The notes beneath the pieces were generated by a model. It worked only from the letters and a program-made list of their open reading frames with translations. It did not search any database and had not been told where the DNA came from. A stretch of DNA of 64,000 nt. It comes from Harmothoe impar (lineage: Eukaryota; Annelida; Polychaeta; Phyllodocida; Polynoidae). The position numbers and the translations under genes were made by a program. Location: positions 83,080,622 through 83,144,621 of the forward strand of contig OX381709.1 in assembly GCA_947462335.1 (NCBI GenBank), written 5' to 3'. How positions within the stretch are numbered: position 1 is the first letter of the stretch; every line of letters begins with the position of its first letter. Positions 1 to 64,000 of this stretch are shown piece by piece.

Positions 1-720
1 TGCATAGGAAATAAATAATTTAGTAGATATAATTATACAACCTGGGACATAGATATACGTCACTGACACTATGAGATATGGAACATTTATATTCATTGTG
101 TAAATGGAAAAAATATCATAACTTCGATAATTGACATTTCTTCACTGAATCCATTATCATGATCATATTAAGTAGCCAATAAGTAGAGGAGTAATATTAG
201 GACTGTGTTTGGTCCACAAATCAAGTACTCTAGAGGTGGTTATATACAGATACAGAGGCTCCTGGTTGTCAAATCCTGTCACGTCTAGGTTCACATACAT
301 CTATAGTTAAATACTCAGAGGAGCTGAAACTGTCTAGTCCTCTTGGCGTGATGAGCAGTGTTTTATCTATAGGTGCTAGATCATCCCAGAGGCCCTGTAA
401 CTAAGGTGAATCTGGTTTGGCTTTGCTTTCTGCGCGCTGCATCTTCATTTTCCAGAGCCTCCCTGGGAGCTATTAAGCCTGTCTGAAGGCAGCAATAAAA
501 TTATGTGTCTTGGGTAATCTAAGCTGGCCTAACATACCAGACCTGACCCTTAGTTGTTTTCAGATCCATCACTGGTCTGTAGAATTACTTCCTGACAGAC
601 TTGTATATCGGGACGGTAAATCTGATTTAGTTTGACCTTCTTCCCAGGCATCTGTCAGTGTATTCCTCCTTCTCCAACATCCTCCCACATGTTATCCTCA
701 CATTTCCAAAACCTCGACTC
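1..720. repeat. Low-copy duplicated non-coding block (partner at about 42000-43570)
   Basis: No gene is visible here. The stretch resembles about 42000-42590 and again 42880-43570: shared runs include the GAATAAATAATT region near position 10, CACTATGAGATATG near 67, and GAGGAGCTGAAACTGTCTAG near 319. Similarity is patchy with many indels. It is the left end of the first of several paralogous units in the window. Confidence 0.6.
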
Positions 721-1095
721 ATGTTTGATGATTGATTGAATTTCCTTTATTTATACTGAATAAAGATAGGTCAAAGACCTGTATTCTTCTAGATCCAGTC
801 GATTGAACAGAATCAGACTGTGTACAATAAGACAGGTATGTAGAAAGAGAAAAATATATAGGAGGCATAGGCTTAGAGCCATGACTTAGTATAATAGTGC
901 TAGATGTTAGTATATGCATCATTGTGGAGGTGGTGATGTTATTACCACATGGAGGATGTTATTTCCATTTGTTGGGACAGATGGTAATGTCCGAGTTAAA
1001 TGATGGTCAGTCATTCAACTGTAGTCATATGGTCAATTAAGGTTTCTGGTAAAAACATAAACACTCAAGAGTCCAGATTATATTGAACATATAAT

Positions 1096-1375
1096 CTAAA
1101 CATAAGTGTCAATCAAGTCCCTATGGGTTTTCCTGTTCCAGGAGGTAAATTTGGGGCTCTCTCTCACAGATCTTTCTTCCACAGTAAGGGCATTCCATGC
1201 CCCTGCCAGTCTATACCTCAGAGAACGAACATATGCAGGATTTTTTGCTCTTTTCTGGAGGAGTAACCTCTGGTCCCTTCTTCTAGTGGCCACATTAATT
1301 ATATGTAGTTCTTCAGGAATTAATGATTTTGAAAAGGCTAGATCCAATATGTGCATACGTCTTCTATCCTTAAGT
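1096..1375 (-). pseudogene. ORF2 C-terminal tail, separated from its endonuclease part by an internal deletion
   Basis: The frame reads KLKDRRR-MHILDLAFSKSL, then a basic stretch (ATRRRDQRLLLQKRAKN) and an ending around AGAWNALTVEERSVRES. Equivalent tails in retrotransposons B and C carry RRAHLMNYMYSRSRNQ or RRIYHAQIYGFKKSRK followed by WNDL. This is therefore the extreme C-terminus of the reverse-transcriptase protein. The frame stops at a TAG at 1096-1098. Upstream it joins the PISILPL motif directly through an in-frame stop near 1376, so roughly 390 residues of RT, including the catalytic motifs, are missing. Confidence 0.75.
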
Positions 1376-2985
1376 TTATTTAATTTGGAGAGGCAATATG
1401 GAGATCGGTCTTAAATTATTAACATCAGACCTGTCCCCTCCCTTAGGTAGGGGGGTCACAATAGCTTCTTTCCAGGCATGTGGGAAGACTGAAGTTCTTA
1501 TGACTAGGTTTATTAGGTGGAGGAGATGGTATGGTAGAGTAATAAAAGTGTCTTTAAATATAAGAGAAGAAATATTTGGAATACCAGAAGATTTATGTAC
1601 GTTAATTTTCCTTACTAATTTGATTGCTAGTTCCACTTCACATTCCTGAAAGCTAAATTGTGGTGGAAGAGGTGGAATATTACTATGATAGGGTAGAGTT
1701 AAATTTTGTGCCAAGCGATCTCCTATTGTTGCAAAATATTTATTTATAAAGTTAGCAGTTTCTTCAGATCTGATATGTGTATTATTGCTTTTGTCTTGCA
1801 GGGAGTAGACTGGCGATCTATTCTGTGGGTTCATTAAGTTATTAATAGATTTCCAATATTCTTTTGGTTTATTATGAAATTTTACCAATTGTTGCTTATT
1901 AAATCTGTTACGTGCAAGTCTTTTTTCTTCATTGGCCAGATTTCTCAAAAATATTGCGATGTTATGATCATCATCATTTTGTGTACGTCTATATTTCTTC
2001 ATAGCATCATCCCTATCCCTAAAGAGTGTTAGTAAATCATTAGTAACCCATTCTTTCTTTTTCTGTGTGCATTTAAAAGTCTTGATGGGGCAGGTGAAAT
2101 CGAGTAGAAAATGGATCTTGTCCAATAAAATATTCCATGCAATATTAGGGTCAGGCGCATCCCAGAATGTATTCCAATTGATATTTTTGAGCCCAGTTGT
2201 ATAATTATCAGGAATATAATTCTTATAGGAGCGTCCTGTGAATGTGATTGGTGTTTTGATCTCAGGGGTGAAATTCCTTGTTACAAATATTGGATAGTGG
2301 TCTGTAACAGTGATGTGTGAGACACCTGAATAGGCAACTTGAGACGAGTTGGTTAATATTAGGTCAATTAAGGTATTTTCTCCCAGTGGATTTTTGTGTG
2401 TAAATTGTTTGATTAATTGGTTTAGTGCAAAAGTAGTCATAAAGTTTTTTAATCTATCATGATCTCCATATTTTTTCTTAACATTAATATTAAAATCGCC
2501 TAGCATAAAGATCTCTTTGCCTGGGGTTCTAGTTAGGGTTGTTAGTAATATGGTTAGTTTAGTGAAAAAGATATCGATATTGCCATCGGGAGGCCTGTAA
2601 ATATTGAACAAGTGAATAGTCTTGCCATTGCCCTTATTCAGGATTATATATTGGACTTCCATATCAATATTGCAAATATTTTTTTTTTATCTCTTTGTTC
2701 AACATAGGAGACATCATTTGCTATATATGTAACTACACCACCCCCACATGTCTTTGCTCCTGGTAGAGTAAGATCCCTATCCAGCCTGCAAAAGTTATAC
2801 CCTTCTAATACGAATGTATCGTCTTTATGCATGTTCGTTAACCAACTCTCAGTGAGGCCAATGCAATCGGCCTGGGAATTTTCAAACATTATTCTGGCAT
2901 CATCGATTTTACCTGGTAATGTGCGTATATTATAGTTAACTAGATGTAAACCTCTCTGCCTATCAAAATTAAGGTCATGGGACAT
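1376..2985 (-). pseudogene. ORF2 of retrotransposon A: APE-type endonuclease plus N-terminal RT part, frameshifted
   Basis: The first 113 residues (2985-2644) start MSHDLNF and carry endonuclease motifs NYNIRTL and LTESWL plus a glycine-rich GGGVV strand. A single frameshift at a T/A homopolymer near 2679-2690 moves the frame to the 2662-1376 segment. That segment continues with FNIYRPPDGN, MLGDFNINV and VTDHYPIF, the remaining AP-endonuclease signature, then a long linker with KEYWKSINNLMNP and NVHKSSGIPNISS, ending in VTPLPKGGDRSDVNNLRPIS. This order is standard for CR1/L2/jockey-clade ORF2 proteins, which nick target DNA and prime reverse transcription from the nick. The F.D..KAFD and YADD polymerase boxes are absent, so only the endonuclease half could ever be made. 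Confidence 0.85.
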
Positions 2986-4264
2986 TAAAAGTGTGTCTAA
3001 AATTCCTAAGAGAGAGCATACCCCCCTGTTTCAAGAACATGTTTGACCAGAAACCTTCATATAAGTACATATTTGTTTCCAAGATGTAAAGTATAGCGCT
3101 TTTGCAAGGGCATGTGCAATAAAATGCTACCCGAGCAGCTATTTCCAGTAAGTATATCATTAGAGTAGAGTGAAGTGAGCCTAGTGACTCTGTGTATATG
3201 ATACCAGTAATAAGCTTGTAGCGGTATTGGCATGTTGTTAAATTATTAGTAGAGAGTAGGGTTAGTAAATAATGTGTTGCACCCTCCAGGTGACCATGGC
3301 AGCGACCCTTCGGGATTACACAGTAGAGACCAGTATTGAAGCAGTTCGTTGGTGATTCCTTATGGTCTGTTAGTGTGTTAAGGTACATGTAAATATACAT
3401 ATTTATAACTTAACTGACACAAGATAATATTCAGGTTAATTTATAAACTTGGACTGCATTAGTACGTGGACATGAATCACAGATAAGCAAGTGGTCTACT
3501 AGGTATCGTGCAATTAGGGTCCTATGAAATATGATACTTTTAGCTTCAAAATTGGCTGCTAACGACTAACGCGCCCTGCACTGTAGGTTGTTACCAGCTG
3601 GAGGGGGGGGGGGGGAAGAAAAAGGGGGGGGGGATTGAGTGGGGGGTAAGGACATGGACAATTCGGTTTGGGCTAGTTGATAGGCGCGCCCTGCACTGCC
3701 AGTCTCGTATCCCGGGTAGGACAATTTTGAAGTAAATTTTAATTAGTGTAGGGGGGGGGGCAAGACCTAGTAGAGCCAAGACAAATGCCTCGAATTATCT
3801 GGGGAATAATTTCTTACTAAGGAGTTAATTAGAGGGTGGGCGGTGCATACTACCTATCCTCTAGAGTTGGTAATGAGCAGTTTGTAGTATGGACGACCAT
3901 CTCATCACTGGTCATCATCATCATCATCATCATCGTCATCATCATCATCACCATCATCATCATCACCACCATCATAGTCTTCAGGCCGACATCTGAGGCA
4001 CACGTAATATCTCCTCCTAACCAGCGCAGGTGCGCCGAGCATTTTCACAAATTTAGCACTCAGGAGGCTTTTCACACGTGTGGCCTGAACCCATGGTCGG
4101 GGGGGCATATTACTACTGCTCATCCTGGAGAGCTGGCTGAGGCGGAGGATAGAGTAACGTAATCCAGGTTTCATGCCAAGAGATCACTAACGCCGGGTGT
4201 GCCATCACAGTTTTAGCACTCAGGAAGCTTTTCACCCGTGTGGCCTGAACACGCATTAGTTGGT
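2986..4264 (-). other. Spacer of retrotransposon A between the SGNH ORF and ORF2
   Basis: No recognisable coding domain. It contains poly-G runs (3601-3632 and 3750-3759), a CAT microsatellite (3914-3975), a short direct duplication (GCACTCAGGAGGCTTTTCAC near 4059 and a close copy near 4216), and two copies of the GCGCGCCCTGCACTG motif (near 3570 and 3686) that recurs in the spacer at 5160-5695. Open frames here encode only low-complexity or shadow peptides. Confidence 0.5.
3914..3975. repeat. CAT/ATC trinucleotide microsatellite
   Basis: About 20 near-perfect CAT/CAC triplets with occasional CGT. It reads as poly-Asp on the minus strand and poly-Ile on the plus strand, but lies outside any recognised domain, so it is taken as non-coding. 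Confidence 0.9.
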
Positions 4265-4936
4265 CTATATTACTCCAGCATTATGCAGTATGTCATAATT
4301 CCTTTCAAGGCATTTAACGTATAGCAGGGCCCATTCAGTAGTAGTGGTAGTAGTCGGATGTAGTCCATCTGGTGAGAACTTCTTATATTTGTGGGTATAT
4401 TTACCCTTGTTCCCACAGTGAATAGAGGTAGCTAGTTGAGGGCCATAGTATAGCGTTTCTCTGTTCATTTCCATGAGGACCTGATTGATGAGGAGGACTC
4501 CCTCGTTCATGACCTTTTGTTGTAATGGATATTGCTCAGTTGTCTCATGGTTATACATCTGCATCTTCATACCCAAGAGGGGTGCATAGGCCATCCTTTG
4601 CCCTGCGTCTTGTACAGTTTTTTTCAACTGGGTGTATAGAGACGTAAGGTGCTCAACAAGACAGCCGACCTCCGGCCATTTAGGTGTCACCTTCCAGTGT
4701 GGGTCCAGCCTATGAAGTGTCGTGAGGTTATTAGCACCTATCATTACAATCATTAGGTGATAATTATTATGCTGGAGGTGTTGTTTTAGTTCAACAGTCA
4801 GTGACTCTATTGTGGCTCCAGGGATGGTGAGCTCGTGCAAGTCCATATAGTCAGTCCCTTTCTCCTCTAGTGCTAGATTGATAGCCTCCAGCAAGCCTCT
4901 CCCCCTACTATCCGCGGCCAGTAACACCCTGAACAT
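4265..4936 (-). CDS. SGNH/GDSL-type hydrolase ORF of retrotransposon A
   Basis: The start is the ATG at 4936-4934 (A at -3). The frame is open further upstream to 5191 but that part is low-complexity Pro/Thr sequence made by the G-rich repeats, so it is left out. The 223-residue product has SGNH blocks in order: LLAADSRGRG with the likely nucleophile Ser10; IPGATIES with oxyanion Gly40; VMIGANNLT with Asn70; and SPDGLHP with the Asp190/His193 pair near the end. SGNH hydrolases are esterases or lipases. Esterase domains are known in ORF1 proteins of CR1 and L2 elements (for example zebrafish L2), where they assist retrotransposition. Here the domain is a separate ORF between ORF1 and ORF2. All catalytic positions look intact. 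Substrate is unknown. Confidence 0.8.
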   Translation of the reverse strand: MFRVLLAADSRGRGLLEAINLALEEKGTDYMDLHELTIPGATIESLTVELKQHLQHNNYHLMIVMIGANNLTTLHRLDPHWKVTPKWPEVGCLVEHLTSLYTQLKKTVQDAGQRMAYAPLLGMKMQMYNHETTEQYPLQQKVMNEGVLLINQVLMEMNRETLYYGPQLATSIHCGNKGKYTHKYKKFSPDGLHPTTTTTTEWALLYVKCLERNYDILHNAGVI

Positions 4937-4944
4937 TTTAAATA

Positions 4945-5770
4945 AATAAAGTGACCTGTGAGTAAAATTTGTAATAGGATATCGTGGAATATACCTGAGT
5001 AGACGTGTACGTGTGTACGTGTGTTTGAGTGTGTCTGCTAGTGGTGGTGTCGGTTGTCGGTCTGTTAGTGTATGTGGGTAGGTGACGGTGTGTGTGGGTA
5101 GGCCTCGGGGGGGGGGGGGGGGGTGCCAGGGTGTATCAGTGTGTAAGATGGTGTAGGTAAGGCGCGCCCTGCACTGCCCGTCCATTCCCATAATTATGTT
5201 GTGTGCTAGTGTGGGGGAGGGGTGGTTGAAGTCTCTATTCGGTGTGGGATATGTACTGGTGTGTAGAGTAAAGGGTGGGTAATTATGTTGTGTACTAGCG
5301 TATAGACCAGTGTGTATGTGAGTAGGGGCGGAGGGTTAGTATATCTCTAGCAGTGGTGTAAGTACATGGTGACGGTGTGTGTGGGTAGGCCTCGGGGGGG
5401 GGGGGGTGCCAGGGTGTATCAGTGTGTGAGATGGTGTAGGTAAGGCGCGCCCTGCACTGCCCGTCCATTCCCATAATTATGTTGTGTGCTAGTGTGGGGG
5501 GAGGGGTGGTTGAAGTCTCTATTCGGTGTGGGATATGTACTGGTGTGTAGAGTAAAGGGTGGGTAATTATGTTGTGTACTAGCGTATAGGCCAGTGTGTA
5601 TGTGAGTAGGGGCGGAGGGTTACTATATCTCGAGCAGTGGTGTAAGTACATGGTGGTGTTAGTTTGATTGATTGATTAGGCGCGCCCTGCACTGCCTGTC
5701 CGGGCGGGTGTTGTATAATATACAGTGTGTCACTAGCCAGCGGGCAGGGGGGGGGGGGGGGGGAATCTGA
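4945..5770 (-). repeat. G-rich tandem duplication between ORF1 and the SGNH ORF
   Basis: Two long units of about 285 bp lie near 5060-5345 and 5346-5655. Each contains a poly-G tract (5108-5123; 5395-5407), GTGCCAGGGTGTATCAGTGT, the motif GGCGCGCCCTGCACTGCC, and GGTTGAAGTCTCTATTCGGT. A further motif copy is at 5679, followed by another poly-G tract at 5746-5763. Translated frames are Pro/His/Thr-rich and repetitive, so the block is taken as an untranslated spacer. Confidence 0.8.
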
Positions 5771-5799
5771 ATAGACTTGTCTCAGTCCAATGTATTATT

Positions 5800-7107
5800 C
5801 TATGTTTTCTTTTCAGCAGCCAGCCTTGCTTCACATCTTCTGAAAAGGGCCCTAATTTCCTCTAGTGATTTGCCACACCTATTTTGTCCCTTTGGTGTGC
5901 AATTCTTTTGTCCATCTTGGAGGATGAATCCTGTCGCCCAAACTAGGTCTCTAGTTCCTTCGTATAATGGCAGCTGTTTTGTGGCCATTAATTGAGTGAG
6001 GAGGGTGGGATTCTGCCTAAACTTTAGAAGCTGTAGTTTCTTGATCAGTTTGAAACGGCCGGTTTCGAACCATTCCTTGTTCCTTGGCAGTTTCCGGAGA
6101 AGTTTCTTGACCTCATATGGGTCTGGTTCACGCAAAGCCTGAGCGGCTAACCCAGGCGCACCACATTCAAGGGCTGACTGGTGGACATAGCCCTGCTCCA
6201 CCGAGGCATAGTGATAGATACCCCACTTGATATGGCTGGGGTACATATTGGATAAGAAGCTGTGCTTCGATTGGAACACTATTCCATTATCATAGGTGAG
6301 GGTTTTTGCTGATGCAAGGGATAATTCCTCAGGAAGCAACTCCAGATTGTCCCACACGTACACTGTTCCCTCTATGATAACTGAACGGCCCTTGAGTTCT
6401 ACTCTTTTTCCTAGGCTCTTTGCGTGTTGGGCCACGATTCTTAGGTCACGTACCCTATCCTGTTCAGTTTTGGTAAGGTCGTCGCCAATAGAGACTTTCC
6501 AGTTAGGCATGGTTCTCAATTTCTTAACATTGGAGTATACTGCTCCTTTTGACCTCCCCTCCTTAAACTGAACCATTATGGGTCTAGTTTTGTTCGCCTC
6601 GTACTTGCCCAGTCTGAAGATACCATGGCAGTCTGCAGAGGATAATCCTGTTCCTAAGTCACTCAGTAGATTGTCTATCACTTGGTGAGGGTTTGGATGG
6701 TCTTGTTCGGATAGGCCCCTGAAGATCATATTGTTCTTCCTGGTGGAGCTATCTAGTTTTTCTCTTTGGGTGGTCAGGTCATCAATTATAGATCCCTGAA
6801 TAGCTACCTTTATCTCAAGACTTCCTACTTGTTTCTCAAGTTCTGCAATTCTTTGCCTTTGGGAGGTTACTGTGTCCGTCAGTTTCTTAATTTGCTTGTT
6901 ATTAGATGTGATCTGTGTAGCATTTTGGGCAATGGTGTTATTGAGCATGAGCAGCTTGCGCATGAACTTTTTTTCGAGTTCTTCTAAGGAGGAGACAGGG
7001 GGGTCACCCTCAGGACCAGTGGTACTGCTGTCATTACCATCATCATCATTATCATCGCCTTCTTCCTTACTATCATCATCTCCATTCAGCGTCTGATCCA
7101 CGTCAAC

Positions 7108-7147
<40 letters not shown>

Positions 7148-7704
7148 GCATCAGCATCATCTTTCCCATCATCATCATCATCCCTTTCATCAATACCGAG
7201 GTCCCCTTCAGCCACCTTGATGCCATTCACGGCCTCATCCCTGCTGTTATCATTTTCGTCAGATCGGGCACTCGCGAGGTTTCTCTCCGGTGTGGAGGGT
7301 GGCAAGTCTAGTCCTACCTGGGGCTGGACAGCGGTTAGCTCCAGAATTAGTGCACTTACGTCGTCAAGCGGTTTGGCAGGTGAAGTTATGAGATCCTCAT
7401 TAAACAGAGAAATATCTGAGCCAGCTAGGGGGGTACCTTCCAGATTTAATTTCTTCTTACCATGTTTTTTCTTTGGTTGTTTAGTCTTGGCGGATTTAGG
7501 GGTGGATGCGTCTTGGGTGGATACCGACTGAGTGGATGCCGGTCCAGGTGCATTGTTGTCGGTTCTAGCTCCCTTTGGAGCCTGCTGAGGCAGTGGGTGG
7601 GATTGCCCTGGGGGTATATCACCGGTGGTACCTCCATTGTCGCCCTCCTTGTCAGTGCGACTTCTGGTGTTCCTTTTATTTTCCTTTTTCGGAGCTTCAG
7701 CCAT
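5800..7704 (-). CDS. ORF1 protein of retrotransposon A with C-terminal NADAR domain
   Basis: The start is the ATG at 7704-7702 (A at -3, G at +4); the frame stays open 12 codons further to a GTG. The 634-residue product has, in order: a Lys-rich disordered N-terminus with KKKHGKKK; an acidic segment (about 175-224) with a long Asp run; a heptad-like coiled coil (about 240-320); an RRM-like region starting NNMIFRGLSEQDHPN with CHGIFRLGKYE; a second RNA-binding-type segment around VELKGRSVIIEGTVY; and a NADAR domain (about 472-622). NADAR landmarks: GIVFQSKHSFLSNMYP, SVEQGY (Glu503), PDPYEVKKLLRKL, W before FETGRFKLI, LLKFRQNPTLLTQLMATK, DLVWATGF (Trp589) and GQNRCGKSLEEIR. NADAR proteins (YbiA/DUF1768) act on ADP-ribose-linked substrates, including ADP-ribosylated guanine. 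The NxLG box is altered to NRCG, so activity is uncertain. Confidence 0.85.
7100..7185. repeat. CAT microsatellite inside ORF1 (poly-Asp codons)
   Basis: A nearly uninterrupted (CAT)n tract on the plus strand reads as GAT/Asp codons in ORF1 and encodes the acidic segment. Additional short CAT runs flank it at about 7036-7080 and 7168-7182. Length variation here would change the protein without shifting frame. Confidence 0.9.
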
Positions 7705-7889
7705 GCTAAATCCTTCCTCGGTTAGCCCATGTAGAATCACAACTCAATCACGGGTTGGATAATCCAAGGTAGTGTTCAATATGATGTAGCAATATGCCAG
7801 TAATCACGAAAATATGCAGAGTCGAAGTGGCGTGCGACCGTCTACTCATAGACCATGACTACCATCAATGCATGAGAATACTCAATATA

Positions 7890-10547
7890 CACCTACAGAG
7901 TCCATTCTAATCTGTTATTGCATATTGCCATCTCACCACTGTGTAGTTCAAATATCAGCGGGAAATAATAGAGGCATTGTCAGCTGCTTTATTAAGCCCA
8001 TAGTCTGCAATGGCCAAATAGGCTCTATTCAGTCAACTATTTTAACTTTATATATATTTTTGTGTCCCGATCAACTATATTGACTCACTCAGTCCCTCAG
8101 TATCCTTTCAAACATGCCTCGTGTAAAACTAAATGGATGCAAAGTATAATATAATGGAGAGTGTCAGTGGTGAGGTTACCTGTATATATGTCATTGTCTG
8201 CTCCATGTTAAGGCCCAGCTATGTTATACAACTCCATATCTAGTACTACTAATGGCATGGCCACTCCATTATTCAGGGAATAGATATAGAATCGCTGATA
8301 CAGATATATTAGTGTTAATGCGGAGGATGAAACATTCATAGAAACTGTGAACATAGAAATAGCAGATTTTACCAAAAACCATCCTAAATGGTGAAAATGC
8401 ACAATACAGTAGTTTTTACTGCCTGAAGCTAGAATCTACAATGGGTGCAGATCAGTCGGCTGTCAACTACAAACAGACCCTTAAATATGCAGTTTTAGCC
8501 CTGAAGCAGAGATTTCTATATGTTATATTTGATGATATGATGCAAGCACAATTGAAGCAACAGATCCCAAACATGAATCGTTCTTATCACTATGGACTCA
8601 GGGTTTTGATACTCTGCATCAATAGTGTAGACCCTTACAGCACTGATCTATACCATTTCAACTTCAGCAAAAAGAAGTGTAAAGGACCAGTATAGCTATA
8701 CCAGGCATGCCACAGACAAAGTCCCTGAGGTTATGCAAAACCAATCCCATTGGGCACATTGGATGTTTGCTCTCTGGTGAACTCAGCCAATAAACTGTGT
8801 GGTAGAGGAAAGAAAAACTGACCTGGTTGGGACACTAAGGGCCCTTAGACTCCACTCAGGGGGTTTCTCCCCACAATTGCAGAAACATAACTACTCGACT
8901 TGTGCTTTGTTTATTTATGATATTTGCTAGAATATGTCCTAAATTGTACCACAGTACTTTTAAGAATTATTTCTTTTGGCAATAGTTTGTGAGCAAACAT
9001 AACATCCCACAACTAGTCAACTCTCTATGGTAATTTGTGTCAGTTTCATCTTATGCAGGGTACATCAGACATTATATTGTCTCAAGCTAGTTCAACATAA
9101 AACTGTATTTTATGGCGGATAGGTGATATTGCCGCAGATCTTAGGGGTGTGCTACTCCTTTGCATTATGGACAGTAATTGTTCATTTCTATGACCATATA
9201 TATATATACCTTCAGTGTCTGAGTCCAGATACTGTAAGAGCCCCCAGAATAAGCCATAATGTTTCAAGTCCTATTGACTGGTAAGGGTGCCAACCTTTGA
9301 GAGCTTTTGAGAGGCGAGCAATACCATGGGAGATTTGATAGAATCACTTCTCTGTAGAATAATACAAGTTCATGGTATGAAGCAAATAGAAAATCTTCAT
9401 AACTGACAAAAATACTAAAGTTTAAGTTTGTACCAGAAATGAAAACCTCTCATCACTGTAGTGGCCTATGATGCAATGCTAGTACTCATTTATTGATAAA
9501 CCCCCTCATACAATCATCAATGATTAGTCCCCACCCTGTTCATATAGGCTCATATCAGTGGCATAATACACAGCAAACATGTGTCCATGTGTACCCTTAT
9601 AGAGTAGTGGACTTGGTGTGATTGTGCACATTCATTTACTATTCATGAGCCATGTGTGAGGCATATGGTCTTGTATAGATTCAGATGAATAGCTCTACCC
9701 TGAAGTGCAGATAGGTTAATATATGAACACAAGAAGAACACACCTGTCTGCAGATAAAAGGATGATCAATAGGCTAAGATAAAAGGACTGATATCCATTT
9801 TTTACTCTACAATAGTGCACATCTGTGTTTGCAGCCCTCAGCGTAACACTTTTCTATGACTTTGGCCATTATTATGTACCAGTTCTATATACAGTACCGT
9901 AAGAGTAACAAATACACAGTTTTATCAGACGGGTTCATGGATGGTGTATAATTAGCAGTTCCCACAGGGTAAGGCTGAGAATTCACCATTGAGATATGAC
10001 TTTGATGAAAGGAAATTGGTTACAGAAGAAGTGGATTTATCACTGTCGGGATGATAATTTAATTTGATTAGACAGTGGAAAGGGTAAAGACAGAAAAAAT
10101 TCAATACCACTATTTTATTCTTTTTGCTTCATTTTTCCAGGGAGGCTATCTTTATAGCCTCCCTGATTTTTCTAATTGCTAAGCAATGATAAAAGTCCTC
10201 CCCCATTGAGCCCCATTAGATACTAAGGATATCCACTTGTGTGAGAGGTACAGTTGCTGCCTGTGCTATACCACAGGTGCTGTAAAAACGAATTACCTGT
10301 ACTCCCTTAATGGGTCATGATCCCCGGCTAATACCACGCTCCTTATTCACCCGTCACAGAGGTAGTTAGGGTCAGCCATGCTACTGGTGAAACTACAACA
10401 TATTTATTCTAACCCTAGACCCGGGGGTAATGTCCCTGGACACACGTTATACAGGAACAGCCTAATTCTGGTTCCCCCAGGTGTGTCAGGGGTTCTATAA
10501 AGCTCTCGGCCAACGGTTGGGGATATGTCCCCTACCAGGCTCAACTA
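7890..10547. repeat. Duplicated non-coding locus, unit 1 (partner about 45240-48535)
   Basis: No supported gene. Collinear with 45240-48535 through matches such as TTATTGCATATTGCCATCTC (7916/45250), GGGTGCAGATCAGTCGGCTG (8442/45844), the TGTGTACCCTTATAGAG region (9590/47084) and the CTTATCTAACCC-like stretch near 10400. Similarity is interrupted by many indels, and frames shared by both copies are broken by them, so the conserved patches look like drifted non-coding DNA. Confidence 0.6.
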
Positions 10548-11705
10548 CCCAGCTAGCAAAACTCGTATGAATCACATTATCTCTACGTCTTTTCTCAACA
10601 GATATTTACTACATTTGGTTACGTCAGAAAGTGGCGCCCATTACATACTATGTGCAAATCTTTAAGACGTGTTTTTGACTATGTAATATACATGTAAAGA
10701 AATCATGTGTATCTTACATAAATAAGTTACATGATGTAGACATCATCATTAATAATATATATGATATATACACACAATGTAATTTAGTTGGCCATGGGTG
10801 ACATTAATCTGATCTCAGCATAATTATGTTAAAAACATGTAAAACTAAAACATTATTTGCACCTATATTCTCTGTGTGTGGTATTTCATCAGAAGCAAGT
10901 AACATCCAGGCAATCAAAATTATAAAGGGTTTTTTGCCTGTAGACATCACCAGTAGTCTGACAGAGACTTAGCACATTGATCCTAGCAAATTGGCCAAGA
11001 TGTGATGCCAGCTCATGATCAGTATTTTGATTTGAATAGTTGTACCAACCAAAGAAAAGGTGTGCTCATACTAATCTCCTGGTTCTCCTCTTAAACAATC
11101 ATTCTACAGGACCAAAAATAACATATCATACATTCAAGACAAAAGTTGATCAAGTTTCACCTTTTTTGGAAATTTATTGTGCTGATTATACACTCATTTA
11201 TGGTCAAAGTATTGCCAATGTAGATTGAATTCTATTGATATTGGTAGAGGGAGACATCTTGTGTCAAAAGTGTGAACCACTTGAAAGTTAAAGTACAGAT
11301 GTGTTATAGACGTCATAATCTGACCAGATAAGGATGTACTAGATAATGTTAAGTACACGTAATGTTGATGTCAAATTTATCACATCATTTTAGCATCCAC
11401 CTTAAGGCATGAACTTGAGGTCAATGTATTACGTGTATAATTTCTCCATAAAAAGATGTAACATTCTGATCAAGATTTAACCACTCATTACATCAAATAG
11501 TGACCACATTCAAACGTACGGATTATATCAAATGACTAATGTCTCTTTCCCATTGCTATTTAGATGTAAATAATATGTAAGTTTCCTGTCAAATGACTAT
11601 GTAAATTGACTTACTCCCCCAGGATGTAATTATGGGGTCGTTTTTATGTATCAACGTGAAAATGACCAGTAAAAGACATACTTTGTACGTAAGGTGCTAG
11701 CTGGG
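10548..11705. mobile_element. 1.16-kb non-autonomous DNA transposon with CCCAGCTAGC termini and TA target duplication
   Basis: Left end CCCAGCTAGCAAAACTCGTA and right end (reverse complement) CCCAGCTAGCACCTTACGTA form terminal inverted repeats. TA lies on each side (10546-10547 and 11706-11707). The paralogous site near 48555 has a single TA and no insert, which confirms the insertion and the 2-bp duplication. The interior has no transposase but is rich in ATGTAA/TTACAT motifs in both orientations, which could be transposase-binding repeats. Confidence 0.8.
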
Positions 11706-11707
11706 TA

Positions 11708-12506
11708 TTGACCACTGGCAAGCACCAATTGGCCCCATGGGACTGAGGGTGGGGGATGGTATAGTGAGCATCAGATGTGGAGTCTGGTTAGGGTGTAGAG
11801 GTCTAGCAGTACCTGGGAAATGGACTAGGGATAGCTACTGGCATGTCAGCTAGGTTTTAACGGTCAGTTTGTAGGACGCAACATAGCACCCCTCTGATTT
11901 GCATTCTGGGAAAGGAAAGATATTGGTATGAAGCCAGATTCCAAATGACAACAGCTCTAGATCAACTCAAGGAACTAGAGTTGGGCGTAGATGTCAATTG
12001 GATAAGAGGATATAGGAACCATATACATGGGGCAGCTCTGAAATATGGTATATAGTATGTCCCTTATGGGAAGATATGCCATAGATGCAGAGAGAAAATC
12101 AATATCTAGATAAAAGACGAAGTCACGCAACATTATGAACGTGCAGTGCAATATCCCAAACACATTTCATAACCATTTTGGAATCCAATGCATTTCCTTG
12201 TTACTTTGGGACGGCTCTGGGAAATTCTAATAGCAACATATCTGGAAAGGTGCACTATTAATCATCAGGACCACGGTAACTTAACTTTTGATACCATGTC
12301 AACGTTCACCCACCTGCCACCCGTGGGTTGCTGCTGTAGAGTACCCTAAAGTTTGTGATTTACACGTGCCCCAGCTGGCCAGGGAGAACGGGTAAATGAG
12401 AACTGGGTTCTGAACCACTGACTTGAATAACTAACCAGTTTAAACCATGAGAATGGTTTGAGAAAAAAACATTTACATTTGGTGGCAGCTGCCTAGCGCA
12501 CTGTGG
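11708..12506. repeat. Duplicated non-coding block, unit 1 (partner about 48555-49470)
   Basis: The most similar part of the old duplication: the stretch from AACTAGAGTTGGGCGTAGAT (11967/48958) to the CCACCCGTGGGTTGCTGCT region (12310/49308) is closely matched. A 62-64-codon minus-strand frame exists in both copies (12163-11975 and 49155-48961) but has several amino-acid changes and no recognisable motif. Confidence 0.55.
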
Positions 12507-12754
12507 CTAATCCTTTAATGATGGCACATCACTAAAATAATATCTGTTGGCATGATGCACCAATGCAGCCACAGAGAGTAACTTGCCAGGGCTGCATTGG
12601 TTCATTGCGGCGACCCCCCTGATGCTTGAATACAGGCCTGGTGAGTTACTGACCAGGGCTTCATGCATCATTATGATCATGGACATGATGCATTAAGGCA
12701 TCATGCATTGAGGGGTTGTTGCATTAAGGCATCATGCTGTCCTTAAATGGTTAA
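12507..12754. mobile_element. MITE family Y copy (ends CTAATCCTTTAATGATGGCA / CCTTAAATGGTTAA)
   Basis: Imperfect terminal inverted repeats resembling TTAACCCTTTAAGGATGGCA enclose GCATGATGCACCAATGCAGC and its inverted counterparts. Related copies are at 23948-24174, about 44130-44546 and 50469-50657, with fragments near 13391-13447, 16815-16983, 49480-49564 and 55307-55349. No coding capacity. Confidence 0.7.
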
Positions 12755-15019
12755 TCTGCCCTACACTGGATGAGTAAGTCCAGATGCTGGTCTCATTGAT
12801 ATTCATAAAAACAATCCCAAAAACAGCATGAAGCAGACTGGAATATTGTAAAGCTTCTTTAATTACTTTGTCCAGTTTCGTTTACCCCCATGAGATCCGA
12901 TTGCCTCCAGTGCTGAAACTAAATGGTTGTCTTACAAAAATAGTCACAGGAGGTTTCAGGCATGAGGCAGGCAGCTGAGCAAATATTCCCACATCTCCTT
13001 TCAGAATGTCTTTGATCTGATTATTTTATTTCCTACTTGAACTCAAGGTGGCTGAATCAATACTTTGTTCAGTGATTCAGAAAAGATTAAGTGTCAAGAG
13101 GAATGAGATCAGATAAGAATGGAAAGAGCACTGATTGAGAGAGGAATTTCAAAGAGCCAATCAATGTAACAGGCTGGCGATTCCATGACACTGTGTTCTG
13201 TCGGCCAATTATACAGAATTGTGAGCTCCTGATTACCTAGTCTGTAGGTGCCTAACCTTCAGCATTATGATCTTAAACACTAGAGGGGGCGGTGGTTACT
13301 TAGGGTAGTAGGGATTCCTTGCGAGAGCATTTTACAGGGAAAGATGCCTAGCACGATATATACATGTTTCCTCAGCACTAAGTTACATTGGTCCTTCATG
13401 CCAACAAATGTCATATTTCAGCGCCATGTCATCCTTGAAGGGTTACCAGATAGAATTAAGAAGTTTGCACATTCAGCAGTGTCCATAGCTCAGTAGTACG
13501 GCAAATAAATAAAGGTCCTGGGCTCAAATTGCTGTCAGTAGAGCTGTCAGTAGAGCTGTGCTAAAACTATTGGATGGCAATGCGAAGGTCACCCCTACCT
13601 GCCTACTGCTTATCGATAGGCAGTAGTAACAAGTTTATGGTGCGATACCACCAAGTGATTCATCCTGTAACTTGATCCTGAATCCTGGCATCCCATCGTA
13701 GACTCCGGGTTGTGGATAGGGGATCAGCTTGAAATGGACAGTCCTTCTGGCTAATTAGATTTTATCAGGGAGAGCTGCAATGTTTTCAAAATTCTTAAGA
13801 CTATTTGAGTAGTCCACCATTTGGAGGCTGGGGTAACAGTACTGTTGGGTCTCTGGTTGGATGGCTCTATATTTATCTGGTTTTAATAAATCTTAAATAG
13901 TCTTGTATCTGATGAACATATAGCATGTCTGCTTACTAGACGACTAACATAGTGATACCAATTAAGATTACTCTGTGAACACCTTTATTGTCAGTCATCC
14001 CTGCATTTATCACTGACAAACATTATGCTAATATATCTGTTTTTTACCAATTTTTCCTATAGCCTTATCAAATACTCTATTCCGGTATAATAACATTTTA
14101 CCACTCATAGCCAAGTACTGAGGTCAGGATGTGAAAAACACCAGCCACCACTTAATGACATCACCCAAGGACATGAACCAGACTTGAGTAAATGAAAAAA
14201 TCTCTCCCTAAATAAAACAAAAAGCTACCAGATTAAAAAACTGCATGACAGATAAAACGGCACACATGACACACCCACAGACTCAATTCTCACCGGTAAT
14301 TTGTGTAGTATTTTGTCTTGTGCAGGACAGCCAATCTAATATCTCATGGCAGCTCAACATTAAACCCACTCAGATTAGTGACAGGATAAATTGTCATGGT
14401 ACCCAACGGTGTGCTGCACTTCAGTGTACAACTTATCTCTAATATACTATTAATAATACCATTTTTATATCCATCAGGAAATATGCTTTAGCAATTCTTG
14501 ATGGTTAAGGCAGGTAGATTTGAGAGTATACATTCTAAGTACATTATTCTGCCTTATTGTCCCCTAACTTTTGGAAATGGGGTAATTACGGTGTTATGCC
14601 TGAGGGGAAAATATCTGGAGGCTAATGTCCTAGAATCCGTGGAAATGGTAAATGAACCCTTTTCGGGTAGATGCTTTGACAGCAAGAACCAATTAGTAGC
14701 AATCATGTACATTATTGGTAGCTCTCAGTAGTAGTTTGCACCATGTTCTAGGTCATTGTCTAGAAAATATTATGGGATGTATGATAGAGGCTTTCTTTAC
14801 ACTCCTGGGAACACAGCCATTTATTGTATTGTTAACAAGAGGAATTGTTTTTTTATGAGGATTAAAATATTTACTTGGAAAAATACCTCGCAGAGCCTTG
14901 ATTTTGTCTCAATTCCAGCTGCATAAATTAACATACATTAGCCCGTGGTCTCTAAAAATTATACCATTTTGCATGCACGAAGGTGGCACCATCTTATAGC
15001 TTAACATGAGTTCACTCAC
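12755..15019. repeat. Duplicated non-coding block, unit 1 (partner about 49565-53312)
   Basis: No gene recognised. Collinear with the second unit through, for example, GAGATCCGATTGCCT (12894/49699), GCAATGCAAAGGTCACCCC (near 13578/50990) and CTCACCGGTAATTTG (near 14290, with CTCAGCGGTAATTTG near 52622). An inverted copy of the 14220-14740 part lies at about 26620-27060. The 13391-13447 segment is a fragment of MITE family Y. Confidence 0.55.
13480..13540 (+). other. tRNA-like (SINE-type) fragment
   Basis: TAGCTCAGTAGTACGG resembles a Pol III A box and D arm; GGGCTCAAATTG downstream resembles a degenerate B box. No cloverleaf closes properly, so this is a tRNA-derived relic rather than a tRNA gene. 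Its counterpart near 50690 is even more degraded. Confidence 0.35.
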
Positions 15020-15183
15020 CTTGGTGGTCTTGTGACAGGCAGCTCAATACTCCTTTCAAGGTCAAGGTCAGGAGAAAGGTAATCCAGTATGGCCACCTCC
15101 TCAAAGACTGAGGTTTGAATACATCCTGTGTGCTGCTGTACTCCCCGTATCCTGATGTACGTTCTGCAAGGTATGTCCAGGTT
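15020..15183 (-). pseudogene. Candidate host exon (164 nt) or exon relic
   Basis: On the minus strand the segment is bounded by CTTTCAG on the left and AAG|GTGAGTGA on the right, both good splice consensus. One frame is open throughout and encodes 54 residues with NLDIPCRTYIRIRGVQQ early and LERSIELPVTRPP at the end. The paralogue at 53313-53463 keeps both splice signals but is 13 nt shorter and has a stop in this frame. Most differences between the copies change amino acids. It may be a remnant of a gene in the ancestral locus or a chance frame; no protein family was recognised. Confidence 0.3.
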
Positions 15184-16277
15184 CTGAAAGTATACAATTG
15201 AATGCTGTCAGAGGGAGTGTAATTGAAGATATATCTAGGTAGGATTGTGCTGTGCATGTATTGCACAGTCAAAATATACGTAACTCTAGAGTTGCCAGAT
15301 GGGAGTCCAATGACAAAGGTACAATACCCAGCATTCAATAGTTGCTCTGAATTAAAAAATAATGTTTTCATTATAAAAGTATAAACAAATGGTTATTGTG
15401 TATGACACATCAATGATCATACTCGGCCACCGGCTGTTCTATAGTGCTCACACCTTTATCATTGATCTTGCTGTCTGGTCTAGCTTTTGACTGATGAATT
15501 AAATTGAAGATGTTCAATGGATACCATATAAAATGTGTACAACAGTAATATCAATAGATCCATTCAAGATTCAAAACTAATAAATGTTTTTGCTCATGGA
15601 CAGTGTGGTCCCATAGATCTCTACCACCCTAAAGTTGATAATAGACAATGGAATACAATATAAACACGCCCTTGTAATACTTTTTGAATGGCCTCGCCAA
15701 ATATAATGCCCTAGGTACCATCTCCTAGTGCCATTGCTGTAGTGCAGATAGCACTGTTTCTGTATGTAGATTTTTGTTATCTCCACCCCTTTCACCCAGG
15801 CTTCATGTTCAGAGGGTCAGGTATTTACACAGATATCTGATGACAAACATGATCTTCATATATCAATATGGCATTTATCTATATATCTATAGATATATGG
15901 GCTTTTGAGTTTAATCAAGTCCACACGCCTTTCTTTATTCTACTTGCATTCAAACCGATGATGTGACCTTCCCTTACATTTTCTTTACTTTTAAAATATG
16001 TTCTGTCAGTCTAGAAGTTGCTGTTCATATTGAAGCTCCCAGCAATAACCAGCATGTACGTTATATCTACCCCACCCAATAGGTTTCCTTCAGCCTTCAG
16101 CTTCTCTCTCGCCTACACCATAAGCCTCTTTTAGTGATTTTAGAGCTTGGTGCCTAATCTACCGTATCGATTTATAAATGGGCTGACATCAGCGATTTCC
16201 TGGCTACGACAGCTCAGTGTAATGGTCTGCCATGTTCACCACATGTCTTTTGGAAGGTCTGTCATCAATTCATCAGT
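15184..16277. repeat. Duplicated non-coding block, unit 1, including a 117-bp segment identical in unit 3
   Basis: Partner is about 53464-54882. Positions 15328-15444 are identical, base for base, to 53626-53742, while sequence on both sides has drifted with substitutions and indels. Nothing coding was recognised; the longest frames are not preserved between copies. Confidence 0.6.
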
Positions 16278-16415
16278 TCATGCCGCATTGTGTGGAAATC
16301 TGATATTAAGGATGTTATCTACTATGCTATTCTCCTTCCTTTTGCATAGAACCATACTTGTAGAATAGTGCAATAGTGGTGAATACTTAAACGTAAAGCC
16401 TCTCAGGTCTTCAAA
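16278..16415 (-). pseudogene. Candidate exon relic, unit 1 (partner 54883-55158)
   Basis: Minus strand, after TTTTGGTATCTTCAG. The frame begins FEDLRGFTFKYSP and ends DNILNIRFPHNAA followed by a stop. The partner reads FEDLKGFKFGVYT and ENILNITFPHNAARTD and stays open further. Indels between the two cancel to keep the frame across about 45 codons, a weak sign of past coding. No protein family recognised. Confidence 0.3.
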
Positions 16416-17806
16416 CTGAAGATACCAAAATATAGAGACTGTTATGCTGTCATTATAGTGACCCAAGGTCAATGTCATTCATTTTAGATTTTGGTAATGT
16501 CAAAAAGATATGACATAAACGTGAAATCACCAGTAGTGACAATATTTCACTGTCCATGTACTGGGATTGGGGATTAAAGGTTGTGCTGTTCCCTCATGAT
16601 GCCTTCATGGTTTCATTTGTAGTATCAAAGAGATAACACAAAATTGTTAAATAGTAGCATTATGTTTACCAGACCACTTTGGTGATGCTAGAGCTTGGTG
16701 CTCGTTCTATCATATTGATTCACGTATGGCCTGATGATGATTTCCTAATCATCATAGCTCACTGTAATGACCTGCCATGCTCAACACATATCTATTTCAA
16801 GGCCTGCCACTTATCCTTTTGGAGAAGCATAATGCTTTGATGTGCTCTGCCCTTTGGCGTCATGATGCAGTAGTGCAGCCCCCATGATGGGCTTAAGATG
16901 CCATCAAAGGATGACATACAGGCAGTACTCCCACAACAGACAAAATAGTGCTTTAAGGCAACGTGCCATCCTTGAAGAGTTAATCACAAGTTAGACGGTA
17001 CCAACATGGCATCATCCATATGTTGTTTGAAGCCATGGTCTGCTGAGTCACCCAATGTGTCTTTGTGTATAAACATGCAGTACGGGTCAACAGACGGCTT
17101 CACAGTCTGCGCTCACCCCACTGACCCTCCCATACTATCATAACATCACCCTATTCATCATACAACCCAGCGCTTCCAACATGTGCAAACAGCCTTGTAT
17201 AGTAAAGGTCAACAGTCACACGCACAGTCTTCCACCACCTCTGACCCTCCCATACTCCCTTCCATACTGTACCACCCTATTCCTCACACAACGTGGCTTT
17301 TCAGCCATTTACATACAGTGTAGCAGAGTCATCCTCTCCTCAACTCCATCTGTGCTCTCACTTCACCTCCAACCTTCCTCTTCCTCATTATACCCTTCAA
17401 CTCTCTGCCACTTTTATTGCTCACATCCCCTCCTTACCACCTAGGCCCACACCTCTCCATCCTCTGCACCCTTGGGTCTAATTGGTACAAGCCCCTTGTT
17501 AATAGCATCATACAGCTTGGTAGCAGCACAATCCCCAATCAGAGCCTGAGAACTTCATGGAAGCCCCCAGCTACCCATCAGGGAGTATGAAACTTAGACT
17601 GGGTTATTTATATATGTGTCTAGGGACATTTCTAGTCCAGGTTAAACTATCACGATAAACCATCCAAGGGGTTCTGATCAACCAAATCGTGATATGGTGG
17701 TTAATTGGTTTCCCAGGTAGCCACAGTGAACTCTAGAGATAGCAATGTCATAAAGTGCTTCATAGTCATTGTCAAGGTTAACCAGCTTTGGGACCTCCGG
17801 TCCATT
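16416..17806. repeat. Duplicated non-coding block, unit 1; identity to unit 3 rises sharply near 17075
   Basis: Two copies of a dispersed segment containing GATTTCCTGGCTACGACAGC or close variants sit near 16146-16270 and 16686-16805; related copies are near 27233, 33873 and 54867. From about 17075 onward the sequence is almost identical to 55440 onward. The 17440-17800 part also resembles 27600-28080. No gene supported. Confidence 0.6.
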
Positions 17807-17953
17807 CCCAGTAAACAAAAAACGTTACACAACATTTTATAACGTTATATAACGTTAAATAGCGTTTCTCTAAGGCTCCTTATTATGGCACAACATTACA
17901 TGAAATTTTATAATGTTATTTTGATGTAAAATAACGTTTTTTTGTTAGCTGGG
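17807..17953 (+). mobile_element. MITE family X, copy 1 (147 bp)
   Basis: Starts CCCAGTAAACAAAAAACGTT and ends AACGTTTTTTTGTTAGCTGGG-like, forming terminal inverted repeats of about 20 bp. TT lies directly on both sides. The interior is built of ATAACGTTA-type motifs. Other copies: 44359-44507, 50172-50320, 56174-56320 and 60994-61140. Confidence 0.85.
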
Positions 17954-18564
17954 TTTGCATTAACACTGATGTACCATTTTTGTTTTAAATATCTTTAATT
18001 TGCAAATTTCACATACGGTTACAGTTCAAGTTCTCATCATTTGTCTGTTGATTTCATCACGTATAACTATGCGTAACAAGCTTGCTGGATCAATATCAAT
18101 TGAGTTAATCGACGGGCACTACAATATAGTTTACCGGTAGTATAACATGTTGCATAGCATTCTTCCTTTCACATGAAGCTTATTATCATCAGAATTATGT
18201 ACATGACGAGATAAAGAAAGCTTTAATACATGTATGTTCTGTATGTAAAAGGCAACAAAGAAAGAATAACCTTCATCCCCACTTAAAAAAGTGTAGCGGG
18301 TTGATATTCTGGTTATCCTATCGTCAATGGATGAGTAGCGTGTATGACACTTTATCTGGTATAAATAAATAAGGAGAAAAGAAAATAACATGGAGTTTGT
18401 CTTAGATGTTACTTATATAATAGTTTATAAAAGATAATAAGTGAAGGTTTATTGGAATTTGAGCAGTTTTAGATCCGAAAACAGGGTAGGTTGAGAAATA
18501 AAATGTCGAAGAGGTGAGGGGGGGGGTGGTTGGAAGACCTATCAATAGAGAGCCTACCGGTATA

Positions 18565-21393
18565 TCAAACCAGGAGGCTCCTAAGATGACGCTTGGTCTC
18601 TGTTTTAAAAATCTCATAGGTGTCAGCATTTCTTCTCAAGACTGTTAGATCATTCCAACCTACAGCACCAGAAAACTCCACACTCCTCCCATACGCAAGA
18701 CCATTGGCATGTAGTATTTTACACATTGGGGCTTGAGCCATTCGAGTCACACGCTGCCTGTGGTCAACATACACCTGATTTCTAGACCTAGAATACATAT
18801 AGTTCATGAGGTGAGCCTCCCTTCTATCAGATAGCATGTTACATTTAGTATCACTATGTACAGTTTCAGTGGGGGTCAGGTGAGGGTATTTCATACAGAT
18901 TTTTAGACATTTATTCTGGGCATACTGGGGTGGTTGCAAATATTTTTCTGCTGCCGATTGAAATAAAATATCAGCGTAATCCATGTAAGGCAATATTGAT
19001 GTTACATAGAAACGTAAGGCAATTTTCTTGTCAAGATAATCTCTAAGTTGACACAATTTGTAGGTTTTATAAGCTACTGTCTTTGTGACATACGCTAGAT
19101 GTAAATTAAATTTTAATAGTGGATCTAGTATTACGCCTAGATATTTATAGCTGGGAACAACTTGCAACAAATGGTCGTTCATTCTAATATTAGCCTGTAG
19201 AGTATTTAATTTGCCTTTACTTGCTGCAAAGATCATAATCTTGGTTTTGGCAGCATTAACAGAGAGCTTATTTTGTATGCACCATGTTGAATAACACTCC
19301 AAATCCTCTTGTAAATTATTACGAGCTGCATCAAAATCATGATGCGCTGTGTAGACTACCGTATCATCGGCATAAAGCTTAATTTTACAGTTTTTAATAC
19401 ATTTTACCACATCATTAACGTACAATAAAAATAATAAGGGGCCCAGTATAGAACCCTGGGGGACACCGCAGACCACCTCAGCCCTTCCTGAGGAGAGGCT
19501 ATTAACGTTTACTACCTGAAATCTGTTTCCTAAATAATTTTCAAACCAGTGATAATTGTCAGAGCGAATTCCATAATGATTTAATTTACATAGAAGTACT
19601 GAGTGGTCTACGGTGTCAAAGGCCTTTCTTAAATCTATAAATGCTGCTATTGTATTATTGGCTATATTTAATTCCCTACGTATATCGTCGGTAAACTCTG
19701 CTAGCGTGTTGGCTGTGCTATGTCCAGCCCGAAAACCACCCTGAAATTTGGTCAAAATACCTTCACGCGTAAGAACCCATATACTCTACTATGTACAATC
19801 TTTTCCAATAATTTACATGGCAGCGGCAGAAGGGAAATAGGCCTATAGTTGTTAACCTGTTTCAAATTTCCAGACTTAGGTATAGGCGTAACCTTGGAAA
19901 CCTTCCAGGGGGGGGAACAGTATTTTGTTCAAATGATTTGTTGAAAATTTTGACAAGTTTATCTGGGGTGTGTTTAAAGGCAGCTTTTAAATATTTTGTA
20001 GAAATATTGTCAATTGCAGAGGATTTGTTTACATTTATATCGTGGATTAATTTCTGGACTTCTAATATGTTAGTTTCAAAAGGTTCTATGAAATTTACAG
20101 CTGGATCATCATATTGCTTCCAAGGTATATTCATATCCTTCGCCAGGACAGGACCTATTTGTGTAAAATATTGATTTATAAAATTTGGGGTATCATTTGG
20201 TTGTACCGGTATATTAGTTTCCTGGTCAATCAGAGTTACATTTTTCCCCTTGTTTGGCTGGCCAGGCAAAATATTATTTATCACACGCCAAAATTTCTTG
20301 TGATCCTTTTCATAATTTACTAGCTGCTCTTTAAAGAAGTTTTTCCTCATCCTGTCCACCCTTTTATTACAAGCGTTTTGAGCGTCATTAGCAATTTTCC
20401 AATCCCTATCAAGATTTGAATCCCTAGCCGTTTGTAGGCATGTATTTTTATCCCTTATTTGTTCGTATACTTCTTGGCTCATCCATGGATCCCTGTATTC
20501 AGGAATTTCAAAAGATTTTAAACGGCAAAATTTGTCTAAAATATACCGGATGGCTTTCTCATATTCCTCCCAACATAAAGTAACATCAAGGGCATTGTCA
20601 AAAGAAGACCAATTATATTTGTCAAGCTCCTGAAGGAAGACCTCAAAAGGAAGTTTAATGTACGATCTGCCTTGGATTGTAATTTTCGCTTTTTTAATAT
20701 TAAATTTTTTTCTTACTAAGTATACCGGGTAGTGGTCAGAAATGTGGATATTGAATACTCCAGTTCTAATAAAGTTTCGTTTTTCCTTGTGCTTTCCTGA
20801 ATTTCTTGTACTAGGCCTAAAAGTTTCATCTTATTTAATAATTGATTTACCAAGGCATCATCGTCTTTGACATTAAAGTTCATGTCACCCATTAAAATCA
20901 CCTCATATTCGTAGAGATCTTCAATATCTGATAACATTTCATTCAACCTGTTAATGAATTTCTGTTTGTCACCTTCTGGAGGCCTATACATATTGACCAA
21001 GATGATTTTTTTCATATGTGGCTTATTTATTAACATGTTTTGAACCTCTATGTCCTCATCAGAAGCACATAACCCTGGGAACGCATTATAATCATGTTCA
21101 ATATAGTGCTTAATATAAATACAGACACCTCCTCCTGTTTTAATTTTATCATTAATTACAACTTGACGGTCTAGCCTATACCGTGTGTAACCTGAGAATT
21201 GCCAGTCTCCTTCGTCGTCTTCACATTTGAACCAGGTTTCCGAGAAGGACATAATTTCAAGGTTAGCACTAGTTAATTCTGTACAAATGGAGGCATAATT
21301 ACACTTTAAACTTCTTGCATTGAGGTGGAGCATATGGAGTCCCCTGGCACTGCTGACCCGTGCTATGGTCTGAGCAGTATTTCTACCGTACAA
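18565..21393 (-). pseudogene. ORF2 of retrotransposon B, copy 1: endonuclease and reverse transcriptase, several frameshifts
   Basis: Endonuclease motifs: MLHLNARSLKC, FSETWFKCED, NMYRPPEGDK and LMGDMNFNV. A 34-nt deletion near 20778 (relative to copy 2) then shifts frame and disrupts the stretch before the ISDHYP box. The middle domain continues at 20482-19862 (WMSQEVYEQIRDK). A run of eight G at about 19908-19915 shifts frame in the VPPPWK region, and another shift lies near 19766. The RT core is open at 19755-18565: QGGFRAGHST, AFIDLRKAFD, CGVPQGSILGPL, KLYADDTVVY and YKYLGVILDP, with catalytic Asp boxes present. The first ATG is inside the LHMLHLNA motif; upstream the frame opens at TTG. 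This copy cannot make a full ORF2 protein. Confidence 0.9.
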
Positions 21394-21978
21394 TATAAAT
21401 CAAAACCCAGCACCTGGTTAAGTATAAGACCATATACTCTTACAATCAAATATGTCAAATTTCCTTTACATCCAAGGAATGTGTGTGTATTAAATACAGA
21501 AACCATGATGAGGGTATAGGCCTTTATGCCACCCCCAGCTGGTTCTAACATTATTTTTCTTGGTTAGATTTCGACAGTCTGGTTCGGGGCATCACAACAT
21601 GGAGAAAGACCTTTGTAATCTTAATACAAATAGAGCAGAGTATTCAACTCGAAAATAAATACATATCATGGAGTCTTATCGACCTTTGTGACTGGAGTTA
21701 ATAGTTTACGACTAGACAAATTTCCATACACAATTTGTGGTACCAGTATTTCTAACATAAACCATAATTAAAGTTAATATTTCACTTGGGATCACAACAG
21801 TGAATTATGGTGTAAATACAAAGTGTATATGTATGTAGATGTATACAAATATGTACTATATTCAAACAATTATTACTTAGTGACTGTCCTTTTAATTAAG
21901 GGATTGGATGTAATGAGTTCATAGTCTGATATGCCGTGTTGGTTTGGTTGACTTCTTTGGCCTGATGGGACGAGTTCC
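21394..21978 (-). other. Inter-ORF spacer of retrotransposon B, copy 1
   Basis: No coding signal. It holds the empty target site (ATAT at 21432-21435) for the 2.2-kb DNA transposon found in copy 2. Otherwise it is nearly identical to 62057-62599. Confidence 0.7.
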
Positions 21979-23504
21979 TCAGTTTACCAGTAGTTGTTCT
22001 GGTGTAGGAGGGGGTTGGTCAGCTGGTTGGTCTTCGTCGCCGCCTGCTGCAGGGATGAGTAGACGTTGGCGCTTTACCTCTTCTTTGGTGGGTAGTGGAT
22101 CTTCGCCTGTGTGCTGGTACCTGATCTTCATAAGAATTTCACCAAGTCTGTTTCCTCCTATAACATTGTCGATGGTGATATCATTTTTCTGTCCAAGATG
22201 CAGTCCACAGCCGTAGGTCTTGTCTAGAGTTGCCTCGTATAGGTATTTACCCTTTGTATCAGTCAGAGCCTTAAGCCTATCTGGATCCTGGTACTTGATA
22301 GACTGTAGCTTCTCCATGGCATACCATTCATTTGTGCGGGTTACCTTTTTGGCCTGAAACATAGCGTCCATAGGTGTCTTCACTGTTGTGACCCGTCTGA
22401 AAATGCCTTGGTTGCCACTGATCGTACACATTTTAGCACAAAAAGCCCTTTCAGTGCTGTCAAAGGTCTGACCCTCATACTTTATTTCACAAGGGTAGAG
22501 GTTAGAAAATATAGCATGAGCACTCTGAAAGGCAATTCCGTCTGGCGTATCCACTACTTTGGCGTTGGTCATCGAGAGGCCAAACGGGATCTGGTCAATC
22601 TCGTTGTACTTGTACTGGTGCCCCGCTACCACTATGGATGTTCCCCTTACCTGGCAGTCTACATTTTTTGATCTTGCCAGCGCTTGAAGTGACCTGAGTT
22701 CTCTTTGGATATTTTTTTCCTCAATGGAGATGTCATCAGATAGGTGTACCCCCAGCCATTGATCTTTGTGCTTTAGTGCCTGTATATTACCAAATATTTG
22801 GGATTTATAGTGGGCAGATGCAAAAGTTATGGCCACCTGTCGGGGTCTTGGTTTGTAGTTTTTGTTCCTCCGCTGTCCATCGTCTCTGGGGGGGGGGTTG
22901 GCTTCTTACCTCGTCGGTACACAGACTCAGCCACGCTGTTGTTATGGGGCAGGCCTAGGTCATTAAATAGTTGGTCAACAATGTCTCTTAAGCTGGCAGG
23001 GGTGTCCTCAGGTAGACCTTCCATGATTAGCACACGCTTTTTCCTGTCGACCTCGAATTTACCAAATTTATCATGGAAGGAGTCACAATCTGCCTGTACC
23101 TTGTCTGCATTTTTCCCTAGTATTGAGATGTTGTCAGAATTTGTAGAGAGGCCCGTTTCCATACCGTCCATGGTGGTACGCAGACCAGCAATCTTGTTTG
23201 TCACCTCGTCCAGCGCCTTTGTTGTTGTCACGGCCAGTTTGCTGCCAGCGATCATTCTCTCTTCCAGCGAGTCAATCAGTCCTAGAGTTCTTATTGAGAC
23301 CTGCTCTTGTTGGGAAAGGCGTATTTCGAGTTCATTTACCTTGTTTATGACCTCTTTAGGAGTGGATTTACTCGTTAATGCCGGTAAATTCGATTGTTTT
23401 TGCGTCTTTCTCGTCTCGCTGGAAGTGGCTTCCGCCATCTTGGTTTCGTCGTCTTGTGCGAGTGCTGTAGATTCCGTCAGTCTTTTTGAATTTCTCGTTA
23501 ACAT
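21979..23504 (-). pseudogene. ORF1 of retrotransposon B, copy 1: coiled coil, RRM-like, NADAR; one frameshift
   Basis: Starts at the ATG at 23504 (MLTRNSKRLTEST). The N-terminal part to 22827 has a coiled coil (about residues 55-125) and the RRM-like segment RVLIMEGLPEDTPASL. At 22888-22897 a run of ten G (eleven in copy 2) shifts the frame at KKPTPPP. The second part, to 21979, holds the rest of the RNA-binding region (VRGTSIVVAGHQYKY) and a complete NADAR domain: DGIAFQSAHAIFSNLYP, DSTERAF with the conserved Glu, AKKVTRTNEW, KYLYEATLDKTYGCG and GGNRLGEILMKIR. It also lacks 15 nt (five codons, near 22317) present in copy 2. The frameshift may be mutation or a homopolymer assembly error. Confidence 0.85.
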
Positions 23505-23698
23505 GGATATTTTTCACTCAGGTTCGTTAGGTATTCGTGTCCACCACACATTCCCGCAGCTTCAACTGCTATGTGTGTGTAAAATACTAACTAATACTGG
23601 TGGAAATTCTCCAATATGAGCCCTTTGCCTAACCGGACGTCCTCTAGCCTAGTGTCAACATCCCGCGTATGAATAAAAGTCACGTTTTACCCCCTAGT

Positions 23699-23947
23699 AA
23701 GCAGTGAAAACTACATCCTCAGCAGCCAATGGAAGTGAACCAGAGGTGAATGAGGGACTACAGCAGAAGGTAGCGTAATATATAATGGATGAAAGAGGCT
23801 GGTACATCTGTTATATGACTGTTGTACCCTCACAATCACAGCAGCAGTTGTCATAACAATAACACAGAGGGAGCTGCAGTCGGCTGTGATTCACAATGAC
23901 AAAAAGCTTTCTGCTATAAATGTTACATACAGATTTGTCCTTACCCA
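23699..23947. repeat. Locus sequence resuming after retrotransposon B (related to 32560-32680)
   Basis: CATCCTCAGCAGCCAATG (near 23713) and ACTACAGCAGAAGGTAGCGT (near 23757) match 32586 and 32634 with substitutions. No gene. Confidence 0.5.
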
Positions 23948-24174
23948 TTAACCCCTTTAGTAAGGCATGTCACTAAAAGCTGATATGATGCGGATGCAGC
24001 CTGATAAGTAACTCACTGGTGCTGCATTAGTGCATCATGCCAACCCTTCAGAAGTATATATAGGGTCAGCATGATGCTTGAATGCAGCACTGGCTAGTTA
24101 CTCACATGCATTCATGCATTACAATGACCAAGGACATTAAGTTTTAGTGCACTATGCCATTCTTAAAGGGTTAA
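23948..24174. mobile_element. MITE family Y, best-bounded copy (TTAA at both ends)
   Basis: Begins TTAACCCCTTTAGTAAGGCA and ends CATTCTTAAAGGGTTAA, an imperfect terminal inverted repeat with TTAA at each end. The interior repeats GATGC/GCATC-rich segments around AGTAACTCACTGGTGCTGCA. No coding capacity. Confidence 0.75.
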
Positions 24175-24550
24175 CTTCTACATCATGCCTATCAAAGATA
24201 GCACAGGTAGATGGGAGAGTGGTGGGAAGGAGGGGTAATGCTTCTCGTTCAGCACTTGTGGCACATGACAAAGCAGAAGCATCTTACAGTTACTGCCCAG
24301 GTCTCTCAGGTCTTTTTTATGACCACCTCTCAATCAATTACCTGCCTGCGGTCCTATTCATTCCTCCTTTTATTCTGTGCAGTAGAGGTAAAGTCTACTG
24401 TAAAACATTCACAGCCAGGCTGGTAATCCTAAAGGGGGACTCGAACACAGCCAGGTGTGATAAAACTAGTACAAGGGTCATCTATTAATCTCTAGCCTAT
24501 CATGGCTAAATGTATGTTTCGAATTATGTGGCAATGTATAATTGGAACGA
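24175..24550. other. Unassigned stretch
   Basis: No gene, domain or clear repeat seen. Short plus-strand frames start at 24147 and 24211 but lack motifs and codon structure. Confidence 0.4.
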
Positions 24551-24700
24551 TGTTCCGTATTGGACGTAATAAGCACCCCCCCCCTTTTAGGGAAATTTTT
24601 AGGCTTAAACCAAGACTCAAATTTCACAGTTTTAAGTACTAAAACGCAATGAAAAAAATTTTATAAGCGCCTAGGGCGCTTATTACATCGAATACAGTAT
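24551..24700. mobile_element. Short MITE-like element with GTAATAAGC inverted ends (family Z)
   Basis: CCGTATTGGACGTAATAAGC at the left and GCTTATTACATCGAATACAG at the right are imperfect inverted repeats enclosing about 100 bp, including C8 and CGCCTAGGGCG palindromic stretches. No other copy was seen in the window and no target duplication is clear. Confidence 0.5.
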
Positions 24701-26369
24701 TTGAAATGGTAAAATTTCAATGTTTTATCTCAAAGGGAAAAACATGAATATTCAATTCATCAAGAATCACAGGAAGGTACTAATCAGATATTATAACTGC
24801 CAGGAAAGAATAGTCATTCATAATTCATTTTGTGTTAAAATGTTACAATTTTCTTCTTGATGTCTGAGTAATGGTCTCGTTGCATGTTCCATTCATCCAT
24901 CATAACGCCATCAATCATGGATGGACAGTTTTCTAATTCCGATACCACCATTGTAATTTGAAGGAGGGGCACCTGTGTCTCCTATGCATCAAGCACATCT
25001 AAAACATCTTTGTTCTATAGTACTTCTAATGATGGCAATACAATATGAATAATTCAAAAGCAATCCTCTGGAAATGTCTCTGCCCATTTTGAATTGATAG
25101 ACTAGTGTTGACAGTGCTATGCATTTAAAGGAGCATTCAAACCCAGTATCTACAGGTTGTATATCTAGTGGTTCTCTATTGCTATTTTAGTAGCAACTAG
25201 CGTGTAGCATGCTAATGCTGAGAGTGCATCTTTACACAATGTGTTAGGTTCTGAATACAAACTTCTCATTTCCAGAGGATTTGGGCATTGTATATGTCAT
25301 CGAGTTTAGTTACTGGTTACCCGTGTCCCTTTTCAAAATCACCATATGGTCTCTGTAAGCCCTATATTGGGAAGTCCCATTAGAAATTAAATAATTATGA
25401 TACATAATTTTCGAAATGTGCAACCGATAGAGAAGACCTAATACTAATTATAAGTAAACACAGAATATTGATGAACCTAGCATTGACTGCTTGAGAGCCA
25501 TCGGAAGTTGGAAAATCCCCTCTGAATTTACCCCTGCTGCATCTATATATAACCTATGCAGCCAGTGGCACCTACTATGAGGGTATAGTGGTCGCTGCAT
25601 GCCCGTGAGCAAGGGCCGTGCGTGCAGCGAATAGCACTGGGAGTAGAAAATCCATCAAATGTATATTTTAATAGCTCAAAATGTATAACAAATAGGCTCT
25701 TAATTATCTTACCTATTTTAAATATAAGTCAGTTCCTTCCATTAGATTTATTTTCGTTGTTGAACTGTAATGGTTTCTGTTCATAAACCTGAGCAACACT
25801 GGGCTTAAAATCCGGGAGAGATGTGAATAGATAGGTAGGATTTTATGCAAGATTCTTATACTTATAGATCTGTATTATATAAAAATCGGACACCTGTTTT
25901 TAGATTTTTACCCAATCATAGTCATATTGGTCCTTATAAGTCTATTTTTAGCATAATTCCCGAACTAAAAATGATACAAAAATAGGTGATTGATCCATAT
26001 GTGTGCATGACCAAGTACAACATGTCCATGCCTTTTTATTTAATGGAGAATGCTTAGATTTCCCCGGATTTCACATTAACTGAGACATACAGGCTGCGCC
26101 CTAATACCTGAGTAAGGGCCATAGCCTGCAGTGGTCCGCAATAGTAGCGGAGGGGCACGCTTTACTGACTGGGTGGGACTCCTTACCTATATACCTGGGC
26201 TACCAGAAAACACAATGGCTGAGCTGATATGTCAATCCTTTATGAATAGCTTAATGTCACCAATGCCCTGCCCCAGCTAGCCTATTTAAACATCACGCAA
26301 TGGCCTGCAGTGGTTTGTACATAGCTACTGAGAGACCTTCACGGCATATGTATAGATATGGAAATAGCT
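24701..26369. other. Unassigned non-coding stretch
   Basis: No gene supported. Two loosely similar segments around GAGCAAGGGCCGTGCGTGCAG (25610) and GAGTAAGGGCCATAGCCTGCAG (26111) suggest an old local duplication. Composition is AT-rich with no long open frames. Confidence 0.4.
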
Positions 26370-27232
26370 CATCTATTTGGTTTGCTGGAGGAGAGGAAGT
26401 AGCCCCCTGCTACCCATTTGGCTACACCAATGTACCATTTCTCCTGGAAGTATTTTAAATATTTTAATCCACATCAATAAAGTATGCCCTTTGTTAACAT
26501 TGCAATAACTTGCTGTGTCCCAAGGCGGATTCCAAATTCCTATGATATACACCCTGTGTCTTCTTCTATAGAGTGACCTGTTAGATGGTGTGCAACCTGC
26601 CATGTTGAGCTATTATTGACATTGGATAACTGGTGCTAATGATTTCCTGATGTCAAAGCCAGGCTTCTGCAATGAGCTGCTATGTCAAATATGCATCTTC
26701 CCGAAAACCTTTCATTCACCATCTCCAAAGGTTGAACCAGAGCATCAGTAATATAAAAAAATGGACCCTTTATCAACCTCCCTAAACCATTTAGAGGTGC
26801 TATTAAAGCATATTTCACAATGGACATAAAAATGGTGGCTAATAGAGATAAGTGGTGCCCAACCCTGGAGTGAAGCACACCCCTGGGTACTGTAACAATT
26901 GATATTGTCAGCGATGTGAGTGGTTTTAATACTGAGCCGACTCTGTGTGGGTGTTGTGTTCTGCCTGGGACAAAAAAAAAAAACCAATTACCGGTGAGAA
27001 TTGACTCCTTGTGGGTTTTCATGTCTGCTCGTTTAATCCATCATGCAGCTTTTTTGGTAATTAGTTTTTATATATTTCTTTTTGGTGTGGGAGGAATTTC
27101 TTTTCCATTTACTGAAGCCTGGTTCCTGCTAGTCCACAGGGGGTGACATTATAGACTGCTGGCTGGTGTGGTAAATGATATTATATCGGAAATGGGTATT
27201 TTGTAGCTGAAGCTTTTGTTGAAATTAGAGGT
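26370..27232 (-). repeat. Inverted partial third copy of the duplicated locus
   Basis: The reverse complement of about 26620-27060 matches 14220-14740 and 52560-53060, for example through AAGCTGCATG, TCTCACCGGTAATT, GGTGTGCT and GGAAATGGTAAATGAA-type stretches. A minus-strand frame (27022-26636) covers it and ends EMVNERFSGRCIFDIAAHCR. The equivalent in unit 3 is similar, but the unit 1 equivalent diverges, so coding status is doubtful. Confidence 0.55.
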
Positions 27233-28430
27233 TGCTGCTCAATCTACAGTATTGATATATGGATAGACTGACTATCTCCTGGCTATCATAGCTCATTGAA
27301 ATGAACTGCCATGTCAAACACATATCTTGTTACCCTAATGTCTGCATTATTTAGTTAATAGCATCTTATTCATATTCAGCACACATCTAACTGAAGGCCT
27401 GTCATTTACCCCATAGTTAGGCCATACCCTCATTAACCAGCATAGGAAATTGGCAATAGTACTATGGAAGTCTTTACACCAAGACCAGATCAATGGTATG
27501 GTATGCCTTAATTGCATGTACAGAGGCCCAGTGGATGGTAGCCATTGTGGCCTTCACCCAACTACCACTTTCATCACCTAAATGTCCTCCTAGACCCACA
27601 CCTCTGCTCCCACACTGTCCCCATCCCTCTGCCCCCTTGGGTCCAATTGGTGCAAGCACCTGGTTAATAGCTTCATACAACTTGATAGCTGAAGGATCCC
27701 TATAACCTGAGCCTGAGTGCTTTCTGAAAGCCCTCTGGCACACATCTTGGACTATGAGCATTGGACATTTCCAAGATAATGTGTGTCTAGGTACATCTAA
27801 GTCCAGATTTACCAATCACAGGCTAGGTCTTAACAATATCTACCATCCATGTGGCACTGATCAGCCAAATACTACAGTAAGTTTGAGTCTCCGTATAGGT
27901 CTCTGAGTACGGTAGACAGGTGAACAGGTCATCTCTGTAATGAATGAATATTAAGGATGGTTCTCCCGGGATCACGGTCCATATGTGGTAAATTGGTTTC
28001 CGCAGTGCCGGCATTACTATATAGGTTCATTCTGGGGTTAACAATGTCCGTGAAGTGCCGAGGTTGACCACCTGTGCAGGCAGTGTCTGACGTTCATATG
28101 AGAGAAGTTTTAGCGACAATGACGCTGACTTTTTTGAGTGTATATACATATGTATTGGCACCAAAGTACCAACACTGGGCACTCTTTTGCTTGGCAGGGT
28201 TTTTATTCTAGAGACAGGTGCTATACAATAGGCTACTTTAGTGCTTAAGGTGCTTTCAAGATCCTTATAACCCGGAGCTTATATATATATATACTCTGCG
28301 AATAGTTTGTTACATTAACACACTTATCAACATGCTTTTCTGCAGCCACTTTCAGCACCCATTTTGGTGTAACACACTTCACACTATCGGCCAAAAGTGT
28401 GTTGATTTCAAAGGAGTGTTGTCAATATAC
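27233..28430 (+). repeat. Direct partial third copy of the duplicated locus
   Basis: About 27233-27320 resembles 16686-16805, and 27600-28080 resembles 17440-17800 (CCCTTGGGTCCAATTGGTGC; TGTGTCTAGGTACAT). A minus-strand frame across 27815-27474 is open, but the same frame is interrupted by a 1-nt deletion and stop in unit 1, so no gene is called. From 28080 to 28430 nothing is recognised. Confidence 0.5.
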
Positions 28431-28764
28431 ACTGATAATAAAACCTATAGTCAGTACTGACTATACCATCATATTTTGACCCCCGTAGTCAGGAGACTAT
28501 ACAACTTAGTCACATATTAGTCATAAAGATAGTCAGTAGTGACTATATGTGAATCACACAAGTTGATGATGTCACAGGAATGTGTGCACAGGAAACAGTT
28601 AGGATTCAAATTTGAATGGTCCATGGACTTCAGGTAGGCACATCCTCTCCTAAACCACTGTTCTATGGATATCCCTGCTTGTTATATGTTATGTTACAGT
28701 TGATTATTATACGATCGGGCGACTCATCGTGCTTTTTAGGTGATATCCCCGTGCTGATATATAG

Positions 28765-28806
28765 TGATATCAGCACGTTTCCGGTGGATATCAGCACGTT
28801 TCCGGT
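28765..28806. repeat. Two tandem copies of a 21-bp unit (GATATCAGCACGTTTCCGGT-G)
   Basis: Two perfect consecutive copies, preceded by a partial inverted match (GATATCCCCGTGCTGATAT) at 28742-28760, so a small hairpin is possible. Confidence 0.85.
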
Positions 28807-28852
28807 GGTCCTGAGCAATTCCGAAATTTCGTCCCCCATAAAATCCGAGGAT

Positions 28853-28921
28853 TCATGGAGACTCGAACACGCTACATCAAGACTTGAAGTCCGACGTGCT
28901 AACCACCACACCGTGTAGGCG
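28853..28921 (-). other. tRNA-like sequence (SINE head or tRNA pseudogene)
   Basis: On the minus strand, TGTGGTGGTTAGCACGTCGG fits a D arm/A box and GTGTTCGAGTCTCC fits a T arm/B box at the proper distance, with a GACTTCAAGTC stem-like stretch between. The acceptor stem does not close cleanly, so a functional tRNA is unlikely. Confidence 0.5.
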
Positions 28922-29159
28922 CTGGTAGAGGCAGGTGGCGAAACAAGGAGTCTACAGGCGGATTTCCAGCCCTGTAGGACCATTATTTACCGAGTTACAG
29001 AAGAAAAGACATTTTTTGGTATAATTTCTTTAAAAATCAATATTTTTTTCTAATTCCTTTTTCACTATAAAACTGGAAGTTGGACTTTACTTACCTATTC
29101 GTTAAAATAATTCTAGGGGCTTTTTTTCACATAGAAATAGGCATTTTGAAAATGGTTCG

Positions 29160-29230
29160 TTTCCACCCAGAATCGATCCGGGGACCTCTGGTGTGTGAGC
29201 CTAACGCTTTGACCGCTCGGCCACAGCAGA
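29160..29230 (-). other. Second tRNA-like sequence (Leu/Ser-type head)
   Basis: On the minus strand, TGTGGCCGAGCGGTCAAAGC matches the A box of class II (Leu/Ser) tRNAs and GGATCGATTCTGGG matches the B box. No closing acceptor stem is seen. It lies about 240 bp from the other tRNA-like segment in the same orientation. Confidence 0.55.
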
Positions 29231-29487
29231 TATGGTTCAAAGCAGGGGAAACGCTGTTTATGTTCTAGTCTATCTAACCCAAAGCCTTTTTGTATCGCGT
29301 CCTCTCATTGGCTGTCCCGTTTTAACTCCACCAATCAGCGAGCAGGTTGGTGGGAGGTCAAAATCAACCCGGCGCCCACCTTGCTCGATCTAGTCTACAT
29401 ATATATCCTTCAAAATGGCGAAATTAGGACATATATAAGGTAATTAAAGACATTTGAATGGAATAATCGTATAATAAACCTAATAAA

Positions 29488-29596
29488 GTATGGCTGAGGG
29501 TCGCACTCGGGGCTGTATCGCTGGATATCGTCACTCGTGCTTCGCACTCGCGCCGATATCCAGCGATACAGCCCCTTGTGCGACCCTCAGCCATAC
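29488..29596. repeat. Long near-perfect hairpin (43-bp arms, 23-nt loop)
   Basis: Left arm 29488-29530 (GTATGGCTGAGGGTCGCACT...) and right arm 29554-29596 (...GCGACCCTCAGCCATAC) pair at about 41 of 43 positions. The loop, TCACTCGTGCTTCGCACTCG plus three bases, contains its own ACTCG repeats. Foldback palindromes of this kind are mobile in many animal genomes, but no second copy is in the window. Confidence 0.9.
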
Positions 29597-29617
29597 ATTA
29601 TTGGTTAACTATGACAA

Positions 29618-30416
29618 CTTAAGATGTTATAGGGTGCATGAGTTCTCATGTTTGATAGAGTTATCATGGTAATTTGTTCCAATTTTGATCACATAGACAT
29701 ACATGAACAGTGTATGTCTATAGACTGACAGAGCATGATAGGCCTACACAGGAGCCTGTCACCTGCTCTGACTTATCCTAGCCTGTCCCCTGGCCTGTCT
29801 TATCCTAGCTTGTCCCCTGGCCTGCCTTACCCTAGCCTGTCCCCTGGCCTGTCTTATCCTAGCCTGTCCCCTGGCCTGCCTTATCCTAGCCTGCCACCTG
29901 CCCTGCCTTATCCTAGCCTGTCCCCTGCCCTGCCTCATCCTAGCCTGTCCTTGCCCTACCCTAGCATGTCCCCTGCCCAGCCTTATCCTAGCCTGTCCCT
30001 GCCCTGTTTTATCCTGGCCTGTCACCTGCCCTGCCTTATCCTAGCTTGTCCCCTGGCCTGTCTTATCCTAGCTTGTCCCCTGGCCTGCCTTATCCTAGCC
30101 TGTCCCCTGGCCTGCCTTGTCCTAGCCTGTCACCTGCCCTGCCTTATCCTAGCCTGTCCCCTGCCCTATCCTAGCATGTCTCCTGCCCTGCCTTATCCTA
30201 GACTGTTCCTGCCCTACTTTATCCTCGCCTGTCACCTGCCTGCCTTATCCTAGCCTGTCACCTGCCCTGCCTTATCCTAGCCTGTCTTAAGATGTTATAG
30301 GGTGCATGAGTTCTCATGTTTGATAGAGTTATCATGGCAATTTGTTCCAATTTTGATCACATAGACATACATGAACAGTGTATGTCTAGACTGACAGAGC
30401 ATGATAGGCCTACACA
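29618..30416 (+). repeat. Direct repeat of the minisatellite flank (29618-29753 and 30286-30416)
   Basis: The sequence from CTTAAGATGTTATAGGGTGC through GATAGGCCTACACAGGAGCC occurs at the left edge of the minisatellite and again inside it, nearly identical except for a small deletion (GTCTATAGACTG to GTCTAGACTG). The block from flank to array was therefore duplicated as a unit of about 670 bp. Confidence 0.9.
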
Positions 30417-32195
30417 GGAGCCTGTCACCTGCTCTGACTTATCCTAGCCTGTCCCCTGGCCTGTCTTATCCTAGCTTGTCCCCTGCCCTGCCTCATCCTA
30501 GCCGGTCCTTGCCCTATCCTAGCATGTCACCTGCCCTGCCTTATCCTAGCTTGTCCCCTGGCCTGTCTTATCCTAGCTTGTCCCCTGGCCTGCCTTATCC
30601 TAGCTTGTCCCCTGGCCTGTCTTATCCTAGCTTGTCCCCTGGCCTGCCTTATCCTAGCCTGTCCCCTGGCCTGCCTTGTCCTAGCCTGTCACCTGCCCTG
30701 CCTTATCCTAGCCTGTCCCCTGCCCTATCCTAGCATGTCTCCTGCCCTGCCTTATCCTAGACTGTCCCTGTCCTACTTTATCCTGGCCTGTCACCTGCCT
30801 GCCTTATCCTAGCCTGTCACCTGCCTGCCTTATCCTAGCCTGTCACCTGCTCTGCCTTATCCTAGCCTGTCCCCTGCCTTGCCTTATCCTAGCCTGTCCC
30901 CTGGCCTGCCTTATCCTAGCTTGTCCCCTGCCCTGCCTTATCCTAGCCTGTCACCTGCCTTGCCTTATCCTAGCCTGTCCCCTGCCCTGCTTTATCCTAG
31001 CCTGTCACCTGCCTTGCCTTATCCTAGCCTGTCCCCTGGCCTGCTTTATCCTGGCCTGTCACCTGCCCTGCCTTATCCTAGCTTGTCCCCTGCTCTGCCT
31101 TATCCTTGCCTGTCCCCTGCCCTGCCACATCCTAGCCTGTCCCCTGCCTTGCCTTATCCTAGCCTGTCCCCTGCCCTGCTTTATCCTGGCCTGTCACCTG
31201 CCGTGCCTTATCCTAGCTTGTCCCGTGCCCTGCCTTATCCTTGCCTGTCCCCTGCCCTGCCTCATTCTAGCCTGTCCCTGCCCTGCCCTGCCCTATCCTA
31301 CTAGCCTGGCCCCTGCCCTGCCTTATCCTAGCTTGTCCCCTGCCCTGCCTCATCCTAGCTTGTCCCCTGGCCTGCCTTATCCTGGCCTGTCACCTGCTCT
31401 GACGTTATCCTAGCCTGTCCCCTGCCTTGCCTTATCCTAGCTTGTCCCCTGGCCTGCCTTATTTAGCCTGTCCCCTGGCCTGCCTCATCCTAGTCTGTCC
31501 CTGTCCTGCCCTGCCTTATCCTAGCTTGTCCCCTGGCCTGCCTTATTTAGCCTGTCCCCTGGCCTGCCTCATCCTAGTCTGTCCCTGTCCTGCCCCGCCT
31601 TATCCTAGCTTGTCCCCCGCCCTGCCTTATCCTAGTCTGTCTCCTGCACTGCCTCATCCTAGTCTGTCCCCTGCACTGCCTCATCCTAGCCTGCCCCCTG
31701 CCCTGCCTCATCCTAGCCTGTCCCCCACCCTGCCTCACCCTAGCCTGTCCCTGCCCTGCCCTGCCCTATCCTATTAGCCTGGCCCCTGCCCTGCCTTATC
31801 CTAGCCTGTCTCCTGCACTGCCTCATCCTAGTCTGTCCCCTGCACTGCCTCATCCTAGCCTGCCCCCTGCCCTGCCTCATCCTAGCCTGTCCCCTACCCT
31901 GCCTCACCCTAGCCTGTCCCTGCCCTGCCCTGCCCTATCCTATTAGCCTGGCCCCTGCCCTGCCTTATCCTAGCTTGTCCCCTGTCCTGCCTTATCCTAG
32001 CTTGTCCCCCGCCCTGCCTTATCCTAACCTGTTCCCTGCCCAGTCTCATCCTAGCCTGTCCCCCGCCCTGCCTTATCCTAGCCTGTCCCCTGCACTGCCT
32101 CATCCTTGTCTGTCCCCTGCCCTGCCTCATCCTAGCCTGTCACCTGCTCTGCCTTATCCTAGCCTGTCCCCTGCCCTGCCTTATCCTAGCCATGT
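29754..32195 (+). repeat. 27-bp minisatellite, about 80-90 units
   Basis: The unit has core CCTAGCCTGTCCCCTG followed by a variable CCCTGCCTTAT part. Variants differ at GGCCTG/CCCTGC, TTAT/TCAT and single-base positions, with some units 1-3 nt short. Because 27 is a multiple of three, the plus strand reads as a 9-residue repeat (PSLSPALPY) and the minus strand as GQARIRQGR, giving several shadow frames. Higher-order copies are visible: CTGTCCCTGCCCTGCCCTGC near 31272, 31748 and 31916, each followed by CTATCCTA and TAGCCTGGCCCC. Confidence 0.95.
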
Positions 32196-32486
32196 CTACC
32201 CTGCTGAACCTTGACCTGCCTTCAGTACTTAAGTTTCCCTTATTTCTCATGATTGACTATATCTATTAGTCATGGTGACTACTTTAGACCATGAAACCAT
32301 TAAATTCATAGTCATTTGACTATATAGCCCAAATCAGCCGATTTAATGGCTGACTATAGGTTGACTATATGACTAACTTACTATAGACATAGGTGACTAA
32401 CTTGGTATAGTCGTTTTTGCTACATTCATGTGACTATAGAAATATAGTCCGTAGTGACTAACATTTCCAGGTCCATTATTATCAGT

Positions 32487-33312
32487 TATGTGTGCATGTT
32501 CCCGCAACACACTGTTCTTATAGTGTGCAAGATAGCCACTCTCTTTTTACATATGACTGTCCTCACCGTGAGCAGTGTGTAGAACATCCTCAACAGCCAA
32601 TGCAGAAAGATGCGAGGGAATTTGGCGGGGAGAGTACAGCAGAAAGTATAGTGCAATATATAATAAATGAAAGTTTAAGAATTGAGTTATACAGATTTTT
32701 GCCACCAGGTGGCTTTTGTGTACCCACCCACATTTCACTTTAAAATCCCTTACACAGAAATACCATGTTCAACAGGCACACAACAATGAAAGTGTCATTA
32801 TTGTGCTGCAACAGTTTTGACCATTTAATACTGTAGGTTGTCTGAAACCTGCTCATGGCTTTTATCTTAAAGTTACACTGAGAGGTAAGTTTTATTAAAA
32901 CTTGCTCAACCCGAGTAATCCCCATTGCATGAACAATTGTACACTGTATCTTCCCATTAGACGCTTCATTATCCAATCTATTGTCGCAAACATCCACCCC
33001 ACAACTAGAGAAAGCTTCTTTAACTTTAATATTAACCATATCATGATGGCATGATGTCTTAAAGTGGCATAGTCCGATGATTAGGGTTCAAAAATAAATT
33101 TTGCTAAAAATCAACCAGAATGTTCAATATGGCTTAGAATTCAGTCCATTGTTAGTTTTATGCTCAATTTAAGACTTTTGCAGTGCACGCTATAATTCCC
33201 CTCATTGAAAATACATTGTAAAATACTAAATCTGGGCCATGCTGGACACTCTTAATCAGTTTCTATTAGCCGTAGATGGCAATATATTGTTCCCTATTCT
33301 CCAAATATATAG
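32487..33312. other. Non-coding stretch right of the 4-kb element
   Basis: 32560-32680 resembles 23700-23810, placing this as the continuation of the third locus copy. The remainder has no gene or clear repeat. Confidence 0.45.
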
Positions 33313-33464
33313 ACAAAGGTGCACGAGTTTCAGTCTGTTAGCTGGGTTATTTCATGAGTTGACCTTGGGCCGTATTTCACGAGGCCGTAGGCCGAGTGAA
33401 ATGCGGCCCAAGGGTCAACAAGTGAAATAACCCAGTCAACAGACTTAAATAAGTGTACCTTTGT
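33313..33464. repeat. Foldback element with about 68-bp arms
   Basis: Left arm about 33313-33380 and right arm about 33395-33464 are inverted copies: CTGGGTTATTTCATGAGTTG pairs with CAAGTGAAATAACCCAG, and TTGGGCCGTATTTCAC with GTGAAATGCGGCCCAA. The short loop is GAGGCCGTAGGCCGA. Related words (GGGTTATTTCACGG, TTAAATACGG) recur at 33595-33670, suggesting a longer degraded repeat. Confidence 0.8.
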
Positions 33465-36164
33465 GTTTATTTTTTATGATTTTCGATTGAATGTACCAAA
33501 ATTATTACAGGGGGAGCCTAAAATAGTCTTATTTCCATCCCGTTTCAACACTGTTCAAATGTAAACAAACAGCCGTTTTTGATGACGTCACAGGCCGTTA
33601 AATACGGCTGTGGGTTATTTCACGGGGGGTGTTAAATACGGAACTCCTAGGTTAAATCAATATGGCTGCCGTATTTGATAAAAAATAAACTATTGTACTC
33701 ACATTTGGAACACATATAAATAGAATTTAAAATATGAAAACATCGGACCATGTCACTTTAATAAATGATGCGTTTGCGGGTAACTTGTAGTCTACCACAT
33801 CCAATTATTTCCCTTGAACATTTAGCATTCTTTTGTCCGACTGCTGGAGCCCGATTCAGCTTTTCTGGAGGTACAAGAGCTTGGTGCTCAATCTACAGAA
33901 TCGCTTAATGACTTGGCTGATGCTGACTATTTCCTGGCTACTACAGCTCACTGTATATCTGATAACAAATATCACCCCTGTGCATACCTTGATAGCATCT
34001 CACATCCTGCAGCACCTCCTGGCAGTCAGTCAGTAGGAGAGATAGATTGAACCCATTTCAGCAGTCCTGATAATCCAACAACCAGATTCTCTCTCGGTAT
34101 GTGCAGTGTCTAACATCCCAGGCATTCCCTGACAACACCCAGCCCCCACATGCCCTGTGAGTTACCTATCTGGGAGCATGTGGGGAATGATGTGGAGATG
34201 CGTAGACCAGCGTAGTATATGTGGCAGGAAAAGAAGAACCTGTATTGATAAATCCTCATGGAACCTTCACAAACAACTTCCCTCACTACCTCATCTACAT
34301 GCTGTGCATTCCCACAGTGGACTGGATTTGGTATAGATGTGGTCACAGATATTTGGAGGGAGTTCCTCCCTGTTTCTTTCTTTTAGAAACATTGTTAGCT
34401 TTGGCATTAAATAATATCACAGCCAACTTTTAGTTTCTGAAGTTTCCTCTGATCCTTGAGTATCGCTATGGTGACCAAAGTGAGTGTCAAGTAGAACCAC
34501 CTGGTGGAGTAAAGCCAAGTCTGACATGCATGAACAACCAAGCAAACAGTTGACATGTCTGAAGAGCCAGCAAATTTGTCAATTTTTACTCCAGATTTCC
34601 TCCACCGACACCAAATCTTCTCTGATCCACAGAGATCACCTGGGTGACCACAGAGGAGGTAATGCATCTGGACATAAAGGCTCAAAGGGGAACACCCTGA
34701 GGCAGAATACTGGGGAACCATACTGCTTACAGTGGAATGAAAAACAAGTTTAGGAGTTTAGCTCTTTTGTGATAGACTGGTTAGTCGTGCAGGGAAAACC
34801 CAGAAGAAATTGAACATCATGAGTAGTGAAGACCTAGACTGTAAAAATAAAGGAAAGCAAGTGTCCTATGAAGAATGGTGTATAAATGTAGTCTCTAAGC
34901 TCACCCCTTAAACTAAGCAGACACTTGACGTGTCTGGGGAGTCAGCAAATCTGTCAGTTTTCACTTCAGGTCTGATACAGAGAGATACCCTGGGTGACCA
35001 CAGAGGAGGTAATGCATCTGATAGAGGTAAAAGGCTGGCAGGTAGCCATGGGACTGCAGCTGGTGTGGAATACCCTGAGGCAGAATAGTGGAATAAGTAG
35101 ACAAATGCCAACACCCATTGATACCGTCTCTGCCATATTTCACGAGTGGGGGCTTGGGCCATATCCCACACAGCCAAAAAACAAATACCAAGTGGTGATA
35201 GACCAAATAGGCGAAAGGCTTCTAAGGTGTATTTATAAAGAAACATCATTTTCAGTCTCTGAGGAAAATAGTGAGAAGAAGTGTTCCTATCAGACAGTGC
35301 CACCTCCCACACTAGTGAGGAGATGTAGCACTTCCAATGTGACCACACTCTGTGACACATGAGCTGCCTGATAGCCCGGTACTCTGTGATCACGTGAGTT
35401 ATCCAGGAGCAGGGTGTGATTTGTACAGGAAGAGAATCGCGCCGACACACCAATAAGGTTTCCGTTGTAGGATATAGATGCGGAAATCAATACTGACAAC
35501 TTGGGCCTCTGACACCAGGGATTCCTATTCAACCCAGGGCAGTTTATTGACCTAGAGGACCTTAGTGACCAGTTTAAAGGCAGGATGAGAAGATGGTCGG
35601 ATGTTTCTGAAGTCTGATTGTATCTTAGCTCACTTCCAATCACCATGGTGATTGGAAAGGGGATGATAGCAGACCCTAAACTGTTTTTTAATCATGGTTT
35701 TGGGACCTTAAATCTAGAGACTATACTCAACCAGTGTATGATATACTGTTTTGGGTTTGTTGCAAATCCCTTTCAAAGGGTAATTGAATAAAGTGAGAGA
35801 GATATTCATAATAATTTCATGAACTCCTTTTCATTTTGTAAACACGGTTTTCAAAACAGGCCATTACTTGTCAAATTAAGCTAGAAGAGAAGATTATGAT
35901 TCACTTAATCAGTCTTTCAGATTATTCAGTGGTAATCCAATCCAATCTATTTAGCTTACTACAAATAAATATCTTTGCTGAATTCATCTCCCTGCTTTTA
36001 AAGTGGCAGTATGCTTTCAGTCTAAAATGCTATTTCTTTTTGCACAGGAAATTGAATGTGACAGGAAGTACATAGATGTACAGTGGTTACATAGCTTATA
36101 TTATGAGTGAGTATATGCTTGTACATTCAGAAGATTCTAGCATATAGACTAATCTAGAATCAAC
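33465..36164. repeat. Third-unit non-coding DNA with an internal duplication
   Basis: 34540-34735 and 34930-35105 are diverged direct copies sharing GGTGACCACAGAGGAGGTAA and CCCTGAGGCAGAATA. 33873-33960 matches the dispersed segment also near 16146, 16686, 27233 and 54867. Minus-strand frames over the duplication share HYLLCGHPG but lack other support. No gene called. Confidence 0.45.
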
Positions 36165-36350
36165 CTTGCGCAAGATGGCCGACCGGGAGTAGCGCATTGA
36201 ATAGGGGACCCGGCATTTTTAGAATTTTAGTATATCCAACATTGGAGCACACACGGAAATTTTAAACCAACAGGTGCCTAAAAGCCCTTACTCTACGCGG
36301 GTGCCAGAATTACACGACGCTACCCCGAATTCCAGACGACAGGAGCAAAA

Positions 36351-37931
36351 ATGTCGGACGCAAAGCGTGTAACACGGAGGAAGAAGCCATTGACGGCGGC
36401 CTCACTTCTACCCGAGGTGATAGAAACCATTCTATACATGGATAAAAGGTTAGAACAAGTGGAGGCTGACGGACTGAAAACCGCCAATATCCTCAAAGGC
36501 ATCGAGACCAGGATGACTGCGTCTGAAGATCGAATAGGAACGCTTGAAGCTGATACGAACGAGACGTCCCGGCTGCTGTCAGAGCTAACCGCCACCGTCA
36601 ACAACCTTACAACTACGGTAGGCACCCTGAACGACTCTGTCAAAGCCAACGCTGACCACATAGGCGTCACAACCCGGATCGTCGGACAGCATGTATTATC
36701 GTTCGGCAAAATGGAGGAAGCCGAGAAAGCAAAAACAATTCTGATTGAAGGCGTGTCTGAACCGGTTGGCAGGGAGGACCTGAGGAGCCTGATAGATGAC
36801 CTATTTCTAGAACTAGGACTCGATTACGGTAATGAGAGGGTAGAGGCCATATTTAGACTTGGCCGAGCGTCAAAGGACAGACCCGACTTCAAACGTCCTA
36901 TAGTAGTGAAACTTGCCAGCAGGACCATAAAGGGTGATATCTTTCGTAATGTCAGATTCCTCCAGGGCAAGAAGCTATGGAAGGGTATCAGTATCATGGA
37001 CCAGCTGGATGAGGGAGAGAGGAGAGAGTACAACGACCTGAGGGCGATTTTCTTTCTTGCAAAGAAGACCGGTGTGAAAAGGTTAAAACTCAAACAACGA
37101 TCCATCATTATTGATGGGTATGCCTACAGACATGCTGACTTGGGAAAACTACCCTATGGGCTATCACTCAGGAAAGCAACGACAGTCAAAACACTTGATG
37201 GTATAGGATTCAAGTCCATACACAACCCGTTGTCAAATCTCTTCCCCTGCAAAGTCGATGGTGACCTGTATACATACAAAAGTGTCGAACAGGCGCTCCA
37301 GTATAAAAAGGCAAAAGCAGCTGGTGATGTTGACGCTGCCACCAGGATCCTCCAAACCACCGACCCATACGAGATGATGAAGATAGGCTCCAAGCTGAAC
37401 CCCCCACCAGAATGGAAGAAAGACGAGAGCAAGCTGGTGTACAACCTCATTCTATCAAAGTTTGAAGATCCCACTCTGAGACGTCTGCTACTGGCGACAA
37501 AGCATAAAAACCTGTACGAACTAACATACCACAAGACATATGGCTGTGGTCACCACCCAGGAAATGCTCACAACCTATCAAAAGAAAAGGTGGTTGGGGG
37601 CAACTTACTGGGTCTGCTCCTGGAAAAGGCCAGAGGTAAAATCAGAGACGATGAATACAAGGAACAGAATCCCAATGGGGAAGAAGAAGGAACTGGAGCA
37701 GAAGAGGCAGGAAATGAAGCAGAAAAGAAAGACGAGGACAATTCTAGTACAACCTCTGATGACCCTTGGGCACCACCTCCAACCGTCGACCAGCCTGCCC
37801 TGATTCCAGAAGTACCACAGAACGCCGACCTCGAGCAACAAGACCAACCCGCTGCTGAAACTCCGCCAGCACCAACACCACCGACCCCAGATGAACCCCC
37901 TGTGGAACTGCCACAAACTACACATGTGTAA
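36351..37931 (+). CDS. ORF1 protein of retrotransposon C with NADAR domain
   Basis: A 526-residue product from an ATG preceded by AGCAAAA (A at -3). Order: a basic N-terminus (KRVTRRKKP); a coiled coil (about 25-125, with regular hydrophobic spacing from LEQVEADGL through FGKMEEAEK); an RRM-like region starting KTILIEGVSEPVG with VEAIFRLGRASKDRPD and RPIVVKLASRT; a basic segment LKLKQRSIIIDGYAY; then NADAR (about 284-428). NADAR landmarks: GIGFKSIHNPLSNLFP, YKSVEQALQYKKAK (Glu313), TDPYEMMKIGSKL, PEWKKDESK, SKFEDPTLRRLLLATK, YELTYHKTYGCG (397-400) and GGNLLGLLLEKAR (416-428). The tail is Glu- and Pro-rich. By analogy with L1-type ORF1p the first half should bind RNA and multimerise. NADAR would act on, or bind, ADP-ribose-linked targets; this is inferred from the family. 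Tyr replaces the usual Trp of the WG.G box. Confidence 0.9.
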   Translation: MSDAKRVTRRKKPLTAASLLPEVIETILYMDKRLEQVEADGLKTANILKGIETRMTASEDRIGTLEADTNETSRLLSELTATVNNLTTTVGTLNDSVKANADHIGVTTRIVGQHVLSFGKMEEAEKAKTILIEGVSEPVGREDLRSLIDDLFLELGLDYGNERVEAIFRLGRASKDRPDFKRPIVVKLASRTIKGDIFRNVRFLQGKKLWKGISIMDQLDEGERREYNDLRAIFFLAKKTGVKRLKLKQRSIIIDGYAYRHADLGKLPYGLSLRKATTVKTLDGIGFKSIHNPLSNLFPCKVDGDLYTYKSVEQALQYKKAKAAGDVDAATRILQTTDPYEMMKIGSKLNPPPEWKKDESKLVYNLILSKFEDPTLRRLLLATKHKNLYELTYHKTYGCGHHPGNAHNLSKEKVVGGNLLGLLLEKARGKIRDDEYKEQNPNGEEEGTGAEEAGNEAEKKDEDNSSTTSDDPWAPPPTVDQPALIPEVPQNADLEQQDQPAAETPPAPTPPTPDEPPVELPQTTHV

Positions 37932-38580
37932 ACCCAACCAGACTTTTAAATCAAGGACTAATATGTATATTGTCCCTTCTGTTGAAATTAATAGTAAAAT
38001 AACAATTAAATTGAATTAAAATATTGTATAGCAATTCTTTAATTTAAAATGAGCTGTTAAAGGTTTTCTGCAAATAGTTTTTATATACTACAGTATAAAG
38101 AATTTAAAACCAGTGTGTAAACAAATTGTATAAAAGAATAGACATGTACCCAAAGGGTCTCACACTGTCCCATAATATGGAATATGAATTATGTAAATAC
38201 GGTACACAAACATGTGGTATGTAAATATGTTATACAAAATCAAAAAATATAAAATTGGAAGCTGTAAATATTGTTATGTTTTTTAATCGGTTGACCCACA
38301 AAGCTGTATGCTTTTCTCATACGTATAGTCTATGTATAAATATTGAAATGTGTCTGTATCCTATGGGAATCTTGAACATATTATACTTGTCGGTGCTCCC
38401 CCCCCCATTTACAAATCTCCATGACAGGTCCCATCAATAATGTAGGTAAGGGTGGCCTCAAGCGCCGATGCCCAATGCCTTATTTGTTCCTCGTTAAATG
38501 TGGTAAATTAATTGATTGTGTTTGGTATTTACACTCGTATGCATGTAGCAGCCCCAGTATTATCACTAATTTTTACATAA
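37932..38580 (+). other. Inter-ORF spacer of retrotransposon C
   Basis: AT-rich, with no coding domain. The 61-codon frame at 38255 is unsupported. No SGNH ORF is present here, unlike retrotransposon A. ORF2 must be reached by reinitiation or another cap-independent route, which the sequence does not reveal. Confidence 0.6.
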
Positions 38581-41439
38581 ATGACAAATGAATGTACGAT
38601 ACTGCCGGGTAAGGGTTTAAGCCTTCTACACTTAAACGCTAGAAGTATTAGAAACAAGTTCCCCCAAATCAAAATTGAATTGTGGAATAAGGGGATTGAC
38701 ATTTTATGCTTTACAGAAACCTGGTTAACTTCTATTAACTTAAATGCAGATTTTGATTTACCAGGGTATAACTTATTTCGAGTTGATAGATTAAGAGAAA
38801 TGAGAGCTGGAGGAGTATGTGTCTATGTAAAAGAAGATTTCACCTGTGACGATCAAATATTCTCCGCCCTAAACAAGAGTAATGAACAGATTGAAATCCA
38901 ATGGCTGGTTATATCCAAGGGTAAAGCAAAAAAGCTTTTAATTGGAAATGTGTATAGGCCCCCGACTAGTAGTAATAAGGGAGCCTTTACTAGGGAGTTG
39001 AATGAAATTATTGGTCAAATACCAAATCTTGATAATTATGATGTTATTATTACCGGTGATATGAACATTAATGTTTTAATTGATGATAACGACAAAGAAA
39101 CCTTGTACGGTACTATGGGTGACTACAGCCTACGCCAGATGATAACTGATCCCACCAGGGTGGCAGAAACACAGACCTGCATAGATTTAATGTTTACAAA
39201 TATTGTTCATGTTAATACCTATGGTGTAGCGAATGTGAATATCTCAGACCATCTTCCCATTTATATTAGATTAAAAAGGAAAAAAACTATTTATAATGAG
39301 AGGAAATTTACCGGTAGATCGTATAAAAACTATGATTCGAAAAAATTCACAGAAAGGTTTGCAGATAAAGATTGGACATTTTTTGAAAATTCAGACGACA
39401 TTGAATATTGTTGGAAATTCTATATGGAGGTATTGTCTGAGATATTGGATATTGATTGCCCAGTAAAGGTTTTCAATATCAAAAACAAAGACGAGCCCTG
39501 GCTCACGCCTGAGCTAAAAACTCGCATAGCTGAGAAAAACATGGCCCTAAAAAAGGCTAGGCGTACAAACACTGTCATAGATTGGTTCATGGCTAATAAT
39601 TTGAAAAATCAAATATCTTCTGATTGTAAAGATGCTCACCGGTTGTATATAGTAAATCAAGTTGAAATAAATGTAAATGACTCGAAAGAATTCTGGGCAG
39701 CCATGAGAAATTTGATCCCCGGAAAAAATGTCAAATCGAAACAAATAAATTTAAAAGACGATACAGGCAACCCCATACAAATTGATGAGACGGCAAATTA
39801 TATAAATAATTTCTTTTGTGAAATTGGTCCTAAGTTAGCCCTGCAACATGACAAAGACTGGGTTTTTGATGGCCAAGTGTGTGAGACTCAAATGCCTGAC
39901 ATTGTCATTTCTGAGGAAGAAGTCGTTACTGTGATAAAAGAATTAAATGTGAATAAATCCTCATCTATTGACTTTGTATCGACTAAGGTATTCAAGGACT
40001 CAGTACTGGCCTCCCCCCAAAAGTTCACGAAAATATTAAATTTGTCTTTGCATTTTTCCAAAATACCGAGCTCTTGGAAACAAGCTAGAGTTACGCCTTT
40101 ACCCAAATCAGGGGATCTTTCAAATGTTTCCAATTTCAGGCCTATAAGCCAATTGCCCATACCAGGGAAAGTCCTTGAACGCATTGTGCATACAAATATA
40201 TCTACACATTTAGAAAATATGAATATACTTGTAAATGAACAAGGCGGGTATAGAAAGTGTAGATCTACTGTCGATACTATAGGTGCTTTGACGAATGATA
40301 TTTTACGCTCTAGAAATAAAGGCCACATAACATTAGCTGCCTTTATTGACATTAAAAAGGCCTTCGATTCGGTAAATTATATTATATTGTTAAATAAATT
40401 AGAAAAATACGGTATAAGAGGCTCAAATCTACGCTGGATTAATGATTACTTTACCGGTAGAACGCAGGTCACTGTATGCAACGGTACGACCTCTGGCATT
40501 GTAAACATGACGTGTGGCACCCCGCAGGGTAGTATTTTGGGTCCTTTATTCTTTTTATTATATGTAAATGATTTAAAAGTGACTCATAATAATGTAAATA
40601 CTCTTATGTATGCAGACGATACAGTTTTATACACTTCTGGAAAAACACTAAATACGCTAGCTGAAAATTTACAATCATCCCTACAAAACTTTGTAAACTG
40701 GTCTTCAAAAAACAAATTGACTATAAATGAATCCAAAACCAAACTCATGCTTTTCTCATCCAAAATTAAATCAAAAAGTCTGCTAGTTAGAAATCTCAAT
40801 ATTAAAATAAAAAACGAAACTTTGAAATTTGTACCCACCTATAAATACCTTGGTGTAATCCTTGATTATGAGCTCACATACAATCACCATGTAAAGGAAC
40901 TCAAAAGAAACCTTGCTTTTAAATCATACTTACTTGCCATACTGAAGGGTTATGTACCAACCTGTATTATGCTGATTATTTACAAAACTTATGTATTACC
41001 TTTATTCGACTATGCCGACATTTTATATCATAGCGCTAGTAATACCGGTACGCAACTTTTACAAACTGTTCAAAACAGATGTCTTAAATATTGTTATAAG
41101 GCACCTATTTTAACTTCTACAAATGTCATACATAAGAGAGCTCTTTTGCCAAAACTAATTGATAGAAGGATTTACCATGCACAAATATATGGTTTCAAAA
41201 AATCCAGAAAGATTGATGCACTTAATATTCGGCCTAGAAATACTCGTGAGGCTCAAGCTCCGCTTTTAAAATATTCAAATATTATATTGACATCATATGA
41301 GAAATCTCTCGAGGTTTTCATAGCTCAAACCTGGAATGATCTAGACCAGGAGTTTAGAAACATTTTGGAAATTTCCTCTTTCAAATTCAAAATGAAAGAA
41401 CTTCTCGCTGAGAAAATTGCAAACTATTTTGATGTGTAG
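38581..41439 (+). CDS. ORF2 protein of retrotransposon C: APE endonuclease and reverse transcriptase
   Basis: A 952-residue uninterrupted product starting MTNECTILPG at an ATG. The endonuclease (about 12-235) has LLHLNARSIRN (Asn19), CFTETWLTS (Glu46), NVYRPPTSS, ITGDMNINV (Asp160, Asn162) and NISDHLPIYI (Asp223, His224). A linker with KEFWAAMRNLIPG and NVNKSSSIDFVS leads to the RT (about 500-780): RVTPLPKSGDLSNVSNFRPI, NEQGGYRKCRST, AAFIDIKKAFDS (Asp590), CGTPQGSILGPLFFLLYVND, LMYADDTVLY (Asp679, Asp680) and TYKYLGVILDY. The C-terminal tail has LPKLIDRRIYHAQIYGF and TWNDLDQEF. All catalytic residues are present, no RNase H domain was seen, and the length suits a CR1/L2-clade ORF2. The protein would nick chromosomal DNA and copy element RNA at the nick. 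Confidence 0.95.
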   Translation: MTNECTILPGKGLSLLHLNARSIRNKFPQIKIELWNKGIDILCFTETWLTSINLNADFDLPGYNLFRVDRLREMRAGGVCVYVKEDFTCDDQIFSALNKSNEQIEIQWLVISKGKAKKLLIGNVYRPPTSSNKGAFTRELNEIIGQIPNLDNYDVIITGDMNINVLIDDNDKETLYGTMGDYSLRQMITDPTRVAETQTCIDLMFTNIVHVNTYGVANVNISDHLPIYIRLKRKKTIYNERKFTGRSYKNYDSKKFTERFADKDWTFFENSDDIEYCWKFYMEVLSEILDIDCPVKVFNIKNKDEPWLTPELKTRIAEKNMALKKARRTNTVIDWFMANNLKNQISSDCKDAHRLYIVNQVEINVNDSKEFWAAMRNLIPGKNVKSKQINLKDDTGNPIQIDETANYINNFFCEIGPKLALQHDKDWVFDGQVCETQMPDIVISEEEVVTVIKELNVNKSSSIDFVSTKVFKDSVLASPQKFTKILNLSLHFSKIPSSWKQARVTPLPKSGDLSNVSNFRPISQLPIPGKVLERIVHTNISTHLENMNILVNEQGGYRKCRSTVDTIGALTNDILRSRNKGHITLAAFIDIKKAFDSVNYIILLNKLEKYGIRGSNLRWINDYFTGRTQVTVCNGTTSGIVNMTCGTPQGSILGPLFFLLYVNDLKVTHNNVNTLMYADDTVLYTSGKTLNTLAENLQSSLQNFVNWSSKNKLTINESKTKLMLFSSKIKSKSLLVRNLNIKIKNETLKFVPTYKYLGVILDYELTYNHHVKELKRNLAFKSYLLAILKGYVPTCIMLIIYKTYVLPLFDYADILYHSASNTGTQLLQTVQNRCLKYCYKAPILTSTNVIHKRALLPKLIDRRIYHAQIYGFKKSRKIDALNIRPRNTREAQAPLLKYSNIILTSYEKSLEVFIAQTWNDLDQEFRNILEISSFKFKMKELLAEKIANYFDV

Positions 41440-41922
41440 GTGACGATAAACCCAAATGTTCCCGGTAGCTCTTGTACTAATTGTCTGTGATAAATGATCT
41501 ATGAGATAAAATCTCTCGCGAACAAACTGTGATAAATTGAGCTGCAAATGCTGTATGAATACTCAAGCTGTGATAAATACTTTTCAAACATATCATTACT
41601 GTAAAAATGTTTAACGAGAATATTGTATGTCCTGTTCTGTCTGGTGCAGTCCATCTTGCTCTTTAAAGATCAAGTGTATTAAATTGATTTCGTGATAAAT
41701 GTATAAGGTTGGCACCAAAAATCAGCTATGCTGAGTGCCATATCCTAGTCTTTATTGGCAGTTTATCAAATTGTTTAAAATATCCATCTCGCATATTAGT
41801 ATTCGTCTTAAAATATAATTCAGAAATGAAAACTGTGATAAAATCGACGATGGACAACGACGTTAAAGTGTACATTGATGTGGTCAATAAATGATTAAAA
41901 CACTTCCAAAAAAAAAAAAAAA
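41440..41922 (+). other. 3' untranslated region of retrotransposon C with repeated GTGATAAA and poly(A)
   Basis: GTGATAAA occurs five times (near 41487, 41530, 41570, 41691 and 41835), with related GAGATAAA near 41503 and CAATAAATGA near 41885. A run of 15 A closes the element. The repeats may be the RT recognition region; that is inference. Confidence 0.65.
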
Positions 41923-41959
41923 GATGTCCTCCCCCCTCTCCCTCCTACCCTTATTGCCG

Positions 41960-43570
41960 AATCCTTTCAATCTGTTATATAACCTGTCTGGAGTCACATG
42001 CACTACCGCTAATGGCAGGGGGAATAAATAATTCAGCAGACATATACAACTATACAACAGATAGATATATGTCAATGACACTATGAGATATGAAAGATTT
42101 ACATCGATTGTGTTGATGGTAATATCAGATTTTAACTATATTACCCTAGATAGGCCTCTAAACTTTAATTGCTAATATAATACTAAATATTGCTGCTGCA
42201 TTTGTGACTGCAGCAGCTACCAAAAGTCGGTTTTCATCACTGCATCACAATAGTCGTGATCAGAAATTCTGAATAATATTCCAGTCCAGTCCTTGGGACA
42301 TTAAATATTAAACACGGTAGCACCTGAGCCCAATCCTTTCCTCCTCTAGATCTGTATTTTACTATCTCTAAGTTGTCAGATGATGCCATGTCTTGGTACA
42401 TTACCATCTAGAGTTAAATACCCGGAGGAGCTGAAACTGTCTAGTCCTATGAGCTTCATGTACAGTGTTTTATCTATAGATGCTAGATGATCCCCCCAGA
42501 GGGCCTGTAATGCAGGTAAATTAGGTCGGGCTTTCATCTCCTACACTGCATCTTCATTTTCCTGATCCTCCCTGAGAGCTATCAGGCACCAGCGAGATAC
42601 TGGTGCTGCCACCAGGTGTTGCTCTGGTACCAATTGTATCCCCCTTGTCACCAGAAACCAGCTCAGCCAAATCTCATGTCCGAGATTAGGGTACAAACAG
42701 GGTGTGAGTATTGTGAGTGGGTTGTACCTGGGCATTCCTTATGTCACCTGTCCCTCATAGAGTAGTGGTTAGCATGGTGGATTCATGATAAAGAGGTCCT
42801 AAGCTCAAATCCTTTCAATCCATTCATTTATTCTCTCCGTTATATAACATGCCCGGAGTCACATGTAGTACTGCTAATGCAGGGGGAATAAACTATTCAG
42901 CAGACATAATACAACTATACAACCCAGTATACAACAGATAGATATATGTCAATGACAGTATGAGATATGAAACATTTATATTGATTGTGTGAATGGCAAT
43001 ATCAGACTTTAACTATTATACCCTTGAAAGGCCTGCCTTAAAACTTAAAAGCTATATTTATTTAGTTGCTGAATGTAATACTAAATATGGCTGCTGCATT
43101 GGTGACTGCAGCAGCTACCAAAAGTCAGTTTTCATCACCGCATCACAATAGTCATGATCAGAAATTCTAAATGATATTACAGTCCAAAATCCTAGCTTTT
43201 GGACATTAAATAATAAACATGGTACCACCTGAGCCAAATCATTCCCTTATCTTTTTAATACAAAAAGGGACCTTTGATACTTGACATTTCTTTACTGAAT
43301 CCATTATCATAATCTTATTAAGTAGGCAATAAGTAGAGGAGTAAGATTGGCAAGATCAGCGTGAGATGGTTTCAGATATTTACGATCGTGTTTGGTCCAC
43401 AAATCACCTACTCTAGAGACTTAAATCTATAGTTAGATACCCATCAGCACTTGTTCTCTCAGCTGGCCTTGATAAAACACATACGGGCCCCGCTAATCAA
43501 TGCTGTCTGGGCGGCCTGCAGGAGGTCTGTTACTCAGATGAATCTGGTTGAGGCCCTTCACCTTTACATC
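41960..43570 (+). repeat. Tandem duplication of about 870 bp at the start of the second full locus copy
   Basis: AATCCTTTCAATCTG near 41960 and AATCCTTTCAATCC near 42815 begin two diverged copies. Both contain GGGGGAATAAA, CAGCAGACAT, ATATGTCAATGACA, and TGCTGCATTTGTGACTGCAG or a close variant. The second half of each corresponds to parts of 1-480. No gene. Confidence 0.7.
42762..42830 (+). other. tRNA-like SINE-type sequence
   Basis: AGAGTAGTGGTTAGCATGGT resembles a D arm/A box, and CCTAAGCTCAAATCC a degenerate B box. The spacing suits a tRNA, but the stems are incomplete. Confidence 0.45.
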
Positions 43571-44129
43571 CTCCTTGTATGACTAATGCCCCTGGAGGCG
43601 GAGCTATAAAACAGAGCAGGGATATGTTTTAGCCTTCTTTCTCAGAGCACAGATGAGTTCCCCTTCCTTCACAACCCGCTGCTGATTGATTCTTCCTTGC
43701 GGAGGATTTATAAAACAGAGCAGACCATCTCTCTCAGAACCTGGAGGAGGCTTGTAGCAGCATTAGCAAAGCCTGAGTTGTACCACAGACAGATTAAGAC
43801 TATGACCTCCTGTCAGCTTAGCCACCAATCATACGCTACTGGGCTTGGCAAACATCACACCTATGGCCCATTTTTGTCATACACGGTGGCATCCCTGCCA
43901 ACTTTATAAGGCAAACAGTATTCATTTGTTATGTTGTAGATTTCTATCTTGATGATAAAAAGTATGGAGTCATGGTTTCTAATGAAGGCTTGATAGGATA
44001 ATAAATTTCCAAATGTAAATAAGTGTGTTTTATCGACCTACTTATCCGGTATATTAAAAGGGGATGGATTGTGAGGATGGGATGGGTATTGATAGCACAC
44101 TATGTTATTAGGAAGGGTACGCTGTCCAG
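43571..44129. other. Unassigned non-coding stretch
   Basis: A short local duplication (TATAAAACAGAGCAG at 43604 and 43709). No gene is supported; the 70-codon plus-strand frame at 43697 has no recognisable motif. Confidence 0.4.
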
Positions 44130-44546
44130 TCTACCCACTAGGGATGCATGAATGTATGATGCAGACCCTTCGAGAATGTATCATATATTGAACCCTGTAG
44201 CGTTGGCAAGATGCCTGAATTCAACCCTAGCAAGTTACTCACCAGGCTTGCATTCATGCATCATGCCGACCTTATGAGGTTGAGACACTCTCAAAAGGAT
44301 GGCATGATACACCAATGCAGTTACTCGCTGGTGCTGCATTGGTGCATCATTATGACAACCCAGTAAACAAATAACGTCATACACCCTTTTGTAATGTTAA
44401 ATAACTTTATATGTCAACGTTTTTCTAAGGCTCTCTAATATGGCATAACATTATGTAAAGTTTGAAACATTATTTTGACGTAAAATAATGTTTTTTTGTT
44501 AGCTGGGAAATGTCATCCTTTAGTGACATCCATCCTTAAAGTATTA
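44130..44546. mobile_element. MITE family Y copy interrupted by a nested MITE X
   Basis: Family Y words (GCATGATGCACCAATGCAG in both orientations, GTTACTCACCAGGCTTGCAT) run from about 44130 to 44350 and resume at 44510-44546, ending TAGTGACATCCATCCTTAAA. MITE X sits between them at 44359-44507, so X inserted after Y. The left end is not sharply defined. Confidence 0.6.
44359..44507 (+). mobile_element. MITE family X, copy 2 (149 bp), nested in MITE Y
   Basis: CCCAGTAAACAAATAACGTC at the left and TTTTTTTGTTAGCTGGG at the right, with AA directly on both sides. More diverged from the others internally. Confidence 0.85.
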
Positions 44547-44759
44547 AAGCACTATGTGACCCCCAAAGTATCAGCAGTAAACCATTTACTAGAAGTGCTG
44601 AACCAGGGGTCTGTATAACCACCTTGGCTACTACTGGAGAATAGACCTGCTTGTAGGGCCAAAACCTTTTTGTCTTTGTGTACTTCAATATATATGTATT
44701 CATCCAAAAGCTGAAGCACTAATGAAGCCATTTGATAGTTCATTACTTTGTACAACCAT

Positions 44760-45110
44760 AATTTAACTGTTGTTTACAATATAGCATAACTGGCCCCAGA
44801 TGCCCTACACCAGCTGGCTGTTACCCAGACAACATGAAATATGTACAGTGGTAACACACCAGCTGTGTGTCTGAGTGCTCTTAGTTTGCTACCTAGGTGC
44901 TTCCTCTCCTAGTTGTATAGCTGCATAGTAACCCAGAGGGGGTTGGATAATATAGCACAACTAACCTCAGATGCCACAGCTGGCTGGTACGTACACAACA
45001 GTGGTTACACACCTGCTGTGGGTCTAAGAACTCCCAAGGTGCTTCCTACCCTATAGTTTCCTACAATCCCAAGCACCGTAAATTGTAGCTTCCCCCTGCT
45101 AACTCCCTGT
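44760..45110. repeat. Diverged local duplication of about 180 bp
   Basis: 44784-44910 and 44960-45060 share CAGATGCC, CAGCTGGCTG, ACACACCAGCTG or a variant, and GGTGCTTCCT. No coding signal. Confidence 0.5.
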
Positions 45111-45239
45111 ACTTAGTGCATTGCTTATGGGAGGGGGGAGCAGCCTTCATAGCACTCACCTTATACCTATCCCTGTCGTAAATATATATGACCACTGACT
45201 TACTAATACTGATAAAAATTGTCCATAGAACAGAGCCAA

Positions 45240-46690
45240 TTGTAATCTCTTATTGCATATTGCCATCTCACCACTGTTTAGCTCCAGGCATTGTGAGCTG
45301 CTAATTGCCAATCTGTCTCTCCTTGGCCTTCCCATGGAGTGGCATGTACAAAGGAAGTCTAAGCTCAAAGTCCATGGTGGCCAGATAGGCTCTATTCAGC
45401 CAACTTTACATTTTATACATTTTCATGGCCAGATCGCATCCATTCAGTCCCTGTGGACTTCGGGATTCATCAAAAAAGCTTCCCATACTGATCATCATAG
45501 TTATCCCTTTGAACATGCATTGTATGAAACTAAATGGAAGCAAAGTTTAGTATAATGGAGAGTTACAGTGGTGAGGTTACCTGTATGTGTTATTGTCTGG
45601 TCTTTGGTGAGGCCCAGCTACATTATACAACTTGGCAACTCCATATGTAGTACTACCAATGGCATGGCTACTCAATTATTCAAGGATTAGAAATAGAATC
45701 AGTGATACAGATATATAACAGTGCTAGTATGAAGGATGAAATATTCATACTAATGGTGTACATACAAATAGCAGACTTTACCAAAAACTCTCTGGATAGT
45801 AAAAATCCTAAATACGATAGTTTTAGATGCCTGGAGCTGGAATGGGTGCAGATCAGTCGGCTGTCAACTACAAACGCCCCTTGAATATATGCCATTTTAG
45901 CCCTGAAGCAAAGAAGAGCATGATTTGTTTTTGTCCCCACAGACTGAGGGCTTTGATGCTTTGTCTCGATAGTGTAGACCCATACAGCACAGATCTATAC
46001 CAATTCCATTTTTAGCAAAAGAATGTATAAAAGACCAGTATAGATATACCAGATATACCACAGACAAAGTCCCTCAGGTTATGCAAAACCAATCCCATTG
46101 GCCACATTGGATGTTTGCTGTCTGGTGAACTTTGTAAATAAAACTGTGCGGTGGAAATAAAAGCTGACTTGGACGCTGAAGACCCAAAGGCTCGACTCAG
46201 TGGGTTCCTCCACACAATTGCAGGAATATAACTATACTCAACTTGTGTTTTTTTTCTATACAATATTTGCTAGACTATAATGTCCTGCATTGTGCCACAG
46301 CACTTTTAAGACTTTAATTATTTCTTTTGATAAAAGTTCATGAGCATAACATCCCCCAACTAGTCAATTCTCTCTATGTGTGGACTTTTTCCCATGCAGG
46401 ATACATCAGACATTATATTATTGTCTCTAGCTAGCTCAACATGAAACTATATTTTATGGAAGATAGGTGATATTGCCACAGATCTCAGGGATATGCTACT
46501 CCTTAGTAGTATGCACAGTAATTGTTCATTTTTATGACCACATATACTGTGTATCAGACCAGTCCATTCAAAAATATATTTCCATTAAAGAATTATGATA
46601 TACCTAGAGTGCCTCTGCAGTGGGGGCTAGACCCTGATTCAAATCCTATTGACTGGTAAGGGTGGCAACTATTGAGAGCTTTTGAGAGGA
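45240..46690. repeat. Duplicated non-coding locus, second full copy (partner 7890-9290)
   Basis: Collinear with unit 1 but carrying many indels, for example within the frame that reads GADQSAVNYK in both. No gene supported. Confidence 0.6.
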
Positions 46691-46819
46691 GTGCAATACT
46701 CTGGAAACTTTAATTCTCTGTGGGATAAGACTTATAATGATCAGTATGGGAAGCTTTTTATTAAATAATATAATATTCAAAAAAACAAACTTCAAGACAT
46801 GTTATACAAATACACACAT

Positions 46820-47015
46820 ATATGCAGAGCCTCACAAAGCGACCCGCTCCCGGCGGTGGCAAGCGAGCAATAACATGGTAACCAAGGGACTGGCTTCCCT
46901 GACAACACAGTTCTAACATAAACCACCAGGAGTGGCAGTGCACCGCACCAAGCAACAAGCAGTTCTCGCGCTGGCCACAAGGTGTCCCGGCCGAGTCAAG
47001 CGCTCCATGGTATCA
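46820..47015. other. GC-richer patch absent from unit 1
   Basis: A stretch with GCGACCCGCTCCCGGCGGTG and CTCGCGCTGGCCACAAGGTG is clearly richer in GC than its surroundings and has no counterpart between 9300 and 9540. It may be a short insertion of unknown type. Two overlapping minus-strand frames cover it but show no motif. Confidence 0.35.
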
Positions 47016-48535
47016 ATACTATAAACAACCAGGGATTGTTTCTACACATATATGGCATAATACACAACAAACATGTGTACATGTGTACCCTTATAGAGGA
47101 GTGGACCGGGTGTGATTGTGTACATTCATTTATTATTCATGAGCCTTGTGTGAGGCATATGGTCCTGTGTAGATTCAGATGAATAGCTCCACCCTAGAGT
47201 GCAGATGAGTTGATATATGAACACAAAAAAACACACCTGTCTGCAGATAAAGGGATGATTAATAGGCTAAGATAAAAGGACTGACATCCATTTGTTAACA
47301 TACAATAATGCACATCTGTGTATGCAGCCCCCAGTGTACCAGCTTGCTTTCCTCTGGCTTTGATTGTTATTTACTGTGTCTCCAGTTCTATACAGAGTAC
47401 CATAAAAGCCATAATAGTAACAAATAGCCTCATTTTTATGGATCGTGTATTATCAGCAATGCCCACATGGCAAGGTTGAGAATGCAGCATTTATAAATGA
47501 GTTTGTTGAAAGAATGTTTGTAAGCCTAATGAATGATTTATGATTGTTGGGATGTTAATTTAATCTGATAAGATAGTGGAAAGGATAAAGATAGAAAAAA
47601 GTCAATATCACTATTTTATTCTTTTTGCTTGTTTTTTGAAATTGTTAAGCAATGATAAAAGTCAGTCCTCTCCCATCCAGCCCAATTGCTTCTGAGGATA
47701 TCCATCTGTTGCTGCTCATGGCTTACTGCAGGTGCTGTAAAAAACAATTTAACTGTATTCATAATACGGGTCATGATGCCTGGCTAATACCACCCTCCAT
47801 ATTCACCCATCACAAAAGTAGTTAGGGCCAGCCATGTGACCTGCTACTGGTAATTCGTATACATACTTATCTAACCTTAGACTTATTTCTATCAGACCGG
47901 TTTATGAATGGCGTATGAGCAGCAGATCCTACAGGGCAAGTGGATTTATCATTGTGTGAATGTAAAATAACATTTTGACCAAAGGGATAAACAAAAATAT
48001 CAACAAACTGCACAGGGTAAACAAACAAAAAAAAAAGTTATTACCACAGTTTACAGTATTTGCTCTGTCTACTGTATCAGACTTGCCAAAAGCAGTTCTC
48101 TCTCATCCCATGAGATACTCTGAATACCCACCTGATAAAAAGGTGTTCCCTGTGCCATAGACCTCTTGCAGCCATGGTAAAAAACAATTAACTCTACTCA
48201 TAACATGGCCCATGATCCCTGGCTAATACCACCCTCCACATTCACTCATCATGGAGGTAGTTATGGCCAGCAATGTGACCGGTGTTACTGGTGATATTAC
48301 AACATACTTATCTAACCCTTCTTCCATGCCAACTCATCACAGGAGTAGTTAAGGCCTGCCATGTGACCTGCTCCCGGTGATACTACAACATGCTTATCTA
48401 ACCCTGGACTCAGAGGTAATATAATTAATGTCCCTGGACACACATTATACAAGATCAGCCTAACTATCCTACTCCCAGGTGTGTGCAGGGGCTTCTATAA
48501 AGCTCTCAGCTACCGGTCAGGGATGTGTTGCCTAC
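47016..48535. repeat. Second-copy locus DNA with a threefold local repeat
   Basis: A segment of about 75-80 bp recurs three times (near 47803, 48238 and 48330), each with a CATCACA-type word, GTAGTTA, GGCCAGC, ATGTGACC and CTTATCTAACC. Unit 1 has it once near 10347, so the amplification is specific to this copy. No gene. Confidence 0.6.
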
Positions 48536-48554
48536 CAGGCTCTCTGGTACTATT

Positions 48555-50171
48555 GACCGAGGGCTAGCACCAATTAGCCCCATGGGAATGGTATAGTGAG
48601 CCTCTCAGATGGAGTCTGGTCAGGGTTTAGGGGTAGGGTCTAGCAGTACTTAGGGAAATGGACAGCTATTGGCATGTTAGCTCGGTATTAACAGGTCAGT
48701 TTGCAGGAGACAAGTAGGGAGCCCCGAGCTGTCCATAGAAGTGCGCATAGAGGGAAGAGTTACCAGTTTGAATTTGCTTTATTCACAATTCCTCTTCCCT
48801 AATTATTTTTTTCAGTTTCGGGGGATGATTTAAAGGTTATATCTAACCAACCTAAATAGCAGCCATCTGGTTCGCATTCAGAGATTGCTGGGCAAGGAAT
48901 GACATTGGTATGAAGCTAGATACCAAACGATGTACAACAGCTCTAGATCAGTTCAAAGAACTAGAGTTGGGCGTAGATGTCAATCTGATAAGAGGATCTA
49001 GGAACCATATACATGGGGAGGTTATGAAATATGGTATATAGTATGTCCCTTATGGGAAGATATGCCATAACTGCATAGATGCAGAGAAAATCAATATCTA
49101 GATAAAACACAAAGCCACGTAACATTATGAACCTGCAGTGCAATATCCCAAACACATTTCATGACCATTTTGGAACCCAATGCATTTCCTTGGTACATTG
49201 GGACGGCTCTGGGAAACTCATAGCAAAATATCTGGAAAGGTGCACTATTAATCAGCAGGACCATGGCAACTTAACTTTTGATACCATGTCAACGTCACCC
49301 ACCTGCCACCAGTGGGTTGCTGCTCTGGAGTACCCTAAAGTTTGTGATTTACATGTGCCCAGCTAGCCAAGGAGAACAGGTAAATGAGAACTGGGTCCCA
49401 GGTTGGGTTCTTAACCACTGACTTGAATAACTAACCAGTTTCAGCCATGAAAATGGGATTGTGTCAATGTCATAGGGTTGTCATGATGGCTTAGTGCAGG
49501 CAACTTTCTAGCCAATGATGTATCCATGTCTCATTGAGGCATCATGCCGTCCTTAAAGATCTAATCTGCCTTACACTGGATGAGCAAGTCCTGATGTTGG
49601 TCTCATTTATATCAAAACAATCTCAAATATGGCTTCAAGCACACTGGAATAAATTGTAAAACTTCTTTAATTACTTAACCCAGTTTGTTCACCTCCATGA
49701 GATCCGATTGCCTGCAGTGCTGAAATGAAATGGTTGTCTCACAAAAATAGTTACAACAGGTTGAGACAGGCAGCTGGGCAAATATTCCCACATCTACTTT
49801 CAGAATGTCTTTGATCTGATTATTCTATTCCCCCTTGAACTCAAGATGGCTGAATCAATACTTTGTAAAGTGATTCAGAAAGGATTAAGCTTCAAGAGGA
49901 GTAAAATCACGTTGAGCGTTAAAATGGAACAAGTGCTAATTGAAAGAGGGATTCGAGCCAACCAATGTAACACGCTAGCGATTCCATGACACTGTATTCT
50001 GTCATCAAATCATACAGAGGTGTGGGCTCCTTATTCCCTAGTTTGTAGATTACTAACCACCAGCATTGTGATTGTAGGTACCAATGGGGGCAGGGCCTCA
50101 ATTTGGGGAGTTGGGGTGGTAGGGATTTCCATGTGAGAGGCGTTTCGAGGGAAAATTGCCTAGCACTGATT
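48555..50171. repeat. Second-copy locus DNA (partner 11708-13370)
   Basis: Includes the empty site for the 10548-11705 transposon near 48555 and a fragment of MITE Y at about 49480-49564. No gene supported. Confidence 0.55.
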
Positions 50172-50320
50172 CCCAGTAAACAAAAAACGTTATACAACAT
50201 TTTATAATGTTATATAACGTTAAATAACGTTTCTCTAAGGTTCCTTACTATGGCATAACGTTATATGAAATTTTATAACGTTATTTTTATGTAAAATAAT
50301 GGTTTTTTTTGTTAGTTTGG
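50172..50320 (+). mobile_element. MITE family X, copy 3 (149 bp)
   Basis: CCCAGTAAACAAAAAACGTT at the left and a slightly decayed right end (TTTGTTAGTTTGG), with TT on both sides. The matching place in unit 1 (near 13355) has no insert, so it entered after the locus duplicated. Confidence 0.85.
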
Positions 50321-50468
50321 TTATACATGTCTCATCAGCGTTCATCATTCCAATCCTAGGGATTCATGATATTGTTCTAGTATTTGAACCAATCTGAAAT
50401 ACCCTACCTCCATAGCTGAACGAGATGAAAGCCCTAGGTTTTTAAATCAGAATGACCTAAACACTAGT

Positions 50469-50657
50469 TTAACCCTTTAAGGATGGCATGATGTATTTGT
50501 GCACCACACCCTTGGTAATCATGACCCCCAGCAAGTAACTTGTCAGTGCTACTATTGTTCATGAATGCAGCACTAGCGAGTTACTCAACAGGGCTGTATT
50601 GGCCCATCATGCTGACACATGTCATGTTTTAGTGACATATCATCCTTAACAGGTTAC
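50469..50657. mobile_element. MITE family Y copy
   Basis: Starts TTAACCCTTTAAGGATGGCA and ends GACATATCATCCTTAACAGG followed by TTAC. The unit 1 counterpart is only a right-end fragment at 13391-13447. Confidence 0.7.
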
Positions 50658-50726
50658 CCAATCCAATTAAGGGGTTCGCACAGTCAGCAGTGTCCTTGGT
50701 CACAAGTACGGCAAAAAAATGCAGCT

Positions 50727-50930
50727 GAAGGTACCGGTACTCATACATTGTAAACCATCATTATAGTACGAGCAATATGTTTTATCACCCAATGTTAAAT
50801 GTCAATGGATTACTCGATCATTACAACCAAAAATGAATGTATGGATACCCGATATTCTATATCGAAGGAATAAATGTAACTGTTAATTCAAAAAACGCCA
50901 AATAAAGTTAAATTGTTCTCAAAAAAAAAA
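50727..50930 (+). mobile_element. Short retroposed 3' end with AATAAA and poly(A)
   Basis: About 200 bp are inserted relative to unit 1 (between GTACGGCAA and GCAGTAGAGCTG, compare 13496-13545). The insert ends AATAAA (50901-50906), 14 nt, then a run of ten A (50921-50930), the layout of a polyadenylated transcript copied into DNA. It does not match the 3' end of A, B or C, so its source is unknown. Confidence 0.6.
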
Positions 50931-53312
50931 TCGCTGTCTAGAGACCTGTCCTGGATCCGCAGTAGAGCTGTGTTAAAACTAAGGGATGGCAATGCAAAGG
51001 TCACCCCTACCTGCCTGCTGCCTATCAATAGGCAGTAGTAACAAGGTTAGGGTCCAATACTACCAAGTGATTAATTCTACAACTTGGTTCTGAAGTTGCC
51101 ATGGTGGCTGATAGAATAATGGCATTCCATAGCAGACTGCTGGTTGTGATCAGGGGATCGGCTTGAAGTGGACAGTAATTCTGGTTAACTATATTTAGCA
51201 GAGGCAGCTGCAATGTTGCACTTTTCTCCAGACCATTCTTTAGTGTATAGCTTCCTTCTCAAACCACCTCTGCATCTAGACAGCATGCAATGGTTTTATA
51301 GAAGGAAGATTAATGATACATTGGTCTTCAATAGCATCAGAATCAACAGTTAATGTTCTTCCGAGTAAGATTTCTGTCTTGGTGATGAGTCCTAAATTTT
51401 CTATGAACGCTCAGAAAGACGTTAAATCACCCAAACAGGTGGCAGTAATATTTTATCATTCAACCAAACTCTTTATCTAGTGGGAACATTTTGTACTGCA
51501 CCAGAGTATGAGTCATGATAGGAGTGTCTTAGTGAGTGATATGATGTATAGGCCCTATCCCATATTAAGCTAAACAAGCCTCCTACCATCAGTGTAGCTG
51601 TACCATCAACAGGATATGGGTTAAACCAGGATCTATGTGAGTGGAGGTATCATCTATATACACCAGAGGCCTGTTTTAACAACTTGGTTGTTAAGGTACA
51701 AGGCAGAATACAAATACTGTAGAAGGGTATCCCTTGCACACAAAAAGGTCAGAATATTATTACCATAACATGTTATTTGATGTTTAATAATAGACGGTTC
51801 AAAAGATGATTACAGATGTAGAGATCCTTCCAAGAGTGTTATAACTGACACTTTATCATGTAAATCAAAATGACAATAATGACAAAAACACAGATGTAGG
51901 CTGCCCAGGTATAACATATATGAAGCTCATTAAGCAATGGGGTAGCTATCAATGTGACAGTAATATTGACAGCAGCCACATTCTGTCTTTTATATTGGAG
52001 GCCGTCCTTTACAAGAGGGTCATCCCAACGAGCTTCCTTTACTGGGCCCTAACACTATGGGACAACCGGCAGGAGATGCGCAGGTGGCTAAACCCCCTCA
52101 ACATGAAATATGTATTGTGCTAACACCCTCACTGCAGGTCTAATGGAGAGGGTTGAGCGACCCGGGTTAATTATTCAAACCCGGTAGCGGCATTGATGAA
52201 CAGTACAAGGATAACAACATGCATCACTGCATGAATCTTTGCATTTTAGCAAATCTAAGATACACTTTAAGCAACGTTGAGTTCAGTAACGCCATGGAAA
52301 GGTCATGCGGCAATCAAGTGGCATTTACTCAAATAAAATATGCTTAAAATATGCTTATATATCTGAGATTCATTTTTTGATCTTCCTTCTTGTCTGACCA
52401 AATTATCCAATTTCCACATGATAGCATTTACCAAACATCGCAAAGCACTTGACATGGAAAAGACCAGCCACCACTTTTTAACGTCCACCCCGGTGGACTA
52501 GCATGAGCCAGACCTCAGTAAATTAAATAATCTCTGCCCAAATAAAACAAAAAAACTACCAGATTAAAAAGCTGCATGGTGGATACAATGAGTAGACGTG
52601 ACATCCAACAAAGGTTCAATTCTCAGCGGTAATTTGTGTGGTATTTTAGTCTTGTGCAAGACAGCCAATTTGATATCTCGTGGCGGCTCAATAAAAAACC
52701 TACTCACATCATGGACATCATATGATAGATTACAACAGTACCCTGGGGTGTGCTACACTTTAGGGTTAGGTACCACTTATCTCCATTAGCGACCATTTTT
52801 ATGGCCATCAGGGGATATTCTTTAGCACCTCTTGATGGTTCAGACAGGTAGATTTGAGGGTATATTCCAAGTACATTGTTCTGACTCATTGTTCCCTAAC
52901 TTTTGGAATGAAAGGGGGTTGTAACCTAGGGGATAATTTCTGCAAGTTAATATCCTAGAATCCTTGGAAATGGTAAATGAACAGTTTTTGGGCAGATGCA
53001 TATTTGACATGGCAGCTCATTGCTGTAGGTTGGCTTTGACAGTGAGAACCCATTAGCAGCAATCATTTAGGTTATTGGAAGCTCGGAATGGCAGTTTGCA
53101 CAATGTTCTAGGTCATTCTCTAAATGAATGATATGTTAGAGGCTTTCTTTTTACTCCCAGGTTAACTTTCAGTACTTTCCTAGCAGAGCCTTGATTTAGA
53201 TTCAATTCCAGCTGCATAAATCAACATACATTAGTCCATGGTGGCTAAAGATTCTACCATTTTGCATGCATGGATGTGGCACCATCTGATGGCTTAACAT
53301 GAGTTCACTCAC
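50931..53312. repeat. Second-copy locus DNA (partner 13540-15019)
   Basis: Homology to unit 1 is strong at 50940-51220 and 52430-53130. The interval 51240-52400 has little match and no recognised feature. No gene supported. Confidence 0.5.
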
Positions 53313-53463
53313 CTTGGGGGTCTTTATACTCCTGTCAAGGTCAATGTCAGGAGAAAGGTCATCCAGTATTGTTCACCTGCTCAAATACTGGGGCTTGCAT
53401 ACATCCTGTGTGCTGCTGTACTCCCAGTATCCTGAAGTATGTTCTGGTAGGTAAGTCGTGACT
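53313..53463 (-). pseudogene. Candidate exon relic, second copy (partner 15020-15183)
   Basis: Retains CTTTCAG at the start and AAG|GTGAGTGA at the end. The frame corresponding to RTYIRIRGVQQHTGC reads RTYFRILGVQQHTGC, then a 1-nt insertion leads to a TGA, and the exon is 13 nt shorter than its partner. If the partner was ever coding, this copy is dead. Confidence 0.3.
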
Positions 53464-54882
53464 CTGAAAGTATGAAATAGAATGTTGTCAGGGGGAGTAA
53501 AATGAAAATTTAACTAAAGGTAGGATTGTGCTATGCATGTACTGCATGAGTCAAATATACCATCCAGATAAGCATATGTACCTCTAGAGTTGCCAGATGG
53601 GAGTCTAATGACTAAGGTACAATATCCAGCATTCAATAGTTGCTCTGAATTAAAAAATAATGTTTTCATTATAAAAGTATAAACAAATGGTTATTGTGTA
53701 TGACACATCAATGATCATACTCGGCCACCGGCTGTTCTATAGCACTCACACCTCTATCATTAATCTTCCTGTCTGGTCTAGCTTTTGACTGATGAATAAA
53801 ATGAAGTTTTGTAAGTGGATATCATAAAATATGTACAACAGTTATATCAATATATCATTTACTGCTCACAACTTTTAACTAATAATGTATTTGCTCATGG
53901 ACAGTGTGGTCCCATAGATCTCTACCACCCTAAAGTTGACAATAGAAAATGAAATACAATATAAACACGCCCTCGTAATATTTTCATTGCCTCATGACAC
54001 AAGTCTTTTTCTGAATGGCCTTGACAAAACATCAAGCCCCAGGCACGATCTCCTCACCACCATTGCTGCAGTGCACATACCACTGTTTCTTTATGTAGAT
54101 GTGTGTTATTGTTGGTACAACACATTGATGTGTGTCTGTTTTATCAGCTATCACCACCCATCACACCCAGGCTACAAGTACAGAGGGCCGCCTATCCGAT
54201 CACCAATGTCCAATGGGGAAGAATATACCTCCATATACATGATTTATATAGGAGATGTATGGCATAATTGGCGATATAGAACGGTGATCATTATACATGT
54301 CTGCACCATTCCTATTCATTCACAGGAAGAGTGATAACATTTTTATCATCTAAATGAATCAAAATCTCACATGTAGATCTATACAAGTCATGTAGCCATT
54401 TGTGTGTAATCAAGTCATATATATGCCTTTTACAAAATATTCTATTTGCATTCAAACTTGTAATGTGGCCTTCCCTTTCTTGGTCCTAATCTTTGTTATT
54501 CACATAAAGTATTAATTCAGCCAACTTGAGTTCATGGAACTAAGGAAATAAGCAGATGAAAAGTAAAGTTCAGAGGAAATCCCATAATATTTGCATAGGG
54601 AAAATGAAAACACTACAGCAAGTTTCCAGCTTTGTTTCAGATCTTAGAGTTGAAGTGCAAAGCACCCGATGTTTTTATCTTATTATTGATATATAACCTT
54701 ATAAATATGACTCAATCAAGTTAACATAACATAGCGTAAGAGTAGTAACAAATAATTTATGAAAAACTCCGCCACAGTGCATGTATTACATCTACCACAC
54801 CCAATAAGTTTCCTTCAGCCCTCTGCCTTCTCTCACCTACACCATAAGCCTCTTTCAGTGATATCAGAGCTTGGTGCCTAAT
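53464..54882. repeat. Second-copy locus DNA, including a 117-bp segment identical to unit 1
   Basis: 53626-53742 equals 15328-15444 exactly. A plus-strand frame of 132 codons at 53936-54334 has no recognisable domain and is not kept in unit 1, so it is not called. Confidence 0.55.
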
Positions 54883-55158
54883 CTACTGTATTGATTTATA
54901 AATGGGCGGACACCGACGATTTCCTGGCACGGACAGCTCAGTGTAATGGCCTGCTGTATTCCTGTTGGTTCGGCACATGTCTTTTGGAAGGTCTGTCATC
55001 CTTTCATCAGTTCTTGCGGCATTGTGTGGAAATGTGATATTAAGGATGTTTTCTACTATGCTACTAGGAAATTCTCCATCCTTTATGAAGAGAACCACAC
55101 TTGAAGAATAGGGTGATAAGGTGTATACCCCAAACTTAAAGCCTTTCAGGTCTTCAAA
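54883..55158 (-). pseudogene. Candidate exon or exon relic, second copy (partner 16278-16415)
   Basis: Begins after TATCTTCAG on the minus strand and is open for 91 codons to a TAG: it starts FEDLKGFKFGVYT, has ENILNITFPHNAARTDE in the middle and ends CPPIYKSIQ. The partner is interrupted after FPHNAA. Related dispersed segments elsewhere favour a different reading frame over the last third, suggesting a frameshift near DMCRTNRN. No family recognised. Confidence 0.35.
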
Positions 55159-56173
55159 CTGAAGATACCAAAATACAGAGCCCTATGCTAACATTGTGAT
55201 GACCGAAGGTCAGTGTCATTCATGTAAGATTTCGGTAATGTCAAAGTAATGATCAATGTCACGTGTAGCGATAATGGATAGCTTGCAGGCAGTACTCTCA
55301 CGACAGCGAAGATAGTGCTTTAAGGCAACGTGCCATCCTTAAAGAGTGAATCACAAGTTAGACGGTACCCACATGCCATCACCCATATGTTGTTTGAAGC
55401 CATGGTCTGCTGAGTCACCCAATGTGTCTTTGTGCATCAACATGCAGTACGGGTCAACAGACGGCCTCACAGTCTGCGCTCACCCCACTGACCCTCCCAT
55501 ACTATCATAACATCACCCTATTCATCATACAACCCAGCGCTTCCAACATGTGCAAACAGCCTTGTATAGTAAAGGTCAACAGTCACACGCACAGTCTTCC
55601 ACCACCTCTGACCCTCCCATACTCCCTTCCATACTGTACCACCCTATTCCTCACACAACGTGGCTTTTCAGCCATTTACATACAGTGTAGCAGAGTCATC
55701 CTCTCCCCAACTCCATCTGTGCTCTCACTTCACCTCCAACCTTCCTCTTCCTCATTATACCCTTCAACTCTCTGCCACTTTTATTGCTCACATCCCCTCC
55801 TTACCACCTAGGCCCACACCTCTCCATCCTCTGCACTCTTGGGTCTAATTGGTACAAGCCCCTTGTTAATAGCATCATACAGCTTGGTAGCAGCACAATC
55901 CCCAATCAGAGCCTGAGAACTTCATGGAAGCCCCCAGCTACCCATCAGGGAGTATGAAACTTAGACTGGGTTATTTATATATGTGTCTAGGGACATTTCT
56001 AGTCCAGGTTAAACTATCACGATAAACCATCCAAGGGGTTCTGATCAACCAAATCGTGATATGGTGGTTAATTGGTTTCCCAGGTAGCCACAGTGAACTC
56101 TAGAGATAGCAATGTCATAAAGTGCTTCATAGTCATTGTCAAGGTTAACCAGCTTTGGGACCTCCGGTCCATT
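55159..56173. repeat. Second-copy locus DNA; near-identical to unit 1 from about 55440
   Basis: Up to 55440 the match to 16416-17075 carries frequent differences; from there on differences become very rare. No gene. Confidence 0.65.
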
Positions 56174-56320
56174 CCCAGTAAACAAAAAACGTTACACAAC
56201 ATTTTATAACGTTATATAACGTTAAATAGCGTTTCTCTAAGGCTCCTTATTATGGCACAACATTACATGAAATTTTATAATGTTATTTTGATGTAAAATA
56301 ACGTTTTTTTGTTAGCTGGG
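56174..56320 (+). mobile_element. MITE family X, copy 4 (duplicate of 17807-17953)
   Basis: Same sequence, flanks and TT borders as the copy at 17807, so it was copied along with the surrounding DNA rather than inserted independently. Confidence 0.85.
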
Positions 56321-56937
56321 TTTGCATTAACACTGATGTACCATTTTTGTTTTAAATATCTTTAATTTGCAAATTTCACATACGGTTACAGTTCAAGTTC
56401 TCATCATTTGTCTGTTGATTTCATCACGTATAACTATGCGTAACAAGCTTGCTGGATCAATATCAATTGAGTTAATCGACGGGCACTACAATATAGTTTA
56501 CCGGTAGTATAACATGTTGCATAGCATTCTTCCTTTCACATGATGCTTATTATCATCAGAATTATGTACATGACGAGATAAAGAAAGCTTTAATACATGT
56601 ATGTTCTGTATGTAAAAGGCAACAAAGAAAGAATAACCTTCATCCCCACTTAAAAAAGTGTAGCGGGTTGATATTCTGGTTATCCTATCGTCAATGGATG
56701 AGTAGCGTGTATGACACTTTATCTGGTATAAATAAATAAGGAGAAAAGAAAATAACATGGAGTTTGTCTTAGATGTTACTTATATAATAGTTTATAAAAG
56801 ATAATAAGTGAAGGTTTTATTGGAATTTGAGCAGTTTTAGATCCGAAAACAGGGTAGGTTGAGAAATAAAATGTCGAAGAGGTAAGGGGGGGGGGGGGGT
56901 GGTTGGAAGACCTATCAATAGAGAGCCTACCGGTATA

Positions 56938-59802
56938 TCAAACCAGGAGGCTCCTAAGATGACGCTTGGTCTCTGTTTTAAAAATCTCATAGGTTTCAGC
57001 ATTTCTTCTCAAGACTGTTAGATCATTCCAACCTACAGCACCAGAAAACTCCACACTCCTCCCATACGCAAGACCATTGGCATGTAGTATTTTACACATT
57101 GGGGCTTGAGCCATTCGAGTCACACGCTGCCTGTGGTCAACATACACCTGATTTCTAGACCTAGAATACATATAGTTCATGAGGTGAGCCTCCCTTCTAT
57201 CAGATAGCATGTTACATTTAGTATCACTATGTACAGTTTCAGTGGGGGTCAGGTGAGGGTATTTCATACAGATTTTTAGACATTTATTCTGGGCATACTG
57301 GAGTGGTTGCAAATATTTTTCTGCTGCCGATTGAAATAAAATATCAGCGTAATCCATGTAAGGCAATATTGATGTTACATAGAAACGTAAGGCAATTTTC
57401 TTGTCAAGATAATCTCTAAGTTGACACAATTTGTAGGTTTTATAAGCTACTGTCTTTGTGACATACGCTAGATGTAAATTAAATTTTAATAGTGGATCTA
57501 GTATTACGCCTAGATATTTATAGCTGGGAACAACTTGCAACAAATGGTCGTTCATTCTAATATTAGCCTGTAGAGTATTTAATTTGCCTTTACTTGCTGC
57601 AAAGATCATAATCTTGGTTTTGGCAGCATTAACAGAGAGCTTATTTTGTATGCACCATGTTGAATAACACTCCAAATCCTCTTGTAAATTATTACGAGCT
57701 GCATCAAAATCATGATGCGCTGTGTAGACTACCGTATCATCGGCATAAAGCTTAATTTTACAGTTTTTAATACATTTTACCACATCATTAACGTACAATA
57801 AAAATAATAAGGGGCCCAGTATAGAACCCTGGGGGACACCGCAGACCACCTCAGCCCTTCCTGAGGAGAGGCTATTAACGTTTACTACCTGAAATCTGTT
57901 TCCTAAATAATTTTCAAACCAGTGATAATTGTCAGAGCGAATTCCATAATGATTTAATTTACATAGAAGTACTGAGTGGTCTACGGTGTCAAAGGCCTTT
58001 CTTAAATCTATAAATGCTGCTATTGTATTATTGGCTATATTTAATTCCCTACGTATATCGTCGGTAAACTCTGCTAGCGTGTTGGCTGTGCTATGTCCAG
58101 CCCGAAAACCACCCTGAAATTTGGTCAAAATACCTTCACGCGTAAGAACCCATATACTCTACTATGTACAATCTTTTCCAATAATTTACATGGCAGCGGC
58201 AGAAGGGAAATAGGCCTATAGTTGTTAACCTGTTTCAAATTTCCAGACTTAGGGATAGGCGTAACCTTGGAAACCTTCCAGGGGGGGGAACAGTATTTTG
58301 TTCAAATGATTTGTTGAAAATTTTGACAAGTTTTTCTGGGGTGTGTTTAAAGGCAGCTTTTAAATATTTTGTAGAAATATTGTCAATTGCAGAGGATTTG
58401 TTTACATTTATATCGTGGATTAATTTTTGGACTTCTAATATGTTAGTTTCAAAAGGTTCTATGAAATTTACAGCTGGATCATCATATTGCTTCCAAGGTA
58501 TATATTCATATCCTTCGCCAGGACAGGACCTATTTGTGTAAAATATTGATTTATAAAATTTGGGGTATCATTTGGTTGTACCGGTATATTAGTTTCCTGG
58601 TCAATCAGAGTTACATTTTTCCCCTTGTTTGGCTGGCCAGGCAAAATATTATTTATCACACGCCAAAATTTCTTGTGATCCTTTTCATAATTTACTAGCT
58701 GCTCTTTAAAGAAGTTTTTCCTCATCCTGTCCACCCTTTTATTACAAGCGTTTTTAGCGTCATTAGCAATTTTCCAATCCCTATCAAGATTTGAATCCCT
58801 AGCCGTTTGTAGGCATGTATTTTTATCCCTTATTTGTTCGTATACTTCTTGGCTCATCCATGGATCCCTGTATTCAGGAATTTCAAAAGATTTTAAAGGG
58901 CAAAATTTGTCTAAAATATACCGGATGGCTTTCTCATATTCCTCCCAACATAAAGTAACATCAAGGGCATTGTCAAAAGAAGACCAATTATATTTGTCAA
59001 GCTCCTGAAGGAAGACCTCAAAAGGAAGTTTAATGTACGATCTGCCTTGGATTGTAATTTTCGCTTTTTTAATATTAAATTTTTTTCTTACTAAGTATAC
59101 CGGGTAGTGGTCAGAAATGTGGATATTGAATACTCCAGTTCTAATAAAGTTTCTTCGCAGGTTTGAAAAAATTAAATCTAGAGTGGCGTTTTTCCTTGTG
59201 CTTTCCTGAATTTCTTGTACTAGGCCTAAAAGTTTCATCTTATTTAATAATTGATTTACCAAGGCATCATCGTCTTTGACATTAAAGTTCATGTCACCCA
59301 TTAAAATCACCTCATATTCGTAGAGATCTTCAATATCTGATAACATTTCATTCAACCTGTTAATGAATTTCTGTTTGTCACCTTCTGGAGGCCTATACAT
59401 ATTGACCAAGATGATTTTTTTCATATGTGGCTTATTTATTAACATGTTTTGAACCTCTATGTCCTCATCAGAAGCACATAACCCTGGGAACGCATTATAA
59501 TCATGTTCAATATAGTGCTTAATATAAATACAGACACCTCCTCCTGTTTTAATTTTATCATTAATTACAACTTGACGGTCTAGCCTATACCGTGTGTAAC
59601 CTGAGAATTGCCAGTCTCCTTCGTCGTCTTCACATTTGAACCAGGTTTCCGAGAAGGACATAATTTCAAGGTTAGCACTAGTTAATTCTGTACAAATGGA
59701 GGCATAATTACACTTTAAACTTCTTGCATTGAGGTGGAGCATACGGAGTCCCCTGGCACTGCTGACCTGTGCTATGGTCTGAGCAGTATTTCTACCGTAC
59801 AA
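56938..59802 (-). pseudogene. ORF2 of retrotransposon B, copy 2: endonuclease and reverse transcriptase, frameshifted
   Basis: The endonuclease is intact here: MLHLNARSLKC, FSETWF, MYRPPEGDK, LMGDMNFNV, RKNATLDLIFSNL and NIHISDHYPVYL, followed by the linker WMSQEVYEQIRDK and KFWRVINNILPGQ. A 2-nt insertion near 58500 (GTATATATTC against GTATATTC in copy 1) breaks the frame. The G8 run near 58281-58288 and the shift near 58139 are shared with copy 1. The RT core is open at 58128-56938 with AFIDLRKAFD, CGVPQGSILGPL and YADDTVVY. Compared with copy 1, only a few residues differ in the RT part (for example Pro to Leu in EKYLQPLQYAQ). Confidence 0.9.
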
Positions 59803-60034
59803 TATAAATCAAAACCCAGCACCTGGTTAAGTATAAGACCATATGAGTCAGAATTCCTAAAAATGCACTAATCTGGTACCAAATCTGAATCAAAAAAAAA
59901 TTTCACCAAACTCAATTTATCTTTATACAAGTTTATTTCATTGAAAGACTAGTATCTTAGGTCCCAGAATCCACTCATGGGAAAGCTTAACTCCCAGGGG
60001 GTCAGTTTTTATTCACTCTCAAACACAACCTGGA

Positions 60035-61659
60035 GTTAACGTTACGGACATTACACTGAAAATATTAAACATTGGATAAAATGTCTGAAAAACACCACAG
60101 TAAGTTCTATTTTGGTTTACAAGTAGCTACACTATGTATAATCAGGCATACCAAGTTTTAAAACCATAAACCAAATACTTTTCATATTGTCACTTGGGGG
60201 GCTTTCCAAAAATCTTGAAAACGTTGAAATATTTACAAAATATCACTAACTTTACTCTAGCTTGATCAAAAACTGTTTTAATAATCATTGAAGCCACTGT
60301 GCATCATCTTCAATGTATCTACTTCCAAAATATGTATAGTTTTGCATACAAGGAGACCCTTTTTGTCATTCTAATTGCAAAAAACAGGCATTTTTTATGC
60401 AGTTAACGTTACAGACATTACAGTTTTGGTAGCACTAAGCACCCATAAAAAAAGAAGTATGTTCTATTGGGTAGGTAACTATTTGGGATGATAGAAGTAC
60501 CATAGGGGCATGTTGTGTTAAAAAATAGAGATGATTGACTGAGTGGAAGTAGTTTTTTCAAAAGAAATTAAAAATATGGTTAACGTCACGGACATTACAT
60601 ACAACCAATTCTACCCTGACAAATAACAAATATGGCATTTTTTCTTTCCTCTTGATTAGGCTTTCAGATTAGATAACCCTTCAACATGCTATCCAGAAAA
60701 AATATACATATCATCAGTATTTACTTCTCCTTGAGGATTTTCAATTTTCATGTAATGTCCGTAACGTTAACTCTGTAATGTCCGTAACGTTAACTATTTT
60801 TAGCTCTAGTAATCAAAAAGAGCTTACCAACTCAAGTTTAACACACTAAAGTAATGAAAAGTAAGTGTAGGTATTATATAAACAACATAAAACATACCCC
60901 GCTCAGGGTTTTAGGGCTTGACAGTGAGATTTTGGTGGAAATTTTGTCATTTTCTGACTCAATAAATCATTTGGAGGGCTGAAAGGTTGAGTTCCCAGCT
61001 AACAAAAAAACGTTATTTTACGTCAAAATAACGTTCTAAAATTGTATATAACGTTATGCCATAGTGAGGAGCCTTAGAGGAACGTTATATAACGTTAAAT
61101 AACGTTACAAAATGTTGTATAACGTTTTTTGTTTACTGGGTTAGACCCGTAGGAATGCATCTAAATGCCACACAGTGATGTAGCAGGGTCTATTCTATCT
61201 TATTATGCTGTTATTTAGCATAGTGCATGTCTTAAAATGCAGCAGGGTGGGCTAACGGTCAGTCAGAGTTAACGTTACGGACATTACAGAGTTAACGTTA
61301 CGGACATTACAGTTTTGCATTGAAAACCCCTTTCCTAATACACAGAAGAGAATTTGGGCTGCAATTCCTTCCAGAATGAATGAATGCATACTAGCCATGG
61401 ATGAGAATTACTTTGAATTGATAGGTTTGGGGTATTTACAGATTTATAGAGGATTTATGTGTTGTAATGTCCGTAACGTTAACTGCATTACAAATCAACT
61501 CTTTTGTACCTGTAGGCTAAAATAAAACGGGAAGGCTCCTAATTTTTTTTCCTGGCTTGAGAACCCATTGACCCCCATATATTGCATATAGAATTGATAT
61601 TGAGTGGCCATTGGAAGTTACCTGGCTGAGGCATCAAGAGTTATCGTTACGGACATTAC
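60035..61659. repeat. Dispersed 20-bp motif GTTAACGTTACGGACATTAC, nine copies
   Basis: Plus orientation: 60035, 60402, 60579, 61268, 61291 and 61640. Minus orientation: 60752, 60775 and 61464. Most are perfect; 60402 (ACAGAC), 60579 (GTCACG) and 61640 (TTATCG) have one change each. Two close pairs with 23-bp start spacing occur (60752/60775 and 61268/61291). Spacing is otherwise irregular, so this is not a satellite; it looks like a set of protein-binding sites. Confidence 0.9.
60994..61140 (-). mobile_element. MITE family X, copy 5 (147 bp), nested in the 2.2-kb transposon
   Basis: Inverted relative to the other copies: begins CCCAGCTAACAAAAAAACGT and ends ACGTTTTTTGTTTACTGGG, with TT on both sides. 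Its terminal repeats are the best preserved, which suggests a recent insertion. Confidence 0.9.
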
Positions 61660-62056
61660 ACAAGTGGCATTTATTAAAAGGAGGGCTGGGATGAAAAATT
61701 TAGAAGAGAAATTCCAGTTTAAACTCATGAATCTGATAGCTAACACATATACCTTGTAAACCATGTTGATTTGGGAGACTTCTAATGGGTTTCCTGGCCA
61801 TGGGAGACAAATGAAGAGAAAAAAAAGAGCCTGGAACCCTGTTTTTGGGGTAATTTTTGACTGTGTAGGGCCATAAATCCTAAAATGTTGGTCCGAGACA
61901 AAAAAAAAAAGTAAAATTCTGAAAGCCTAGAGTGTTCCCTCTAACCTCATACCAACAATACCTAGTATGGTGCAGAGCTCTTTATTCTATAGCTCATGGA
62001 AGGTGAAAAACACTGAAAACACGACTAGGTACTTAAATGTGGGGTCTGACTCATAT

Positions 62057-62599
62057 ACTCTTACAATCAAATATGTCAAATTTCCTTTGCATCCAAGGAA
62101 TGTGTGTGTATTAAATACAGAAACCATGATGAGGGTATAGGCCTTTATGCCACCCCCAGCTGGTTCTAACATTATTTTTCTTGGTTAGATTTCGACAGTC
62201 TGGTTCGGGGCATCACAACATGGAGAAAGACCTTTGTAATCTTAATACAAATAGAGCAGAGTATTCAACTCGAAAATAAATACATATCATGGAGTCTTAT
62301 CGACCTTTGTGACTGGAGTTAATAGTTTACGACTAGACAAATTTCCATACACAATTTGTGGTACCAGTATTTCTAACATAAACCATAATTAAAGTTAATA
62401 TTTCACTTGGGATCACAACAGTGAATTATGGTGTAAATACAAAGTGTATATGTATGTAGATGTATACAAATATGTACTATATTCAAACAATTATTACTTA
62501 GTGACTGTCCTTTTAATTAAGGGATTGGATGTAATGAGTTCATAGTCTGATATGCCGTGTTGGTTTGGTTGACTTCTTTGGCCTGATGGGACGAGTTCC
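62057..62599 (-). other. Inter-ORF spacer of retrotransposon B, copy 2
   Basis: Nearly identical to 21436-21978. No coding signal. Confidence 0.7.
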
Positions 62600-64000
62600 T
62601 CAGTTTACCGGTAGTTGTTCTGGTGTAGGAGGGGGTTGGTCAGCTGGTTGGTCTTCGTCGCCGCCTGCTGCAGGGATGAGTAGACGTTGGCGCTTTACCT
62701 CTTCTTTGGTGGGTAGTGGATCTTCGCCTGTGTGCTGGTACCTGATCTTCATAAGAATTTCACCAAGTCTGTTTCCTCCTTTAACATTGTCGATGGTGAT
62801 ATCATTTTTCTGTCCAAGATGCAGTCCACAGCCGTAGGTCTTGTCTAGAGTTGCCTCGTATAGGTATTTACCCTTTGTATCAGTCAGGGCCTTAAGCCTA
62901 TCTGGATCCTGGTACTTGATAGACTGTAGCTTCTCCATCACATCCTCCTCCATGGCATACCATTCATTTGTGCGGGTTACCTTTTTGGCCTGAAACATAG
63001 CGTCCATAGGTGTCTTCACTGTTGTGACCCGTCTGAAAATGCCTTGGTTGCCACTGATCGTACACATTTTAGCACAAAAAGCCCTTTCAGTGCTGTCAAA
63101 GGTCTGACCCTCATACTTTATTTCACAAGGGTAGAGGTTAGAAAATATAGCATGAGCACTCTGAAAGGCAATTCCGTCTGGCGTATCCACTACTTTGGCG
63201 TTGGTCATCGAGAGGCCAAACGGGATCTGGTCAATCTCGTTGTACTTGTACTGGTGCCCCGCTACCACTATGGATGTTCCCCTTACCTGGCAGTCTACAT
63301 TTTTTGATCTTGCCAGCGCTTGAAGTGACCTGAGTTCTCTTTGGATATTTTTATCCTCAATGGAGATGTCATCAGATAGGTGTACCCCCAGCCATTGATC
63401 TTTGTGCTTTAGTGCCTGTATATTACCAAATATTTGGGATTTATAGTGGGCAGATGCAAAAGTTATGGCCACCTGTCGGGGTCTTGGTTTGTAGTTTTTG
63501 TTCCTCCGCTGTCCATCGTCTCTGGGGGGGGGGGTTGGCTTCTTACCTCGTCGGTACACAGACTCAGCCACGCTGTTGTTATGGGGCAGGCCTAGGTCAT
63601 TAAATAGTTGGTCAACAATGTCTCTTAAGCTGGCAGGGGTGTCCTCAGGTAGACCTTCCATGATTAGCACACGCTTTTTCCTGTCGACCTCGAATTTACC
63701 AAATTTATCATGGAAGGAGTCACAATCTGCCTGTACCTTGTCTGCATTTTTCCCTAGTATTGAGATGTTGTCAGAATTTGTAGAGAGGCCCGTTTCCATA
63801 CCGTCCATGGTGGTACGCAGACCAGCAATCTTGTTTGTCACCTCGTCCAGCGCCTTTGTTGTTGTCACGGCCAGTTTGCTGCCAGCGGTCATTCTCTCTT
63901 CCAGCGAGTCAATCAGTCCTAGAGTTCTTATTGAGACCTGCTCTTGTTGGGAAAGGCGTATTTCGAGTTCATTTACCTTGTTTATGACCTCTTTAGGAGT
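62600..64000 (-). CDS. ORF1 protein of retrotransposon B, copy 2, with NADAR domain (5' end outside window)
   Basis: Open without interruption from the window edge to a stop at 62600; 466 residues are visible and copy 1 suggests about 55 more at the N-terminus. Order: coiled coil (LEIRLSQQEQVS onward); RRM-like region with RVLIMEGLPEDTPASL and SVYRRGKKPTPPP, where a run of eleven G keeps the frame that copy 1 loses; basic QRRNKNYKPRPRQ; VRGTSIVVAGHQYKY; NADAR (about visible residues 275-421) with DGIAFQSAHAIFSNLYP, TFDSTERAF (conserved Glu), AKKVTRTNEWYAMEEDVME, KYLYEATLDKTYGCG and GGNRLGEILMKIR. The tail is Pro/Gln-rich. The GGN-LG box and Glu are the best preserved of the three families. 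Ligand is inferred from the family only. Confidence 0.88.
   Translation of the reverse strand, partial: TPKEVINKVNELEIRLSQQEQVSIRTLGLIDSLEERMTAGSKLAVTTTKALDEVTNKIAGLRTTMDGMETGLSTNSDNISILGKNADKVQADCDSFHDKFGKFEVDRKKRVLIMEGLPEDTPASLRDIVDQLFNDLGLPHNNSVAESVYRRGKKPTPPPRDDGQRRNKNYKPRPRQVAITFASAHYKSQIFGNIQALKHKDQWLGVHLSDDISIEDKNIQRELRSLQALARSKNVDCQVRGTSIVVAGHQYKYNEIDQIPFGLSMTNAKVVDTPDGIAFQSAHAIFSNLYPCEIKYEGQTFDSTERAFCAKMCTISGNQGIFRRVTTVKTPMDAMFQAKKVTRTNEWYAMEEDVMEKLQSIKYQDPDRLKALTDTKGKYLYEATLDKTYGCGLHLGQKNDITIDNVKGGNRLGEILMKIRYQHTGEDPLPTKEEVKRQRLLIPAAGGDEDQPADQPPPTPEQLPVN

Follow-up and report, generated by a model that had tools for sequence, protein, structure and literature searches.

NADAR domains occur in stand-alone enzymes such as those of Phytophthora nicotianae (8bau) and Escherichia coli (YbiA, 2b3w), and are reported to reverse guanine ADP-ribosylation on single-stranded DNA and RNA (PMC11543638, PMC11833690). 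A guanine-specific DNA transferase, CARP-1 of the clam, is described for at least one animal (PMC11543638), and the physiological roles of eukaryotic NADARs are called unclear in PMC11125620. In retrotransposons, NADAR has been noticed in the ORF1 proteins of Tx1 LINEs from Crassostrea gigas and in the Pol protein of an Ectocarpus Gypsy element, with a proposed role in RNA processing (PMC12477816); this was the only paper on NADAR in retrotransposons among the matches listed in our literature search, which had most subscription journals and preprints outside its range. Host-restriction papers were among the matches listed for ADP-ribosylation or ADP-ribose in connection with LINE ORF1.

The ORF1 proteins of LINEs are diverse. 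Type II ORF1p, exemplified by human L1 ORF1p (Transposase_22), combines a coiled coil, an RNA recognition motif (RRM) and a C-terminal domain (CTD) (PMC4120745); the main text of that survey of Jockey, CR1 and L2 ORF1s does not contain the word NADAR. An enzymatic domain is found in the SGNH esterase ORF1p of ZfL2-1 and others, whose active site is conserved and whose distribution over clades is scattered, and the same paper states that no RepBase esterase ORF1p has an RRM (PMC3905857).

Here we describe a 64,000-nucleotide stretch of the genome of the polychaete Harmothoe impar (contig OX381709.1; hereafter the window) in which LINEs of three families, A, B and C, carry NADAR in ORF1. As in the Crassostrea Tx1 LINEs (PMC12477816), the domain lies in a LINE ORF1, and one further group of the genome (group I, L028 and L030) shares with them an L1/Tx1-type ORF2; the window families and groups D and G differ from them in having an ORF2 that appears CR1/Jockey-like. 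The Ectocarpus Gypsy element is likewise a retroelement with a YbiA-family NADAR, but it is an LTR element with NADAR at the N-terminus of Pol and no ORF1 protein (PMC12477816). The statement in the initial annotation that no retrotransposon function is described for this domain stands in so far as none has been demonstrated, although the fusion itself had already been noticed (PMC12477816).

Results

NADAR-bearing ORF1 proteins in the window

The initial annotation proposed from motifs that four ORF1 proteins of three families end in NADAR, and Pfam confirms this: all four match PF08719 at 43.1–74.8 bits against a cut-off of 35.1. The predicted fold is clear and of YbiA type (families C and B compared with 8bau and 2b3w). 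A chance motif match is thus ruled out by the Pfam match above cut-off together with the predicted fold. Ahead of NADAR, a coiled coil, RRM and CTD follow in this order, as seen in an L1 ORF1p profile match and in the models of C and B, and the constant position of NADAR behind the coiled coil and RRM is borne out by profile, alignment and models. On this basis the window ORF1s are predicted to be L1-type RNA-binding proteins that end in NADAR, similar to type II ORF1p in profile and fold; human L1 ORF1p is not known to have such a domain at its C-terminus. None of the four proteins matches PF02994 (Transposase_22), and a genome-wide PF02994 search returned 0 matches for the genome and for the controls alike, and is hence uninformative.

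The best preserved of the window elements belongs to family C and lies on the forward strand. Its intact ORF1 (36351..37931; 526 codons) comprises a coiled coil, RRM and CTD resembling L1 ORF1p (36720..37199, residues about 124–283, by profile match and predicted structure), the NADAR domain (37200..37658, residues 284–436) and a low-complexity tail. The active-site residues E43, K50 and E125 are all present (numbering of the Phytophthora NADAR, PMC11543638). The intact ORF2 (38581..41439; 952 codons) encodes an AP-type endonuclease (EN) and a reverse transcriptase (RT), matching Pfam PF03372/PF14529 and PF00078, which identifies the element as a LINE, and a 15-base A run at 41908..41922 is taken as its 3' tail. 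A search for a target-site duplication around this element found none.

Family A, on the reverse strand, has an intact ORF1 of 634 aa (5800..7704) with an acidic N-terminal part, a coiled coil, RRM/CTD (by alignment) and NADAR (5845..6285, residues about 474–620), in which serine replaces the active-site lysine. Its ORF2 remains (1096..3030) hold the EN and the start of the RT, then the C-terminal end; the RT core is missing in this copy. Since its NADAR stretch agrees with copies on two other contigs at 494/494 and 493/494 bases, family A was copied recently. Between ORF1 and ORF2 lies an SGNH/GDSL-like ORF (4265..5335, reverse strand) with a weak Pfam match below cut-off and no PDB match, and an element of group H (L090:3-1221) has two tandem SGNH-like ORFs, for which no Pfam match was found. 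Unlike the esterase ORF1ps of PMC3905857, these ORFs adjoin an RRM-NADAR ORF1, and the A and H elements are possible three- or four-ORF LINEs.

Family B is present twice, both copies on the reverse strand and inside one larger duplication. ORF1 of copy 2 (62600..64000) has 466 codons within the window and is open at its edge, the frame in the genome being 516 aa; its NADAR domain (62738..63157, ORF1 residues 282–421) has both a Pfam match and a predicted fold, and its ORF2 is in pieces (56938..59808; EN 58468-59808, RT 56938-58158). ORF1 of copy 1 (21979..23513) is divided by a frameshift into 22827-23513 and 21979-22905 and has a 15-base deletion in NADAR, which still matches Pfam (22117..22521); its ORF2 is broken (18565..21399; EN 20716-21399, middle part 19862-20830, RT 18565-19785).

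The duplication (8101-23363 and 45502-64000) is old, with flanks 73–86% identical; the block with the B element (16906-23363 vs 55273-64000) is 98.4–98.9% identical, as would be expected after gene conversion or recent replacement. ORF1 and ORF2 of copy 2 are separated by an insertion of ~2.2 kb (59844-62052) that copy 1 lacks and that includes an inverted copy of a ~150-bp dispersed repeat. This repeat has five copies, 80–90% identical, at 17807, 44359, 50169, 56174 and 61140 (the last reversed), four of which contain an array of the unit AACGTTATAT. A satellite array at 29753-32196 consists of about 90 copies of a 27-bp unit. Rfam and tRNA scans were both empty, and query protein P0003 had no relatives among the viral_contigs or genome_contigs.

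Copies across the genome

A PF08719 profile search of the 1.51-Gb genome gave 150 scored matches, drawn from 3,484 first-look candidates, a figure that is not a copy count. All 150 exceed the cut-off and none has an internal stop; the frame is at least 400 aa in 112 of the 149 for which its length was recorded. Searches with the ORF1 proteins returned 82 matches for C, 92 for B and 71 for A, many of full length and some with stops. Full-length matches in open frames rule out that NADAR is confined to dead copies; the domain is present in open, recently copied elements, and the objection that it might occur in dead copies alone fails. Among 55 element copies read with their flanks, an RRM-CTD match precedes NADAR in the same frame in 44, an ORF2 match lies downstream on the same strand in 45, and 39 have both.

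The four best PF08719 matches (L001–L004; G000 C19 and C21:30.06-30.08 Mb) have frames of 183–268 aa and look like host genes in which NADAR stands alone. All retain E43, K50 and E125, three of them lie within 27 kb, and L001, despite its stand-alone appearance, has an RT fragment within the same 3.4 kb. Three NADAR ORFs (L024, L027 and L029) do not match the RRM-CTD profile used; one of these, L027, is a long frame (1153 aa) with a CR1/Jockey-like ORF2 downstream.

Conservation of the active site

Both catalytic glutamates are invariant wherever they can be read. E43 is present in 58/58 readable NADARs and E125 in 59/59 (55 from elements, four apparently stand-alone), and each is found in 25/25 further copies of families A and B, bringing the totals to 83/83 readable rows for E43 and 84/84 for E125. 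The main rows were chosen for matching PF08719 and family C best, and therefore this sample leans towards canonical sequences. When rows of at least 120 aa were clustered at 70% identity (21 clusters), E43 and E125 were among nine wholly invariant columns of 149.

The phosphate contacts are more variable, and part of the LINE domains differ from the stand-alone 8bau and 2b3w enzymes, with which they have the fold, E43 and E125 in common, at K50 and R93. Of the 54 element rows readable at position 50 (E43+7), 52 have lysine, L028 has arginine and L030 cysteine, the last two being read from unaligned sequence because of an inserted residue. An E. coli C7 enzyme with arginine at this position retains hydrolysis in vitro (PMC11543638). 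Lysine is found there in 14 of the 21 clusters, L028 and L030 being among the remaining seven and misaligned at this position. It is kept in rows of C, D, E, F, G and H, and is absent from its place in all 25 extra copies of A and B: all 12 of the A copies have S, T or A at position 50, and all 13 of the B copies have M or L there, with lysine one residue earlier in ten of these 13. The window copies agree, A having serine and B methionine with a lysine one residue earlier. R93, a phosphate contact, is kept in A and lost in B and C; as it is E, S or A in C rows, the grip on ADP-ribose is partly different even where K50 is kept. With E43 and E125 fixed and K50 and R93 variable, the catalytic, distal-ribose end of the pocket is constant and the diphosphate end varies between lineages. 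Pocket conservation is therefore mixed: both glutamates hold throughout, but the lysine that grips the phosphate is replaced in A and shifted in B, so that ADP-ribose may not be the substrate of these two families.

This pattern bears on whether the domain cuts or merely binds. L1-type ORF1 proteins are binding proteins, and NADAR could read nucleic acid or protein that is ribosylated or ADP-ribosylated, or add an RNA-binding surface, and so anchor the ribonucleoprotein (RNP) at nicks marked by PARPs or on its own RNA. The retention of both ribose-contacting glutamates in A and B would suit such a role, as would the loss of K50 from the recently copied family A and its shift in B, given that the equivalent lysine is reported to be essential for hydrolysis in the E. 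coli C7 NADAR (PMC11543638). However, the lysine persists in the great majority of element rows, and binding alone would not necessarily require an E125 that never varies and whose C7 counterpart is needed for hydrolysis. We consider a purely binding role rather unlikely.

Selection on the domain

The dN/dS analysis suggested in the initial annotation places the domain under strong constraint, with medians of about 0.1 or lower in A, B, C and D. Only pairs with 0.02<dS<1 were kept, which dropped most C, A and B pairs, and the pairs are mutually non-independent. Median dN/dS of NADAR was 0.108 in family D (9 of 13 loci, 33/36 pairs usable) and 0.095 in family C (23 of 28 loci, 15/253 pairs), loci with short frames being excluded (in E, 2 of 5 were used); it was 0.025 in family A (8/78 pairs) and 0.103 in family B (1/78), L070 being left out of the A/B set for having no open frame in the retrieved piece. 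Every usable pair in A, C and D lay below 1. Nearest disjoint pairs gave pN/pS of 0.18 in C, 0.18 in D, 0.226 in A, 0.245 in B and 0.05 in E (one pair). Median dN/dS of the RRM-CTD was 0.070 in D and 0.062 in C; NADAR is conserved to about the level of RRM and CTD, and the C-terminal tail is little conserved. Because dN/dS and pN/pS are low across families, these sequence comparisons indicate that NADAR is in use, also where K50 is gone; constraint tells us of use and not of its kind.

LINE copies decay neutrally once inserted, and the two B copies in the window differ by four non-synonymous changes and one synonymous change, as might be seen if NADAR were a mere passenger, retained by chance because the elements were copied not long ago. 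This explanation is contradicted by dN/dS values of about 0.1 and by glutamates that are invariant across lineages 50–70% different in protein, and we give it almost no credence.

ORF2 types and the number of gains

The ORF2s of C, B, D and G align mutually at 30–43% identity, and those of C, D and G share the RT motif PQGSILGP. We take the window families and groups D and G to have a CR1/Jockey-like ORF2, an assignment that for the window elements relies on RT motifs and on the Pfam search having matched no RNase H. Against human L1 ORF2p, family C ORF2 scores 1.2e-18 (EN 3.7 bits, RT 65 bits) and its RT motif reads GTPQGSILGPLFF as opposed to GTRQGCPLSPLLF in L1; judged by scores and motif, the window elements appear to fall outside the Tx1/L1 clade with its L1-type ORF2. 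The group I ORF2 (L028/L086) matches human L1 ORF2p at 8e-27 in the EN and 3.4e-72 in the RT, with the RT motif GTRQGCCLSP, and is 45% identical to that of L030/L087; the RRM-CTD profile matches L030 and not L028. Thus, a NADAR-bearing ORF1 accompanies both ORF2 types.

A separate, unrelated gain in each of the three window families is rejected, as ORF1 and ORF2 each align among A, B and C. In a NADAR tree of 50 rows, with near-copies left out, group I groups with the stand-alone genes (93/81, not starred), and topology tests reject neither a single clade of all 44 element rows (p-AU 0.33) nor that clade minus group I (0.42). The history of the domain is either one gain followed by swapping of ORF1 or several gains.

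NADAR is joined to an RNA-binding scaffold repeatedly, in lineages whose ORF2s differ, and this argues for a macromolecular substrate, against the view that NADAR removes small signals derived from ADP-ribose or NAD, or metabolites carrying ribose, that are made in host immunity and that the fusion merely places it in the RNP. Small ADP-ribose derivatives have been proposed for many viral NADARs, although one section of the same paper favours macromolecular targets for those of eukaryotic RNA viruses (PMC9503650). The altered phosphate contacts would be compatible with a small substrate, and the nearest NCBIfam model to the window NADARs is a riboflavin-intermediate N-glycosidase (TIGR02464), but all four proteins score 50.1–67.8 bits, below the equivalog cut-off of 73.7. 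Overall, we find a small-molecule role unlikely.

Discussion

The proposal made in the initial annotation, that the RNP handles ADP-ribose by means of NADAR, is supported in part: the fold and constant place of the domain agree with it, and the conservation of the pocket is mixed. As the sequence is conserved as in a working domain, the elements likely use NADAR against tags added by the host. Our preferred reading is that the NADAR of LINE ORF1 is a guanine ADP-ribosyl hydrolase that protects the nucleic acid of the element, and for this whole chain we estimate a probability of roughly 45%. RRM and CTD would bring NADAR into contact with nucleic acid of the element itself, and an ORF1p multimer coating its own RNA would place many copies of the putative enzyme on that RNA and on the cDNA as well as the open target strand. 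There, an active NADAR would strip host-added ADP-ribose from guanine of the RNA, the cDNA or the nicked target strand, and the element would benefit by evading a host modification that stops reverse transcription or labels the RNP. Families A and B have lost or shifted the lysine, and their pocket would probably be retuned to another ribosylated base and not dead.

Nicks are sites both of LINE integration and of PARP action, and NADAR might instead act on proteins there, taking ADP-ribose off PARP1/2 or off proteins of the RNP and thereby facilitating target-primed reverse transcription. Characterised NADARs have guanine, not phosphate ends, as their target (PMC11833690), and we regard a role on proteins as very unlikely.

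Returning to the hydrolase reading, we tentatively extend it to an arms race, a broader proposition that we hold with more doubt: LINEs with two distant types of ORF2 may have gained a guanine de-ADP-ribosylase as a counter-defence against a putative host system that modifies retroelement RNA or cDNA with ADP-ribose, the pocket of A and B being retuned to a different ribosylated base in the process. A profile search of the genome for DarT (PF14487), a search that detected 1 of 14 controls, found no match and so gave no host guanine-specific ADP-ribosyltransferase, which speaks against the hydrolase reading.

This genome contains natural variants that have the key lysine and others that lack it, and the question of function is therefore directly testable. 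If the domain is active, these LINE RNPs would bring their own nucleic-acid repair enzyme, nucleic-acid ADP-ribosylation would be implicated as a eukaryotic defence against retroelements, and some eukaryotic NADARs would have a natural use.
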